A stretch of DNA of 47,906 nt from Clostridia bacterium. GTDB lineage: Bacteria; Bacillota; Clostridia; Oscillospirales; Acutalibacteraceae. The DNA lies in assembly GCA_017549285.1 (NCBI GenBank), contig JAFYVE010000051.1, positions 1-47,906 on the forward strand, given 5' to 3'. Numbering within the stretch: the first letter of the stretch is position 1; each line of letters begins with the position of its first letter. Positions 1-47,906 of the stretch are shown piece by piece. The translations under genes and the position numbers were made by a program. Under the pieces are notes generated by a model. It ran no database searches. It saw only the letters and a list, made by a program, of their open reading frames with translations, and had not been told where the DNA came from.

Positions 1-137
1 AGCCCTTCCGAAATGTTTGCCGTAGGCAAACGCATCATTTGACCGTAGGTCATACATCATTTTGCGTAGCATAACATCATATTTTTCCGCAGGAAAAATA
101 TATCATTCAGAATTTATCGTTCAGCGATAAATTCTGA
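1..137. repeat. Tandem array of hairpins with different stems, a fixed GTA/GCA loop and a CATCAT spacer
   Basis: Short inverted repeats follow one another: 15-31 (7-bp stem, loop GTA), 40-52 (5-bp stem, loop GTA), 63-71 (3-bp stem, loop GTA, degenerate), 81-99 (8-bp stem, loop GCA) and 107-137 (13-bp perfect stem, 5-nt loop). Between them sits an almost constant heptamer ending in ATCAT (32-38, 54-60, 74-80, 100-106). The stem sequences differ while the CC-GTA-GG or CC-GCA-GG tip is kept, so the palindromic form seems to be conserved rather than the sequence. The array may continue left of the window. Function unknown. It lies directly in front of clpC and would be in its leader if transcription starts upstream. 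Confidence 0.75.
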
Positions 138-159
138 TTTATGAAAGGATTGACAGACC

Positions 160-2592
160 ATGTACAAATTCACAGGTTTCAACGAAAAAGCAAATGTGGC
201 ATTGAACAATGCTGTCAATGCTGCAGAAGACCTCGGTCACACATACATCGGCAGTGAGCATCTGCTTTTAGGTATTCTCAAAGATACTGTTTCAACTGCA
301 TCTTCCGTCCTCAACGCAAAAGGTATAACTTATCAGAAAGTTGAAGATGCCGTAAAAAGCTCTGTCGGAATAGGAATGCCCACAGAACTTTCACCCGATG
401 ACTTTACTCCGAGAAGTAAAAATATAATAGAATCATCTATAATGATTGCAAGAACATCATCCCTCCCCCTTGTAGGCACGGAGCATCTTCTTATGGCAAT
501 CATGCGTGAAACACAGAGTTTCGGTGCAAAAATAATTATTAAACTCGGCGGTTCAATTTCTGATATTTTATCAGATATCTCAAGAGCCGTTACCGGTGAA
601 GCAGGCAGACAGACCACTCATTCACGAAACACATCTTCCTCAAAAACAGATACGCTTGATAAGTTTGGCAGAGATCTCACTCTTCTTGCAAAAGAGGGTA
701 AAATCGATCCGATTATAGGCAGAATGCAAGAAATTGAAAGAGTGACGCAGATTCTTTCAAGAAGAACAAAGAACAACCCCTGCCTTATCGGTGAACCCGG
801 AGTAGGAAAAACTGCCATTGCAGAGGGTCTTGCTCTCAAAATTGCAAATAACGAAGTCCCCGAACTTCTCAAAAACAAAAGAATCATTTCACTTGACCTT
901 ACGGGTATGGTTGCAGGCACAAAATACAGAGGTGACTTTGAAGACCGTATAAAGAAATGCATTGAAGAAGTAACTGCATCGGGTGATGTTATTCTCTTCA
1001 TTGACGAAATTCACACCATAGTCGGTGCAGGCTCGGCAGAAGGTGCGACGGATGCCGCAAACATCTTAAAGCCCTCACTCGCAAGAGGTGACCTTCAGGT
1101 TATAGGTGCAACAACAATCGAAGAATACCGCAAAAACATCGAAAAAGATGCGGCTCTTGAAAGACGTTTTCAGCCCGTTACGGTAGGCGAACCCACAGAA
1201 GACGAAGCTGTTGAAATTCTCAAAGGATTGCGTGACAAATACGAAGCTCATCACAAAGTGAAAATTACAGATGAAGCCATTGTTGCCGCAGTAAAACTTT
1301 CATCAAGATATATCGGTGACAGATTTCTTCCCGACAAGGCTATTGACCTTATCGATGAAGCTTCTTCAAGAGTAAGGCTCAAAGCATTCACTCCTCCCGA
1401 AGAAATAAAACAGCTTGAGGACGAAATCAATGAGATTTCAAAAGAAAAGACATCTGCCGTGAATTCTCAGGAATTTGAACGTGCGGCTTCACTCAGGGAC
1501 AAAGAAAAGGAATTACAGAAAACATTAAGTGAACAGAAAGCCGAATGGGAAGAAAAACAGGCTCACGCAAGCGGTGAAATCGGCACAAACGAAATTGCCG
1601 AAATTGTTTCGGTATGGACGGGTATCCCCGTAAATCAGCTCACAATTGAAGAGAGCAGACGTCTTCTTAACCTCGAAAATGAACTCCACAACAGAATTAT
1701 CGGTCAGAATGAAGCTGTAACGGCGGTTGCAAAAGCAATACGACGTGCAAGAGTAGGGCTCAAAGACCCGAAAAGACCTATCGGCTCATTCATTTTCTCA
1801 GGTCCGACGGGGGTCGGCAAAACTGAACTCTGCAAAGCCCTCGCAGAAGCTATGTTCGGTGACGAAAACGCAATAATCAGGCTTGATATGTCCGAATATA
1901 TGGAGAAACACAATGTTTCACGTCTTGTAGGCTCCCCACCCGGATATGTCGGTTTTGAAGAGGGCGGTCAGCTCACAGAGAAAATCAGAAGAAAGCCTTA
2001 TTCGGTTGTTCTTTTCGATGAAATCGAGAAAGCTCACCCCGATGTTTTCAATATGATGCTCCAGATTCTTGATGACGGCATACTGACCGATTCACAGGGC
2101 AGAAAAGTAAGTTTCAAAAATGCAATAATCATCATGACTTCAAACGTGGGTGCAAAGCTTATTACCGACAAGCAGTCTTCACTCGGTTTTACATCGGGCG
2201 GCAGCTCAATGTCTTTTGAAAAAATACGTGAAGCCGTTATGGGTGAACTCAAAAAGACATTCAGACCCGAATTCATCAACCGTATTGATGATATAATTGT
2301 TTTCTCACGTCTTTCAAAGGAAAATATAAAGGAAATTGCCGTTAAGCTCCTTAATGAAGTAGGCAGACGCACAGCTGAAATGGATATAAAAATCGAATTC
2401 ACAGATGCCGTTGCCGAAAAAATTGCAGACGCAGGTTTTGATGAAATCTACGGTGCAAGACCACTGAAAAGAGCTGTGAGAACAAACATTGAAGACAGAC
2501 TTTCAGAGCTTCTTCTTGAAGAAAAAATAAAAGCAGGTGCTTCATACACCTGCGATTTCAGAAACGATGATTTTATTTTTGAAGAAACGTAA
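160..2592 (+). CDS. clpC: ClpC-type AAA+ unfoldase subunit of the Clp protease
   Basis: An 810-residue Hsp100 ATPase that unfolds substrates and feeds them to ClpP in the cytoplasm. Visible parts: two N-terminal Clp repeats (about 1-145), a flexible Ser/Thr linker (148-168), AAA module 1 with Walker A GEPGVGKT at 211-218 and Walker B LFIDEIH, a UVR-like coiled segment (EFERAASLRDKEKE), and AAA module 2 with Walker A GPTGVGKT near 548 and Walker B VLFDEIEKAHPD. The C-terminal D2-small domain is complete. The UVR-like middle and length fit ClpC rather than ClpB. The start follows AAAGGATTG. The ctsR-mcsA-mcsB genes that often precede clpC are not in the 159 bases shown, and I see no CtsR heptad repeat, so its regulation is unclear. 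The identity is firm. Confidence 0.95.
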   Translation: MYKFTGFNEKANVALNNAVNAAEDLGHTYIGSEHLLLGILKDTVSTASSVLNAKGITYQKVEDAVKSSVGIGMPTELSPDDFTPRSKNIIESSIMIARTSSLPLVGTEHLLMAIMRETQSFGAKIIIKLGGSISDILSDISRAVTGEAGRQTTHSRNTSSSKTDTLDKFGRDLTLLAKEGKIDPIIGRMQEIERVTQILSRRTKNNPCLIGEPGVGKTAIAEGLALKIANNEVPELLKNKRIISLDLTGMVAGTKYRGDFEDRIKKCIEEVTASGDVILFIDEIHTIVGAGSAEGATDAANILKPSLARGDLQVIGATTIEEYRKNIEKDAALERRFQPVTVGEPTEDEAVEILKGLRDKYEAHHKVKITDEAIVAAVKLSSRYIGDRFLPDKAIDLIDEASSRVRLKAFTPPEEIKQLEDEINEISKEKTSAVNSQEFERAASLRDKEKELQKTLSEQKAEWEEKQAHASGEIGTNEIAEIVSVWTGIPVNQLTIEESRRLLNLENELHNRIIGQNEAVTAVAKAIRRARVGLKDPKRPIGSFIFSGPTGVGKTELCKALAEAMFGDENAIIRLDMSEYMEKHNVSRLVGSPPGYVGFEEGGQLTEKIRRKPYSVVLFDEIEKAHPDVFNMMLQILDDGILTDSQGRKVSFKNAIIIMTSNVGAKLITDKQSSLGFTSGGSSMSFEKIREAVMGELKKTFRPEFINRIDDIIVFSRLSKENIKEIAVKLLNEVGRRTAEMDIKIEFTDAVAEKIADAGFDEIYGARPLKRAVRTNIEDRLSELLLEEKIKAGASYTCDFRNDDFIFEET

Positions 2593-2605
2593 ATAAAATA
2601 AATTT

Positions 2606-2629
2606 CAGCCTCCGTTTTTGCGGAGGCTG
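2606..2629. terminator. Shared hairpin terminator between convergent clpC and glnN
   Basis: Perfect 9-bp GC-rich stem (2606-2614 with 2621-2629) and 6-nt loop, placed between two convergent stop codons. The flanks are T-rich on the plus side and A/T-mixed on the minus side, so it can serve both genes, although neither U-tract is strong. Confidence 0.7.
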
Positions 2630-2635
2630 TTGTTA

Positions 2636-4732
2636 TTATACGCTGTAAAGCAAGTCACTATATGTGGGATATGGAATGAAATCTTCCGACATATCAACTT
2701 CGATTTCGTCTGCAACTGCTCTGAGCTCATTCATAGCGGTAAGAATTGAATCTCTCGTGTAGAATGCAAGCTCCTGACCTTCTGCAATATCCTTGGCACC
2801 TGCAACTGCTTTGTCAAGGTTATCAATCTTCTGATACATTTCATTTGTAAGCTTTGTGAGCTTATCAGCAAGAAGGAATGCGGCATCGTTTTCAACACTC
2901 ATACCGATTGCTTTCTTTGCGGCAAGAGTCTGAGCAAGTGAGCCTGTGAACGAAATTGCAGCGGGAAGAAGCTGTTTCTTTGCCATTTCAAGCATTGTAA
3001 GAGCTTCGATATTGATAGTCTTTGTGTAAAGCTCTGCAAGGATTTCCTGTCTTGAATGAACTTCAAGGGGAGTGAAGATATGATGCTTTTCAAAAAGGTC
3101 AATGTTCTTCTGTGCCGTGTAATGAGGAATTGCATCTGCAGTTGTTCTGAGATTAAGAAGACCTCTCTTTTCTGCCTCTTTTACCCATGCTTCGTCGTAG
3201 CCGTTGCCGTTGAATATGATTCTTGCGTGATTTCTGAATTCACGGCGGATGATGTGGCTTACAGCCTTATCGATATCCTCTGAATTTTCAAGATAATCGG
3301 CAAACTGAGAGAATGACTCTGCAACGATTGTGTTCATAACAATGTTGGGGTCTGCTATTGAATAGTTTGAACCGAGCATACGGAATTCAAACTTGTTACC
3401 TGTGAATGCGAAGGGAGATGTTCTGTTTCTGTCTGTTGTGTCCTTTGTGAAATCGGGAAGAACATCAACACCAGTCTTCATAGCAACCTTCTGAGGACCT
3501 TCAACATCGTCTTCCTTGTTGATAAGAGCCTGAATAATCTTTGTAAGGTCATCACCGAGGAATACAGACATAATTGCAGGAGGAGCTTCGTGACCGCCGA
3601 GACGGTTGTCATTACCTGCACTTGCAACTGAAATTCTCATAAGGTCCTGATAATCGTCAACAGCCTTTACGACAGCAGCAAGAATAAGAAGGAATGTCTT
3701 GTTTGACTGAGGATTCTTTCCGGGGTCAAGAAGATTCTTGCCTGAGTCTGTTGAAATTGACCAGTTGTTGTGCTTACCGCTTCCGTTGACGCCTGCAAAG
3801 GGCTTTTCGTGAAGAAGACAGACAAGATTATGTTTCTTTGCAACCTTTTTCATAATTTCCATTGTGAGCTGATTATGGTCGGTTGCGATATTTGTGGTTG
3901 AGAATACGGGAGCTAATTCGTGCTGTGCGGGAGCTGCTTCGTTATGCTCTGTCTTTGCAAGAATACCAAGCTTCCAGAGTTCTTCGTTAAGGTCTTCCAT
4001 ATATGCCATAACACGGGGCTTGATTGCACCGAAGTAATGGTCATCCATTTCCTGACCTTTGGGAGGCTTTGCACCGAAAAGAGTTCTGCCTGTTATGACA
4101 ATATCTTTTCTCTCTTCATAAACCTTTCTGTCAATGAGGAAATATTCCTGCTCTGCACCTACGGTGGAGATAACTCTCTTTGTGTCAACACCGATGAGAT
4201 TGAGCACACGCACGGCCTGTTTACTGAGTTCTTCCATTGAACGCAGAAGAGGAGTTTTCTTATCGAGAACTTCACCTGTATATGAACAGAAAGCTGTGGG
4301 AATGCAGAGTGAGTTTTCTTTTATGAATGCATAAGAAGTGGGGTCCCATGCTGTATAGCCTCTTGCCTCGAATGTGGCACGGATACCGCCTGAGGGGAAG
4401 CTTGATGCATCGGGTTCTCCCTTGATAAGCTCCTTACCTGAGAACTCCATAATGACTTTTCCGCCGGGAGCAGGGCTTATAAAACTGTCATGCTTTTCAG
4501 CTGTGATACCCGTCATAGGCTGGAACCAATGAGTATAGTGAGTTGCGCCCTTGCTGATTGCCCAGTCTTTCATAGCGTGAGCAACTGCATTTGCAAGAGT
4601 GATATCAAGTTCTTTGCCTTCTTCAACAGTCTTGTGAAGTGACTTGTAAATTTCCTTGGGAAGAGTTTCTCTCATTACTTCGTCATTGAAAACGAGAGAA
4701 CCGAACATTTCGGGTACATTTTTAACAGCCAT
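2636..4732 (-). CDS. glnN: Type III glutamine synthetase
   Basis: A 698-residue glutamine synthetase of the large GSIII class (Bacteroides, Clostridia, some cyanobacteria). It makes glutamine from glutamate, ammonia and ATP in the cytoplasm. The class is recognised from its length (type I and II enzymes are about 350-470 residues) and typical stretches such as [33 protein letters not shown] (active-site region) and [16 protein letters not shown]. The start has a strong AAAGGAGAA site 8 nt upstream. Its own promoter (4802-4831) and a leader hairpin (4754-4783) precede it. It is monocistronic, with the terminator at 2606-2629. No GlnR or PII gene is adjacent. Confidence 0.95.
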
Positions 4733-4753
4733 ACCGGAATTCTCCTTTAAAAT

Positions 4754-4783
4754 AAAAGTGCCGATGTAATCACCAGCACTTTT
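4754..4783 (-). promoter_or_regulatory. Terminator-like hairpin in the glnN leader
   Basis: On the minus strand an 8-bp perfect stem (AAAAGTGC with GCACTTTT) and 14-nt loop lies between the predicted transcription start and the ribosome binding site. The 3' arm runs directly into a U-rich stretch and then the AAAGGAG site. This is the shape of an intrinsic attenuator, or a hairpin that limits access to the binding site. No known glutamine riboswitch or paired ANTAR hexaloop hairpins are recognisable. Confidence 0.45.
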
Positions 4784-4801
4784 GCTTATGATACGAATGC
4801 T

Positions 4802-4831
4802 ATTATAAAACTAATAAAATATATTTGTCAA
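4802..4831 (-). promoter_or_regulatory. Sigma-A promoter of glnN
   Basis: TTGACA, an 18-nt spacer, then TATAAT on the minus strand, about 70 nt upstream of the glnN start codon. Confidence 0.75.
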
Positions 4832-4912
4832 TAGCAGTCGGGTATTTTTAGAATGTAGCATAAACAACCGTTTTGTCATAATGAAAAATTGGTCAAATTA
4901 CTAATCAGCAAA

Positions 4913-6133
4913 TCAGTTAACAATCATAACAAAACTGAATTTCTCAAGCATTTCATTATTCCACGGTCTTGCGTGTTCAAAAGTTATTTTATATACACCT
5001 GTTTTTTTGGGTGTCAAAGTAAACATCTGCAATTCAGATGCTCCGTCAATAATTTCTTCGGGAGGCTTTCCCGTATTATCAACCGACGGTCTGCTGTCTT
5101 CGGTGATATCAAATGCATTTTCATCAGATACCGTACATCTCCAGAGATAACCTGCATCTGAAAGACTTACAAGAGTGCCGAATTCATAAGGTACATTTAC
5201 CGATGCTTTTACTTCAACGGGCATAAAGGAATCAAGCTTTGCCGAAATACGCAGTATTTTTCTTGCATCCGAAGCCTCGGGAATCAGATTGCCGTTAAAA
5301 TCACAACCCTCGCTGAAATGCTCGGGGAAAGACTCAAGCTTTGCAGCATATCTGAGCGTTTTTCTTGCATCTGCCGCATTGACAATGCCGTTGTAATCAG
5401 CATCACCGAGAATGCAGATTCTGACTCTCTCGCTAACTGAACCATTGAATTCAATATACAGCTCATCATTTGTCAAAGCATAACCGCATTCTTTGTTAAA
5501 AACCGTTTTATATGTCACTTTATAATCATCAACTGAACTTGAAATACGATTTATAAGGTCAGACTTTCTTATTGAAAACGGAAGATAAATCACACCGTCT
5601 TTTCTGAACAGTTCAAGGTCACCTGACAGAACAAGATGGGGGATTTCGTCTGCCTCAAACACATCATTCACAGGCAATTCAGAAACAAGAACAGCTTTTC
5701 TTTCCTTTTCGTTTTTATATTTCAGAACAGCTGATGTCGTTACTGCCGGGTCACCTTCCGAAACGCTGAAAACAAAAGATTCAAATGAAATTATCACATC
5801 GGATTTTTCAAAATCTTTGAAAACAAAAGTAATAACATAACCTGTTTCTGTTTCCGAAAGAGTAAACTCTGTTCTCAGATTATCTGAATATTCAATTTCT
5901 CTTTCAAATTTCAGGACATCCTTATTACAATCAATAAAAAGCTTTGCATAATCAAGTGTATAAACTTTGTCTGCACGGATACTCACATCAAAAGTAATTT
6001 CTTCACCTGAAGTGTAATACTGATAAGGTGCAGTAAGCACAATTTCAGGAGCTGTTGCATTTTCGGCATTCGCTGTTACATATAACCCCATAAGAATAAT
6101 AACTGACATCAAGATTGAAATAATTTTTTTCAT
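4913..6133 (-). CDS. Secreted protein: cohesin-like fold, dockerin and chagasin-like cysteine-protease inhibitor (I42)
   Basis: 406 residues with a signal peptide (1-23, cleavage near ANA). Residues about 28-148 look like a cohesin or related beta-sandwich (FDVSIRADKV, LDYAKLFIDCNKDVLKF, FVFSVSEGDPA). Residues 241-303 are a duplicated dockerin (GDADYNGIVNAADARKTLR, then a degenerate second half SDARKILRISAKLD). Residues 310-406 resemble the chagasin/I42 inhibitor fold, with three loop signatures in the right order: AGYLW (327-331), DGASELQMF (363-371) and ARPW (388-391). In the family these loops plug the active site of papain-like peptidases. A dockerin between two domains instead of at the C-terminus is unusual. 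Start supported by GGAGG upstream. The domain calls were made by eye; dockerin is secure, chagasin probable, cohesin tentative. Confidence 0.8.
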   Translation of the reverse strand: MKKIISILMSVIILMGLYVTANAENATAPEIVLTAPYQYYTSGEEITFDVSIRADKVYTLDYAKLFIDCNKDVLKFEREIEYSDNLRTEFTLSETETGYVITFVFKDFEKSDVIISFESFVFSVSEGDPAVTTSAVLKYKNEKERKAVLVSELPVNDVFEADEIPHLVLSGDLELFRKDGVIYLPFSIRKSDLINRISSSVDDYKVTYKTVFNKECGYALTNDELYIEFNGSVSERVRICILGDADYNGIVNAADARKTLRYAAKLESFPEHFSEGCDFNGNLIPEASDARKILRISAKLDSFMPVEVKASVNVPYEFGTLVSLSDAGYLWRCTVSDENAFDITEDSRPSVDNTGKPPEEIIDGASELQMFTLTPKKTGVYKITFEHARPWNNEMLEKFSFVMIVN

Positions 6134-6297
6134 ATCTCATTCCTCCTTACACCGTATATAACACACGGAAACACAAAAACGGTTACAAAAACTTATAAAA
6201 ACAAGAAAAAATATTTATTATTCTATTTCGGAATAATATAAAGATATGTTTGTTGTAAAATGACATATTGTAAATATATTGTTTAAGGAAGATAATT

Positions 6298-7482
6298 ATG
6301 GAATACATTATTTCAGACAGAATCGCATCACTCAAGCCCTCTGCAATCAGAGAAATCCTCAAAGCAACAGCAGGCGGTGATGTTGTACCTTTCTCAGCAG
6401 GCAATCCTGCTCCCGAGGCATTCCCCGTTGATGCGGTAAGAGAAATCACAGCAGATATCCTTGCAAAAGATCCCATTACAGCACTTCAGTACGGCATTTC
6501 AGAGGGTTATACTCCTCTTCGTGAAACCGTAAAGAAATATATGTCAGAAAAGCACAACGTTTTCGGTGAAGACGATGATATCATCATCACTTCAGGTGCA
6601 CAGCAGGTCATTGACCTTGCATCAAAAGTGCTTCTCAATGAAGACGATGTTGTAATCAGCGAAAGCCCCTCATTCATCGGTGCGCTCAATACATTCCGTT
6701 CATATAAGGGCAGACTTGTGGGTGTTGATGTTGAAGACGACGGTATGAATATGGAAATGCTCGAAGAAGTTCTTAAAAAAGAGAAGAGAGCAAAGTTCAT
6801 TTACACAATCCCCAACTTCCAGAATCCCTCAGGTATTACAATGTCGTGGGAAAAGAGAAAGAAACTCTATGAACTCGCAAGACAGTATAATGTTCTCATT
6901 CTTGAAGACAATCCCTACGGCGACCTGAGATACACAGGTGAAGATATCCCCTGCATCAAGACGCTTGATACAGACGGCAGAGTTATCTATTCAGGTTCAT
7001 TCTCAAAGATTCTCTCGCCCGGTATTCGTGTTGCTTTCACAATCGCAAACAAGAACCTCATTGCAAAAATGACTGTCGGCAAACAGGCAAGCGATGTACA
7101 TACCCCCGTTCTCAATCAGATGATTGTAAACGAATGGATGAATAAATATGATATGCAGGGACATATCAACAAAATCAGAGAAAACTACAAGGCAAGATGT
7201 GAGCTTATGTGTTCACTTATTGATTCTGAGCTTGGTGATTTCGTAAAATACGTTAAGCCCGAAGGCGGTCTTTTCATCTGGTGTACACTTCCCGAAAATG
7301 TTGATATGATGAAGTTCTGCTCAACTGCGGCACAGAACAAGGTTGCAGTTGTTCCCGGTACGGCATTTATGATGTACCCTGAAGACAAGACACAGTGTTT
7401 CCGTCTTAACTTCTCAACTCCCACAGACGATGCAATCGTCAAGGGTATGAAGATTCTCGGCGAAGTAAAGAAAATGTTTTAA
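6298..7482 (+). CDS. PLP-dependent class I/II aminotransferase, LysN/2-aminoadipate-transaminase type
   Basis: A 394-residue fold-type I aminotransferase. The PLP lysine is expected to be K237 in SGSFSKILSPGIRVAF. Other family motifs are TSGAQQVIDL (cofactor phosphate side), PNFQNPSG, EDNPYGDLRY (Asp/Tyr contacting the pyridine ring) and RLNFS near the C-terminus (substrate carboxylate Arg). The N-terminal SAGNPAPEAFP matches the subgroup that also supplies the C-terminal half of MocR regulators, but no DNA-binding domain is present. The substrate is not predictable beyond an amino acid/2-oxo acid pair; family members act on 2-aminoadipate, aromatic or branched-chain amino acids. Monocistronic, followed by the strong terminator 7506-7543. 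AAGGAAG precedes the ATG. Confidence 0.88.
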   Translation: MEYIISDRIASLKPSAIREILKATAGGDVVPFSAGNPAPEAFPVDAVREITADILAKDPITALQYGISEGYTPLRETVKKYMSEKHNVFGEDDDIIITSGAQQVIDLASKVLLNEDDVVISESPSFIGALNTFRSYKGRLVGVDVEDDGMNMEMLEEVLKKEKRAKFIYTIPNFQNPSGITMSWEKRKKLYELARQYNVLILEDNPYGDLRYTGEDIPCIKTLDTDGRVIYSGSFSKILSPGIRVAFTIANKNLIAKMTVGKQASDVHTPVLNQMIVNEWMNKYDMQGHINKIRENYKARCELMCSLIDSELGDFVKYVKPEGGLFIWCTLPENVDMMKFCSTAAQNKVAVVPGTAFMMYPEDKTQCFRLNFSTPTDDAIVKGMKILGEVKKMF

Positions 7483-7505
7483 TCAGTATTATATATAATT
7501 AACCG

Positions 7506-7543
7506 AAAAGATTTTTGTGGTTCTTTCACAAAAATCTTTTTTT
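7506..7543 (+). terminator. Intrinsic terminator after the aminotransferase gene
   Basis: 14-bp perfect stem (7506-7519 with 7527-7540), 7-nt loop, and a run of T from the 3' arm through 7543. Confidence 0.9.
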
Positions 7544-7555
7544 AATCTGAAATAG

Positions 7556-7584
7556 ATGACAAATTTTCTTTGCAATGCTATAAT
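7556..7584 (+). promoter_or_regulatory. Sigma-A promoter of the LRR-dockerin gene
   Basis: ATGACA, 17-nt spacer, TATAAT. The -10 box lies inside a possible upstream extension of the reading frame, which argues for the start at 7615. Confidence 0.75.
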
Positions 7585-7614
7585 CAAATTACCAATAAAA
7601 AAGGAGTGTTAAAA

Positions 7615-8733
7615 ATGAAAAAACAGACAAAAAGAATTGTTGCATCAGTTACTGCAATGCTGTTACTCTTTTCATGTTTCTGTATTGCGGTTTCTGCGGC
7701 AGAATCTGATTTTGAATGGGCCGAAAAAGACGGCAATGCTGTAATCACAAAATATGTCGGAACGAACAAAGAAGTAAATGTACCTGATACTCTCGGCGGA
7801 CTGCCTGTTACCGAAATCGGAGAAGATGCATTCGGGTATTCAGGCATTAAAAATATCGAATTACCTGATACAATTGAAAAAATTAATAATACCGCATTCC
7901 GCGGCTGTGAGTTTACATCGTTTACAATTCCGCCGAAAGTTACGGAAATAACAGAATTTACATTTAGTGGATGTCATTATCTTGAAACAATTGATATTCA
8001 TAACAATGTTACATCAATCGGCAATCAGGCTTTTCGTGACTGTATTGCATTGAAAGAAATTGTAATTCCCGATTCTGTTGAAAGTTTTGGTGTGGGCATG
8101 TTTGAATCCTGCAACAATCTTGAAACGGTAGTTTTATCAAAAAATATTGATAATATCCCGATATATACATTTTTCTATTGTACAAGTCTGAAAAACATTG
8201 AACTGCATGACAACATCACATCAATCGGTGAAACTGCATTCGGTCAATGCACATCACTCGAAGAACTTGTGCTTCCCTCACAATTAAAATCAATAGGCAA
8301 CAGAGCTTTTTTCAGCTGTAAATCACTTAAGGAAATTGAAATTCCCGAAAGTGTTGAAACCATTGAGCAAGGTGCTTTCAGTGAATGTGATGCACTTGAG
8401 AAGATTATTATCAATAATCCCAACTGTAATATTTATGATGATGTGCTTACAATACATCAATCAGCAACAATTTACGGTGCGAAGGGTTCTGAGGCAGAAA
8501 AATATGCTGATAAATATAACCGTGATTTTGCTGAACTGAAAATGCGTATTCTCGGTGATGTTGACGGCAACTTCAATATCACAGCGGCAGATGCAAGAAT
8601 TGCCTTGAGAATTTCTGCCCGTTTACACACCCCCGACGCAACACAGAAAACTTTTGCAGATATGGATAAAAACGGAAAGGTTACTGCTGCAGATGCAAGA
8701 AAAATTCTCAGAATTGCAGCAAGACTTGAATAA
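7615..8733 (+). CDS. Secreted BspA-like leucine-rich-repeat protein with C-terminal dockerin
   Basis: 372 residues from the ATG at 7615, which has AAAAAAGGAG before it; an in-frame TTG at 7570 is rejected because it would lie over the promoter. A signal peptide (about 1-28, ending SAAE) is followed by a short beta segment and roughly eight BspA-type (LRR_5) repeats of about 23 residues, e.g. VTSIGNQAFRDCIALKEIVI and LKSIGNRAFFSCKSLKEIEI. A dockerin closes the protein, with two Ca-binding loops (GDVDGNFNITAADARIALR and ADMDKNGKVTAADARKILR). BspA-type repeats generally mediate binding to host or microbial surface ligands. The dockerin implies docking to a cohesin on a partner or the cell surface. 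No catalytic domain is visible. Confidence 0.88.
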   Translation: MKKQTKRIVASVTAMLLLFSCFCIAVSAAESDFEWAEKDGNAVITKYVGTNKEVNVPDTLGGLPVTEIGEDAFGYSGIKNIELPDTIEKINNTAFRGCEFTSFTIPPKVTEITEFTFSGCHYLETIDIHNNVTSIGNQAFRDCIALKEIVIPDSVESFGVGMFESCNNLETVVLSKNIDNIPIYTFFYCTSLKNIELHDNITSIGETAFGQCTSLEELVLPSQLKSIGNRAFFSCKSLKEIEIPESVETIEQGAFSECDALEKIIINNPNCNIYDDVLTIHQSATIYGAKGSEAEKYADKYNRDFAELKMRILGDVDGNFNITAADARIALRISARLHTPDATQKTFADMDKNGKVTAADARKILRIAARLE

Positions 8734-8751
8734 AATACAACCATAAAAAAG

Positions 8752-8780
8752 AAAAAACAGGGTTTCGGCCCTGTTTTTTA
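8752..8780 (+). terminator. Intrinsic terminator after the LRR-dockerin gene
   Basis: 11-bp perfect stem (8752-8762 with 8769-8779) with GC-rich top, 6-nt loop, T-run in the 3' arm. Confidence 0.9.
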
Positions 8781-8791
8781 TCTTATTGCCG

Positions 8792-8820
8792 TTGACATTT
8801 TTTCTCTTAAGATTTATAAT
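8792..8820 (+). promoter_or_regulatory. Perfect-consensus sigma-A promoter of trpS
   Basis: TTGACA, 17-nt spacer, TATAAT. The leader to the start codon is only about 80 nt and holds a small hairpin (GTCCG/CGGAC, 8839-8855). That is too short for a T-box, and no T-box core sequence is present. Confidence 0.88.
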
Positions 8821-8906
8821 TTAAAGGATTAATTCACAGTCCGAAAAATACGGACACTTAAGAATGCTTGTTTACAAATCATTGTTTACGGAAAGGTTTG
8901 TTATAT

Positions 8907-9911
8907 ATGGAAAACAACGAACAGAAAAAAGTAGTATTAAGTCTTATACAGCCCACAGGTACACCCACACTGGGCAATTATCTCGGTGCGTTCAAGAACT
9001 GGAAGTCAATGGCTCAGGAATACGATTGCCTTTTCGGTGCGGCTGACCTTCATTCAATCACGGTCAGAACTGCTCCCGCAGATCTCAGAAAGAGAACAAT
9101 CGACCTTTTTGCAATTCTTCTTGCGATGGGTCTTGACCCCGAAAAGAATATCATCTTCTGTCAGAGCCATGTTTCTGCTCACGCACAGCTCGGCTGGATT
9201 CTTGACTGTTACACACAGTTCGGTGAAGCATCAAGAATGACTCAGTTCAAGGATAAATCAGCAAAGCACGCAGATAACGTCAACCTCGGTCTTTTCACAT
9301 ATCCCACACTTATGGCGGCTGACATTCTTCTTTACAATGCAGACTATGTGCCCATCGGTGCAGACCAGAAGCAGCATCTTGAACTCACACGTGATATTGC
9401 AAACCGTTTCAACGGTCTTTACGGTGATTTCTTCAAGGTTCCCGAACCTTTCATCGGCAAGGCAGGTGCAAGAGTTATGTCACTTCAGGAGCCCGAAAAG
9501 AAGATGAGTAAGTCTGACACAAATCAGAAGTCATTCATTCTTGTTACCGAAGACCCCAACGTGATTGTCAAGAAAATCAAGAGTGCCGTCACAGACTCAG
9601 AAGCCGCTGTTTATTACAGCGAAAACAAACCGGGTGTATCAAATCTTATGGATATTTACTCTGCTTGTACAGGTAAGTCATACGAGGCTATTACAGACGA
9701 ATTCGCAGGCAAGGGTTACGGTGATTTCAAAGCAGCGGTTGCAGAAGCTGTTGTTGAGGAGCTCCGTCCTCTTCAGGAAGAATACCACAGACTTGTAAAA
9801 GACAAGGCATATCTTGAAGAGTGTGCAAAACTCGGTGCAGAAAAGGCATCAAGAATTGCCGACAGAACAGTCAGAAAGTGTATGAAGAAAGTGGGCTTCT
9901 GGCAGTATTGA
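8907..9911 (+). CDS. trpS: Tryptophanyl-tRNA synthetase
   Basis: 334 residues, the normal length of a bacterial class Ic TrpRS that charges tRNA-Trp in the cytoplasm. The HIGH-equivalent motif is PTGTPTLGNYLG near the N-terminus, and the KMSKS motif is KKMSKSDTN in the middle. Other family stretches are FGAADLHSIT, MGLDPEKNIIFCQS and PIGADQKQHLELTRDIA. The ATG at 8907 follows GGAAAGG by 10 nt; an in-frame TTG at 8868 adds a poorly conserved stretch and is not chosen. Monocistronic, with its own promoter and terminator. Confidence 0.95.
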   Translation: MENNEQKKVVLSLIQPTGTPTLGNYLGAFKNWKSMAQEYDCLFGAADLHSITVRTAPADLRKRTIDLFAILLAMGLDPEKNIIFCQSHVSAHAQLGWILDCYTQFGEASRMTQFKDKSAKHADNVNLGLFTYPTLMAADILLYNADYVPIGADQKQHLELTRDIANRFNGLYGDFFKVPEPFIGKAGARVMSLQEPEKKMSKSDTNQKSFILVTEDPNVIVKKIKSAVTDSEAAVYYSENKPGVSNLMDIYSACTGKSYEAITDEFAGKGYGDFKAAVAEAVVEELRPLQEEYHRLVKDKAYLEECAKLGAEKASRIADRTVRKCMKKVGFWQY

Positions 9912-9923
9912 TTCAGCCAACAT

Positions 9924-9953
9924 AAAAGCAGCAACGGTCGTTGCTGCTTTTTT
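9924..9953 (+). terminator. Intrinsic terminator of trpS
   Basis: 12-bp perfect stem (9924-9935 with 9940-9951), tetraloop GGTC, T-run. It overlaps the stop codon of the small gene on the other strand. Confidence 0.92.
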
Positions 9954-10119
9954 ATGTATCATACTCATCAAGAAGATTCTTTTTCATTTTTTTTAATTCA
10001 ATTGAATTCGGGGAAACATAAATACATTCACTGCACATTCCCAGACTATCAATACTGATATTATCCAACACACACTTGTGATTATTTTCATAAATACATA
10101 AATAATTCTCGCAATCCAT
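9952..10119 (-). CDS. 55-residue cysteine-containing small protein, unknown function
   Basis: Short frame read directly from the minus strand. The protein starts MDCENYLCIYENNHKC, continues with a second Cys pair spaced C-x2-C (MCSECIYVSP), and ends in a charged Lys/Asp-rich helix-like tail. Five cysteines in the first 35 residues suggest a small metal-binding or redox fold; no family can be named with certainty. Evidence for a real gene: a well-placed promoter (10137-10165), a GGTGATTAATT stretch just before the ATG that nearly copies the sequence before the divergent gene at 10224, and a sensible composition. It ends inside the trpS terminator. Confidence 0.6.
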   Translation of the reverse strand: MDCENYLCIYENNHKCVLDNISIDSLGMCSECIYVSPNSIELKKMKKNLLDEYDT

Positions 10120-10136
10120 AATTAATCACCAACTTA

Positions 10137-10165
10137 ATTTTATCATAATGCTGTTAAAAATGCAA
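10137..10165 (-). promoter_or_regulatory. Promoter of the 55-residue protein gene
   Basis: TTGCAT, 17-nt spacer, TAAAAT on the minus strand, about 20 nt before the start codon and directly beside the palindrome at 10169-10196. Confidence 0.55.
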
Positions 10166-10168
10166 CCA

Positions 10169-10196
10169 TTTTTGGTTATATAAATATAACCAAAAA
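10169..10196. promoter_or_regulatory. Perfect 12-bp inverted repeat between divergent small genes (candidate operator)
   Basis: TTTTTGGTTATA and its exact reverse complement, separated by TAAA. It lies in the divergent intergenic region, next to the -35 box of the leftward gene and upstream of the ribbon-helix-helix gene. Dyad symmetry beside a small RHH gene is the usual arrangement for autorepression, but binding is inferred. It lacks the GC-rich stem and T-run expected of a terminator. Confidence 0.6.
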
Positions 10197-10223
10197 TAAG
10201 CATAATAATTATTGGTGATTATT

Positions 10224-10409
10224 ATGTTTAAAATTGATAATAGTTTAAAAAGTGCAAACATTGCAAGAACTGTAAGATTTACGGAACCTTTATTTGAAAA
10301 ACTTAACAAAACAGCGGCTGAAAATAATATTTCTTTCAATCTGCTTGTTCTTCAATGCTGTAAATACGCACTCGACAATCTGGAAAATGAAACATCAGGC
10401 AACACCTGA
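10224..10409 (+). CDS. Ribbon-helix-helix (Arc/CopG-like) DNA-binding protein
   Basis: 61 residues from the ATG at 10224, preceded by GGTGATT. The core ARTVRFTEPLFEKLNKTAAENN, followed by an ISFNLLVLQCCKYALDNL helix, has the RHH pattern: a short beta strand (RTVRF), helix A, a turn with N/S, and helix B. Such proteins bind DNA as dimers through the paired strands and often act as antitoxins or autoregulators. No toxin-like partner is adjacent; the only partner is the divergent Cys-rich gene at 9952-10119 across a palindrome. It ends in terminator 10391-10425, which also overlaps the end of the convergent VanZ-like gene. Confidence 0.75.
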   Translation: MFKIDNSLKSANIARTVRFTEPLFEKLNKTAAENNISFNLLVLQCCKYALDNLENETSGNT

Positions 10410-10425
10410 TGTTTTCTTTGTTTTT
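10391..10425 (+). terminator. Terminator of the RHH gene, overlapping the 3' end of the VanZ-like gene
   Basis: 9-bp perfect stem (10391-10399 with 10405-10413), 5-nt loop, then a T-rich tract. The hairpin contains the last codons of both convergent genes. Confidence 0.8.
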
Positions 10426-10898
10426 ATGTAATTATACAGCCATACAATAAAAAGCAAAGCCGCAATTCCGCAGGCAACTCCGCACGAATCAATGAGCACA
10501 TCTTTCAGCATACAGGCTCTGCCGGGGACAAAATACTGATGTATTTCATCCGATACGGCATAAAGAAAACCAGATGCAAAAGATATCGGAATATTCATTT
10601 GGGGTTTAAAATAAAATGAAACGAACACGGCTGAAATAAGGAATCCCAACACACAGTATTCGGCAAAATGAGCCGTTTTACGCACTATAAAGACACTTAC
10701 GTCAATAACCTGCTGAATCTCTTCATCGGTCAGCTCAAAAAGTGAAAGCACGGTGTAAACAAAAGAATCTGCCAGCAAGTCACTTTTTGCGTTTGATTCA
10801 TCTGCATTATCTGCAGACAATATAAAAATAACAGCCATAACAAGAACTGTCAGAACAATAAGCACAGTTCTGATTGCTATGAGTTTCTTCCTTTTCAT
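10395..10898 (-). CDS. VanZ-like membrane protein
   Basis: 167 residues with about four membrane segments (roughly 9-29, 80-97, 103-120, 138-157). VanZ-family signatures: FILSADNADES after the first segment, RKTAHFAEYCVLGFL, and AVSDEIHQYFVPGRACMLKDVLIDSCG. VanZ was first found as a low-level teicoplanin-resistance determinant; most chromosomal homologues have no known substrate. No glycopeptide-resistance genes are nearby, so it should not be read as a resistance gene. The family is secure and the function open. Confidence 0.88.
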   Translation of the reverse strand: MKRKKLIAIRTVLIVLTVLVMAVIFILSADNADESNAKSDLLADSFVYTVLSLFELTDEEIQQVIDVSVFIVRKTAHFAEYCVLGFLISAVFVSFYFKPQMNIPISFASGFLYAVSDEIHQYFVPGRACMLKDVLIDSCGVACGIAALLFIVWLYNYIKTKKTSGVA

Positions 10899-10962
10899 AA
10901 AATCACTCCACGCCTATTATATAAGCCTTATACATTTATTGCAAGAAAAATATATAAAAGTA

Positions 10963-10991
10963 TTGAAAAAACCAGCTATATCATTTATAAT
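10963..10991 (+). promoter_or_regulatory. Promoter of the tRNA-Thr gene
   Basis: TTGAAA, 17-nt spacer, TATAAT, ending 18 nt before the mature tRNA 5' end. Confidence 0.8.
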
Positions 10992-11009
10992 AAACAAGTA
11001 TTCATAATT

Positions 11010-11085
11010 GCTTGTGTAGCACAGTCGGTAGTGCAGCGCATTCGTAATGCGCAGGTCGTCCGTTCGAGCCGGATCACAAGCTCCA
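11010..11085 (+). tRNA. tRNA-Thr (anticodon CGT)
   Basis: Complete cloverleaf: acceptor stem GCTTGTG/CACAAGC, D arm with GTCGGTAGT, anticodon stem GCGCA/TGCGC with loop TTCGTAA and anticodon CGT at 11043-11045, T arm with GTTCGAGCC, discriminator T at 11082, and CCA encoded at 11083-11085. It reads ACG codons. Single gene with its own promoter and terminator. Confidence 0.95.
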
Positions 11086-11087
11086 TA

Positions 11088-11118
11088 AACAGCAGTCCGT
11101 TAAGGATTGCTGTTTTTT
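11088..11118 (+). terminator. Terminator of tRNA-Thr
   Basis: 11-bp stem with one G-U pair (11088-11098 with 11104-11114), 5-nt loop, T-run. Confidence 0.9.
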
Positions 11119-11165
11119 CATATTTTCAGTCTGTCTGTAATATATATCTGTAGGCAGGTGTTAAT

Positions 11166-11681
11166 ATGAAAAAAATAATTTCTTTTACTCTTTTAATTAC
11201 AGTTCTTTTCTGTTTTTCATCATGCAGTACACAAACAAGACCTGACATACTGATGTTTTCTGAAAGACTGGCAGATATTGATGCACGTTACGGTTTCAGT
11301 TATTATGATATGTTCATTTACGAAAACGAGCATCACGTTTATCTGAGCATATGCAAAGAAAACGATGTTATGCTCTCTTTCACAACGGGCAGTAACAGTA
11401 ACATTGAAAATATAACGGTAACAGCATTTTCAGATACGATACCTGCAAACAAAGAAAAGGAAGAACTGCAAAAGGTTTTCAATGCAGTAATTGATTCATT
11501 TGCTATACTCTCTGACAAGGAGAAGGAAGAAAAAGAAAAATGCCTGAGTTATAACAACACAGGCATATATTTCACAGATATTTATGAAACGTATTCTTCG
11601 CTCAGAAACAACTTCATTTTTTCATCAAATCCGACTTTTATGTGCCTGTATTGTGAATATTATGAAGTGATGACAAATTAG
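11166..11681 (+). CDS. Small predicted lipoprotein, unknown function
   Basis: 171 residues. The N-terminus is a lipoprotein signal: Lys-rich start, hydrophobic core, and a lipobox-like FSSC with the modifiable Cys at about residue 20. The mature part is mixed alpha/beta with a charged coiled stretch (ANKEKEELQK, SDKEKEEKEKC). I do not recognise a family. Expected location is the outer face of the membrane. The gene follows the tRNA terminator by about 50 nt; its stop codon overlaps the convergent recG stop (shared bases 11678-11681), with no terminator between them. Confidence 0.75.
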   Translation: MKKIISFTLLITVLFCFSSCSTQTRPDILMFSERLADIDARYGFSYYDMFIYENEHHVYLSICKENDVMLSFTTGSNSNIENITVTAFSDTIPANKEKEELQKVFNAVIDSFAILSDKEKEEKEKCLSYNNTGIYFTDIYETYSSLRNNFIFSSNPTFMCLYCEYYEVMTN

Positions 11682-13720
11682 TTTATACCAACCTCACCGA
11701 ATTTTCCAAACATTTTTTCAACTGATTCACGTATCTTTTTGTGTTCGGGGAATGCAAGTTCAGGGTCGGCAAAAAGGATATCTTCTGCCTGTTTCTGTGC
11801 AGCGTAAAGTATTTTTGTATCATTCACGATATTTGCGAGTCTGAGCTCGGGCAGACCGTGCTGTCTTGAACCGAGGAAATCACCGGGACCACGTTGTTTC
11901 AGGTCTTCTTCGGCAATCACAAAGCCATCGGTTGTTTTGCACATAACGTCAAGTCGTTTTTTGCTGTCTTCACTCTGAGTACCTGAAACGAGAACACAGG
12001 TTGATTTGAACTGTCCTCTGCCGATTCTGCCTCTTAACTGATGAAGCTGAGAAAGACCGAATCTTTCGGCATTTTCAATCATCATAACTGCAGCATTCGG
12101 CACGTCAATTCCTACTTCAACAACAACTGTTGAAACAAGCAGGTCAATTCTGCCTTCTGAAAACTGACGCATAATTTCATCCTTCTGTTTCGGCTTCATT
12201 TTGCCGTGAAGAAGCCCTACATTGTAACCGACAAAGACTTCTTTCTGCAGATAGTCGGCATATTCCTGAGCAGGGATAAGGTTTGTTTCCGTTTCTCCCT
12301 CTTCAACAAGCGGACAGATAACATAGCCCTGACGTCCTTCATCAATATGCTTCTTTATGAATTTATAAAGCCTTTCCCTGTATTCGGGGCCGACGCAATA
12401 AGTTTCAATCGGTTGTCTGCCCTTCGGGAGTTCATCTATTATTGAAATATCAAGGTCACCGTAAATAATAAGCCCGAGTGTTCTGGGAATAGGTGTTGCA
12501 GACATAACAAGTGTGTGAGGATTAAGCCCTTTTTTAGCAAGTGCCGTTCTCTGATTTACTCCGAAACGGTGCTGTTCATCGGTTATTACAAAACCGAGTT
12601 TTTTAAACTGAACATCATCACTTATAATTGCGTGAGTGCCGACAACAAGTTGAGTTTTACCTTCGGCAAGACTCAGCTTTATTTTTTTCTTTTCGGCAGC
12701 CTTAACGGAGCCTGTCAGGAGAGCTATATTGATTCTCTCCCCGAAAAGCTTTGAAAGTGACTTGAAATGCTGCTCTGCAAGAACTTCTGTGGGCACCATA
12801 AGAGCACATTGATACCCGTTTTCAACAGCATTATGTATAAGTGCCGCCGCAACGGTTGTTTTACCCGAGCCCACGTCACCCTGAAGAAGTCTGTTCATCG
12901 GTCTTGAAGTTTTCATATCTTCAACACATTCGCTAATGCATCTTTTCTGTGCATTTGTGGGGGCATAAGGAAGCGATGCATAAAAACTTTCTGTCTTATC
13001 GTGCTGAATTCTTACAGATGTACTGCTTCTGCTTCTTTCTCTGAGAAAAATAAGCCCCAGCTGCATACCGAGAAGCTCCTCAAAAATGAGTCTTCTTCTC
13101 GCAAGACGTAGTTTTTCATCATTTTCGGGGAAATGCATATTTCTGAGAGCTTCTTCAAGCTCCATAAGACGATATTTTTTTATAAGATATTCGGGCAGAG
13201 TTTCTTCTATTCCGCCTGAAATTGCCGCAAAAGCATTTGCAGTTACGGTTTCGATTTTTCTTGTTGTGAGCTTTTCGGTCTGTCTGTAAATAGGATGAAT
13301 TTTTTCGTTATTACTGATTTTCACAAAACGGGGTGAAAGCATTTCTTTTCCGCCTGTAATCTGCTGACTTATTTTACCGAAAAAGAGATATTCTTCATCC
13401 TCAAGAAGTTGATTCACAACATATTTATTATTAAAAAAGGTTATAAGGAGGAAATCAGAGCCGTCGGTTGCCATAGCTTTGAAAAGCATCTGACCGCCTC
13501 TTGTTCTCATACCTTCGGGAGCAATTGTTATACGTGCTTTTATACAACAGTTTTCTCCGAAAGGAGCATCTGCAATTTTTGTGATTTTACTCCAGTCCTC
13601 ATAGTCACGGGGAAAATTGAATATGAGGTCTCCGACGGTGAAAATGCCGAGCTTGTTAAAAAGCCCGGCAACAACATCGCCTACACCTTTTATATACTTA
13701 ATGTCGGTCGAAAAGTCCAT
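11678..13720 (-). CDS. recG: ATP-dependent DNA helicase RecG
   Basis: 680 residues, the normal length. RecG remodels stalled replication forks and Holliday junctions. An N-terminal wedge/OB region (about 1-230, e.g. IKGVGDVVAGLFNKLGIFTVGDLIFNFPRDYED) precedes the helicase motifs: Walker A GDVGSGKTT, the DEQH box (ITDEQHRFGVNQR), SATPIPRT, and motif VI QLRGRIGRG. The C-terminal TRG-type segment (KQRGPGDFLGSRQHG) is present. It is the last gene of uxaC-cysK-recG, beginning 2 nt after the cysK stop, so its binding site lies within cysK. Confidence 0.96.
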   Translation of the reverse strand: MDFSTDIKYIKGVGDVVAGLFNKLGIFTVGDLIFNFPRDYEDWSKITKIADAPFGENCCIKARITIAPEGMRTRGGQMLFKAMATDGSDFLLITFFNNKYVVNQLLEDEEYLFFGKISQQITGGKEMLSPRFVKISNNEKIHPIYRQTEKLTTRKIETVTANAFAAISGGIEETLPEYLIKKYRLMELEEALRNMHFPENDEKLRLARRRLIFEELLGMQLGLIFLRERSRSSTSVRIQHDKTESFYASLPYAPTNAQKRCISECVEDMKTSRPMNRLLQGDVGSGKTTVAAALIHNAVENGYQCALMVPTEVLAEQHFKSLSKLFGERINIALLTGSVKAAEKKKIKLSLAEGKTQLVVGTHAIISDDVQFKKLGFVITDEQHRFGVNQRTALAKKGLNPHTLVMSATPIPRTLGLIIYGDLDISIIDELPKGRQPIETYCVGPEYRERLYKFIKKHIDEGRQGYVICPLVEEGETETNLIPAQEYADYLQKEVFVGYNVGLLHGKMKPKQKDEIMRQFSEGRIDLLVSTVVVEVGIDVPNAAVMMIENAERFGLSQLHQLRGRIGRGQFKSTCVLVSGTQSEDSKKRLDVMCKTTDGFVIAEEDLKQRGPGDFLGSRQHGLPELRLANIVNDTKILYAAQKQAEDILFADPELAFPEHKKIRESVEKMFGKFGEVGIN

Positions 13721-13722
13721 AA

Positions 13723-14691
13723 TCAGATATCAAATAAATCGGTTGAAAGGTATCTCTCACCCGAATCGGGAAGAAGCACCACAATATTCTTGTCTTTATT
13801 TTCGGGACGGTTTGCAATAACAGTTGCTGCAAAGAGTGCTGCACCTGATGAAATGCCAACAAGAAGCCCTTCTGTCTTTGCCGCAGTTCTTGCTGCGTTA
13901 TATGCTTCCTGCTCTGAAACATCGATTATTTCATCAATGAGAGTTGTATCAAGCACTTCGGGAACAAAGTTAGCACCGATGCCCTGAAGACCGTGAGGAG
14001 CAGGGCCTCTGCCCTTGAGTACGGGTGATGAAGCAGGCTCAACAGCTATAATTTTCACTCTGTCATTGAAAGCCTTGAGAGTTGCCCCCACACCTGTGAG
14101 AGTACCGCCTGTGCCGACACCTGCAACAAAATAATCAATCCTGCCGTAAGTATCGTGAAGGATTTCCTGAGCAGTAGTTATCTTGTGAATGTCGGGGTTT
14201 GCTTTATTTTCAAACTGCATGGGAATCCACGCATTTTCGTGCAGTGATGCGAGTTCTTTTGCCTTATCGATTGCTCCCTGCATACCCTGTTCTTTCGGTG
14301 TGAGAACAAGCTCGGCACCAAGGGCTTTCAGCATTTTCATTCTCTCTTCACTCATATTTTCAGGCATAGTGAGAATGAGTTTATAACCCTTTATAACAGA
14401 TGCAAACGCAAGAGCAATACCTGTGTTTCCGCTTGTAGGCTCGATAATCACTCCGCCCTCTTTGAGGAGCTCTTTTCTTTCAGCATCTTCAATCATAGCA
14501 ACACCGACTCTGTCCTTTGCAGAGCCCAAGGGATTGAAATATTCAAGCTTTGCAAGAATGTTTCCGCCAACTCCTGCCGCAGCCTTATAACGGCTCATTT
14601 TAAGCATAGGTGTTTTGCCCACAAGGTCAAGAAGACTCTCTGCTATATATTCCTTCGGTCTGAAACCGAAACCGTATGTGAATTCTGCCAT
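13723..14691 (-). CDS. cysK: Cysteine synthase (O-acetylserine sulfhydrylase)
   Basis: 322-residue fold-type II PLP enzyme that makes cysteine from O-acetylserine and sulfide. The PLP lysine is K59 in NPLGSAKDRVG. The substrate loop is EPTSGNTGIALAF, the phosphate-binding loop GVGTGGTLTGVG, and the C-terminal Ser contacting the pyridine N lies in LLPDSGERYLST. These fit CysK/CysM; cystathionine beta-synthase has extra domains that are absent. Its binding site overlaps the uxaC stop codon (TAAGGTGT), 9 nt between genes, so the two are probably co-translated. Confidence 0.94.
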   Translation of the reverse strand: MAEFTYGFGFRPKEYIAESLLDLVGKTPMLKMSRYKAAAGVGGNILAKLEYFNPLGSAKDRVGVAMIEDAERKELLKEGGVIIEPTSGNTGIALAFASVIKGYKLILTMPENMSEERMKMLKALGAELVLTPKEQGMQGAIDKAKELASLHENAWIPMQFENKANPDIHKITTAQEILHDTYGRIDYFVAGVGTGGTLTGVGATLKAFNDRVKIIAVEPASSPVLKGRGPAPHGLQGIGANFVPEVLDTTLIDEIIDVSEQEAYNAARTAAKTEGLLVGISSGAALFAATVIANRPENKDKNIVVLLPDSGERYLSTDLFDI

Positions 14692-14700
14692 AATTACACC

Positions 14701-16098
14701 TTACATTCCGATATAGTTTTTTGCGTTGTTGAATGCAACATCCTGCACCATCGCAGTAAGCACTTTTTCATTCCACGGATATTCACCGTTTTCAACCCAG
14801 TTGCCCACAAGCTCACAGAGAATTCTTCTGAAATACTCGTGACGGGGATATGAAAGGAATGAACGTGAGTCTGTTACCATACCTACGAATTTGCCGAGCA
14901 TACCGAGGTTTGCAAGAGCCTTCATCTGAGTCTGCATACCGTCGATATTATCATTGAACCACCATGCAGAGCCGAACTGAATCTTTGATTCTGCATCTGA
15001 ATTCTGGAAGTTACCAAGCATTGTGCCGAGAACATAGTTATCCTTGGGATTGAGTGTGAAAAGAATTGTTTTGGGAAGCATTCCTTCCTCTGCAAGTGAG
15101 TCAAGACAACGTGAAAGACCTTCTGCAATATTATAATCTGCAATTGAGTCATAGCCTGTGTCAGGGCCGAGCTTGTTGAACATCAATGTATTGTTGTTAC
15201 GCATAGCGCCGATGTGCACTTCCATTGCCCAGCCTTTTTTGTAATATTCCTTTGCAAGGAAACGGAAAAGCTCTGTCTTGTATTTATCAATTTCAGTCTG
15301 AGTGAGTTTTTCACCCTTTTTGCCCTTTGCAAAAATTACTTCAAGTTCATCTTCAGTTGCTCTTACGCAGGGAACATATGCGAATGCGTGGTCAGTTGCC
15401 TTACAGCCCATTTCTTCAAAGAAATTGATTCTGTCAACCATAACTTCTTTAAGCTTTGCATAGCTGTCGATTGTTGTATCTGCAGTTTTTTCCATAGCTT
15501 CAAGCCAGGGAATAAATGTGGGATTTTCAATATAAAGAGTTTTGTCGGGACGGAATGCGGGAAGCACCTTGAATGAAACAGATTTATCTTCTGCTATCAG
15601 CTTGTGATATTCAAGAGTGTCTGCAGGGTCGTCTGTTGTGCAGACAGCGGCAACGTTTGACTTTGCAATAAGGTCACGGGGTCTGAAACCGCCCGCTCTG
15701 ATTTTTGCATTTGCCTTTTCCCAGATTTCATCTGCTGTATCGGGTGAAAGAGGTGTATCAATATCAAAATATCGCTGAAGCTCAAGATGTGTCCAATGGT
15801 AAAGAGGATTACCCATACAGTAATTCATAACAGATGCCCATTTAACGAATTTCTCGTAGTTTGAAGCATCACCTGTGATGTATTTTTCGTCAATACCGCA
15901 GCTTCTCATACCACGCCACTTGTAATGGTCACCGCCGAGCCAGAGCTGTGTTATATCTGCGGGCTCTTCGTTTTCATAAATCTCCTTTGGAGAAAGATGA
16001 CAATGCCAATCGTAGATAGGCATTGCATTACATGCTTTAAAAAGAGTTTTTGCAGTTTCGGTTGAAAGAAGAAAATCTTCACCCATAAATTTTTTCAT
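14701..16098 (-). CDS. uxaC: Glucuronate (uronate) isomerase
   Basis: 465 residues from the ATG at 16098, which follows CAGGAGGGTG; an in-frame start 33 nt further up lies upstream of that site and is rejected. An amidohydrolase-superfamily isomerase converting D-glucuronate to D-fructuronate and D-galacturonate to D-tagaturonate. Metal-site motif YDWHCHLSP near residue 30; other family stretches are WLGGDHYKWRGMR, VCTTDDPADTLEYH, EVHIGAMRNNN, and MVTDSRSFLSYPRHEYFRR near the end. Dietary or host uronates are the likely substrates. The remaining hexuronate genes are not in the window; its operon partners are cysK and recG. Confidence 0.95.
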   Translation of the reverse strand: MKKFMGEDFLLSTETAKTLFKACNAMPIYDWHCHLSPKEIYENEEPADITQLWLGGDHYKWRGMRSCGIDEKYITGDASNYEKFVKWASVMNYCMGNPLYHWTHLELQRYFDIDTPLSPDTADEIWEKANAKIRAGGFRPRDLIAKSNVAAVCTTDDPADTLEYHKLIAEDKSVSFKVLPAFRPDKTLYIENPTFIPWLEAMEKTADTTIDSYAKLKEVMVDRINFFEEMGCKATDHAFAYVPCVRATEDELEVIFAKGKKGEKLTQTEIDKYKTELFRFLAKEYYKKGWAMEVHIGAMRNNNTLMFNKLGPDTGYDSIADYNIAEGLSRCLDSLAEEGMLPKTILFTLNPKDNYVLGTMLGNFQNSDAESKIQFGSAWWFNDNIDGMQTQMKALANLGMLGKFVGMVTDSRSFLSYPRHEYFRRILCELVGNWVENGEYPWNEKVLTAMVQDVAFNNAKNYIGM

Positions 16099-16157
16099 AA
16101 GAAACACCCTCCTGAGAGTATATGTAAACAATGTTTTGTTGAGAGATTATTTTTTAT

Positions 16158-16186
16158 ATTATAGCACATTATTTTCTTATATACAA
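16158..16186 (-). promoter_or_regulatory. Promoter of the uxaC operon
   Basis: TTGTAT, 17-nt spacer, TATAAT on the minus strand, about 60 nt before uxaC. No obvious UxuR/ExuR or catabolite-repression dyad was recognised around it. Confidence 0.7.
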
Positions 16187-16207
16187 GAATTAAATATCAA
16201 TAACAAA

Positions 16208-16234
16208 GATAAAAAACTGACTCCTGAGAGTCAG
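16208..16234 (-). terminator. Terminator of the M23 peptidase gene
   Basis: On the minus strand CTGACTC-TCAG-GAGTCAG (7-bp stem, tetraloop) is followed by six T. Confidence 0.88.
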
Positions 16235-16242
16235 CTTTACAA

Positions 16243-16273
16243 ATCAGAATTTATCACCTCAGCGATAAATCAG
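16243..16273. repeat. Degenerate copy of the TCAGAATTTATC palindrome
   Basis: TCAGAATTTATC at 16244-16255, then a GCGATAAAT arm, repeats the big hairpin at 107-137 with base changes and a shifted arm. It lies just after the M23 gene and before that gene's terminator. Confidence 0.55.
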
Positions 16274-16276
16274 TGT

Positions 16277-16984
16277 TTACTCATATAACCCCATCACTTC
16301 AAGGGGGTCTGAAATTTCTCCGTTAACGCTGATTTCAAGGTGAAGGTGAGGGAATTCAGCATCAGATTCACAGGGAATGGCGCTGAGCACACCTATTTTA
16401 TCGCACTTATCAACGTGCATACCTTTCTTCAGCTCTTCAGACACTTCAACACCGCAATAAGTGGCAACAACGTCTCCGCCGTGGTCAATCACTATTGTCG
16501 GCCCCATTATTTCATCGGTATAAATATCACGGATAAAACCGTCTGCAATTGCTTTCACGCCGTCACCATATGCACCGTTGAAATCAACACCATCGTGAGT
16601 TCTCCAGTCTGCCATAACATCGTTATAAACAGGCACCCCTCTGCTGAAATCCTTGCCCATATCAGTTCCGAGGGGCAGAGCGTAAGACGCAGGTGCGGCA
16701 GTTGTTGTATGCGCTGTTGTTGGTTCTTCTGTTACTTTTTCTGTCACCTTTTCTGTTGCAGGCACAATAATTGTTTCATAAATTCTGTTATCAGGGATGT
16801 TTGTGACTTTCACTTCAACTCCACGTGTTTCACCTGCAGTAGTCTGTTCTGCCTGTTCAGGTTTTTCCGAGGTGTTGACTATTACGAGAGCCATAATTGC
16901 GATAACAACCACAACACACGATGTAACAAGTGAATATTTCTTCATTTTGTCTGTCATTGAAAAAGCAAATCTGTTTTCTTCCAA
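16277..16984 (-). CDS. Membrane-anchored M23 (LytM) peptidase, SpoIIQ-like layout
   Basis: 235 residues. A cytoplasmic tail (1-17) and one membrane segment (about 18-37) are followed by a Thr/Glu/Pro linker (41-100, with TTAHTTTAAP) and an LytM domain (about 103-230). Zinc ligands are intact: H130xxxD134 and H213-x-H215 (THDGVDF, PHLHLE), so it should cut peptide cross-links in peptidoglycan. A single N-terminal anchor plus LytM domain is the layout of SpoIIQ, but no sporulation gene is adjacent, so this remains a suggestion. The start codon is TTG, supported by AAAGGACGG 8 nt upstream; the next ATG would remove only nine residues. Confidence 0.85.
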   Translation of the reverse strand: MEENRFAFSMTDKMKKYSLVTSCVVVVIAIMALVIVNTSEKPEQAEQTTAGETRGVEVKVTNIPDNRIYETIIVPATEKVTEKVTEEPTTAHTTTAAPASYALPLGTDMGKDFSRGVPVYNDVMADWRTHDGVDFNGAYGDGVKAIADGFIRDIYTDEIMGPTIVIDHGGDVVATYCGVEVSEELKKGMHVDKCDKIGVLSAIPCESDAEFPHLHLEISVNGEISDPLEVMGLYE

Positions 16985-17042
16985 AATAATAACCGTCCTT
17001 TCGTTATATGTTTATTCTTGACAGAAGGAAGGTTTTTTATGC

Positions 17043-17073
17043 AAAAAAAATAAGCGGTAGCCGAAACTACCGC
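17043..17073 (-). terminator. Terminator of the LPQTG protein gene
   Basis: 7-bp stem GCGGTAG/CTACCGC (17054-17060 with 17067-17073), 6-nt loop, followed on the minus strand by TTA and eight T. Confidence 0.9.
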
Positions 17074-17092
17074 ATTGTTTTTATATTCCGGA

Positions 17093-17644
17093 TTAAGCTT
17101 CCTTTTTCTTGCTGAGTACGATGAATGCACCTGCTGCAACTGCGCAAACTGCGAATGCTGAAAGCATACCGTTGTCACCTGTCTGAGGAAGTTTGCCTGT
17201 GTTGTTGCCTGTTGAAGGAGCTGTTGTGGGAGCTGCAGTTGTGGGAGCAGCTGTTGTGGGAGCTGCAGTTGTAGGAGCAGCTGTTGTGGGAGCTTCTGTG
17301 GGAGTTTCTGTGCTGCCGCCACCAAGACCACCAAGAAGACCGCCGATATCAAGACCACCGAGAATATCTGTAAGACCGCTGAGATCCATATCACCGAGAA
17401 GACCTGTGAGCATTGCGGGATCCATACCTTCAAAGAGACCTGTGATAGCACCAAGATCCATACCTTCAAGAGCACCTGTGAGAGCGCTGAGATCCATACC
17501 TGCAAACATATCTGTGAAAGCTGCGGGATCAAAATCTGCGAATGCGGGTGAAATTTCACCTGATTCTGTTTCAGCAGCAAAAGCTGTTACTGAAAGAGAA
17601 AGCGCAAGTACGAGTGCCATAAGAACTGCGAATAATTTTTTCAT
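17093..17644 (-). CDS. LPXTG cell-wall-anchored protein with 12-residue repeats
   Basis: 183 residues. Signal peptide 1-23 (AFAA). Residues 49-108 hold five consecutive 12-residue repeats, with consensus about G-M-D-L-x-x-L-T-G-L-L-G. Residues 115-143 are a (TTAAP)n linker. The sorting signal is LPQTG at 152-156, then a hydrophobic segment (about 160-177) and KKKEA. Sortase should link the Thr to peptidoglycan, leaving the small repeat domain on a stalk. The repeats are Leu/Met/Gly-rich with one acidic residue per unit; I know no family for them. RBS GAAAGG upstream; own promoter at 17715-17743. Confidence 0.85.
   Translation of the reverse strand: MKKLFAVLMALVLALSLSVTAFAAETESGEISPAFADFDPAAFTDMFAGMDLSALTGALEGMDLGAITGLFEGMDPAMLTGLLGDMDLSGLTDILGGLDIGGLLGGLGGGSTETPTEAPTTAAPTTAAPTTAAPTTAAPTTAPSTGNNTGKLPQTGDNGMLSAFAVCAVAAGAFIVLSKKKEA
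17215..17293 (-). repeat. Short DNA repeats encoding (TTAAP)n
   Basis: Imperfect 15-bp units alternating GGAGCTGCAGTTGTG and GGAGCAGCTGTTGTG, encoding the Thr/Ala/Pro stalk of the LPQTG protein. Slippage-prone, so copy number may vary between strains. Confidence 0.8.
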
Positions 17645-17972
17645 AACAAAAACAATCCTTTCGGGAATAGTGTTTAAATCAGATAACTTAAATTATACCT
17701 TCATTACTATGATAATAATACTCCAACTTTAACAATTTGTCAATCGTTAAAATAAAATTAATATATTTTCGTCATTTTGACATATTTATATATATTAAAT
17801 ATGTCAGCAGAATACAAATTAAACAAATTGTTAATATATGAGATTTTATCAGCTGTTTTGTTAACATTTTACTCATATTTTCAAGAAAAATCAAGCTTAT
17901 TAACAAAGAGTTAAAGAAAATTAATAAAAACCGTACATTACGGTAACAATATAATATGAAAGGAGAATTATT
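17645..17972. other. AT-rich intergenic region between divergent genes
   Basis: 328 bases. Holds the leftward promoter of the LPQTG gene (17715-17743). The remainder, 17750-17945, is very AT-rich with no credible gene; a leftward frame through it depends on antisense of the small acidic gene. A small hairpin CCGTA-CAT-TACGG (17931-17943) and a TATAAT (17950-17955) lie just ahead of that gene, but no -35 box was found at the right distance. Confidence 0.6.
17715..17743 (-). promoter_or_regulatory. Promoter of the LPQTG protein gene
   Basis: TTGACA, 17-nt spacer, TATTAT on the minus strand. Confidence 0.7.
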
Positions 17973-18143
17973 ATGGACACTTATGATAAAAATGGCAAAA
18001 AAATCAATAAACATTACCCTATGAATCAGAGAGAAATATGGAACTGCACCGACGGAAAAGGAATTTTCAGCGACACACTCGGAAGTTATTCGGGAACAGA
18101 CGCAGACGATGAAGATCCGGTTCAGGATGCGGATGACCTGTAA
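17973..18143 (+). CDS. 56-residue acidic small protein ending in QDADDL, unknown function
   Basis: Read directly from the plus strand. ATG at 17973 is preceded by AAAGGAGAATT, a near-ideal site. The protein starts MDTYDKNGKKINKHYP, contains WNCTDGKGIFSDTLGSYSG, and ends in a strongly acidic tail (DADDEDPVQDADDL). No signal peptide or membrane segment. From memory, small clostridial proteins with a G-S-Y-x-G-T block and DADDL end occur elsewhere, but I cannot name a family. The stop codon is the first triplet of the 15-bp palindrome at 18141-18179. Confidence rests on the binding site, codon-like composition and isolated position. Confidence 0.65.
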   Translation: MDTYDKNGKKINKHYPMNQREIWNCTDGKGIFSDTLGSYSGTDADDEDPVQDADDL

Positions 18144-18179
18144 AACAGAATTTATCGTAAAACAATAAATTCTGTTTTA
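18141..18179. repeat. 15-bp perfect palindrome that includes a stop codon (CAGAATTTAT family)
   Basis: TAAAACAGAATTTAT (18141-18155) pairs with 18165-18179 across a 9-nt loop. The core CAGAATTTATCG is the same as in the hairpin at 107-137. No T-run follows, so it is not a classical terminator. Confidence 0.75.
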
Positions 18180-18199
18180 CGGTAATTTATTGTTTCTTC

Positions 18200-18229
18200 T
18201 TGCATTTTCTGTGCGTGCTGATATATAAT
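18200..18229 (+). promoter_or_regulatory. Promoter of the M42-M42-GNAT operon
   Basis: TTGCAT, 18-nt spacer, TATAAT, about 30 nt before the start codon at 18260. An alternative start at 18200 would overlap this promoter and is rejected. Confidence 0.65.
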
Positions 18230-18259
18230 AGTATATATTATTTATACAAAGGTGTTTTT

Positions 18260-19282
18260 ATGGATATCAGAAAAATATGTGAACAGTTAACGCAGGGGGC
18301 AGGTGTTTCGGGTGCGTGTCACGTACTTTCGGAAGCTGAGAAACTGCTTGGTAAATATGCAGATGTCAGAAAAGATGCTCTCGGCAGTATTATCGGCACC
18401 GTGGGTGAAGGAAAAACTCATATTATGCTTGATGCGCATCTTGACAGAATCGGGCTTATTGTAACAGCTGTTGACGAATCAGGCTTTCTGCGTATTGACA
18501 AATGCGGCGGAACGGATGTGCGTGTACTTGCAGCGGCAGAAGTAACCGTATGGGGCAAAGAGCCCGTTTACGGTGTTATCACAAGCACTCCCCCCCATCT
18601 TTCAAAACCTGAAGATGCATCAAAAGCCCCGTCTTTTGACAGCATTTTTGTTGATACCGGATTGTCTTATGATAAACTCAAAGACATTGTTTCTGTCGGC
18701 GACAGAATTACAATCGACTCCCCCGTACGTTCACTTATCGGCACAAGAATTGCAGGTGCCGCACTTGATGACAGAATAGGTATGGCAGCACTTCTCAGGG
18801 TGCTTGATATAATAAAAGAGAAAAATCCTTCCGTAAAGGTTTCTGTTCTGTTTTCCGTTCAGGAAGAAACAACCGAAGCGGGCGGAAAAACAGGTGCTTT
18901 CGGAATTTCACCCGATGAAGCAATTGCCGTTGATGTAAGTTTCGGCACAGCTCCCGGAGTATCCGAACAGGAGGCAGGCAAACTCGGTGAAGGTGCTATG
19001 ATATGCATTTCACCGTCACTCTCACATCAGATGAGTAATGAGCTGATTGCTGTTGCAGAAGAAAATGGCATAAAGTATCAGACCGAAATCTGCCCCTCAC
19101 AGACCGGCACAAATGCTGATGTTATCTCCGTTACCAAAACAGGTATAAAGACAGGACTTGTTTCAATTCCTCTGCGCAATATGCACACACAGGCAGAAGT
19201 TGCCGACCTTAATGACGTTGAATCCGTTGCTCAGATTATTGCTGCTTATATTATTAAGAAAGGAGCAGAAAACAATGATTGA
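18260..19282 (+). CDS. M42 family metallo-aminopeptidase (first copy)
   Basis: 340 residues from the ATG at 18260 (AAAGGTG upstream). M42/glutamyl-aminopeptidase-type exopeptidases are cytoplasmic, dizinc and self-assemble into large tetrahedral particles that trim peptides. Motifs: MLDAHLDRIG (first metal His; the family usually has DAHxDEVG), ALDDRIGMAALL (bridging Asp), QEETTEAGGKTGAFG (catalytic Glu pair), IAVDVSFG, and RNMHTQAEV near the end (last metal His). All ligands seem present, but the R after DAHLD replaces the common Glu. It overlaps the second M42 gene by 8 nt. Confidence 0.9.
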   Translation: MDIRKICEQLTQGAGVSGACHVLSEAEKLLGKYADVRKDALGSIIGTVGEGKTHIMLDAHLDRIGLIVTAVDESGFLRIDKCGGTDVRVLAAAEVTVWGKEPVYGVITSTPPHLSKPEDASKAPSFDSIFVDTGLSYDKLKDIVSVGDRITIDSPVRSLIGTRIAGAALDDRIGMAALLRVLDIIKEKNPSVKVSVLFSVQEETTEAGGKTGAFGISPDEAIAVDVSFGTAPGVSEQEAGKLGEGAMICISPSLSHQMSNELIAVAEENGIKYQTEICPSQTGTNADVISVTKTGIKTGLVSIPLRNMHTQAEVADLNDVESVAQIIAAYIIKKGAENND

Positions 19283-20288
19283 TACAATTAAAGAACTCTC
19301 GCTCCTTTGCGGCACTTCAGGCAGAGAAACAACAGTAAGAGAATACATCATTTCAAAGATAGACGGAAAATGCGAATGGCACAAGGATGCACTCGGCAAT
19401 ATCATCGCATTCAAAAAAGGTAAAAATGAGGCAGCACACAAGGTTATGCTTGATGCCCATACCGATGAAGTAGGTGTGATAGTAACATTCATCACATCAG
19501 ACGGTATGCTGAAATTCTCACCCGTCGGCGGAATTGATACAAAAGTTCTTCTTGCAAGACAGATTGTTTTTGATAACGGAACAGTCGGTGTTGTGGGAAT
19601 CAAGCCCATTCACCTCTCAAAGGGTGATGAAAAAACAAAAATCCCCGATGCAGATTCACTTTATATTGATATCGGAGCCGCATCGAAAGAAGAAGCTGAG
19701 AAATATATAAAACCCGGTGACACAGGCGTGTTTATGTCTGATTTCGTTGAATTCGGTGACAATAAAATCAAGGGCAAGGCACTTGATGACAGAGTCGGCT
19801 GTGCCGTTATGCTTGATATGATAAATTCAGAGCTCCCCTACGATGCGTATTTTTCATTCTCCGTCCAGGAAGAAATCGGATTGAGAGGAGCTGCAACGTC
19901 TGCTTTCGGTATTGATCCCGAATATGCGATTGTTCTTGAAACAACAACTGCCGCAGACCTTATTGATGTCCCCGAACACAAAAAAGTATGCAAACTCGGT
20001 GAAGGTGCCGCTGTTTCGTTTATGGACAGAAGCACACTCTACAACAAAGAGCTTTTTGATACAGCATTCAGAGTTGCAGAAGAAAAAGACATAAAAGTTC
20101 AGCCCAAAACAGTTATTGCAGGCGGAAACAATGCAGGGGCTATCCATAAATCACGTGCAGGCATAAAAACACTCACAATCAACACTCCCTGCAGATATCT
20201 TCATTCAGCGTCATGCATATGCGATAAAAACGATATTGAAAGTGTAAGAAAACTTGCCGAAGCCGTTCTTTGTGAGTTCGCAAAATGA
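19275..20288 (+). CDS. M42 family metallo-aminopeptidase (second copy)
   Basis: 337 residues from the ATG at 19275, preceded by AAAGGAGCAG inside the end of the first copy; longer in-frame starts are antecedent frame noise. Motifs: MLDAHTDEVGVIVTF, KALDDRVGCAVML, QEEIGLRGAATSAFG, GGNNAGAIHKSRAG and CRYLHSASCI (last metal His). Closer to the family consensus than the first copy. Stop and next start overlap as ATGA, so the three genes are translationally coupled. The two copies may form mixed particles with broader specificity, which is inference. Confidence 0.92.
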   Translation: MIDTIKELSLLCGTSGRETTVREYIISKIDGKCEWHKDALGNIIAFKKGKNEAAHKVMLDAHTDEVGVIVTFITSDGMLKFSPVGGIDTKVLLARQIVFDNGTVGVVGIKPIHLSKGDEKTKIPDADSLYIDIGAASKEEAEKYIKPGDTGVFMSDFVEFGDNKIKGKALDDRVGCAVMLDMINSELPYDAYFSFSVQEEIGLRGAATSAFGIDPEYAIVLETTTAADLIDVPEHKKVCKLGEGAAVSFMDRSTLYNKELFDTAFRVAEEKDIKVQPKTVIAGGNNAGAIHKSRAGIKTLTINTPCRYLHSASCICDKNDIESVRKLAEAVLCEFAK

Positions 20289-20968
20289 TAAGACTGCTGA
20301 CCGATGATAAAATAAAAGAGTTTTCCGACTTCTGCGAAAACAGACTCACCGCTGCTGTTATATACACAAATCTTCTGACATACGGGTTAAGCTCCGATGA
20401 TTCGCTTTTCTGGTATTCGGAAGATGAAAAAGAAAATATAAATGCCGTCTTTTCACTTTCAGACGGTGTATTTCTTGCAAGCACCGATAATGACTCCCTG
20501 CGTGATGAAATTGAACTTTTTTCACAGATTGTGGGGGCACAGAAAGTGTCTTACAGCACGGCTGAATACGTGATGCAATACAAAGACGGTGAAATACATA
20601 CAGCCGAAGACATAACAGGTGAGAATATTAAAGACACCTTCGATGTAGTGTTTGAAAATGATGCACACAGAAAAGCATATTTCGAAAAATGGTATGCTGA
20701 CATATCACATAAAATAAGGCACAATCTGATTCACGGAAAATGTATTTATGAAGACGGAAAATGTATTTCTGTTGCATTCACAAGCGGTGAAACAGATAAA
20801 ATTGCTGTTATTTCTGCAGTTGCGACACTTGAAAAATACAGAAAACAAGGCAACGGAGAAAGAGTTGTTCTCTCCCTTGCACAGTCAGTTGATAAAGAAA
20901 TCTATCTTCTTTCCGACAATAAAAAAACGGCAGAATGGTATGAGAGAATTGGTTTTGAAACCATTTAA
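20285..20968 (+). CDS. GNAT-family N-acetyltransferase
   Basis: 227 residues. The C-terminal 100 residues hold a GNAT core: a beta strand VISAVATLEKYRKQGNGERVV (motif A, acetyl-CoA loop Q/R-x-x-G-x-G/A) and the terminal EWYERIGFE. The N-terminal half (about 1-120) is divergent and may be a degenerate second GNAT fold or substrate domain. The acceptor is unknown. It is coupled to two aminopeptidases by an ATGA overlap, so peptides or amino acids released by them are plausible substrates. Ends at terminator 20975-21010. Confidence 0.8.
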   Translation: MIRLLTDDKIKEFSDFCENRLTAAVIYTNLLTYGLSSDDSLFWYSEDEKENINAVFSLSDGVFLASTDNDSLRDEIELFSQIVGAQKVSYSTAEYVMQYKDGEIHTAEDITGENIKDTFDVVFENDAHRKAYFEKWYADISHKIRHNLIHGKCIYEDGKCISVAFTSGETDKIAVISAVATLEKYRKQGNGERVVLSLAQSVDKEIYLLSDNKKTAEWYERIGFETI

Positions 20969-20974
20969 AAAAAT

Positions 20975-21010
20975 AAAAAAACAACAAGCAATATTGCTTG
21001 TTGTTTTTTT
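20975..21010. terminator. Bidirectional terminator between the GNAT gene and the CHAP-dockerin operon
   Basis: 10-bp perfect stem (20981-20990 with 20995-21004), loop ATAT, T-run on the plus strand and a mirror A-run that gives a T-run on the minus strand. Confidence 0.9.
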
Positions 21011-21018
21011 TGCAGATA

Positions 21019-23130
21019 TCAGAATGTTTCAAGCTTTGCTGACACACGAAGTATCTTTCTTGCATCAGCTGCATTTATCTTTTTGTCAAAATTTACATCA
21101 GCAGTTATTTTCTGCATATTATCAGGAGTTTCAAGCTTGGCTGAAATTCTCAGCGCAAGTCTTGCATCAGCTGCGGTTACTCTTCCGTCTGCATTTGTAT
21201 CACCCAACAAATAATCTGTTTTTGCAACAGTTTCTGTTTTTGTTGCCTTACAAGCAGTACAGGTATAGGTCTTAACACCTGTTTTTGTTGATGTAGGAAA
21301 TTTTGTTATAACTCCGCTGTCCCATTTATGACCGTGCGCAACATCGCCTGAAATACGGTACCGGTAAAGAGTTCTTGTTTCAAACTGAGTACCGTCTGTC
21401 TGAGAAACCGGCGTATCTGACCATTCAGACCAGCCTGTGTTTCGGGTAAACTTATACATCATATTATAAGTTGTAACCGTTGTGCTTTTTACGGGAATTG
21501 CAGACTGCCACCAATATGTCTGATTACAGGCATTACTGTTATAGAAATCAACTGCTCCCTTAGCAGTCAGACCTTTATATTCGGTACTGTAAAATGCGTG
21601 AAACACATTGTAAGGACGCTGTGAACCTGCATCCCAATCCATATAAGAATCACTGATAAGACGGTTAATCGGAGAATTGCCGTTATAATATGATGAACAC
21701 CAATGCCAGTAAATATAGCCTGATGTCACGGTATCTCCCACAACAATCTTTGTTGTTGCATTTTCTGATGAAACAGGGGCGGGTTTGTTATACTGATTAT
21801 AAAGAGCATTATTCCTGCTGAATCCTGCAGGAAATGAAGAAACATAAGAAACCGTTGTCTTCTTACCTTCACCCCATTCTTTTCCCACACGGGTCCAACC
21901 GGCAATTGAAGGTTCAGAGGAAAGCTTTGTTTCCTTTTGCATATAACGGTACTGTTTTTTTGTTTCTGTTTTCGACTCTGCAACATCAGGTTTTTTCGTT
22001 GACCACTCAGACCATACGGGGTTTTTACTTGCATCTTCACTATATGTATGCTTACAGTTTTTGCAACTGTATGAAACCTTTTCGTTTTCAGTACAGGTTG
22101 CAGGAATAACCGATTTCACATAATTATGTCCGAATGCCGCAATTTCCTGAGTTTCTGAAAATGCACATTTACTGCAGGAATATATTTTTACACCTTTTTT
22201 TGTACAAGTCGGCTGTATTGTGACAGCACCTTTATTGAGCGTATGCTTTGTTTCAAATATAAAACGACAATCGGCATTTGAATTAAGTGTTCCTGAAAAA
22301 CTCTGTGAACCCGTAACAGTAAAACAACCTGTTGTTCTGACATCCTTGATTTCGTATACCGTGCCTTTTGAATGCGTTTTAAAGTAATCTGTTACATCAT
22401 TTGCAACGAGAGAACCGTTAATATAAACATCGAATGTTGCAATACCATCCAGAACACCTTTGTCTGCACCGTCAAGCTTTGCATTGACATCGAGTGTATA
22501 TGATGATGAGGGATTCCATACATAAGGAGCACTGTAAAGAGTCATAGTTGTCATAGCGTAAATATCAAGAGTTCTGCCCCATCTGATTTCACAGCAGGAA
22601 CCGATATTGCTTTCACCGAGTGTGACAACACTTCCCGAAACACCTGTAACAAATACCCAATGACCGTATGTAAGATCTGCACCGAGTCCCGTGTAATGAA
22701 TAACATCACCGGGTTTTACTTTTGAAACCGCAGTATTTTTGTTTGATGTCTGTCCCCAGCTTTCAACATTCGTTGCACCCGGGTATGCAAGGTCTGCCAT
22801 AAGGAATGAAAATCCCTGACACTGCGTTGCCTTATTATAATATGTATTGCAGTCGTAGTATCCCGGAGGTGCCACACCGCCCTGATAACAGACATAATCC
22901 GAAACGGAAAAAAGCATCTGTTCCATTGAACCGCAGTTGCCGTAATGAATCCAACCCTGCCCAGCAACATATCCGTGTCCTTGCCCTGCACGATGATTCC
23001 AATGTTTTCCGGAAGGAAAAGATGCCTGCATCTGAGCAAGAGTCCATCCTTCCTCGGCACTGACAGTTATTGCGGGCACACAGCAGAACACAACTGCAAG
23101 ACAAAGAATGAAACTCAAAATTTTTCTCAT
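21019..23130 (-). CDS. Secreted CHAP/NlpC-like cysteine hydrolase with C-terminal dockerin
   Basis: 703 residues with signal peptide (1-25, SAEE). Residues about 30-200 resemble a CHAP or NlpC/P60 papain-like fold: Cys104 in QCQGFSFLMADLAY, KPGDVIHY, His157 in YGHWVFVTGV, then a polar residue in LGESNIG. Next come a beta domain (about 205-290), two Cys4-type modules (CTKKGVKIYSCSKC; CTENEKVSYSCKNC), two W-S-E-W-S modules and a final CTACKATKTE unit. The dockerin ends the protein (GDTNADGRVTAADARLALR; ADVNFDKKINAADARKILR). Likely cleaves peptidoglycan or protein outside the cell. It starts 12 nt after the phosphoesterase stop, with AAGAGGT, so it is the last gene of the 28207-21019 operon. Confidence 0.82.
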   Translation of the reverse strand: MRKILSFILCLAVVFCCVPAITVSAEEGWTLAQMQASFPSGKHWNHRAGQGHGYVAGQGWIHYGNCGSMEQMLFSVSDYVCYQGGVAPPGYYDCNTYYNKATQCQGFSFLMADLAYPGATNVESWGQTSNKNTAVSKVKPGDVIHYTGLGADLTYGHWVFVTGVSGSVVTLGESNIGSCCEIRWGRTLDIYAMTTMTLYSAPYVWNPSSSYTLDVNAKLDGADKGVLDGIATFDVYINGSLVANDVTDYFKTHSKGTVYEIKDVRTTGCFTVTGSQSFSGTLNSNADCRFIFETKHTLNKGAVTIQPTCTKKGVKIYSCSKCAFSETQEIAAFGHNYVKSVIPATCTENEKVSYSCKNCKHTYSEDASKNPVWSEWSTKKPDVAESKTETKKQYRYMQKETKLSSEPSIAGWTRVGKEWGEGKKTTVSYVSSFPAGFSRNNALYNQYNKPAPVSSENATTKIVVGDTVTSGYIYWHWCSSYYNGNSPINRLISDSYMDWDAGSQRPYNVFHAFYSTEYKGLTAKGAVDFYNSNACNQTYWWQSAIPVKSTTVTTYNMMYKFTRNTGWSEWSDTPVSQTDGTQFETRTLYRYRISGDVAHGHKWDSGVITKFPTSTKTGVKTYTCTACKATKTETVAKTDYLLGDTNADGRVTAADARLALRISAKLETPDNMQKITADVNFDKKINAADARKILRVSAKLETF

Positions 23131-23142
23131 AATTTTTACCTC

Positions 23143-24339
23143 TTATACTTCAACTTCTGTTTTCAGACTGTTATCAGAAACTGTTCTCCAGAAGCCTCTT
23201 GCGACAACTTCGACAGTGTATTTGCCGGTATCAACATCTTTGATTTCGGCTGTGATTGTTTCGGGCATATTGTAAAGATAATAATGCGACCAGACGGAAA
23301 TCTGTTTTTCAATATTGCCTTTTTCATTCCTGAATCTGATTATGTAATCATTAACTCTCTCTTCACCTTTTGCCTGAGAGAAAACAACCTTTACGCCGTC
23401 TTCTGTCTTTTCTGCTGTGATAAATGCATTATCATCAAAATGAGTGGGCTTTTCGGAGCCTGCTCTTCTTTCTGTGTAAATGAATGTTGACGGGTCAGAG
23501 GGAACATCAACTTCCCAGGGCTCACGGAAGAAATTCTCTGTGAGAATATCAACGGGATAAACTCTGACTCTGTTGTTTTCATCGGCTTCAACGATAAGAT
23601 ACTGTGCACATTCGTCCTTGTCTGAGGGGATTGTGCCGCCGATTTTGCCGAATTCATCCATTTCAAAATAGCTGAGTGAGCCTGTACCGAAAGATGTGAA
23701 ATATTCCTGATGTACACTTCTTGGGTCATTGATGGGACAATGTGAATGACCTGAGAATGTGATAAGCTGCGGATAATTTGAAAGGATTTCATAAAGCTCA
23801 TCCTCACCCCAGTAGATACTGCCGTAAACCGTGTCAGTCACATGGGGATGCTGGAAGAAGAAAACTGGCTTTTCAAGTGAGTCTGCTGCAGCCTCTTTGA
23901 GTGCAGTTGCAACAAATTCCTGCTCAGCTTCTTTGAAATGGCATCCGTTTGTGCAGGAAGCTCCGACAATATGAAAACCGTTGATTATCTTATGTGAGAA
24001 GTAATGCATACCGAAGATTCTCTGCAGTTTTTCCTTTGCGGCTTCTTCACCCTCACCGTGATATTCGTGACTTGCCATAAAGAGTGTGACATCGGTTTCG
24101 GGCTTTAATTTTTCATCAAGGACTTCTTTGAAATTGAGCATCTCCTGCTCTCTGCCGCTGTTTGCGAAGTCACCGACTGCAACATAAGCGTCAATTTTCT
24201 TATATTCTGAATTTTCTGCGTAATTATATGCAAAATCAAGACCTTTACGGAGTCTTGCAAGCTCAACGCAGTCTTTGTTTTCCTTTACGTGAATGTCACT
24301 CATGACAATCATTCTGAATTTAGGGGTAAAATCAGACAT
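23143..24339 (-). CDS. Calcineurin-like metallophosphoesterase
   Basis: 398 residues. Metal-site motifs in order: MSDIHV (D15, H17), VAVGDFANSG, FFFQHPHVTD, and FSGHSHCPIND. The normal GNH(D/E) motif is replaced by MASHEYHG, so the histidine and acidic residue stay but the metal-binding Asn position is Ser. A C-terminal beta domain of about 130 residues follows the catalytic part. No signal peptide, so cytoplasmic. Substrate unknown. It lies 58 nt after the amidotransferase, with a repeat-type hairpin (24371-24389) in the gap, and 12 nt before the CHAP-dockerin gene. Confidence 0.87.
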   Translation of the reverse strand: MSDFTPKFRMIVMSDIHVKENKDCVELARLRKGLDFAYNYAENSEYKKIDAYVAVGDFANSGREQEMLNFKEVLDEKLKPETDVTLFMASHEYHGEGEEAAKEKLQRIFGMHYFSHKIINGFHIVGASCTNGCHFKEAEQEFVATALKEAAADSLEKPVFFFQHPHVTDTVYGSIYWGEDELYEILSNYPQLITFSGHSHCPINDPRSVHQEYFTSFGTGSLSYFEMDEFGKIGGTIPSDKDECAQYLIVEADENNRVRVYPVDILTENFFREPWEVDVPSDPSTFIYTERRAGSEKPTHFDDNAFITAEKTEDGVKVVFSQAKGEERVNDYIIRFRNEKGNIEKQISVWSHYYLYNMPETITAEIKDVDTGKYTVEVVARGFWRTVSDNSLKTEVEV

Positions 24340-24370
24340 TTTCTATCCGCCTTTCTGAATTTAAAGCAAC

Positions 24371-24389
24371 GGACGCCCATTGGGCGCCC
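24371..24389. repeat. GC-rich 3-nt-loop hairpin inside an operon
   Basis: GGACGCCC-ATT-GGGCGCCC, 8 bp with one G-U pair in RNA, followed by CCTACA. Same build (8-bp stem, triloop) as the array units at 1-99 and 34892-34910; its CCTACA edge also bounds the element at 34788-34956. No T-run, so a terminator is unlikely, although it may reduce downstream expression. Confidence 0.65.
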
Positions 24390-24397
24390 CTACATTT

Positions 24398-26242
24398 TTA
24401 ATTTTCGACAAAATACTTGTTGTACCAGAGAATAAATGAATAAACCGACCAGATTCTCTTCATATTCTTCTCTTTGTCATTCTTGTGGTTATCGAGAAGA
24501 GCCATAATATAATCTGTATCAAAGAACATTTCTGCAGTTTCGCTTGTGAATGCTTCTTTGACCATATTATAGAATTTATCTCTCTTGAGCCAGTCGTTAA
24601 GAGGTGTAAGGAAGCCTGTTTTGGGCATACTTGCTGTCTTTTCGGGCACCTGACTCAGAGCTGCACCACGAAGAGCAATCTTTGTCTGCTCCTTTGAAAC
24701 CCTGTACTTTGTAGGAATTGAGAGAGCCACTTTCAGCATCTCTTTATCAAGGAACGGAACACGGAGTTCAAGTGAATTAGCCATTGACATTCTGTCTGCC
24801 TTTACAAGGATATCCTGAACAAGCCAGGTCTGCATATCAACATACTGCATTCTTGTAACATCGTCAACATTTGTGCACATATCAAAATAAGGCTTTGTGA
24901 ATGTTGCGGGATTTTCTGCAGGGATATCGGGGTCAAGGACTGCATCTCTTTCATCGTGATTGAAAACATAATTATTTCTTACAAAATTTTCTTCAATACC
25001 CTCTGCACCTCTCATAAGGAAGCGTCTGCCGTGAAAACGGGGAAGATTTTTCGCAACACCTGCCGCAGCCTTACGAAGACCGAGCGGCAACTTCTGATAA
25101 TTTTCAAAATTGAGAGGGTCTTTATAATAATGATAACCGCCGAAAAGTTCGTCTGCACCCTCACCTGAAAGCACAACCTTTACCTGCTCGGAAGCAAGTT
25201 TTGTAAGGAAGTAAAGAGCGATTGCAGAGGGGTTGGGCAGAGGCTCGTCCATATAATACTGAACAGTGGGGGCAGCCTCAAAGAATTCATCTGCAGAAAT
25301 CTTCTTGATGTAGTTATCCACACCTGCTGTTTTTGCAAATTCCTGAGCGTATTTCAGCTCTGAATACTTTTCTTCTTCATAGCCGACAGAGAAAGTACGG
25401 ACTTTGTTGTTACGGCTCATTTCCTTTACGACATAGCTTGAGTCAACACCGCTTGAAAGGAAACAGCCGACCTCAACGTCTGCAATGCCGTGAACAGTTG
25501 TTGAATCACGGAATGTTTCTGCAATAATCTTTTCCCATTCTTCGAGATTCTTGCTCTCATCAATGCTGTATTCCATTTCGTAATACTTACCCTGAGTCAT
25601 TTCGCCGTCTTTCCATTCGAAATATGAAGCTGGGGCAAGCTTATATACATTTTTGAAGAGAGTTTCGTTTGAGGGAATATATTCAAAACAGAGATATTCG
25701 GGAATTCTGTCACGGTTAAGCTCCTTTTCAAATCTGGGATTTGAAAGGAATGACTTTATTTCAGAACCGAACATAAATGTGCCGTTCTTGATGTAATAGA
25801 AGAAAGGCTTGATGCCGAAAATATCTCTTGCACCGAAGAGTTTCTTCTCAACCTTGTCCCAGATAACAAAAACGAACATACCGCGGAGTTTGGGAAGAAG
25901 GTCCTTACCGTATTCCTCGTAACCGTGGATAAGGACTTCTGAGTCTGTATGGGTATAGAATTCATGTCCCTTTGCAAGAAGGTCTTCACGAAGGGATTGG
26001 AAATTGTAAATTTCACCGTTGAAAACAAGCACCTTTGACTTGTCTTCATTATAAATGGGCTGACTTCCGCCCTCAAGGTCGATGATACTCAGTCTTCTGA
26101 AACCGAGTGACACATCATCGTCCACATAATAGTCATCCATATCGGGGCCTCTGTGGACAATTCTGTCTGCCATAGCCCTTACGGTTTTATTGTTGTAATC
26201 TGCATCTGCAGTTTCATTGAGAAATCCTACAAATCCGCACAT
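24398..26242 (-). CDS. asnB: Asparagine synthetase (glutamine-hydrolysing), AsnB/AsnH type
   Basis: 614 residues. N-terminal class II glutaminase domain with catalytic Cys2 (MCGFVGF), RGPD, RRLSIIDLEGG and FNGEIYNF. The C-terminal ATP-pyrophosphatase domain has the P-loop LSSGVDSSYV and SGEGADELFGGYHYY. AsnB makes asparagine from aspartate. Relatives act on other carboxylates, including L. lactis AsnH, which amidates the D-Asp cross-bridge of peptidoglycan. The start is 1 nt after the racemase stop (TGAAATG), so it is coupled to the D-aspartate-type genes. That makes an AsnH-like wall role attractive, but sequence alone cannot separate it from free-asparagine synthesis. Confidence 0.9.
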   Translation of the reverse strand: MCGFVGFLNETADADYNNKTVRAMADRIVHRGPDMDDYYVDDDVSLGFRRLSIIDLEGGSQPIYNEDKSKVLVFNGEIYNFQSLREDLLAKGHEFYTHTDSEVLIHGYEEYGKDLLPKLRGMFVFVIWDKVEKKLFGARDIFGIKPFFYYIKNGTFMFGSEIKSFLSNPRFEKELNRDRIPEYLCFEYIPSNETLFKNVYKLAPASYFEWKDGEMTQGKYYEMEYSIDESKNLEEWEKIIAETFRDSTTVHGIADVEVGCFLSSGVDSSYVVKEMSRNNKVRTFSVGYEEEKYSELKYAQEFAKTAGVDNYIKKISADEFFEAAPTVQYYMDEPLPNPSAIALYFLTKLASEQVKVVLSGEGADELFGGYHYYKDPLNFENYQKLPLGLRKAAAGVAKNLPRFHGRRFLMRGAEGIEENFVRNNYVFNHDERDAVLDPDIPAENPATFTKPYFDMCTNVDDVTRMQYVDMQTWLVQDILVKADRMSMANSLELRVPFLDKEMLKVALSIPTKYRVSKEQTKIALRGAALSQVPEKTASMPKTGFLTPLNDWLKRDKFYNMVKEAFTSETAEMFFDTDYIMALLDNHKNDKEKNMKRIWSVYSFILWYNKYFVEN

Positions 26243-26243
26243 T

Positions 26244-26954
26244 TCAATTCACCTTTACTTTCTTTCCGCAAAGTTCAATACTTCTGATTGCCAATACTTC
26301 AAGAGAATCGACAATATCGTTACGCACTAAATCAAAATCTTTATTTATAACTGAAAGCTCCGTACAGCCGAGAGCCACCGCATCACAGCCGTCAGCTTTC
26401 ATATTTTTAATTATTTTAAGAAACTCTGTTATATTAATTTCTTTACCTGCTTTGACCTGATTATATATTATATTCATCAGCGACTGCTCGTCCTGAAGTG
26501 AGGGCACAGCCCATTCAATGCCGTGTTTTTCGCACATTCTCTGATATGAGCCTGCCGAAATCGTGCCCTTTGTTGCAAGGATTCCGAGCTTTTTCACCCC
26601 GGATCTTTCCTTTGCAAAAACGACGGTTTCTTCAATGATATTGAGCATAGGGATTGTGATATTGTTCTGAATCTGCTCATAGAAGAAATGCGCCGTGTTG
26701 CAGGGCATAACGACATAATCCGATCCCGCTGCCTGAAGTTTTTTTGCATCTTCAACCATTATGGGAAGCGGATTCGGTTTGCTTGCGTCAAGTATAAAAT
26801 CAGTTCTGTCGGGTATGGCGGCGTGGTTGAGGACTATCATTGAAATATGGTCCTGATCTTTTTCAGCTTCGGTCATCTTGACAATCATATCCATAAAATA
26901 GACCGTTGCAAGAGGCCCGAGCCCGCCTAAAATACCGAGTGTTTTTTCACTCAT
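26244..26954 (-). CDS. Aspartate/glutamate racemase family protein
   Basis: 236 residues. A cofactor-free racemase with the two-cysteine mechanism: C85 in VVMPCNTAHFF and C197 in ALGCTELSV, both present. The N-terminus GILGGLGPLATVYFMD matches the aspartate-racemase branch (RacD/RacX) rather than MurI. It would supply D-aspartate, or D-glutamate, in the cytoplasm. Its start overlaps the stop of the ATP-grasp ligase by one base (TAATG), and the asparagine-synthetase-like gene follows 1 nt after its stop. The order ligase-racemase-amidotransferase matches a D-Asp cross-bridge pathway. Confidence 0.9.
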   Translation of the reverse strand: MSEKTLGILGGLGPLATVYFMDMIVKMTEAEKDQDHISMIVLNHAAIPDRTDFILDASKPNPLPIMVEDAKKLQAAGSDYVVMPCNTAHFFYEQIQNNITIPMLNIIEETVVFAKERSGVKKLGILATKGTISAGSYQRMCEKHGIEWAVPSLQDEQSLMNIIYNQVKAGKEINITEFLKIIKNMKADGCDAVALGCTELSVINKDFDLVRNDIVDSLEVLAIRSIELCGKKVKVN

Positions 26955-28207
26955 TACTGTGTCACCTTGTTCTTTAATTCGGCTTTTTCCTGTTTTTCAA
27001 CTTTCAAGTATTTTCTGTACTGATTGATGTATGCAGCAAAGACATAGAAGGCTCTCTTCGGACTCATATCGGGCTTATAGAAAAGAGGATAACTCACTTT
27101 ACCTGAGAACCAGAGTTTTCTTACTTTCTTGCGGAGTTCCTTATTCTTGAGGTAACGCATAATGATGCCGTAAGGAACAACCGTAAAGAGGTTTTCTCTG
27201 TCTGCTACGGTATATTCAAGCTCCTTGCCGTAAATAAGGTCGTCAACAATCCATTTTACGGTGTTGAAGCCGCTGCCTGTTACGTAGAAATTACTTCTGC
27301 CGAGTCTTACGTTGATTTCAAAGAAATTATATGTTCCGTTTCTTTCGTCATACTTGATATCGAAGTTTGCAAAGCCTGTGTAACCGATATCTTCAAGGAA
27401 ACGTGTTGCAGCTTCAACAATGCCGTTTTTGTCAACCTCATTGATGATTGCAACGGGGTTGCCGATTGCAGAGGGTGTATGATCTTCAAGAAGACAATGG
27501 CCGAGTGCAGCAAACCTGACCTTTGAATTTCTGTCACAATAGCAGGTAAGAACTCTCATATTTGAGTCATCACCGGGAATGCAGTCCTGAATAAGGAACT
27601 TATAATCATAACTTGATGTTTCAAGATTCTTAAGCATTTCTCTGAGGTCTGCTTCGTTATAGAAACGGAAAACCTTCTTCTTGCCGGGGAATTCAGCATA
27701 GTGATAGAGCGCAGAGTTTGCAGTCTTTGCAATTACGGGATAAGGAAAATCAAAGTTCAGCTCGTTTTCTTCACCGCAGTTATATACAAATGTCTTGGGA
27801 TGGTCAATACTGAGTCTGTCACAGATTTCATAGAACTTGTCCTTGAGAACGATTTCATCCATAAGCTCCTTATCAATATAAGGTATGATGTAGTATTCAC
27901 CGAGGACATCCTTGTTATCAACAAAGTTACGTACATAGAAGTCACCGCAACCCATAAGGATGAGTTTCTTCTTACCTTTGAACTCCTTACCGATTTCAAC
28001 AAGCTTTTCAACAAGATATGCTTCGTCGTCAAGACCGGGAATAACTCTGTTTTCAACAAGTTTGCTTTCAGAGATTATTCTTGCTCTTCTCTGGCTTACA
28101 ACAAGTGATTTGATGCCGTATTCCTCGTGGAATGTTCGCACAAGGCTGTAGCAGGTGATGTCTGCACCGAGGATGACGGGCATAAATTCTCTTTCATTGA
28201 GTTTCAT
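26954..28207 (-). CDS. ATP-grasp ligase, D-aspartate-ligase-like
   Basis: 417 residues. The N-terminal FMPVILGADITCYSLVRTFHEEYGIKS is typical of the carboxylate-amine ligases that include the D-aspartate ligase of enterococci. The central ATP-grasp core shows PYPVIAKTANSALYHY (ATP lysine strand), FLIQDCIPGDDSNMRV and FFEINVRLGRSNFYV (Mg-binding Glu and Asn). The C-terminal 100 residues are basic. In E. faecium this enzyme adds activated D-Asp to the Lys side chain of UDP-MurNAc-pentapeptide. The coupled racemase supports D-Asp as substrate here, which is inference. RBS AAAGGAAG; own promoter at 28248-28275. Confidence 0.83.
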   Translation of the reverse strand: MKLNEREFMPVILGADITCYSLVRTFHEEYGIKSLVVSQRRARIISESKLVENRVIPGLDDEAYLVEKLVEIGKEFKGKKKLILMGCGDFYVRNFVDNKDVLGEYYIIPYIDKELMDEIVLKDKFYEICDRLSIDHPKTFVYNCGEENELNFDFPYPVIAKTANSALYHYAEFPGKKKVFRFYNEADLREMLKNLETSSYDYKFLIQDCIPGDDSNMRVLTCYCDRNSKVRFAALGHCLLEDHTPSAIGNPVAIINEVDKNGIVEAATRFLEDIGYTGFANFDIKYDERNGTYNFFEINVRLGRSNFYVTGSGFNTVKWIVDDLIYGKELEYTVADRENLFTVVPYGIIMRYLKNKELRKKVRKLWFSGKVSYPLFYKPDMSPKRAFYVFAAYINQYRKYLKVEKQEKAELKNKVTQ

Positions 28208-28247
28208 ATCAAAACTTCCTTTAAAATATAAAAAATCATTACATTTT

Positions 28248-28275
28248 ATTGTACCATATTTTTTTTATATGTCAA
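28248..28275 (-). promoter_or_regulatory. Promoter of the ligase-racemase-amidotransferase operon
   Basis: TTGACA, 16-nt spacer, TACAAT on the minus strand, about 40 nt before the ligase start. Confidence 0.7.
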
Positions 28276-28309
28276 TCACCTGTTATTGATAAAATATTTA
28301 TTTTTTCTA

Positions 28310-28338
28310 TTTACTTTTTAATTATTTTGATTTATACT
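28310..28338 (+). promoter_or_regulatory. Promoter of gltX-glnS
   Basis: TTTACT, 17-nt spacer, TATACT, divergent from the ligase operon promoter; about 46 nt before the gltX start. The region is AT-rich, so the call is moderate. Confidence 0.5.
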
Positions 28339-28384
28339 ATAAAATTATAGTGGATGATTATGCTCAGTAAAGGAGAAAAAATAT

Positions 28385-30043
28385 ATGGACTACAACGCAT
28401 TAAGTGAGCTTTTGTTTCCTGAAATCACAAAAACTCCCGAAGATCTTGAAGAAAAATATCCTCCCCGAGATCTTCCCGAGGGAGCAAGAGTAACAAGATT
28501 CGCCCCCAGTCCCACAGGCTACCTTCACATCGGTGGTCTTTTCGGTGCTCTTACAGACGTTATGACATCAAGAGCAACAAAGGGTGTTGCATTTTTAAGA
28601 ATTGAAGACACAGACAAAAAACGTGAAATCGACGACGGTGTTTCGGCTATAATCAACGGTTTTGACGCATTCGGTGTAGGCTTTGACGAAGGCGTAACAG
28701 GATTCGGAACGGAAGAAGGCGAATATGGTCCCTACACTCAGAGTCAGCGTGTTGAAATATACAAAACAGTTGCAAAATCTCTTGTTAAAAAGGGTCTTGC
28801 ATACCCCTGTTTCTGTACAGCGGACGAGCTTTCAGCAATGCGTGAAAAGCAGGAAACAGAAAGTACTTCAATCTGGGGTTATTTCGGAAAATGGGCAAAA
28901 TGCCGTGACCTTTCATTCGATGAAATCAAAGCAAAACTTGATGCGGGAATGCCCTATGTTCTTCGTTTCAGAGCAGACGGAAATGAAGAAAACAAGGTTA
29001 TTTTTGAAGATGTTATCCGTGGTAAAATCGAAATGCCCGAAAACATAATTGACGAAGTACTTCTCAAATCAGACGGTGTGCCCACATACCATTTTGCACA
29101 CGTATGTGACGACCATCTGATGAGAACAACTCACGTTATCCGTGGCGAAGAATGGATTTCTTCAGTACCCAAACACATCGCACTTTTCAAGGCCTGCGGT
29201 TACAAAGTGCCCAAGTTTGCACATACTCCTCAGGTTATGAAAATTGACGAGGATGACGGCACAAAGCGTAAGCTTTCAAAGAGAAAAGACCCCGAAGCAG
29301 CAGTAAGCTATTTCGTTGAAAAGGGTTTCCCCAAGGAAAGCGTTCTTGAATATCTCGTCACTCTTCTCAACTCAAATTTCGAGGAATGGAGAAAGGCAAA
29401 CCCCAAGGCAGATATATTTGAATTCCCCTTCAATCTCAAGAAAATGAGCTCCAGCGGATGTCTTTTTGACCTTGTAAAACTCACAGATATCAGCAAAAAT
29501 GTCATCTCTGTTATGACTGCTCAGCAGGTGTATGATTACGTTGAAAAATGGGCTCAGCAGTATGACGAAGAATTTTACAATATACTTGTAAAAGACTGTG
29601 AATTTGCAAAGAATATTCTTAACATCGACCGTGAAAATCCCAAGCCCAGAAAAGATATTTCACAGTGGTCACAGGTTAAGGATTACATCTCATATTTCTA
29701 TGATGAGCTTTACACTCCCGACTACACAATGCCTGAAAACATTTCAGCTGACGATGCAAAGGCAATCCTTGCAAAGTATCTGGAAATCTATGACGATGCA
29801 GACGACAAGGACACATGGTTTGCAAAAATCAAGGAGATGTGTGAACCTCTCGGCTTCACTCCCAACGTAAAGGAATTCAAGAAGAATCCCGACGCATTCA
29901 AGGGGCACGTAGGCGACATTTCAACAGTTATCAGAATTGCAATCACTTCAAGGACAAACACACCTGACCTTTATATGATTCTCAAACTTCTCGGCAAAGA
30001 AAAAGTTGCTGAAAGACTGAATAAAACAATCGAAAACATTTAA
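28385..30043 (+). CDS. gltX: Glutamyl-tRNA synthetase
   Basis: 552 residues, somewhat longer than the usual 465-500. Class Ib synthetase that charges tRNA-Glu in the cytoplasm. HIGH-type motif RFAPSPTGYLHIGGL near residue 38; KMSKS-type motif KRKLSKRKDPEA near residue 300. Glu-specific stretches are RIEDTDKKRE and GPYTQSQR. The APSPTG signature is GluRS, whereas the next gene has the PPEPNG signature of GlnRS. The start has AAAGGAG at a good distance. First gene of a gltX-glnS-membrane protein operon. Confidence 0.94.
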   Translation: MDYNALSELLFPEITKTPEDLEEKYPPRDLPEGARVTRFAPSPTGYLHIGGLFGALTDVMTSRATKGVAFLRIEDTDKKREIDDGVSAIINGFDAFGVGFDEGVTGFGTEEGEYGPYTQSQRVEIYKTVAKSLVKKGLAYPCFCTADELSAMREKQETESTSIWGYFGKWAKCRDLSFDEIKAKLDAGMPYVLRFRADGNEENKVIFEDVIRGKIEMPENIIDEVLLKSDGVPTYHFAHVCDDHLMRTTHVIRGEEWISSVPKHIALFKACGYKVPKFAHTPQVMKIDEDDGTKRKLSKRKDPEAAVSYFVEKGFPKESVLEYLVTLLNSNFEEWRKANPKADIFEFPFNLKKMSSSGCLFDLVKLTDISKNVISVMTAQQVYDYVEKWAQQYDEEFYNILVKDCEFAKNILNIDRENPKPRKDISQWSQVKDYISYFYDELYTPDYTMPENISADDAKAILAKYLEIYDDADDKDTWFAKIKEMCEPLGFTPNVKEFKKNPDAFKGHVGDISTVIRIAITSRTNTPDLYMILKLLGKEKVAERLNKTIENI

Positions 30044-30064
30044 TTCCGAAAGGACGCAAATACA

Positions 30065-31717
30065 ATGGAAGAAATCACAAGACCTTCAAATTTTATTCAC
30101 GACATAATTGACTACGAACTGCGTGAAGGTATCAACACAAGAGTTCAGACACGTTTCCCTCCCGAACCCAACGGTTACCTTCACATCGGTCACGCAAAGG
30201 CTATCTGCATTGACTTTTCAACTGCTGAGAAGTACGGCGGTATCTGTAATCTCCGTCTTGACGACTCAAACCCCTCAAAGGAAGACACCGAATACATCGA
30301 TGCTATCAAGGAAGACATCGAATGGCTCGGCTATAAATGGGCTAATGTTTACTATGCATCAGATTATTTTGACTTCGTTTATGAATGCGCAATCAAACTC
30401 ATAAAGAAGGGCAAGGCTTATGTCTGCGATCTTTCTGCAGAAGAAATGAGAGAATACAGAGGCACACTCACAGAGCCCGGCAAGAACAGCCCCTACCGTG
30501 ACAGAAGTGTTGAAGAAAATCTCGACCTCTTCGAAAGAATGAAAAACGGTGAATTCCCTGAAGGAAGCCACGTTCTCAGAGCTAAAATCGATATGGCGTC
30601 ACCCAACATTGTTATGCGTGACCCCGTTATCTACAGAATTATGTATGTAAACCACCACCAGACAGGTGACAAGTGGTGTATTTATCCTATGTACGACTTT
30701 GTACATCCTCTTTCAGACGCAAGAGAAGAGGTAACATACTCTCTCTGCACACTTGAATTTGAAAACAACAGAGCTGTTTATGACTGGTTTGTTAAAGAAA
30801 TCGGTTTTGCAGAGCCTCCCCGTCAGATTGAGTTTGCAAGACTCAACCTGAACTACTGCCTTACAAGTAAGAGAAAGTGTATGAAACTTGTTACCTCAGG
30901 CATCGTAAACGGCTGGGATGACCCCAGAATGGCTACTCTCTGCGGTATGAGAAGACGTGGTTATCCTGCACAGGCTATCCGTGATTTCGTAGACAAAATC
31001 GGTGTTTCAAAGGCAAACAGCGTTGTTGACTACGGTCTTCTTGAGTCCTGCGTAAGAGATTGTCTCAATGCATCTGCTCCCAGAGCAATGGCAGTTCTTG
31101 AGCCTCTCAAGGTTGTTATCGACAATATGCCTGACGATTTTTCAGACACTCTTGAAACAGATATTCACCCCGACCATCCCGAAATGGGCAAGCGTGACGT
31201 TGTTTTCGGTAAGGAACTTTTCATCGAAAAGAGCGACTTTATGATTGAGCCTCCCAAGAAATATTTCAGACTTTTCCCCGGCAACGAAGTGCGTCTTAAG
31301 GGTGCATATTTCGTAAAATGCGTCGGCTACGATACTGACGAAAACGGCGAAGTTACATGTGTTCACTGCACATATGATCCCGAATCAAGAGGCGGTAACT
31401 CACCCGACGGCAGAAAGGTCAAGGGCACTATCCATTGGGTAAATGCAGCTGACTGCAGCAAGGCTGAAGTGCGTCTTTACGACAGACTTTTCAATGTTCC
31501 CAATCCCAGTGACGAATCAAACGGTGACTTCACAAACAACCTCAACCCCGATTCACTCATTGTATCAGAATGTCTTCTTGAAGGCGGTCTCAAAGACCTT
31601 AAAGCAGGTGACACATTCCAGTTTATGCGTCAGGGATATTTCTGCGTTGATAAGGACTCAACAGACGAAAATATTGTTCTGAACAGAACTGTTCAGCTCA
31701 ATTCTTCATGGAAGTGA
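30065..31717 (+). CDS. glnS: Glutaminyl-tRNA synthetase
   Basis: 550 residues, standard length. HIGH motif RFPPEPNGYLHIGHAKAICIDF; KMSKS-like motif CLTSKRKCMKLV; family-typical RLDDSNPSKEDTEY, ARGY-like PMYDFVHPLSDAREEVTYSLCTLEFENNR, and a C-terminal anticodon-binding beta barrel. It charges tRNA-Gln directly. Many Firmicutes lack GlnRS and use misacylation plus GatCAB; here GluRS and GlnRS are 21 nt apart, so Glu and Gln charging are co-expressed. GlnRS in Clostridia is usually attributed to horizontal acquisition; base composition here looks like the neighbours. Confidence 0.96.
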   Translation: MEEITRPSNFIHDIIDYELREGINTRVQTRFPPEPNGYLHIGHAKAICIDFSTAEKYGGICNLRLDDSNPSKEDTEYIDAIKEDIEWLGYKWANVYYASDYFDFVYECAIKLIKKGKAYVCDLSAEEMREYRGTLTEPGKNSPYRDRSVEENLDLFERMKNGEFPEGSHVLRAKIDMASPNIVMRDPVIYRIMYVNHHQTGDKWCIYPMYDFVHPLSDAREEVTYSLCTLEFENNRAVYDWFVKEIGFAEPPRQIEFARLNLNYCLTSKRKCMKLVTSGIVNGWDDPRMATLCGMRRRGYPAQAIRDFVDKIGVSKANSVVDYGLLESCVRDCLNASAPRAMAVLEPLKVVIDNMPDDFSDTLETDIHPDHPEMGKRDVVFGKELFIEKSDFMIEPPKKYFRLFPGNEVRLKGAYFVKCVGYDTDENGEVTCVHCTYDPESRGGNSPDGRKVKGTIHWVNAADCSKAEVRLYDRLFNVPNPSDESNGDFTNNLNPDSLIVSECLLEGGLKDLKAGDTFQFMRQGYFCVDKDSTDENIVLNRTVQLNSSWK

Positions 31718-31721
31718 TAAT

Positions 31722-32414
31722 ATGAAAATTATTTATAAAATAACCAATTCATTGGCTGTTCTTGCGCTTATTCCCGTAATTCTTCTTATGCCGATGTTCA
31801 GATTTATTGCCGTAGTAGGCACTTCATCGGCAGGGGATAATCCTCTTATGGGCATTGTAGGCGGTCTTATAGGTGAAATTTTCGATATCAATGCCATCAT
31901 TGAAAAAGCAATCGGTATAAACATTGAAAATCTTCCCGAATTCTACACAATTCCAGAGTTTTACAATATGTTTGCGGGTGAAAATGCAAACGAAGCAATC
32001 AAAAGTTTTGATTTTTCACTTTTCCCCGAAAACGTTATAAACTTCTTTACTGCGGCAGGTATTCTGTTTATCGCTGCCCTTGTGTTTGCTCTCATTACAC
32101 TCATCTGCGGCATTTTCACAAAGAAAAAGCTGGTTACATGCTCATTTGCAGCACTCGGTTTTGCAAGTACTTTTGCGGCAAACAAATGCTTTACATATAT
32201 TGCTGAGCAGTTTGTTTCAGGCAGAATTTCAATGGTTGAAATCCTTTCAAAGCTCGAATCACTTGTAAAATATGAAAAATATATCAAAATGATTGATTTT
32301 GATATAAGAATATTCGAACTCAGCTCAGCTTACACAATGATGCTTGTTATTTTCGGTGTTCTTATACTTCTGAACATCGGTTTCAAACTTTACGACAGCG
32401 TTGCGGACGCATAA
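31722..32414 (+). CDS. Integral membrane protein, unknown function
   Basis: 230 residues with about four hydrophobic segments: 9-36, 106-128, 134-155 and 205-223. A predicted extracytoplasmic loop of about 60 residues after the first segment contains NIENLPEFYTIPEFYNMF. No recognised domain. It begins 4 nt after the glnS stop with no clear binding site of its own, so expression probably depends on translational coupling to glnS. Why it travels with two tRNA synthetases is unknown. No good terminator seen after it. Confidence 0.75.
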   Translation: MKIIYKITNSLAVLALIPVILLMPMFRFIAVVGTSSAGDNPLMGIVGGLIGEIFDINAIIEKAIGINIENLPEFYTIPEFYNMFAGENANEAIKSFDFSLFPENVINFFTAAGILFIAALVFALITLICGIFTKKKLVTCSFAALGFASTFAANKCFTYIAEQFVSGRISMVEILSKLESLVKYEKYIKMIDFDIRIFELSSAYTMMLVIFGVLILLNIGFKLYDSVADA

Positions 32415-32491
32415 AAGCTGTATTCACAAAAACAAAATGCCCGAATCAGTCTTTTTTGTAGTTTTATTTAAAATTATTTAATAAAAATCTA

Positions 32492-32520
32492 TTGCATTAT
32501 TATTAATTATATTATATAAT
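32492..32520 (+). promoter_or_regulatory. Promoter of the dockerin hydrolase-like gene
   Basis: TTGCAT, 17-nt spacer, TATAAT, about 31 nt before the start codon. Confidence 0.75.
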
Positions 32521-32551
32521 ACTAGGGTAAATAACATAAGGAGGCAAACTT

Positions 32552-34441
32552 ATGAATAATAAACTCTCAAGGAAGGTAGTTTCCTGCATTCTTGCAGTAG
32601 TGATGCTGTTCAGCATTACATCAACTGCTTTTGCCGCTAAAAATGATTATAACGGCAATCCAGTGATCGTTATCAACGGTATCGACCACAACCCCATCTA
32701 CGCAAATCCTGATGCTCTCAATGCTAAACAGATGTTCCCTCCCTCAGATATGACTGTTTACGGTCTTCTTACAGAGATGTTTGTAAGCGGCATTGTTTCA
32801 CTTGCATCAAATGATTACAACCAGGTAATGAATTTCTTCGTAGGTTCACAACTCTATGATATTATGGAAAATATCAGCCTCAATCCCGACGGCACTTCAA
32901 AGAGCGAAAACATCGGACCTATCAAGTATGATCATTCTCTTGCTTACTACTACACAGATGTAGAACGTTATGAGAAGATTGCAGGTAACATCGGTATCGG
33001 TCTCTGCGACAGAATCGGTATGGACAACGTTTACGTTTTCACATACGACTGGAGAATTGACCCTGTTGCAAACGCTGCTGACCTCAACGAATTCATTCAG
33101 ACAGTTAAAGCAAACTCACGCAAAGACAAGGTTTCAATTATTGCTGAAGGCTACGGCGCAACAATCGGTCTTGCTTACCTTGCAGAATACTATGAAGATG
33201 CAACAACAGATATTGACAACTTTGTAACTGTTAACTCAGCTGCTATGGGTACATCACTTATCGGTGACATCTACACAGGCAGACTTATGCGTCAGTACAA
33301 CGAGCTTCAGAATGCAACAAGTGCATTCATCCGTTTCACAAACGACTTCTCTGATAACCCGATTACATGGTTCTCAACATGGCTTACAAACTACATTCTC
33401 AATAAGAACTGGGAAACTCAGGACCTTATCGCTCAGTGTATCACAATGATGGGTCACGTTACAGATCCTCTCTATGACAAGTACCTCAGAGATATGCTCA
33501 AGAACTACATAGGCCTCTGGGCAATGGTTCCCGTTGAATATTATGAAGAAGCTATGGACTTTATGTTCATGAGCGACGAATCAACAGAAGGCGATTACAA
33601 CAGCGACTTCCAGGAAAAGGTTCAGCTTTACAAGAACTACCAGTCAAGCGCTGCTGAAATCCTCAACAAGGCTAAGTCAGAAGGCATCAACATCAACGTT
33701 GTTTCTTCATGGGACCTTCAGCTTATCCCCATCGGTGACAACAAGGCTTCAGACGAAGAAATTTTCGGTCTTTCAGCACAGAGTGACGGTCTTATCGATA
33801 CTTACTTCTCAAGCTTCGGTTGTTACACAATTCCTCTTAACGACGTAGGCGCTGCTATTGATAACAAGGATCAGAGAAATAAGGAAGGCGAATGTGAAAA
33901 CCATAACCACATGAACGCTGTTTATGATATCCTTGATCCCGAACACAATCTCGGCGGTATCGCTCATTATCTTGATGCTTCAACCTGTGCTCTTCCTGAT
34001 AACACATGGTTCATCAGAAACATGAAGCACGGTTCATTTGAAACACGCGGCAACTCAATCGATTTCCTTGCATATCTTCTCACAGCAGATAAGACACTTG
34101 ATGTTTTCTCAGCTGACGGTCTCTACAAGCAGTTTATGAGCTGCAACAGATATCTTGATCCCATCTATATTGAAGTCCCCGATTTCGATACATCATCCGG
34201 CAAATATATGCTCGGTGACGTTAACCTTGATGGTAAGATTTCTGCAGCAGACGCAAGACTTGCTCTTCGTATCACAGCAAGACTTGAAAACTATCCTGCA
34301 GCTGATAGCGTTGTATTCAAGAACACAGACGTTAACGGCGACGGTGTGATTACTGCAGCTGATGCAAGAATCATCCTCAGAGTTTCTGCAGGTCTTTCAG
34401 ATTTTGAAGACTTCAAAAACACAACAGACGTTGACAAATAA
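32552..34441 (+). CDS. Secreted alpha/beta-hydrolase-like protein with dockerin; nucleophile Ser missing
   Basis: 629 residues. Signal peptide 1-29 (AFAA). The body resembles lipase/LCAT-type alpha/beta hydrolases: opening strand PVIVINGIDHNP, YVFTYDWRIDP before a long helix, then VSIIAEGYGATIGLAYLAEYY at the nucleophile elbow. The elbow reads E-G-Y-G-A: where a G-x-S-x-G serine is expected there is Tyr201, so the standard catalysis should be lost. A block STCALPDNTWFIRN near the end is shared with the paralog at 38846-40654 (STCAFPDTTWFFKN), whose elbow keeps its serine. A dockerin ends the protein (GDVNLDGKISAADARLALR; TDVNGDGVITAADARIILR). RBS AAGGAGG. Possibly a binding protein derived from a lipase. 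Confidence 0.82.
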   Translation: MNNKLSRKVVSCILAVVMLFSITSTAFAAKNDYNGNPVIVINGIDHNPIYANPDALNAKQMFPPSDMTVYGLLTEMFVSGIVSLASNDYNQVMNFFVGSQLYDIMENISLNPDGTSKSENIGPIKYDHSLAYYYTDVERYEKIAGNIGIGLCDRIGMDNVYVFTYDWRIDPVANAADLNEFIQTVKANSRKDKVSIIAEGYGATIGLAYLAEYYEDATTDIDNFVTVNSAAMGTSLIGDIYTGRLMRQYNELQNATSAFIRFTNDFSDNPITWFSTWLTNYILNKNWETQDLIAQCITMMGHVTDPLYDKYLRDMLKNYIGLWAMVPVEYYEEAMDFMFMSDESTEGDYNSDFQEKVQLYKNYQSSAAEILNKAKSEGININVVSSWDLQLIPIGDNKASDEEIFGLSAQSDGLIDTYFSSFGCYTIPLNDVGAAIDNKDQRNKEGECENHNHMNAVYDILDPEHNLGGIAHYLDASTCALPDNTWFIRNMKHGSFETRGNSIDFLAYLLTADKTLDVFSADGLYKQFMSCNRYLDPIYIEVPDFDTSSGKYMLGDVNLDGKISAADARLALRITARLENYPAADSVVFKNTDVNGDGVITAADARIILRVSAGLSDFEDFKNTTDVDK

Positions 34442-34454
34442 AAAACAACATTCA

Positions 34455-34491
34455 GACACCGTACAGAATCCTCTGTACGGTGTCTTTTTTT
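34455..34491 (+). terminator. Terminator of the dockerin hydrolase-like gene
   Basis: 13-bp perfect GC-rich stem (34455-34467 with 34472-34484), loop ATCC, seven T. Confidence 0.95.
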
Positions 34492-34545
34492 ACTTACTTA
34501 CACAGGGAAATAAAAAACCCTGTTATTAAAGCTATTCTGCCTGGA

Positions 34546-34680
34546 TTAGCAGCAGCCGCAGCTGTTACCGCAACCGCAACCGTTGTCATTTCTTGAATAA
34601 CCGCAATCATTGTTGCAGAAAAGTACAAGAATCACGAGGATGATAATCCATGAGTAGTTGTTACCGCAAAGGAAATTCAT
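34546..34680 (-). CDS. 44-residue Cys/Gly-rich single-pass membrane peptide
   Basis: From the ATG at 34680 (GGGAGGTAA 5 nt before it): an N-terminal MNFLCGNNYSW, one hydrophobic segment IIILVILVLF, then a tail with seven cysteines (CNNDCGY; CGCGNSCGCC). The strong binding site and clear layout support a real gene; a longer in-frame start would pass over that site. Tiny Cys- and Gly-rich membrane peptides of this type are common in Clostridia and some are sporulation-associated, but I can assign no role. A weak 6-bp hairpin with T-rich loop (34502-34523) is the only candidate terminator. Confidence 0.7.
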   Translation of the reverse strand: MNFLCGNNYSWIIILVILVLFCNNDCGYSRNDNGCGCGNSCGCC

Positions 34681-35002
34681 TGTCTTACCTCCCTTCCATT
34701 CTGTCTTACACTTCATACTATGCAGAGGAAGGGACAAGTGTGAAACAATAATTTATCAAGGTCATTTGTTGAAGGAAATGTAATTTTTGCAGGGATCGAT
34801 GCCCACATCGGTCCGATTGCGGAGTTTACGGAGCAATAACGGTGATACACCGTTCTATTGCAATAAACACTTTGAATTATTTTTTGTTATGCGGAAATCA
34901 GAGATTTCCGATTTGTCTTACGACAAATACAGACCGATGCAGGTTCGGTCCCTACACTCGTTTCAAACATTCCGACAAATTCTGATTAATAAAATAAAAA
35001 AA
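34681..35002. other. Intergenic region without genes, mostly a composite repeat
   Basis: No credible gene from 34681 to the foldase terminator at 35003. The first 105 bases hold the leader of the small Cys-rich gene; 34788-34956 is the repeat element described separately; the rest is AT-rich and contains GACAAATTCTGA, reminiscent of one arm of the CAGAATTTAT palindromes. Confidence 0.7.
34788..34956. mobile_element. MITE-like 169-bp element made of hairpins with inverted ends
   Basis: The ends are imperfect inverted repeats: TGCAGGGATCGAT on the left and, read from the right, TGTAGGGACCGAA (10 of 13 matching). Inside are consecutive hairpins: 34793-34814 (9 bp, one G-U), 34816-34837 (5-bp stem), 34838-34854 (7 bp, triloop ATA), 34892-34910 (8 bp, triloop AGA), 34911-34928 (7 bp) and 34932-34950 (6 bp). 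No coding capacity. It fits a miniature inverted-repeat or REP-type composite. No target-site duplication could be defined with confidence. Confidence 0.55.
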
Positions 35003-35022
35003 GCGGAGTCATTCGACTCCGC
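35000..35022 (-). terminator. Terminator of the parvulin-type foldase gene
   Basis: 8-bp perfect stem GCGGAGTC/GACTCCGC (35003-35010 with 35015-35022), loop ATTC; on the minus strand followed by seven T and more T-rich sequence. Confidence 0.93.
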
Positions 35023-35036
35023 AATTATTTATTGTT

Positions 35037-36839
35037 TTATCTTGCCTGTAAGTTCATTTCAATCATTTCAAGACAAGCTTTCTTGACTTTCTTTTCAACC
35101 TTTTCTTTTCTTTCGATTGCATCTTCACCGAACTGCTTTTCAAATTCAGTCTGCTTTTCTTCCCAATCTTCTGAAATGAGGTCTGTAAGAATTGATTCAT
35201 ACCAGTCAGCATTTTCTTCTGCGCCAACGTAGTACATTACGTGGTAACCATACTGAGTTTCAACGATACCTGTTGAACCGGGAGCTCTTGTTTCACCTTC
35301 GTAATCGCCTTCGCAGAATGCCCAGTCTTCAAATTCGGGAACATACTGTCCGTCGTTTGCCATATGTTCAATAAGACCGCCTGTACTCTTTGAACCTGTA
35401 TCATCTGAAAGTTTGCTTGCGAGTTCACCGAAATACTGTTCATCAGCAACGTCGCTCATATTTTCCTTGATATATTCATTATAACTTGCAAGGATTGATT
35501 CTGCTTCGCTTTCACATTCAGCTTTTACGCTTGCAGCAAGTGTAACTTCTTCAGCTTCACCTGTAACATCTTCACCGCTTGCAGTTTCTGTCTTAGCTTC
35601 GGGGAACTTAACAAGGATATGACGTACGCTTGTGTGCTTTGTTTCATCTCTGAAGGGAGCACCGATAGCATAAATAATGTAAACAGTCTTACCATCCTGG
35701 CTGAGGAAATACTTCATATCGCCTGCCTGTCTTACATAGTTACCGGCATCGTTTGTTTCATAAAGCCAGTTTGCAGCATCTTTGCTGACATTTGATTCAA
35801 TTGCATCCTTTGTAATCTTCTGGAGAAGAGTTGCACCATCCTGTTTGTATTCCTCATAAGCTTCATCTTTTTTATCAGCAAACTGAAGAACAACCTTCTT
35901 GAATGTTTCTTCTGAATAGTTAGCTTCCGCCTTTACAGCATCAATGAACTTCTGAGCTTCAAGTTCTTCTGCAACGGGTTTCTTTTCTGTTTTTGCTTCT
36001 GATGTGGGTTCTGCAGCAGATGTCTTTTCAGCATTTTCTGTTGCCTTTACATCAATTGTGAACCATCTGAAACCAACAACGTCATACTTTGACTTATCTT
36101 TTGCATAGATTTCGTTTACTTCATCAGCTGAGTAGCTGTCTTTGAGTTCTTCCTGAATCTGCTCCTGATAAATTGAAACAAGCTGCTGTTCATTAAGAAT
36201 CTTTGTGAAAAGAGCTTCGTCTACACCCTTACCGTACTGCATCTGAAGGAAGTTTGAAAGAGAGTAGTTGCCGAGGTATGCTTTATAGCTTTCAAGAGTT
36301 TCGTTAATCTGTTTTTCAGCTTCTTCTGTAAGCTCAACACCTGCTTCAACAGCAGCGTTGTAATATCTCTTAATGTTAGCCATTGTATCGATAGCCTGAT
36401 TGAGGAACTGTTCATCCCATGTGATTTCGTTGCCGTCTTCATCCTTGGTCTTCTGATCAGCAGGAGAAAGAGATACATCGTAACCTGTAAGCATTTTACC
36501 GTAACCTTCACCGTAGTTCTGGTCGTATGATGCAGCTGTCTGGTAAACATTGTTATACATCTGCATATAGTAGCAGCTAAGCTCACTCATTGAGTAGCTT
36601 TCGCCGTCAATTACAATTGCCTTTGTAAGCTTCTGGGGTACAGCAAAGAAGCTGAGAATACCTGCGAGAAGTGCAATAACAACAGCTACAGCAACAACAG
36701 CACCGAAAACTTTACCTGCAGCACTTTTTGCAGCGGGATTTGCGTGACCTTTCTTCGCATTGTTCTTTGTCTGCTTTGCGATTCTTTCTTTTCGTTCCTG
36801 ACGATACGCGTCAAGAGCTTCTTTTTCGTTCTTATCCAT
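35037..36839 (-). CDS. Membrane-anchored SurA/PrsA-type foldase with parvulin (PpiC) domain
   Basis: 600 residues from the ATG at 36839 (GAAAGGTG upstream; the in-frame GTG 9 nt earlier overlaps the binding site). A basic cytoplasmic tail (1-43) and a membrane helix (about 44-66) lead to an extracytoplasmic SurA_N-like helical region (about 70-265). A linker rich in Lys/Glu/Thr follows. The C-terminal PpiC-type domain starts near residue 400 (HTSVRHILVKF), is interrupted by an acidic insert, and resumes with GGLIEHMANDGQYVPEFEDWAF and GIVETQYGYHVMYY. These are parvulin hallmarks. Role: folding of secreted proteins by prolyl isomerisation and chaperoning. The anchor is a transmembrane helix, not the lipid anchor of B. 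subtilis PrsA. Confidence 0.88.
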   Translation of the reverse strand: MDKNEKEALDAYRQERKERIAKQTKNNAKKGHANPAAKSAAGKVFGAVVAVAVVIALLAGILSFFAVPQKLTKAIVIDGESYSMSELSCYYMQMYNNVYQTAASYDQNYGEGYGKMLTGYDVSLSPADQKTKDEDGNEITWDEQFLNQAIDTMANIKRYYNAAVEAGVELTEEAEKQINETLESYKAYLGNYSLSNFLQMQYGKGVDEALFTKILNEQQLVSIYQEQIQEELKDSYSADEVNEIYAKDKSKYDVVGFRWFTIDVKATENAEKTSAAEPTSEAKTEKKPVAEELEAQKFIDAVKAEANYSEETFKKVVLQFADKKDEAYEEYKQDGATLLQKITKDAIESNVSKDAANWLYETNDAGNYVRQAGDMKYFLSQDGKTVYIIYAIGAPFRDETKHTSVRHILVKFPEAKTETASGEDVTGEAEEVTLAASVKAECESEAESILASYNEYIKENMSDVADEQYFGELASKLSDDTGSKSTGGLIEHMANDGQYVPEFEDWAFCEGDYEGETRAPGSTGIVETQYGYHVMYYVGAEENADWYESILTDLISEDWEEKQTEFEKQFGEDAIERKEKVEKKVKKACLEMIEMNLQAR

Positions 36840-36881
36840 GATATTCACCTTTCAAAATTATTTTAATTCCGAATACACTAT

Positions 36882-36910
36882 ATTTTACTATATTTTTGTA
36901 TAATATACAA
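36882..36910 (-). promoter_or_regulatory. Promoter of the foldase gene ending at 35037
   Basis: TTGTAT, 17-nt spacer, TAAAAT on the minus strand, in the 84-nt gap between the two foldase genes. The -35 is part of a small palindrome. Confidence 0.45.
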
Positions 36911-36923
36911 GTGTTTTTTTGAA

Positions 36924-38663
36924 TTATCCTGCATTCTGAGCTGCAATCTGCTTGAAAGCTGCAACAGCATTGTTGATTACTTCTTCATCAGCAACTATCT
37001 TATCTTCATAGCTTGCGATGAATTCATCTTCCCACGCTTTGAGTTCAGCTTCAAGAAGTGAATTGTATACTGACTGATACCATACGGGCTTTTCTGAAAT
37101 GCCCATCATATAAACGATGTAGTATGCGCCGTCTTTGCCTTCAACAAGAGCATAGTCGCCTTCTTTTCTGCCTTCTTCACTCATCCACTTTTCAACTTCC
37201 GCATCGTGTGAACCGTCTGCGAGTGTGTCTTCATATGTGAATGCCTTGACAAGACCGCTTACATCTGCATTTGCATCTTCTTCAAACTTTGCAAAATCTT
37301 CAGCAGACTTGCCTGTCTTTTCAAACTCAGCAAAGAGTGATGTTGCCTTTGATTTTGCCTGAAGCTTGAGTTCTGCAGCACTCTTGATTGAATCGTCTGA
37401 GCTGGGAGTAATTTTTACATAATCGATTGAAACAGGAATGAATGAATTTCTTGCAGGAGCATCATTCACATAAAGAACATAAACAACTCCGCCTGCTTCA
37501 ACAGATTTTACTGCGTCTTTACCGTTGACATAAGCATCTTCTGCATCTGTTTCAAAAATCCAGTCAGCTGCTTCTTTGTTGAAGTTTGCAGTTATTGCTT
37601 CCTTTGAAAGACCTGAAAGAGAATCTGAAATTGCTTCATCATCACCCGTCACAGCCTTGACTGCGTCTGCAAAAGACATGCCGTCCTTGACCTTTGCAAT
37701 TACTGTGTTTGCATTCTTCTGAGCATTTTCATCAGTTGCATCAAAATAGCAGTAAGTTACATTTGCGAGGTCATATGTGACTTTATTTGCTTTATAAGCC
37801 TTTTCCACCTTATCTTCAACGTCTGATGCCTTGAAGTCATCCTGAATACCTGTGAGCATATCTTCGTAGTATTTATATGCAACAGCCTGTTTTTCAAGGT
37901 ATGTTCTAAGCATATCAAGAGTGTAACCCTTGCCGAAATTCTTTGCCACATAGTCATCAACAGGAACACTTGAAGCCTCGGCAGCCTGAGTATATGCATT
38001 CATATTCTCATCAATCTGAGCCTTATCTTCTTCACTGAGCGTATAACCGGCCTTGACAGCCTGATTATAGAGAGCGCTTGTGTGTGAAAGCTGATTGAGC
38101 GTATCATCCTTGATCTGACTTTCGGGAATCTGTGAATAGTAGTATGAATAGTAATTATAGTAATAAGCATCAACATATGCAAACCAATAAAGATATTCAC
38201 CTACAGTAATTTCATCTTCACCGACAGTTACAGCAATCTCTTCGTGATCAATTCTTGAACCTGCCGTACTCTTCACGATAACTGAAACGAAGAAAGCAGT
38301 TGCAGCAAGAAGAAGTGCAACAAGAATAACAAGGAGCGCTACTGCACCTTTGCTCTTTTTCTTTTTAGGAGCAGGAGTTTCTTCAGTTGTTTCATTTTCA
38401 ACTTCATCAGCTGTTGCTTCTTCAGCAAACTCTTCTGATTCCTCTGCATTTTCTTTAACTGCCACTTCATCAGCAGGTTCATCTTCAGCAACCACTTCTG
38501 ATTCCTCTGCATTTTCTGCAACAGTCACTTCGTCAGCTGTTACTTCTTCAGCAACCTCTTCTGACACCTCCGCATTTTCTTCAACCTTAACTTCATCAGC
38601 AGGTACAATCTGCTCTTCTTCAGGTTCATTTGCGGGGATTGGATTAATCTTATTTTCGTCCAT
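36924..38663 (-). CDS. Second SurA/PrsA-like foldase with acidic 21-residue repeats in its cytoplasmic tail
   Basis: 579 residues from the ATG at 38663 (GGAAGGTG upstream). The cytoplasmic tail contains three and a half 21-residue acidic repeats beginning at residues 21, 42, 63 and 84, each starting (P/T)ADEV and rich in Glu/Ala/Val. A Lys cluster (100-105), a membrane helix (about 107-131) and a Tyr-rich stretch (YYYNYYSYYYS) follow, then a helical SurA_N-like domain. The C-terminal part aligns loosely with the neighbour's PpiC domain (ADWIFETDAEDAYV, VVYVLYVNDAPARN, AYYIVYMM), but the RHILVKF strand is replaced by VSIDYVKITP, so isomerase activity is doubtful. Probably a paralog working as a holdase. 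Confidence 0.82.
   Translation of the reverse strand: MDENKINPIPANEPEEEQIVPADEVKVEENAEVSEEVAEEVTADEVTVAENAEESEVVAEDEPADEVAVKENAEESEEFAEEATADEVENETTEETPAPKKKKSKGAVALLVILVALLLAATAFFVSVIVKSTAGSRIDHEEIAVTVGEDEITVGEYLYWFAYVDAYYYNYYSYYYSQIPESQIKDDTLNQLSHTSALYNQAVKAGYTLSEEDKAQIDENMNAYTQAAEASSVPVDDYVAKNFGKGYTLDMLRTYLEKQAVAYKYYEDMLTGIQDDFKASDVEDKVEKAYKANKVTYDLANVTYCYFDATDENAQKNANTVIAKVKDGMSFADAVKAVTGDDEAISDSLSGLSKEAITANFNKEAADWIFETDAEDAYVNGKDAVKSVEAGGVVYVLYVNDAPARNSFIPVSIDYVKITPSSDDSIKSAAELKLQAKSKATSLFAEFEKTGKSAEDFAKFEEDANADVSGLVKAFTYEDTLADGSHDAEVEKWMSEEGRKEGDYALVEGKDGAYYIVYMMGISEKPVWYQSVYNSLLEAELKAWEDEFIASYEDKIVADEEVINNAVAAFKQIAAQNAG
38392..38605 (-). repeat. 63-bp tandem repeats encoding the acidic cytoplasmic tail
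   Basis: About three and a half imperfect 63-bp units, seen on the plus strand as recurring TCTTCTGATTCCTCTGCATTTTCT-like blocks. They encode the (P/T)ADEV acidic repeats; the opposite-strand Ser-rich frame is an artefact of them. Confidence 0.8.
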
Positions 38664-38708
38664 TAAGAACACCTTCCGTTTCTGTATAAAATAATCCATA
38701 ATATAGTT

Positions 38709-38737
38709 ATTATACTATATTTTTCATTATGTTACAA
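38709..38737 (-). promoter_or_regulatory. Promoter of the acidic-tail foldase gene
   Basis: TTGTAA, 17-nt spacer, TATAAT on the minus strand. Confidence 0.7.
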
Positions 38738-38790
38738 TACTTTTTTTAAATATTATAATATATTATAAATCACAATCATTGAAGTTTTAT

Positions 38791-38824
38791 TAAAAAAGAA
38801 AAAGCCGTTCCGGAGAACGGCTTT
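38791..38824 (-). terminator. Terminator of the secreted hydrolase gene
   Basis: 10-bp perfect stem AAAGCCGTTC/GAACGGCTTT (38801-38810 with 38815-38824), loop CGGA, then TTCTTTTTTA on the minus strand. Confidence 0.92.
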
Positions 38825-38845
38825 AATTTATTGATTCAATAAAGA

Positions 38846-40654
38846 TTAACCGAGAACTTTGTTGAGAAGGTTATCCATAAATGAGGGACCTGCATCAACT
38901 GATGTAAGACCTGTGCATGCAAGAGCATCGTTGAGTTCCTTGATCATGTCTTCTGCTTCTTTAGCTGAATTTTCATCAAGAACTGTCTTGTCGAGCATTG
39001 CAACTGCCTTTTCGTAAACGGGCTTTACAGTGTCGATCTGTTCCTGAGTGTAAATTCCTTCTTCGTTAGCAATAACTTCTGCTGCCTGATCCATAAGCCA
39101 ACCATCTCTTGTGAGATTTCTTGTTACACGGCCGTAGTTAAACTGGGGGAAGTTTGCAGATGATTTGACATCTGTGATTTCGCCTACAAGAATCTGACCG
39201 AGGAGCTTGAGAATAACGTCGTTTCTACCAACTTCGTGATGCTGATTCTTGAAGAACCATGTTGTGTCGGGGAATGCACATGTTGAAATGTCAAGTTCGC
39301 CGTCGGGTGAAGGCATAACAGCATTTTCATACTTAGCACCGGGAACAACATAGCTTGCACCGAGTGATGCAGAACTGATGTTGATGATACCATCTGAGTT
39401 TGTTGTTGCAGATGAACCTGCAATACCAAAGAAGTTGTATTCACCGTCTGTGAACTGAAGACCGTAAGCTGCAACTGAGTATGTTACAACACCGTAGTTA
39501 TCCTTAACATAGTTAAGGTTGTCGATAAGATTTACTCTTGCGTTCTGGAACCAGTCTGTCTTTGAACGGAGAAGAGCATATTCTTCACCAACAAGGTATC
39601 TGTCTGCAAGACCTTCGTATCTTTCCTTTGTAACCATTGCCCAGAACTGAGGACAGTTAACAAACATATTATCAAGAAGGCCTTCGATAGCACCTGAAAG
39701 GATTGCATAAAGAGCGGGCTTGGGAATTATCTTGAGAGCAATCTTGATAAGGCCGCCCATATAAGGCTGCATACCGTTTGCTTCAACGATAAGGTCAATG
39801 TATTCATCATAAAGGAATTCGTCTGCAAGGTTCCATTTTCTGTCGAAGAAGTCTGAGAAAAGGTCTGTACCGTTGAGACAAGCAACGATGTTGATGATCT
39901 TGTTGATATCTGAGAAATCACCGTTGTATTCTTCCTGAATAAGCTGAAGGTAAGCTGTAAGGATTGTACCGCCAAGGCTGATGGGAACAAGGTTAACCTT
40001 TTCACAACCTGTCTGTTCTTTAACCATAGCGATAAAATCCTTGAGTTCCTTAGCAGAATCATAAGGATTACCAATAAGCTGGAATGTTGAAAGATAGATG
40101 TAGTCTTCGGGATTGTATGAAGGATCATCTGCGCCGTACTTTGCAGCCATAGCTTCAACTACGGGTTCCATGGGGAACATTCTGTAGAACCAGCCGTGAT
40201 CATCTTCATTGTACTGTGAAAGAGCATAAGGATATCTTGTGAGGATGAGTTCTTCTCTGCCTGTACCATCCTTATCAGATGCCTGGATGTAGAAAAGGTC
40301 TGAAATAACTTCATAAGCTGCATCCTGAAGATTGAGGGCTGCTGTTCTTGTGCCGATTGATGCAAGAAGGGGTAATGCAAGCTTTGAAACGATGGGGCCA
40401 ACGATACCTTCTGTGTCAAGAAGAACAAGACCGCCGCTTACTGTTGAACCGTCTTCTTTAACATAAGTTGAATCAGACTGACCGATACCGGGGAGAATGA
40501 TTGTAGCAACTTTTTCATCACTGCCTGTAGCAGCTGTGATAAGTTCACTTGTGTAATCCATAGCGTCTTCCTCTGCAAATGAAACAACACCGATTGCGCT
40601 GAATGCCATAAGAGTTGCAAGTATAACGCTGATTACTTTTTTAAATTTCTTCAT
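38846..40654 (-). CDS. Secreted alpha/beta-hydrolase (lipase/LCAT-like), catalytic Ser intact, no dockerin
   Basis: 602 residues from the ATG at 40654 (GGAGG 8 nt upstream; the ATG 15 nt further up overlaps that site). Signal peptide 1-27 (SFAE). Opening strand ATIILPGIGQS is a typical oxyanion-side motif. The nucleophile elbow is VNLVPISLGGTILTAYL, with Ser226 in P-I-S-L-G. A C-terminal block STCAFPDTTWFFKNQHHEVGRND offers the His candidates. This region and overall order match the dockerin-bearing protein at 32552-34441, which has Tyr at the Ser position. It ends in a helical tail of about 80 residues instead of a dockerin. Likely an extracellular esterase or lipase; substrate unknown. Confidence 0.82.
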   Translation of the reverse strand: MKKFKKVISVILATLMAFSAIGVVSFAEEDAMDYTSELITAATGSDEKVATIILPGIGQSDSTYVKEDGSTVSGGLVLLDTEGIVGPIVSKLALPLLASIGTRTAALNLQDAAYEVISDLFYIQASDKDGTGREELILTRYPYALSQYNEDDHGWFYRMFPMEPVVEAMAAKYGADDPSYNPEDYIYLSTFQLIGNPYDSAKELKDFIAMVKEQTGCEKVNLVPISLGGTILTAYLQLIQEEYNGDFSDINKIINIVACLNGTDLFSDFFDRKWNLADEFLYDEYIDLIVEANGMQPYMGGLIKIALKIIPKPALYAILSGAIEGLLDNMFVNCPQFWAMVTKERYEGLADRYLVGEEYALLRSKTDWFQNARVNLIDNLNYVKDNYGVVTYSVAAYGLQFTDGEYNFFGIAGSSATTNSDGIINISSASLGASYVVPGAKYENAVMPSPDGELDISTCAFPDTTWFFKNQHHEVGRNDVILKLLGQILVGEITDVKSSANFPQFNYGRVTRNLTRDGWLMDQAAEVIANEEGIYTQEQIDTVKPVYEKAVAMLDKTVLDENSAKEAEDMIKELNDALACTGLTSVDAGPSFMDNLLNKVLG

Positions 40655-40689
40655 TTCGTATACCTCCAAAGTGGTTATAATACAGTCTA

Positions 40690-40718
40690 ACTATACCACA
40701 ACGAGCCATATTTTTCAA
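40690..40718 (-). promoter_or_regulatory. Promoter of the secreted hydrolase gene
   Basis: TTGAAA, 17-nt spacer, TATAGT on the minus strand, 36 nt before the start codon. Confidence 0.7.
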
Positions 40719-40817
40719 GGAATTTTTATATATTTTTTATAATTATCTTATTTTTATTTACTAATAAAGAAAGTAGTCCACATTTTATTTATTATTGTGG
40801 CTTAAATTGAATTAATA

Positions 40818-40847
40818 AATAAAAAAAGGTGCCCTTTCGGACACCTT
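40818..40847 (-). terminator. Terminator at the end of the spc/alpha ribosomal operon
   Basis: On the minus strand AAGGTG, one mismatch, two more pairs, loop GAAA, closing CACCTT, then seven T. It lies directly after rplQ. Confidence 0.88.
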
Positions 40848-40864
40848 AATTTATTATTGGTTAA

Positions 40865-41206
40865 TCAGACAAGCTCGATGATACACATCTCAGCTGCGTC
40901 ACCACGACGGGGACCTGTCTTGATTATACGGCAATAACCGCCTTTGACCTCATTGTACTTGGGAGCTATTTCGTCAAACAGCTTCTTAACTACATCTTCT
41001 TTTGTTACATAAGCCATAGCCTGTCTGTAGTTATGAAGATTGTTCTCTTTTGCAAGAGTGATCATTTTTTCTGTCATTGAACGAACTTCTTTAGCTCTTG
41101 TAACGGTGGTCTCGATTTTGCCATTTTCCAAAAGGTAAGTTACCATAGCTCTGAGCATAGCCTTACGGGAATCCGAAGTTCTGCCGAGTTTTCTGGTTCC
41201 GGGCAT
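40865..41206 (-). CDS. rplQ: 50S ribosomal protein L17
   Basis: 113 residues, standard short bacterial L17 ([19 protein letters not shown] at the start, [24 protein letters not shown] at the end). It surrounds the peptide-exit end of 23S rRNA. Last gene of the alpha operon, 41 nt after rpoA, followed by the operon terminator. Confidence 0.97.
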
Positions 41207-41247
41207 GAATATCTCTCCTTTACCGTTAGTTTGGTATAAAATCTGAT

Positions 41248-42198
41248 TTACTCGTCTTCATGACGAAGAGAAAGTCCGAGAGAATTGAGCTTTGCAATAA
41301 CCTCATCAAGTGACTTACGTCCGAGATTTCTTACTCTCATCATTTCTTCTTCTGACTTTGAGATCAAATCTTCTACCTTATGAATGTTTGCTCTCTTCAA
41401 GCAGTTGAATGAACGAACTGAAAGGTCAAGTTCCTCAACAGTCATCTCCAAGATCTGAGTCTTGTTATCTTCGCCTTTTTCTATCATAACCTCTGTGTTG
41501 CCTGCCTCATCTGACAGATCAATGAAGAGGTTGAGATGCTCGTTGAGAATCTTGGCTGCCAGGGAAACCGCATCCTTAGCTGCGATTGTTCCGTTAGTCC
41601 AAACCTCAAGTGAAAGTTTGTCATAGTCAGTTACATCACCGACACGAGCATTTTCAACATTGTAGTTTACTTTTACGACAGGAGTATAGATTGAGTCGAT
41701 TGCAATAACGCCGATAACGGGGTCAAGCATCTTCTTGTTCTTTTCTGCCGATACATAACCTCTGCCGATGTCTGCTGTAAGTTCCATACGGACATGAGCA
41801 TCGGAATTAAGTGTTGCTATATGCTGTTCGGGGTTGAGGATTTCAACCTCTGAATCAGCCTGTATATCGTCTGCAGTGATTTCACATTCACCGCTGCAAT
41901 CAATATACATTGTCTTGGGTCCTGAGCCATGAATTTTCAGAATGACATTCTTTAAATTCAGAACGATCTCAGTTACATCTTCCTTAACGCCTTCAATTGT
42001 CGAAAACTCATGAAGTACACCGTCAATGCTTACTGATGTGATAGCATATCCGGGGAGTGATGACAAAAGAATTCTGCGAAGGCTGTTGCCGAGAGTTGTA
42101 CCGTAACCTCTTTCAAGAGGTTCAACAACAAATTTGCCGTAGGTACCGTCCTGATTTAAATCAACAGCATCAATTCTGGGCTTCTCAATACCTATCAT
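41248..42198 (-). CDS. rpoA: RNA polymerase alpha subunit
   Basis: 316 residues. N-terminal assembly domain ([39 protein letters not shown]) and the C-terminal helix-hairpin-helix domain ([34 protein letters not shown]) that contacts UP elements and activators. Length and domain order are normal. Between rpsD and rplQ as in most Firmicutes. Confidence 0.98.
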
Positions 42199-42260
42199 TC
42201 AAAACCCTCCTTAGATTTTGCAGTCAGGCTGCTAATATATACAGTTTAATCGTAAGCCTA

Positions 42261-42878
42261 TTATCTTGAATAGAATTCGACGATAAGATGTTCTTCAACG
42301 GGAACTTCAATCTGTTCACGTTCGGGAAGATTAACGATCTTAGCTGTGTTATCGTTGCCTGCTTCAAGCCAAGCAGGAATTGTACCTGTCTTCTCGAGGA
42401 TAGCTTTGAACTTCTCGGAATCAAGGCTTGCCTTTTTGATTGCTACAACATCGCCTGCTTTGCAAAGGTATGAGGGAATGTCTACTCTCTTACCGTTTAC
42501 AGTGAAGTGGCCATGAGTAACGAGCTGTCTTGCTTCAGCACGGGAAGTTGCCCAACCGAGTGAATATACAATATTGTCAAGACGGCTTTCGCAGATACGA
42601 AGTAAGTTGTCACCGGTAACACCTTCGTGACGAACTGCCATCATAAAATACTTACGGAACTGGCTTTCGCTGATACCGTAATATCTTCTTGCTGTCTGCT
42701 TTGCACGAAGCTGAAGACCATACTCAGTGAGCTTCTTACGACCCTGACCGTGCTGGCCGGGTGCATAGCTGCGGCGTTCAAAAGAACACTTTGAGCTGGT
42801 GCATCTTTCACCCTTTAAAAAGAGCTTTTTGCCCTCTCTGCGGCATAATTTACATACCGCACCGGTATATCTTGCCAT
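42261..42878 (-). CDS. rpsD: 30S ribosomal protein S4
   Basis: 205 residues. N-terminal zinc-type segment with [18 protein letters not shown] (four Cys retained), [16 protein letters not shown], then the S4 RNA-binding domain ([31 protein letters not shown]). A primary 16S binder that nucleates the 5' domain. Keeping the Cys motif marks the C+ version. In Firmicutes rpsD is often a separate autoregulated gene; here it sits in the alpha operon. Confidence 0.97.
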
Positions 42879-42904
42879 GTGTTAAAACACCTCCAGTTAA
42901 TCGG

Positions 42905-43306
42905 TTATACACGTCTTCTTTTAGGCGGACGGCAGCCATTGTGAGGGATGGGAGTAACGTCCTTGATCATGCTTACTTCAAGACCTGCAGTCTGAAGAGC
43001 TCTGATAGCTGCTTCTCTTCCCTGTCCGGGGCCTTTAACGAAAACTTCAACAGTTTTCATACCGTGTTCAATTGCCGCCTTAGCAGCTGTTTCTGCTGCT
43101 GTCTGAGCTGCGAAGGGTGTAGATTTTCTTGAACCTCTGAAGCCCATTTCGCCTGCACTTGCCCATGAAACTGCGTTACCCTGTGTATCGGTAATAGTTA
43201 CGATGGTATTGTTGAATGTAGACTGAATATGAGCTGCACCGCGTTCAATATTCTTACGCTCACGGCGTTTACGTGAAACACCTTTTTTAGCGGTTGCTTT
43301 AGCCAT
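42905..43306 (-). CDS. rpsK: 30S ribosomal protein S11
   Basis: 133 residues. Typical [30 protein letters not shown] and the C-terminal [17 protein letters not shown]. Sits on the platform of the 30S subunit near the mRNA exit. The Asn-Gly before CRPPKRRRV, where isoaspartate can form, is conserved. Confidence 0.97.
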
Positions 43307-43324
43307 ACTACTATTCCCTCCTTA

Positions 43325-43693
43325 TTATTTCTTCTTGTTAGCGATTGTCTTCTTAGGACCTTTTCTTGTACGTGCGTTTGTCTTTGAACGCTGTCCTCTT
43401 ACGGGAAGACTCTTTCTGTGACGAACACCACGGTAGCATCCTATTTCAACAAGTCTCTTAATGTCAAATGCTGTTTCTCTTCTGAGGTCACCTTCAACAG
43501 TAACATTGTGTTCGATGTACTCACGAAGCTTTGAAACGTCATCTTCGGTCAAATCCTTAACTCTTGTGTCAGGATTTATACCTGTTGCCTTAATAATGTC
43601 GCTTGCGGTTTTGCGGCCGATACCATAGATGTAAGTAAGGCCGATTTCTACTCTCTTCTCTCTGGGAAGATCAACACCGGATATACGCGCCAT
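43325..43693 (-). CDS. rpsM: 30S ribosomal protein S13
   Basis: 122 residues. Starts [26 protein letters not shown], with [22 protein letters not shown] in the basic tail that contacts P-site tRNA. It lies in the 30S head. Begins 36 nt after rpmJ. Confidence 0.97.
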
Positions 43694-43729
43694 TTGTCAG
43701 TTGCACCTCCATTACGGTATTATCAGAGC

Positions 43730-43843
43730 TTAGCCCTGACGCTGCTTGTGCTTGGGATTTTCACAGATAACCATTACTTTTCCCTTGCGTTTAATGATTT
43801 TGCACTTCTCGCAAATTTTCTTTACAGAAGGTCTGACTTTCAT
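43730..43843 (-). CDS. rpmJ: 50S ribosomal protein L36
   Basis: 37 residues, read directly from the sequence: begins [15 protein letters not shown] and ends [11 protein letters not shown]. The zinc ligands C-x2-C...C...H (CEKC, C, H) are all present, so this is the zinc-binding C+ form. Position between infA and rpsM is the usual one. A GGAGG-type site lies just upstream. Confidence 0.96.
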
Positions 43844-43866
43844 TGTATTACCTCCTTAAAAATTAC

Positions 43867-44085
43867 CTATTTTGATCGCCATGTGATACGGCCTCTTGTG
43901 AGGTCGTAGGGCGACATGTCCACAGTTACTTTATCGCCGGGGAGAATTCTGATATAGTTCATTCTCAGCTTACCGGAAATAGTAGCAACTATCTGTCGGC
44001 CGTTTTCAAGCTCTACCTTGAATGTTGCATTGGGGAGAGCTTCGACCACTTTACCTTCGACTTCGATCATATCCTGCTTGGACAT
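43867..44085 (-). CDS. infA: Translation initiation factor IF-1
   Basis: 72 residues, a single OB fold ([50 protein letters not shown]). Binds the A site of the 30S subunit during initiation. Starts 1 nt after the stop of the KOW-domain gene, so translation is likely coupled. Confidence 0.98.
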
Positions 44086-44086
44086 A

Positions 44087-44347
44087 CTATTCTACCTCAC
44101 TTTCTTCTGAGCACGAAATTTCTTTCAGTGCTTTTTTCAAAGAACGATTTGTTGCTGTGTTTTCTTCGGAGAGCACGAACCTGGTCTTTGCGAGGTGTAA
44201 CGGATTTTTCTTCTTCGGTCTTTCAACCGGTCTCTCCTTACCGTCGCAAACATAAACACCATCGTCAGTGATTTCTGTCACCGCAAGGTAATAACCCTTG
44301 TCTCTGCCTGCCTTTGATATTACTACGCTTCCCTTTACAAGTTCCAT
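44087..44347 (-). CDS. KOW-domain (L14e-like) putative RNA-binding protein
   Basis: 86 residues from the ATG at 44347 (AAGAGGT upstream; a frame extension to 44386 runs into map and passes over that site). The KOW-like start [23 protein letters not shown] is followed by [22 protein letters not shown] and a charged tail. This is the small protein annotated as KOW domain-containing or L14e/L6e/L27e-like in Clostridia, usually between map and infA as here. Its ribosomal or RNA target is not established. It is 11 nt after map and 1 nt before infA, so fully in the operon. Confidence 0.88.
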
Positions 44348-44358
44348 ATAAGTACCTC

Positions 44359-45114
44359 TTAATCGGGAAGAGTGAGAATCATACATTCACCGTCTTTTGT
44401 GATAGCTATTGTATGTTCGAAATGTGCTGCAAGCTTACCGTCTTTTGTAACGATAGTCCAGCCGTCAGGCAACTGGTCAACTTCCCATGTTCCCTGGTTT
44501 ATCATCGGCTCTACAGCAATAGTCATGCCCGGCATCAATCTTGCTCCTCTGCCGGGAGTTCCGAAGTTCGGAACCGAAGGATCTTCATGGAGCTCTTTGC
44601 CTATGCCGTGTCCTACAAAATCACGGACAACGCCATAGCCGCGCTCCTCGCAATACACCTGAACCGCATTCGCAATATCACCGATTCTGTTGCCTGCGAC
44701 AGCCTGTTTGAGTCCGACATAAAGGGACTCACGGGTCGTGTCGATCAGCCGCTGTGCTTCATCGGAAATCTTTCCGACCGCAAATGTGGCAGCATTGTCG
44801 CCGTGATAACCGTTTTTCTCAGCGCCAAGGTCAATGCTGACGATGTCGCCTTCTTTGAGAATCCGGTCTTTTGCGGGGATACCGTGTATTACCTCATTGT
44901 TTATGGAAATACATGCGGTAGCAGGAAAACCGTAAAGCCCGAGAAAGTTGGGTCTTGCACCCTGACTTTCTATATACTTACGGGCTACGGTGTCAATCTC
45001 AAGAGTTGAAACTCCCGGTCTGACTGCTTCGCCTGCAACCTTGAGTGCTGTAGCGGCTATTCTGCCTGCCTCACGCATCAGTTCTATTTCCTTGCGTGTT
45101 TTCAGCACTACCAT
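44359..45114 (-). CDS. map: Methionine aminopeptidase type I
   Basis: 251 residues. Removes the initiator Met from nascent proteins. Pita-bread motifs: NEVIHGIP (substrate His), VSIDLGAEKNGYHGDNAATF (metal Asp pair), FVGHGIGKELHEDPSVPNFG (metal His) and TIAVEPMIN, TKDGKLAAHFEHTIAIT (metal Glu). No N-terminal zinc-finger extension. Start 2 nt after adk. Confidence 0.97.
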   Translation of the reverse strand: MVVLKTRKEIELMREAGRIAATALKVAGEAVRPGVSTLEIDTVARKYIESQGARPNFLGLYGFPATACISINNEVIHGIPAKDRILKEGDIVSIDLGAEKNGYHGDNAATFAVGKISDEAQRLIDTTRESLYVGLKQAVAGNRIGDIANAVQVYCEERGYGVVRDFVGHGIGKELHEDPSVPNFGTPGRGARLMPGMTIAVEPMINQGTWEVDQLPDGWTIVTKDGKLAAHFEHTIAITKDGECMILTLPD

Positions 45115-45116
45115 GC

Positions 45117-45749
45117 TTAATCCTCCAATGCTTTGAAGGTGAGAGCAGTTGTATCAGCAACTTCCTCCTGACCTTCAACAATCACAAGTTTACCTGTCTT
45201 GCTGTAGTAATCCTTCAGCGGTTCAGTTTCCTCGTGATAAATCTTGAGTCTTTCAAGAACTGTTTCGGGAGCATCATCTTTTCTCTGAACAAGTTCACCC
45301 TGACAAAGGTTACATACGCCTTCAACATCAGGTTTCTTGTATTCGAGGTGATAAGATGCACCGCACTTTGCACAAACTCTTCTGCCGCCCATTCTCTTTG
45401 CAATAGCTTCATCAGCGACTTCGATATCAATTACCTTGTCGATTACGATGCCCATTGTGTCAAGAGCTTCAGCCTGAGGAATTGTGCGAGGGAATCCGTC
45501 AAGGATAAATCCGTTGTTACAGTCATCGGCTGAAAGTCTTTCTTTGATGATACCGATAACGACCTCGTCTGAAACAAGCTTACCTGCTTCGATGAATTCC
45601 TTAGCTTTAAGGCCCATCTCAGTGCCGTTTCTGAGAGCTTCACGGATAATATTACCTGTTGAGATTGTGGGGATAGCGAGTTTTTCGCTTACCTTCTCTG
45701 CCTGAGTTCCTTTACCTGCGCCGGGAGCGCCGAGGAAAATAATATTCAT
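45117..45749 (-). CDS. adk: Adenylate kinase
   Basis: 210 residues from the ATG at 45749, preceded by AAGGAGG; the longer in-frame start reads through that site. P-loop GAPGAGKGTQAE, NMP-binding DGFPRTIPQAE. The long LID carries a zinc site CAKCGASYH...CNLC, as in Gram-positive adenylate kinases. Balances ATP, ADP and AMP. Located between secY and map as in most Firmicutes. Confidence 0.97.
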   Translation of the reverse strand: MNIIFLGAPGAGKGTQAEKVSEKLAIPTISTGNIIREALRNGTEMGLKAKEFIEAGKLVSDEVVIGIIKERLSADDCNNGFILDGFPRTIPQAEALDTMGIVIDKVIDIEVADEAIAKRMGGRRVCAKCGASYHLEYKKPDVEGVCNLCQGELVQRKDDAPETVLERLKIYHEETEPLKDYYSKTGKLVIVEGQEEVADTTALTFKALED

Positions 45750-45762
45750 ATCCTTTTCCTCC

Positions 45763-47094
45763 TTAATCAAGGAATCCCTTGTAATGACGCATCATCATCT
45801 GGCTCTCAAGCTGACGTACTGTTTCAAGTGCTACACCAACAAGAATGATGATTGATGTACCGCCGAGTGAAATAGAAACGCCTGTCTGTTTTCCGAGGAT
45901 ATCTACACACAGAAGTGTTGTAAGCTGTGAATAGATGATGGGGAAAAGAGCAACAACGCTGAGAAGAAGTGCGCCGAGAAGAACGATCTTGCTTATAACC
46001 TTTGCAATATAATCTGAAGTGGGACGACCTGTACGGACACCGGGGATTGTACCGCTGTTCTTAGCGAGGTTGTTTGCCATTTCAATAGGATTATACTGAA
46101 TTGATGAATAGAAATAAGCGAAGAAGATGATAAGAACGAAATAAATAAGTGTGTATGCCCAATGTTCAGTTGTGAAAACTGAGAAGAATGTTTCCCAGCC
46201 TGAACCTTTCTCAACATCAACAAACATCTGGATTGTTGTGGGAAGAGAAAGAATTGAGCTTGCGAAGATAACGGGGAGAACACCTGACATATTAACCTTG
46301 ATGGGAATATGTGAGCTCTGTCCGCCGTACATCTTTCTTCCTACTACACGCTTTGTGTACTGAACAGGAATTCTGCGTTCTGCATTGTCCATCCATACGA
46401 TGAAAACAATGAGAAGAAGAAGGCTGACTGCAGCTACAATTGTAAGGGGAATGAAAACTCCGCCGTAGCTCATATAGCCGTAAAGCTGTCCAAAGTAAGA
46501 AGGAATTCTTGATACGATACCTGCAAAAAGGATCATTGAGATACCATTTCCGATACCCTTATCGTTAACCTGTTCACCAAGCCACATTGTAAGTGATGTA
46601 CCTGCTGTGAGGACAAGAACGATTACAACTGCCTGGAAAATCTTAGCAAATGTACCGTCTGCAGGAGAAAGAGCATTCTGGCTGCGAAGGAATACGTAGT
46701 ATGCGATAGCCTGAAGAAGACCAAGTGCAATTGTAACATATCTTGTTATTTTTGCAATCTTCTTTCTTCCTTCTTCACCCTCTTTTGAGAGTCTCTCAAG
46801 AGCGGGGATAGCAACGGTCAAAAGCTGAATGATAATTGAAGAGTTGATATACGGTGTAATCGACATTGCGAAGATTGTACCGTAGTTGAATGCATTACCG
46901 GAGATCATATTGATATAGTCGAAGAATGTTGCTGATGTAACTGCAGCATTTCCGAGAATACCGTCGGGTCCTATATTAAGGAACGGAACGGGAATTGCAG
47001 CTCCGAGTCTGTAAATAAGGATAATAAAAGCTGTGAATAAAACTTTTTTTCTGATCTCAGGAATCTTCCATGCATTTCTGATTGTCTGAATCAT
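45763..47094 (-). CDS. secY: Protein translocase subunit SecY
   Basis: 443 residues from the ATG at 47094 (AAGGAGCG 8 nt upstream; an in-frame GTG 9 nt further up is too close to that site). Ten predicted membrane segments, starting with KVLFTAFIILIYRLGAAIPVPF; the plug region and the AERRIPVQYTKRVVGRKMYGGQSSHIPIKVN cytoplasmic loop that binds ribosome and SecA are typical. Central pore of the Sec system. Confidence 0.97.
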   Translation of the reverse strand: MIQTIRNAWKIPEIRKKVLFTAFIILIYRLGAAIPVPFLNIGPDGILGNAAVTSATFFDYINMISGNAFNYGTIFAMSITPYINSSIIIQLLTVAIPALERLSKEGEEGRKKIAKITRYVTIALGLLQAIAYYVFLRSQNALSPADGTFAKIFQAVVIVLVLTAGTSLTMWLGEQVNDKGIGNGISMILFAGIVSRIPSYFGQLYGYMSYGGVFIPLTIVAAVSLLLLIVFIVWMDNAERRIPVQYTKRVVGRKMYGGQSSHIPIKVNMSGVLPVIFASSILSLPTTIQMFVDVEKGSGWETFFSVFTTEHWAYTLIYFVLIIFFAYFYSSIQYNPIEMANNLAKNSGTIPGVRTGRPTSDYIAKVISKIVLLGALLLSVVALFPIIYSQLTTLLCVDILGKQTGVSISLGGTSIIILVGVALETVRQLESQMMMRHYKGFLD

Positions 47095-47146
47095 TTTACA
47101 CACGCTCCTTCTTTTTTCGGATAAACCGAATCAGATTGTGGTGTAA

Positions 47147-47590
47147 TTAAAGTACTTCAGCTGTACCGCCGGCTGCTTCGATCTTTGCCTTAGCGCCTGC
47201 AGAAAAAGCATTAGCTTTAATTGTGAGTTTCTTTGCGATTTCGCCGTTACCAAGAACCTTAACACCATCAAGTTCGTCTTTGATAAGACCTGCATTCTTA
47301 AGAGCTTCGATGTCAACTACTGCGCCGTCTTCGAATTTGTCAGCGATAGCTGAAACGTTAACGATAGCAATCTCTTTAGCAAAGATGTTGTTGAAGCCTC
47401 TCTTGGGTATACGTCTCTGAAGGGGCATCTGACCGCCTTCAAATCCCGGACGGGGACCTGAACCGGCACGAGCTTTCTGACCCTTATGACCTTTACCGGC
47501 TGTTTTGCCCTGGCCTGAAGCAGGACCACGACCAACACGCTTAGAAGCTCTGTTTGAACCTGCAACAGGTGCTAACTCATGTAATTTCAT
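47147..47590 (-). CDS. rplO: 50S ribosomal protein L15
   Basis: 147 residues. Begins [22 protein letters not shown], with the Gly/Arg-rich extension ([19 protein letters not shown]) that threads into 23S rRNA and a globular C-terminal domain. Located before secY as usual. Confidence 0.97.
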
Positions 47591-47610
47591 TAGTGTTGCC
47601 CATCCTTTCT

Positions 47611-47790
47611 TTAAGCTTCGGTTACTTCGATAAGATGAGAAACCTTCTTGATCTTACCGAGAGTCTGAGGATTGTTCGGCTGAACAGCCTCATCACCGAT
47701 TTTACGAAGACCGAGTGCATAAACGGTAGCAATCTGATCTTTCTTGCTGCCTATAAGGCTTCTGACAAGTTTAACTTTTACGTCTGCCAT
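47611..47790 (-). CDS. rpmD: 50S ribosomal protein L30
   Basis: 59 residues from the ATG at 47790 (AAGGAG upstream; a GTG three codons earlier overlaps that site). [32 protein letters not shown] is the conserved core. Small 23S-binding protein between rpsE and rplO. Confidence 0.96.
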
Positions 47791-47802
47791 ACCGTCCACT
47801 CC

Positions 47803-47906
47803 TTAACCTAAAATTTCTTTAACTGATTTGCCCCTTGTTGCAGCAACAGTCTCAGCTGAACGAAGCTGTGAAAGACCGTTGATTGTAGCTCTAACTACGT
47901 TGCAGG
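47803..47906 (-). CDS. rpsE: 30S ribosomal protein S5, C-terminal part only
   Basis: Partial gene cut by the window end. The minus strand reads [18 protein letters not shown], continues with [14 protein letters not shown] and ends in a stop, the typical S5 C-terminus. rpmD starts 12 nt after it. Confidence 0.93.

Follow-up and report, generated by a model that had tools for sequence, protein, structure and literature searches.

Five open reading frames lie on the minus strand between positions 21019 and 28207 of the window (the whole stretch of clostridial DNA analysed, 47,906 nucleotides), at the positions given in the preliminary description. The first encodes an ATP-grasp carboxylate-amine ligase (417 aa; 28207-26954), predicted from homology to be a D-aspartate ligase, and overlaps by one base the gene for an aspartate racemase (236 aa; 26954-26244), which is in turn separated by one base from that of an AsnB/AsnH-type glutamine amidotransferase (614 aa; 26242-24398), predicted from its Pfam domains and acceptor loop to amidate D-Asp to D-isoAsn. 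The run continues with a lineage-specific follower, a calcineurin-like metallophosphoesterase (398 aa; 24339-23143), and, 12 nt further on, a secreted dockerin protein with a possible N-terminal cysteine amidase domain (703 aa; 23130-21019). On the same strand, a promoter-like site (28275-28248; TTGACA-16-TACAAT, with TG preceding the second hexamer) scores 11/12 and ranks top among the region's 31 sites of this kind (shuffles gave a mean of 18.2 with sd 3.6), and a terminator-like hairpin of 16 pairs (21010-20975) closes the gene run. The 58-nt gap between the amidotransferase and phosphoesterase genes contains, also on the minus strand, a GC-rich hairpin (24367-24389) that may be terminator-like or a repeat element, and a degenerate form of which was seen in 3 of 258 loci, the window's own (L132) included. 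The frames, strand, spacing, promoter-like site and end hairpin all agree with the five-gene operon initially proposed, but because of the internal hairpin a single transcript spanning all five genes is not shown.

Comparison with 80 related loci identifies the ligase, racemase and amidotransferase genes as the conserved unit. These three are consecutive in 35 of the 80, an arrangement that is thus more than chance, and the same order recurs among related contigs with ligase identity as low as 50%. The ligase and amidotransferase genes adjoin without an intervening racemase in three further loci, the racemase adjoins the ligase in 59, and in ten loci, from other Clostridia, a MurE-like gene (EDPG or EDSG) lies beside the ligase. 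Sixteen ligase-racemase loci, four of them near a contig end, have neither the amidotransferase nor a second MurE, and in none of the 80 do these two occur together. The phosphoesterase, by comparison, follows the three-gene set in nine loci and the dockerin protein accompanies it in one, its sole full-length homologue among the 80 (66% identity) being encoded in locus L020. Conservation of gene order hence extends to the first three genes and not to the set of five first described; a five-gene unit was rejected since its last two members, retained solely in close kin, are local additions that lie outside the conserved chemistry. Among the matches listed, the accessible portions of the open-licence literature hold no description of the gene set in Clostridia.

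The phosphoesterase matches PF00149 (E 8.2e-7) and keeps the motifs SDIH, GD, HPH and GHSH, with SHE in place of GNHE, the usual form of that motif. A phosphoesterase-asnB-ligase neighbourhood in L. crispatus was considered as support for a conserved phosphoesterase and rejected for want of meaningful BLASTP similarity between its phosphoesterase and that of the window. In the secreted protein, the dockerin is confirmed by Pfam (E 6.6e-9), but the CHAP-like hydrolase originally attributed to it is not, as no CHAP domain passes the Pfam cut-off; an Amidase_6 match at E 0.016, itself below cut-off, is the only hint of a hydrolase domain. Neither the phosphoesterase nor the N-terminal domain of the secreted protein gave anything useful in searches of solved structures.

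As had been proposed, the second gene encodes an aspartate-type racemase, which scores 234.7 bits against TIGR00035 (asp_race; cut-off 93.1) and 45.3 against the glutamate racemase model TIGR00067, under its cut-off of 146.65. It has both catalytic cysteines, Cys85 (in CNTA) and Cys197 (in CTEL), and is 40% identical to the racemase of Latilactobacillus curvatus. The ligase has weak Pfam matches to CPSase_L_D2 and ATP-grasp, and a profile built from 18 of its relatives matches the VanA ligase 1e4e (E 7.6e-4). It shares 35% identity over 410 columns with the L. curvatus ligase, the gene of which also adjoins a racemase. In a tree that takes in L. crispatus, L. fermentum and Coriobacteriales sequences, with Aslfm and AslA themselves outside the sample, the ligase belongs to the same family as the Lactobacillus enzymes, as anticipated, and the Coriobacteriales ligases sit inside the clade on a long branch. 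Subdoligranulum variabile TSDC17.2 also has the ligase-racemase-amidotransferase set, but its ligase groups with the clade found beside a second MurE. L. curvatus, L. crispatus and L. fermentum are species with D-Asp bridges. L-Lys-D-Asp or L-Orn-D-Asp walls are reported for five further Limosilactobacillus species (PMC8346765), and an L-Orn-D-Asp wall for the actinobacterium Olsenella uli, of the family Coriobacteriaceae (PMC3035265). A FemAB-type enzyme was rejected as bridge builder, as none was matched in the window's genome.

It could be argued that the ligase adds a different D-acid, such as D-Glu or a cysteate-like compound, or that its target lies outside peptidoglycan, for example a small peptide or a different polymer of the envelope. 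The racemase also exceeds the cut-off of the cysteate racemase CuyB (216.9 versus 190), the ligase family includes proteins from Psychrobacillus, a genus with L-Orn-D-Glu walls, and the set itself has no classical peptidoglycan gene. Nevertheless, the aspartate racemase model yields the higher score, the ligase family is paired with a MurE-like gene in the ten loci mentioned above, and genes for related AsnB enzymes lie next to one annotated as MurE in Collinsella and next to murC in L. curvatus; such roles seem quite improbable.

The amidotransferase combines GATase_7 (PF13537) and Asn_synthase (PF00733) domains, begins with MCG, and hence has Cys2 in place. No other AsnB-like protein was matched in the genome at E 0.001, and an additional AsnB was accordingly rejected. 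The plasmid records in the sample mostly label amidotransferases of this kind asnB. Its identity is about 42% to the L. crispatus and L. curvatus enzymes and 41% to Listeria AsnB, from which it is separate in the tree; in a larger tree, built without a verified AsnH, a row with no ligase match (L182) joins next to the window clade, and other clostridial AsnB rows fall between that clade and the Lactobacillus rows. The acceptor loop of the window enzyme, MDEPLPNPSAI, contains an Asn also present in the enzymes of L. crispatus and L. curvatus, the first of which is likewise encoded beside a ligase, as are those of two Bacilli genomes (G166 and G180), each with one MurE match, non-DNPR. This Asn, the presence of which is in keeping with the D-Asp-amidating role first envisaged for the enzyme, occurs in every one of the 51 rows drawn from ligase-bearing genomes (47 lie beside the ligase), whereas Asp takes its place in the Listeria mDAP amidase and in each of the 30 rows whose genomes gave no ligase match, a switch that amounts to three changes on the tree and two independent pairs and so cannot reach significance. 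A plasmid copy from Sporosarcina psychrophila groups with the Asn-bearing rows yet has Asp. An extra loop has been put forward as a mark of mDAP amidases (PMC8554201), but by eye the corresponding region is present alike in window, ligase-lacking, Lactobacillus and Listeria rows; it therefore does not discriminate mDAP amidases here and was rejected as a marker.

These comparisons also bear on the view that the enzyme amidates mDAP, like AsnB of B. subtilis and Listeria, and merely happens to be encoded in the same operon as a D-Asp ligase. Its superfamily, its identity to Listeria AsnB and the common loop region are compatible with that role, as are the mDAP-type genome in which it is found and the statement that Clostridia amidate most of their mDAP (PMC4015370). 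Furthermore, an AsnB of about 50% identity, found in 20 of 54 family members without a strong ligase match, is missing from the ligase-bearing genomes G008, G043, G044 and G056, as if one enzyme had replaced the other. On the other hand, the tree branch apart from Listeria AsnB and the loop Asn, common to the L. crispatus enzyme adjoining a ligase, point away from mDAP, and genome G023 holds both a ligase-linked enzyme (60%) and one of the other kind (51%). We consider mDAP amidation quite unlikely, and ligation of D-Asp followed by its amidation by the three-gene set likely, given the likeness of the ligase to that of L. curvatus and a loop Asn as in other ligase-bearing genomes.

The single MurE found in the window's genome has the motifs DNPR (TSDNPRTEDP) and GKGHE (LAGKGHETYQ) of the mDAP type; the genome is a MAG at 88% completeness, and a further copy may have escaped recovery. 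Its closest named kin are MAGs of Clostridia, Oscillospiraceae or Ruminococcaceae. The Asn and Arg of DNPR are reported to bind the mDAP carboxylate (PMC3829189). With this as the only MurE found, stem residue 3 is most likely meso-diaminopimelate, and the ligase is better described as working like AslA than filed under a Lys-D-Asp pathway. The preliminary description had assumed the same chemistry as in E. faecium and L. lactis, an L-Lys analogy with which this MurE does not fit; of the combination it had set against its own reading, an mDAP-type MurE with direct cross-links, the genome displays the first half. A search of relatives at E 1e-80, at which a weak second copy could be missed, found one MurE in 12 of 16 genomes with the amidotransferase beside the ligase (all DNPR), two in one and none in three.

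A DNPR-motif MurE might nonetheless add L-Lys or L-Orn, in which case the cassette would build an ordinary Lys-D-isoAsn bridge. In all 11 Bacilli genomes with the ligase, the top-scoring MurE has a motif other than DNPR, although one of them (G083) has an additional DNPR copy, and against this pattern an mDAP acceptor is out of place. The Coriobacteriales, with ligases inside the clade, have a DDPG-type MurE in two of three ligase-bearing genomes read (L126 and L127). MurE specificity also depends on more than the motif, since an Arg placed in S. aureus MurE brought no mDAP activity (PMC3829189). However, the window's own MurE has both mDAP-type motifs, the best copies of ligase-lacking family members are DNPR in 13 of 21 and DNSR in 8 of 21, and an Atopobiaceae genome with the ligase (L113) has DNPR as its best MurE. 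In addition, if a DNPR enzyme were enough, there would be no need for the separate EDPG or EDSG MurE that 10 of the 80 loci encode. On balance, an L-Lys or L-Orn acceptor appears unlikely.

From the observed homology and gene order we infer substrates, products and an acceptor for a peptidoglycan-branch cassette acting on an mDAP stem. The racemase would convert L-Asp to D-Asp, the ligase would use ATP to activate D-Asp and couple it to the amine left free on the side chain of stem residue 3, and the amidotransferase would turn it into D-isoAsn, with glutamine donating the nitrogen. The outcome would be an A4gamma-like branch or bridge, mDAP-(D-isoAsn), where lactic acid bacteria have Lys-(D-isoAsn). 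As a prediction from sequence, this complete scheme stands evenly poised between holding and failing.

Several known systems resemble parts of the predicted pathway. The D-aspartate ligase AslA/Aslfm and aspartate racemase RacD of L. lactis and E. faecium (PMC4155827) likewise pair an ATP-grasp ligase with an adjoining racemase, the window pair being homologous to that of L. curvatus, with which, rather than with Aslfm or AslA, it was compared; those enzymes act on L-Lys stems, whereas the only MurE found here is of the mDAP type. The D-Asp amidotransferase AsnH of L. lactis and L. casei (PMC4155827; PMC3885529) is of the same LtsA/AsnB family, but the window enzyme lies in a tight run with ligase and racemase, and its alignments are to two other Lactobacillus-group enzymes, not AsnH itself. 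The mDAP amidotransferase AsnB of Listeria and B. subtilis (PMC8554201) also belongs to this family, and differs in the Listeria loop Asp and in its tree branch. The A4gamma walls with mDAP of the Dermabacteraceae, reported with aspartic acid in one strain (PMC6090031), would share with the predicted wall a residue-3 mDAP plus an acidic amino acid; these are Actinobacteria, and the likeness drawn is one of wall type. Lastly, the cassette exemplified by C. paraputrificum (L090) has a ligase of the same family, mostly with a racemase, but its third gene encodes an EDPG/EDSG MurE-like ligase in place of the amidotransferase.

The gut Clostridia are sparsely covered in this respect, with 10 of 14 genera lacking a peptidoglycan entry in the table of a 2024 review (PMC11382707). 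D-Asp amidation is reported to influence lysozyme resistance, autolysis and nisin resistance in lactic acid bacteria (PMC4155827), and L. casei lacking asnH to have lost its immune-activating capacity (PMC3885529). We tentatively suggest, as a proposal somewhat more likely to fail than to hold, that gut and rumen Clostridia have an undescribed wall combining mDAP and D-isoAsn, that the cassette has interchangeable partners, either a private non-DNPR MurE, as in C. paraputrificum, or, as in the window, a bridge-specific amidotransferase working on an mDAP stem, and that the loop Asn or Asp marks bridge- and mDAP-amidating AsnB enzymes, respectively. If it holds, the loop difference would be a cheap marker to tell bridge-type from mDAP-type amidotransferases. 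The set may build a so far undescribed wall variant and, if so, a gene set predicting a D-Asn bridge on mDAP would aid the prediction of wall types from MAGs.

The window carries five genes in a row on the minus strand (28207-21019), encoding a predicted D-aspartate ligase of the ATP-grasp type (LIG), an aspartate racemase (RAC), an AsnB/AsnH-type amidotransferase (ASN), a metallophosphoesterase and a secreted dockerin protein, in the order and spacing claimed by the preliminary description; LIG and RAC overlap by 1 base, RAC and ASN are 1 base apart, and gaps of 58 and 12 nt follow. A promoter-like site of good quality and, at the other end, a strong hairpin resembling a terminator bracket the run, but a GC-rich hairpin in the 58-nt gap between the third and fourth genes (24367-24389, starting TGTAGGGGCG) leaves the single five-gene operon proposed there only a candidate. 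Since degenerate versions occur in two other loci (once in L071, twice in L109), this hairpin may be a dispersed repeat. Pfam recognizes RAC and ASN clearly, LIG weakly (as ATP-grasp) and also the phosphoesterase and the dockerin; in the fifth protein it finds no CHAP domain. The five cohesin matches of the window genome make dockerin proteins ordinary in it, and a role of this one on the modified wall is given no weight. Two other dockerin genes lie at 7570-8733 and 32552-34441, one with BspA-type leucine-rich repeats. Three large minus-strand genes in a row occupy 35037-40669, the first with a PPIC-type foldase domain and the others with sub-cut-off matches only (SurA_N-like, DUF915), and an adjacent pair of similar plus-strand ORFs (18200-20288) appears by eye to encode putative tandem M42-type aminopeptidases.

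Over 410 aligned columns, LIG shares 35% identity with a protein of Latilactobacillus curvatus annotated as a carboxylate-amine ligase, whose gene lies 99 nt after that of a racemase 40% identical to RAC. This pairing, like that of L. lactis, where one operon holds D-Asp ligase and racemase (PMC4155827), resembles the LIG-RAC adjacency of the window. In a quick tree with SH-aLRT support only and long branches on several rows, the window ligase falls in a 48-row clade that includes Coriobacteriales ligases on a long branch, a placement in line with the proposed function; L-Orn-D-Asp bridges are described in Olsenella uli, assigned to the Coriobacteriaceae in its genome paper (PMC3035265). RAC keeps both cysteines and fits an aspartate racemase model far better than a glutamate one, while also exceeding the cut-off of a cysteate racemase model.

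The gene set is real and conserved. A scan with one genome per species yielded 167 ligase relatives, and downstream order (tblastn, same strand, gaps of at most 1500 nt) was recorded for the best 80 of these. Among these 80 loci, LIG-RAC-ASN occurs in 35, LIG-ASN in 3, LIG-(RAC)-MurE2, where MurE2 is a second, non-DNPR MurE-like gene, in 10, LIG-RAC with neither in 16 and LIG alone in another 16; of these last two groups, 4 and 6 loci, respectively, lie near a contig end. The third member is thus ASN in 38 loci, MurE2 in 10 and both in none, which makes the core a cassette whose third position varies. The claim of a conserved order holds for the first three genes and fails for all five: in the same best 80, the phosphoesterase follows LIG-RAC-ASN in 8 of the 35 loci, and phosphoesterase plus dockerin protein in one further locus. 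The phosphoesterase, which keeps most metal-binding motifs, is confined there to near kin, and a homologue matching the dockerin protein over its full length occurs in L020 only. A BRO-N domain gene follows ASN in two distant loci, L018 (12819-13655, by domain scan), where it lies between ASN and the phosphoesterase, and L095 (9205-10056, by clustering). Within the family of the window genome the ligase is patchy, with matches at E 1e-3 in 9 of 60 genomes (the window's own included) and below 1e-90 in 6.

The one MurE of the window genome (537 bits; the next match, at 101 bits, is the neighboring MurF-like gene) carries TSDNPRTEDP and AGKGHETYQ, an mDAP-type signature that runs against the L-Lys-type expectation. 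The mDAP carboxylate is bound by Asn and Arg of DNPR; S. aureus MurE, which adds L-Lys, has DNPA (PMC3829189). Because specificity is not fixed by the motif alone, the MurE of the window genome may instead add L-Lys, though less probably. In 16 relatives examined that have ASN next to the ligase, a search for MurE at E 1e-80 finds one copy in 12, always DNPR, two in one (DDPH and DNPR) and none in 3. Three LIG-RAC-only genomes have DNPR, DNPR and DNSR. Each of five ligase-bearing family members, one of which (G044) is already counted here as G068, has a single MurE at E 1e-60, DNPR in every case. Among ligase-lacking family members, MurE is found in 21 of 22, the best copy being DNPR in 13 and DNSR in 8 (L248-L254, L256); DNSR also occurs in the ligase-bearing genome of L029 (L118), and two ligase-lacking members, L257 (G007) and L258 (G003), have a second MurE with DNPD or DDPD. 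By best-scoring copy, MurE is non-DNPR in all 11 ligase-bearing genomes of a sample of 101 Bacilli (DDPR 4, DDLN 4, DDPG 2, DNPA 1), and the minority of second copies that could be read includes a DNPR one in G083; in 19 Bacilli without the ligase the best copy is DNPR in 17, DNPA in 1 and DDPR in 1. The window type is therefore an exception, a D-Asp-type ligase where the sole MurE found is DNPR, and its consistency over more than a dozen MAGs makes binning error unlikely. All four LIG-(RAC)-MurE2 genomes examined have two MurE matches, EDPG beside the ligase and elsewhere DNPR (3) or an unreadable copy (1), and MurE2 is likely a separate Lys-type stem module. It comes straight after the ligase or the racemase in all 10 of its loci among the best 80, namely L090 (10956-12500; Clostridium paraputrificum), L073-L076, L078-L081 and L086, with EDPG throughout except EDSG in L086.

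ASN is the sole AsnB-like match in its genome. In a first tree, a single clade of 31 rows unites the clostridial enzymes linked to a ligase and also takes in that of G056 (ASN and ligase on different contigs); those of L095 and Subdoligranulum fall outside it, among Lactobacillus-group, Collinsella and Planococcaceae rows. Elsewhere lie the enzymes of ligase-lacking family members (45-54% identical) and Listeria AsnB, an mDAP amidase by experiment (PMC8554201). One position of a putative acceptor loop (MDEPLPNPSAI in the window) carries Asn in 51 of 51 rows from ligase-bearing genomes (44 clostridial, two genomes twice; Subdoligranulum; L. crispatus; 5 Bacilli), 47 of them adjoining the ligase and four (L135, G115, G149, G164) elsewhere in the genome, and Asp, as in Listeria, in each of the 30 rows whose genomes gave no ligase match (20 clostridial, no strong match; 10 Bacilli, none at E 1e-40); four distant rows (~30% identity) are excluded. 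By comparison with the Asp-binding positions of E. coli AsnB, we infer that the loop contacts the acceptor. Of four plasmid copies from outside the genomes searched for the ligase, those of L. curvatus, Planococcus and Collinsella have Asn and that of Sporosarcina psychrophila has Asp; Asp is also present in three further Bacilli plasmid copies (Anoxybacillus, Peribacillus, Carnobacterium). On a tree made without the loop, the residue changes three times, both independent pairs in the expected direction, too few for significance, and L182 (Asp, no ligase match) joins beside the window clade.

Homology thus makes a D-Asp/D-isoAsn branch pathway likely, as had been proposed; because of the DNPR MurE, in which the window genome differs from the lactic acid bacteria, it is not a simple copy of their system. 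By homology, D-Asp would be made from L-Asp, activated by the ligase and attached to residue 3 at its free amine; the AsnB-type enzyme would then amidate the added D-Asp. In lactic acid bacteria ligation likewise precedes amidation, since D-Asn is no ligase substrate (PMC4155827). A4gamma walls with mDAP are stated for Dermabacteraceae, with aspartic acid in one strain (PMC6090031); with a DNPR MurE, the acceptor here would be mDAP and the wall A4gamma-like.
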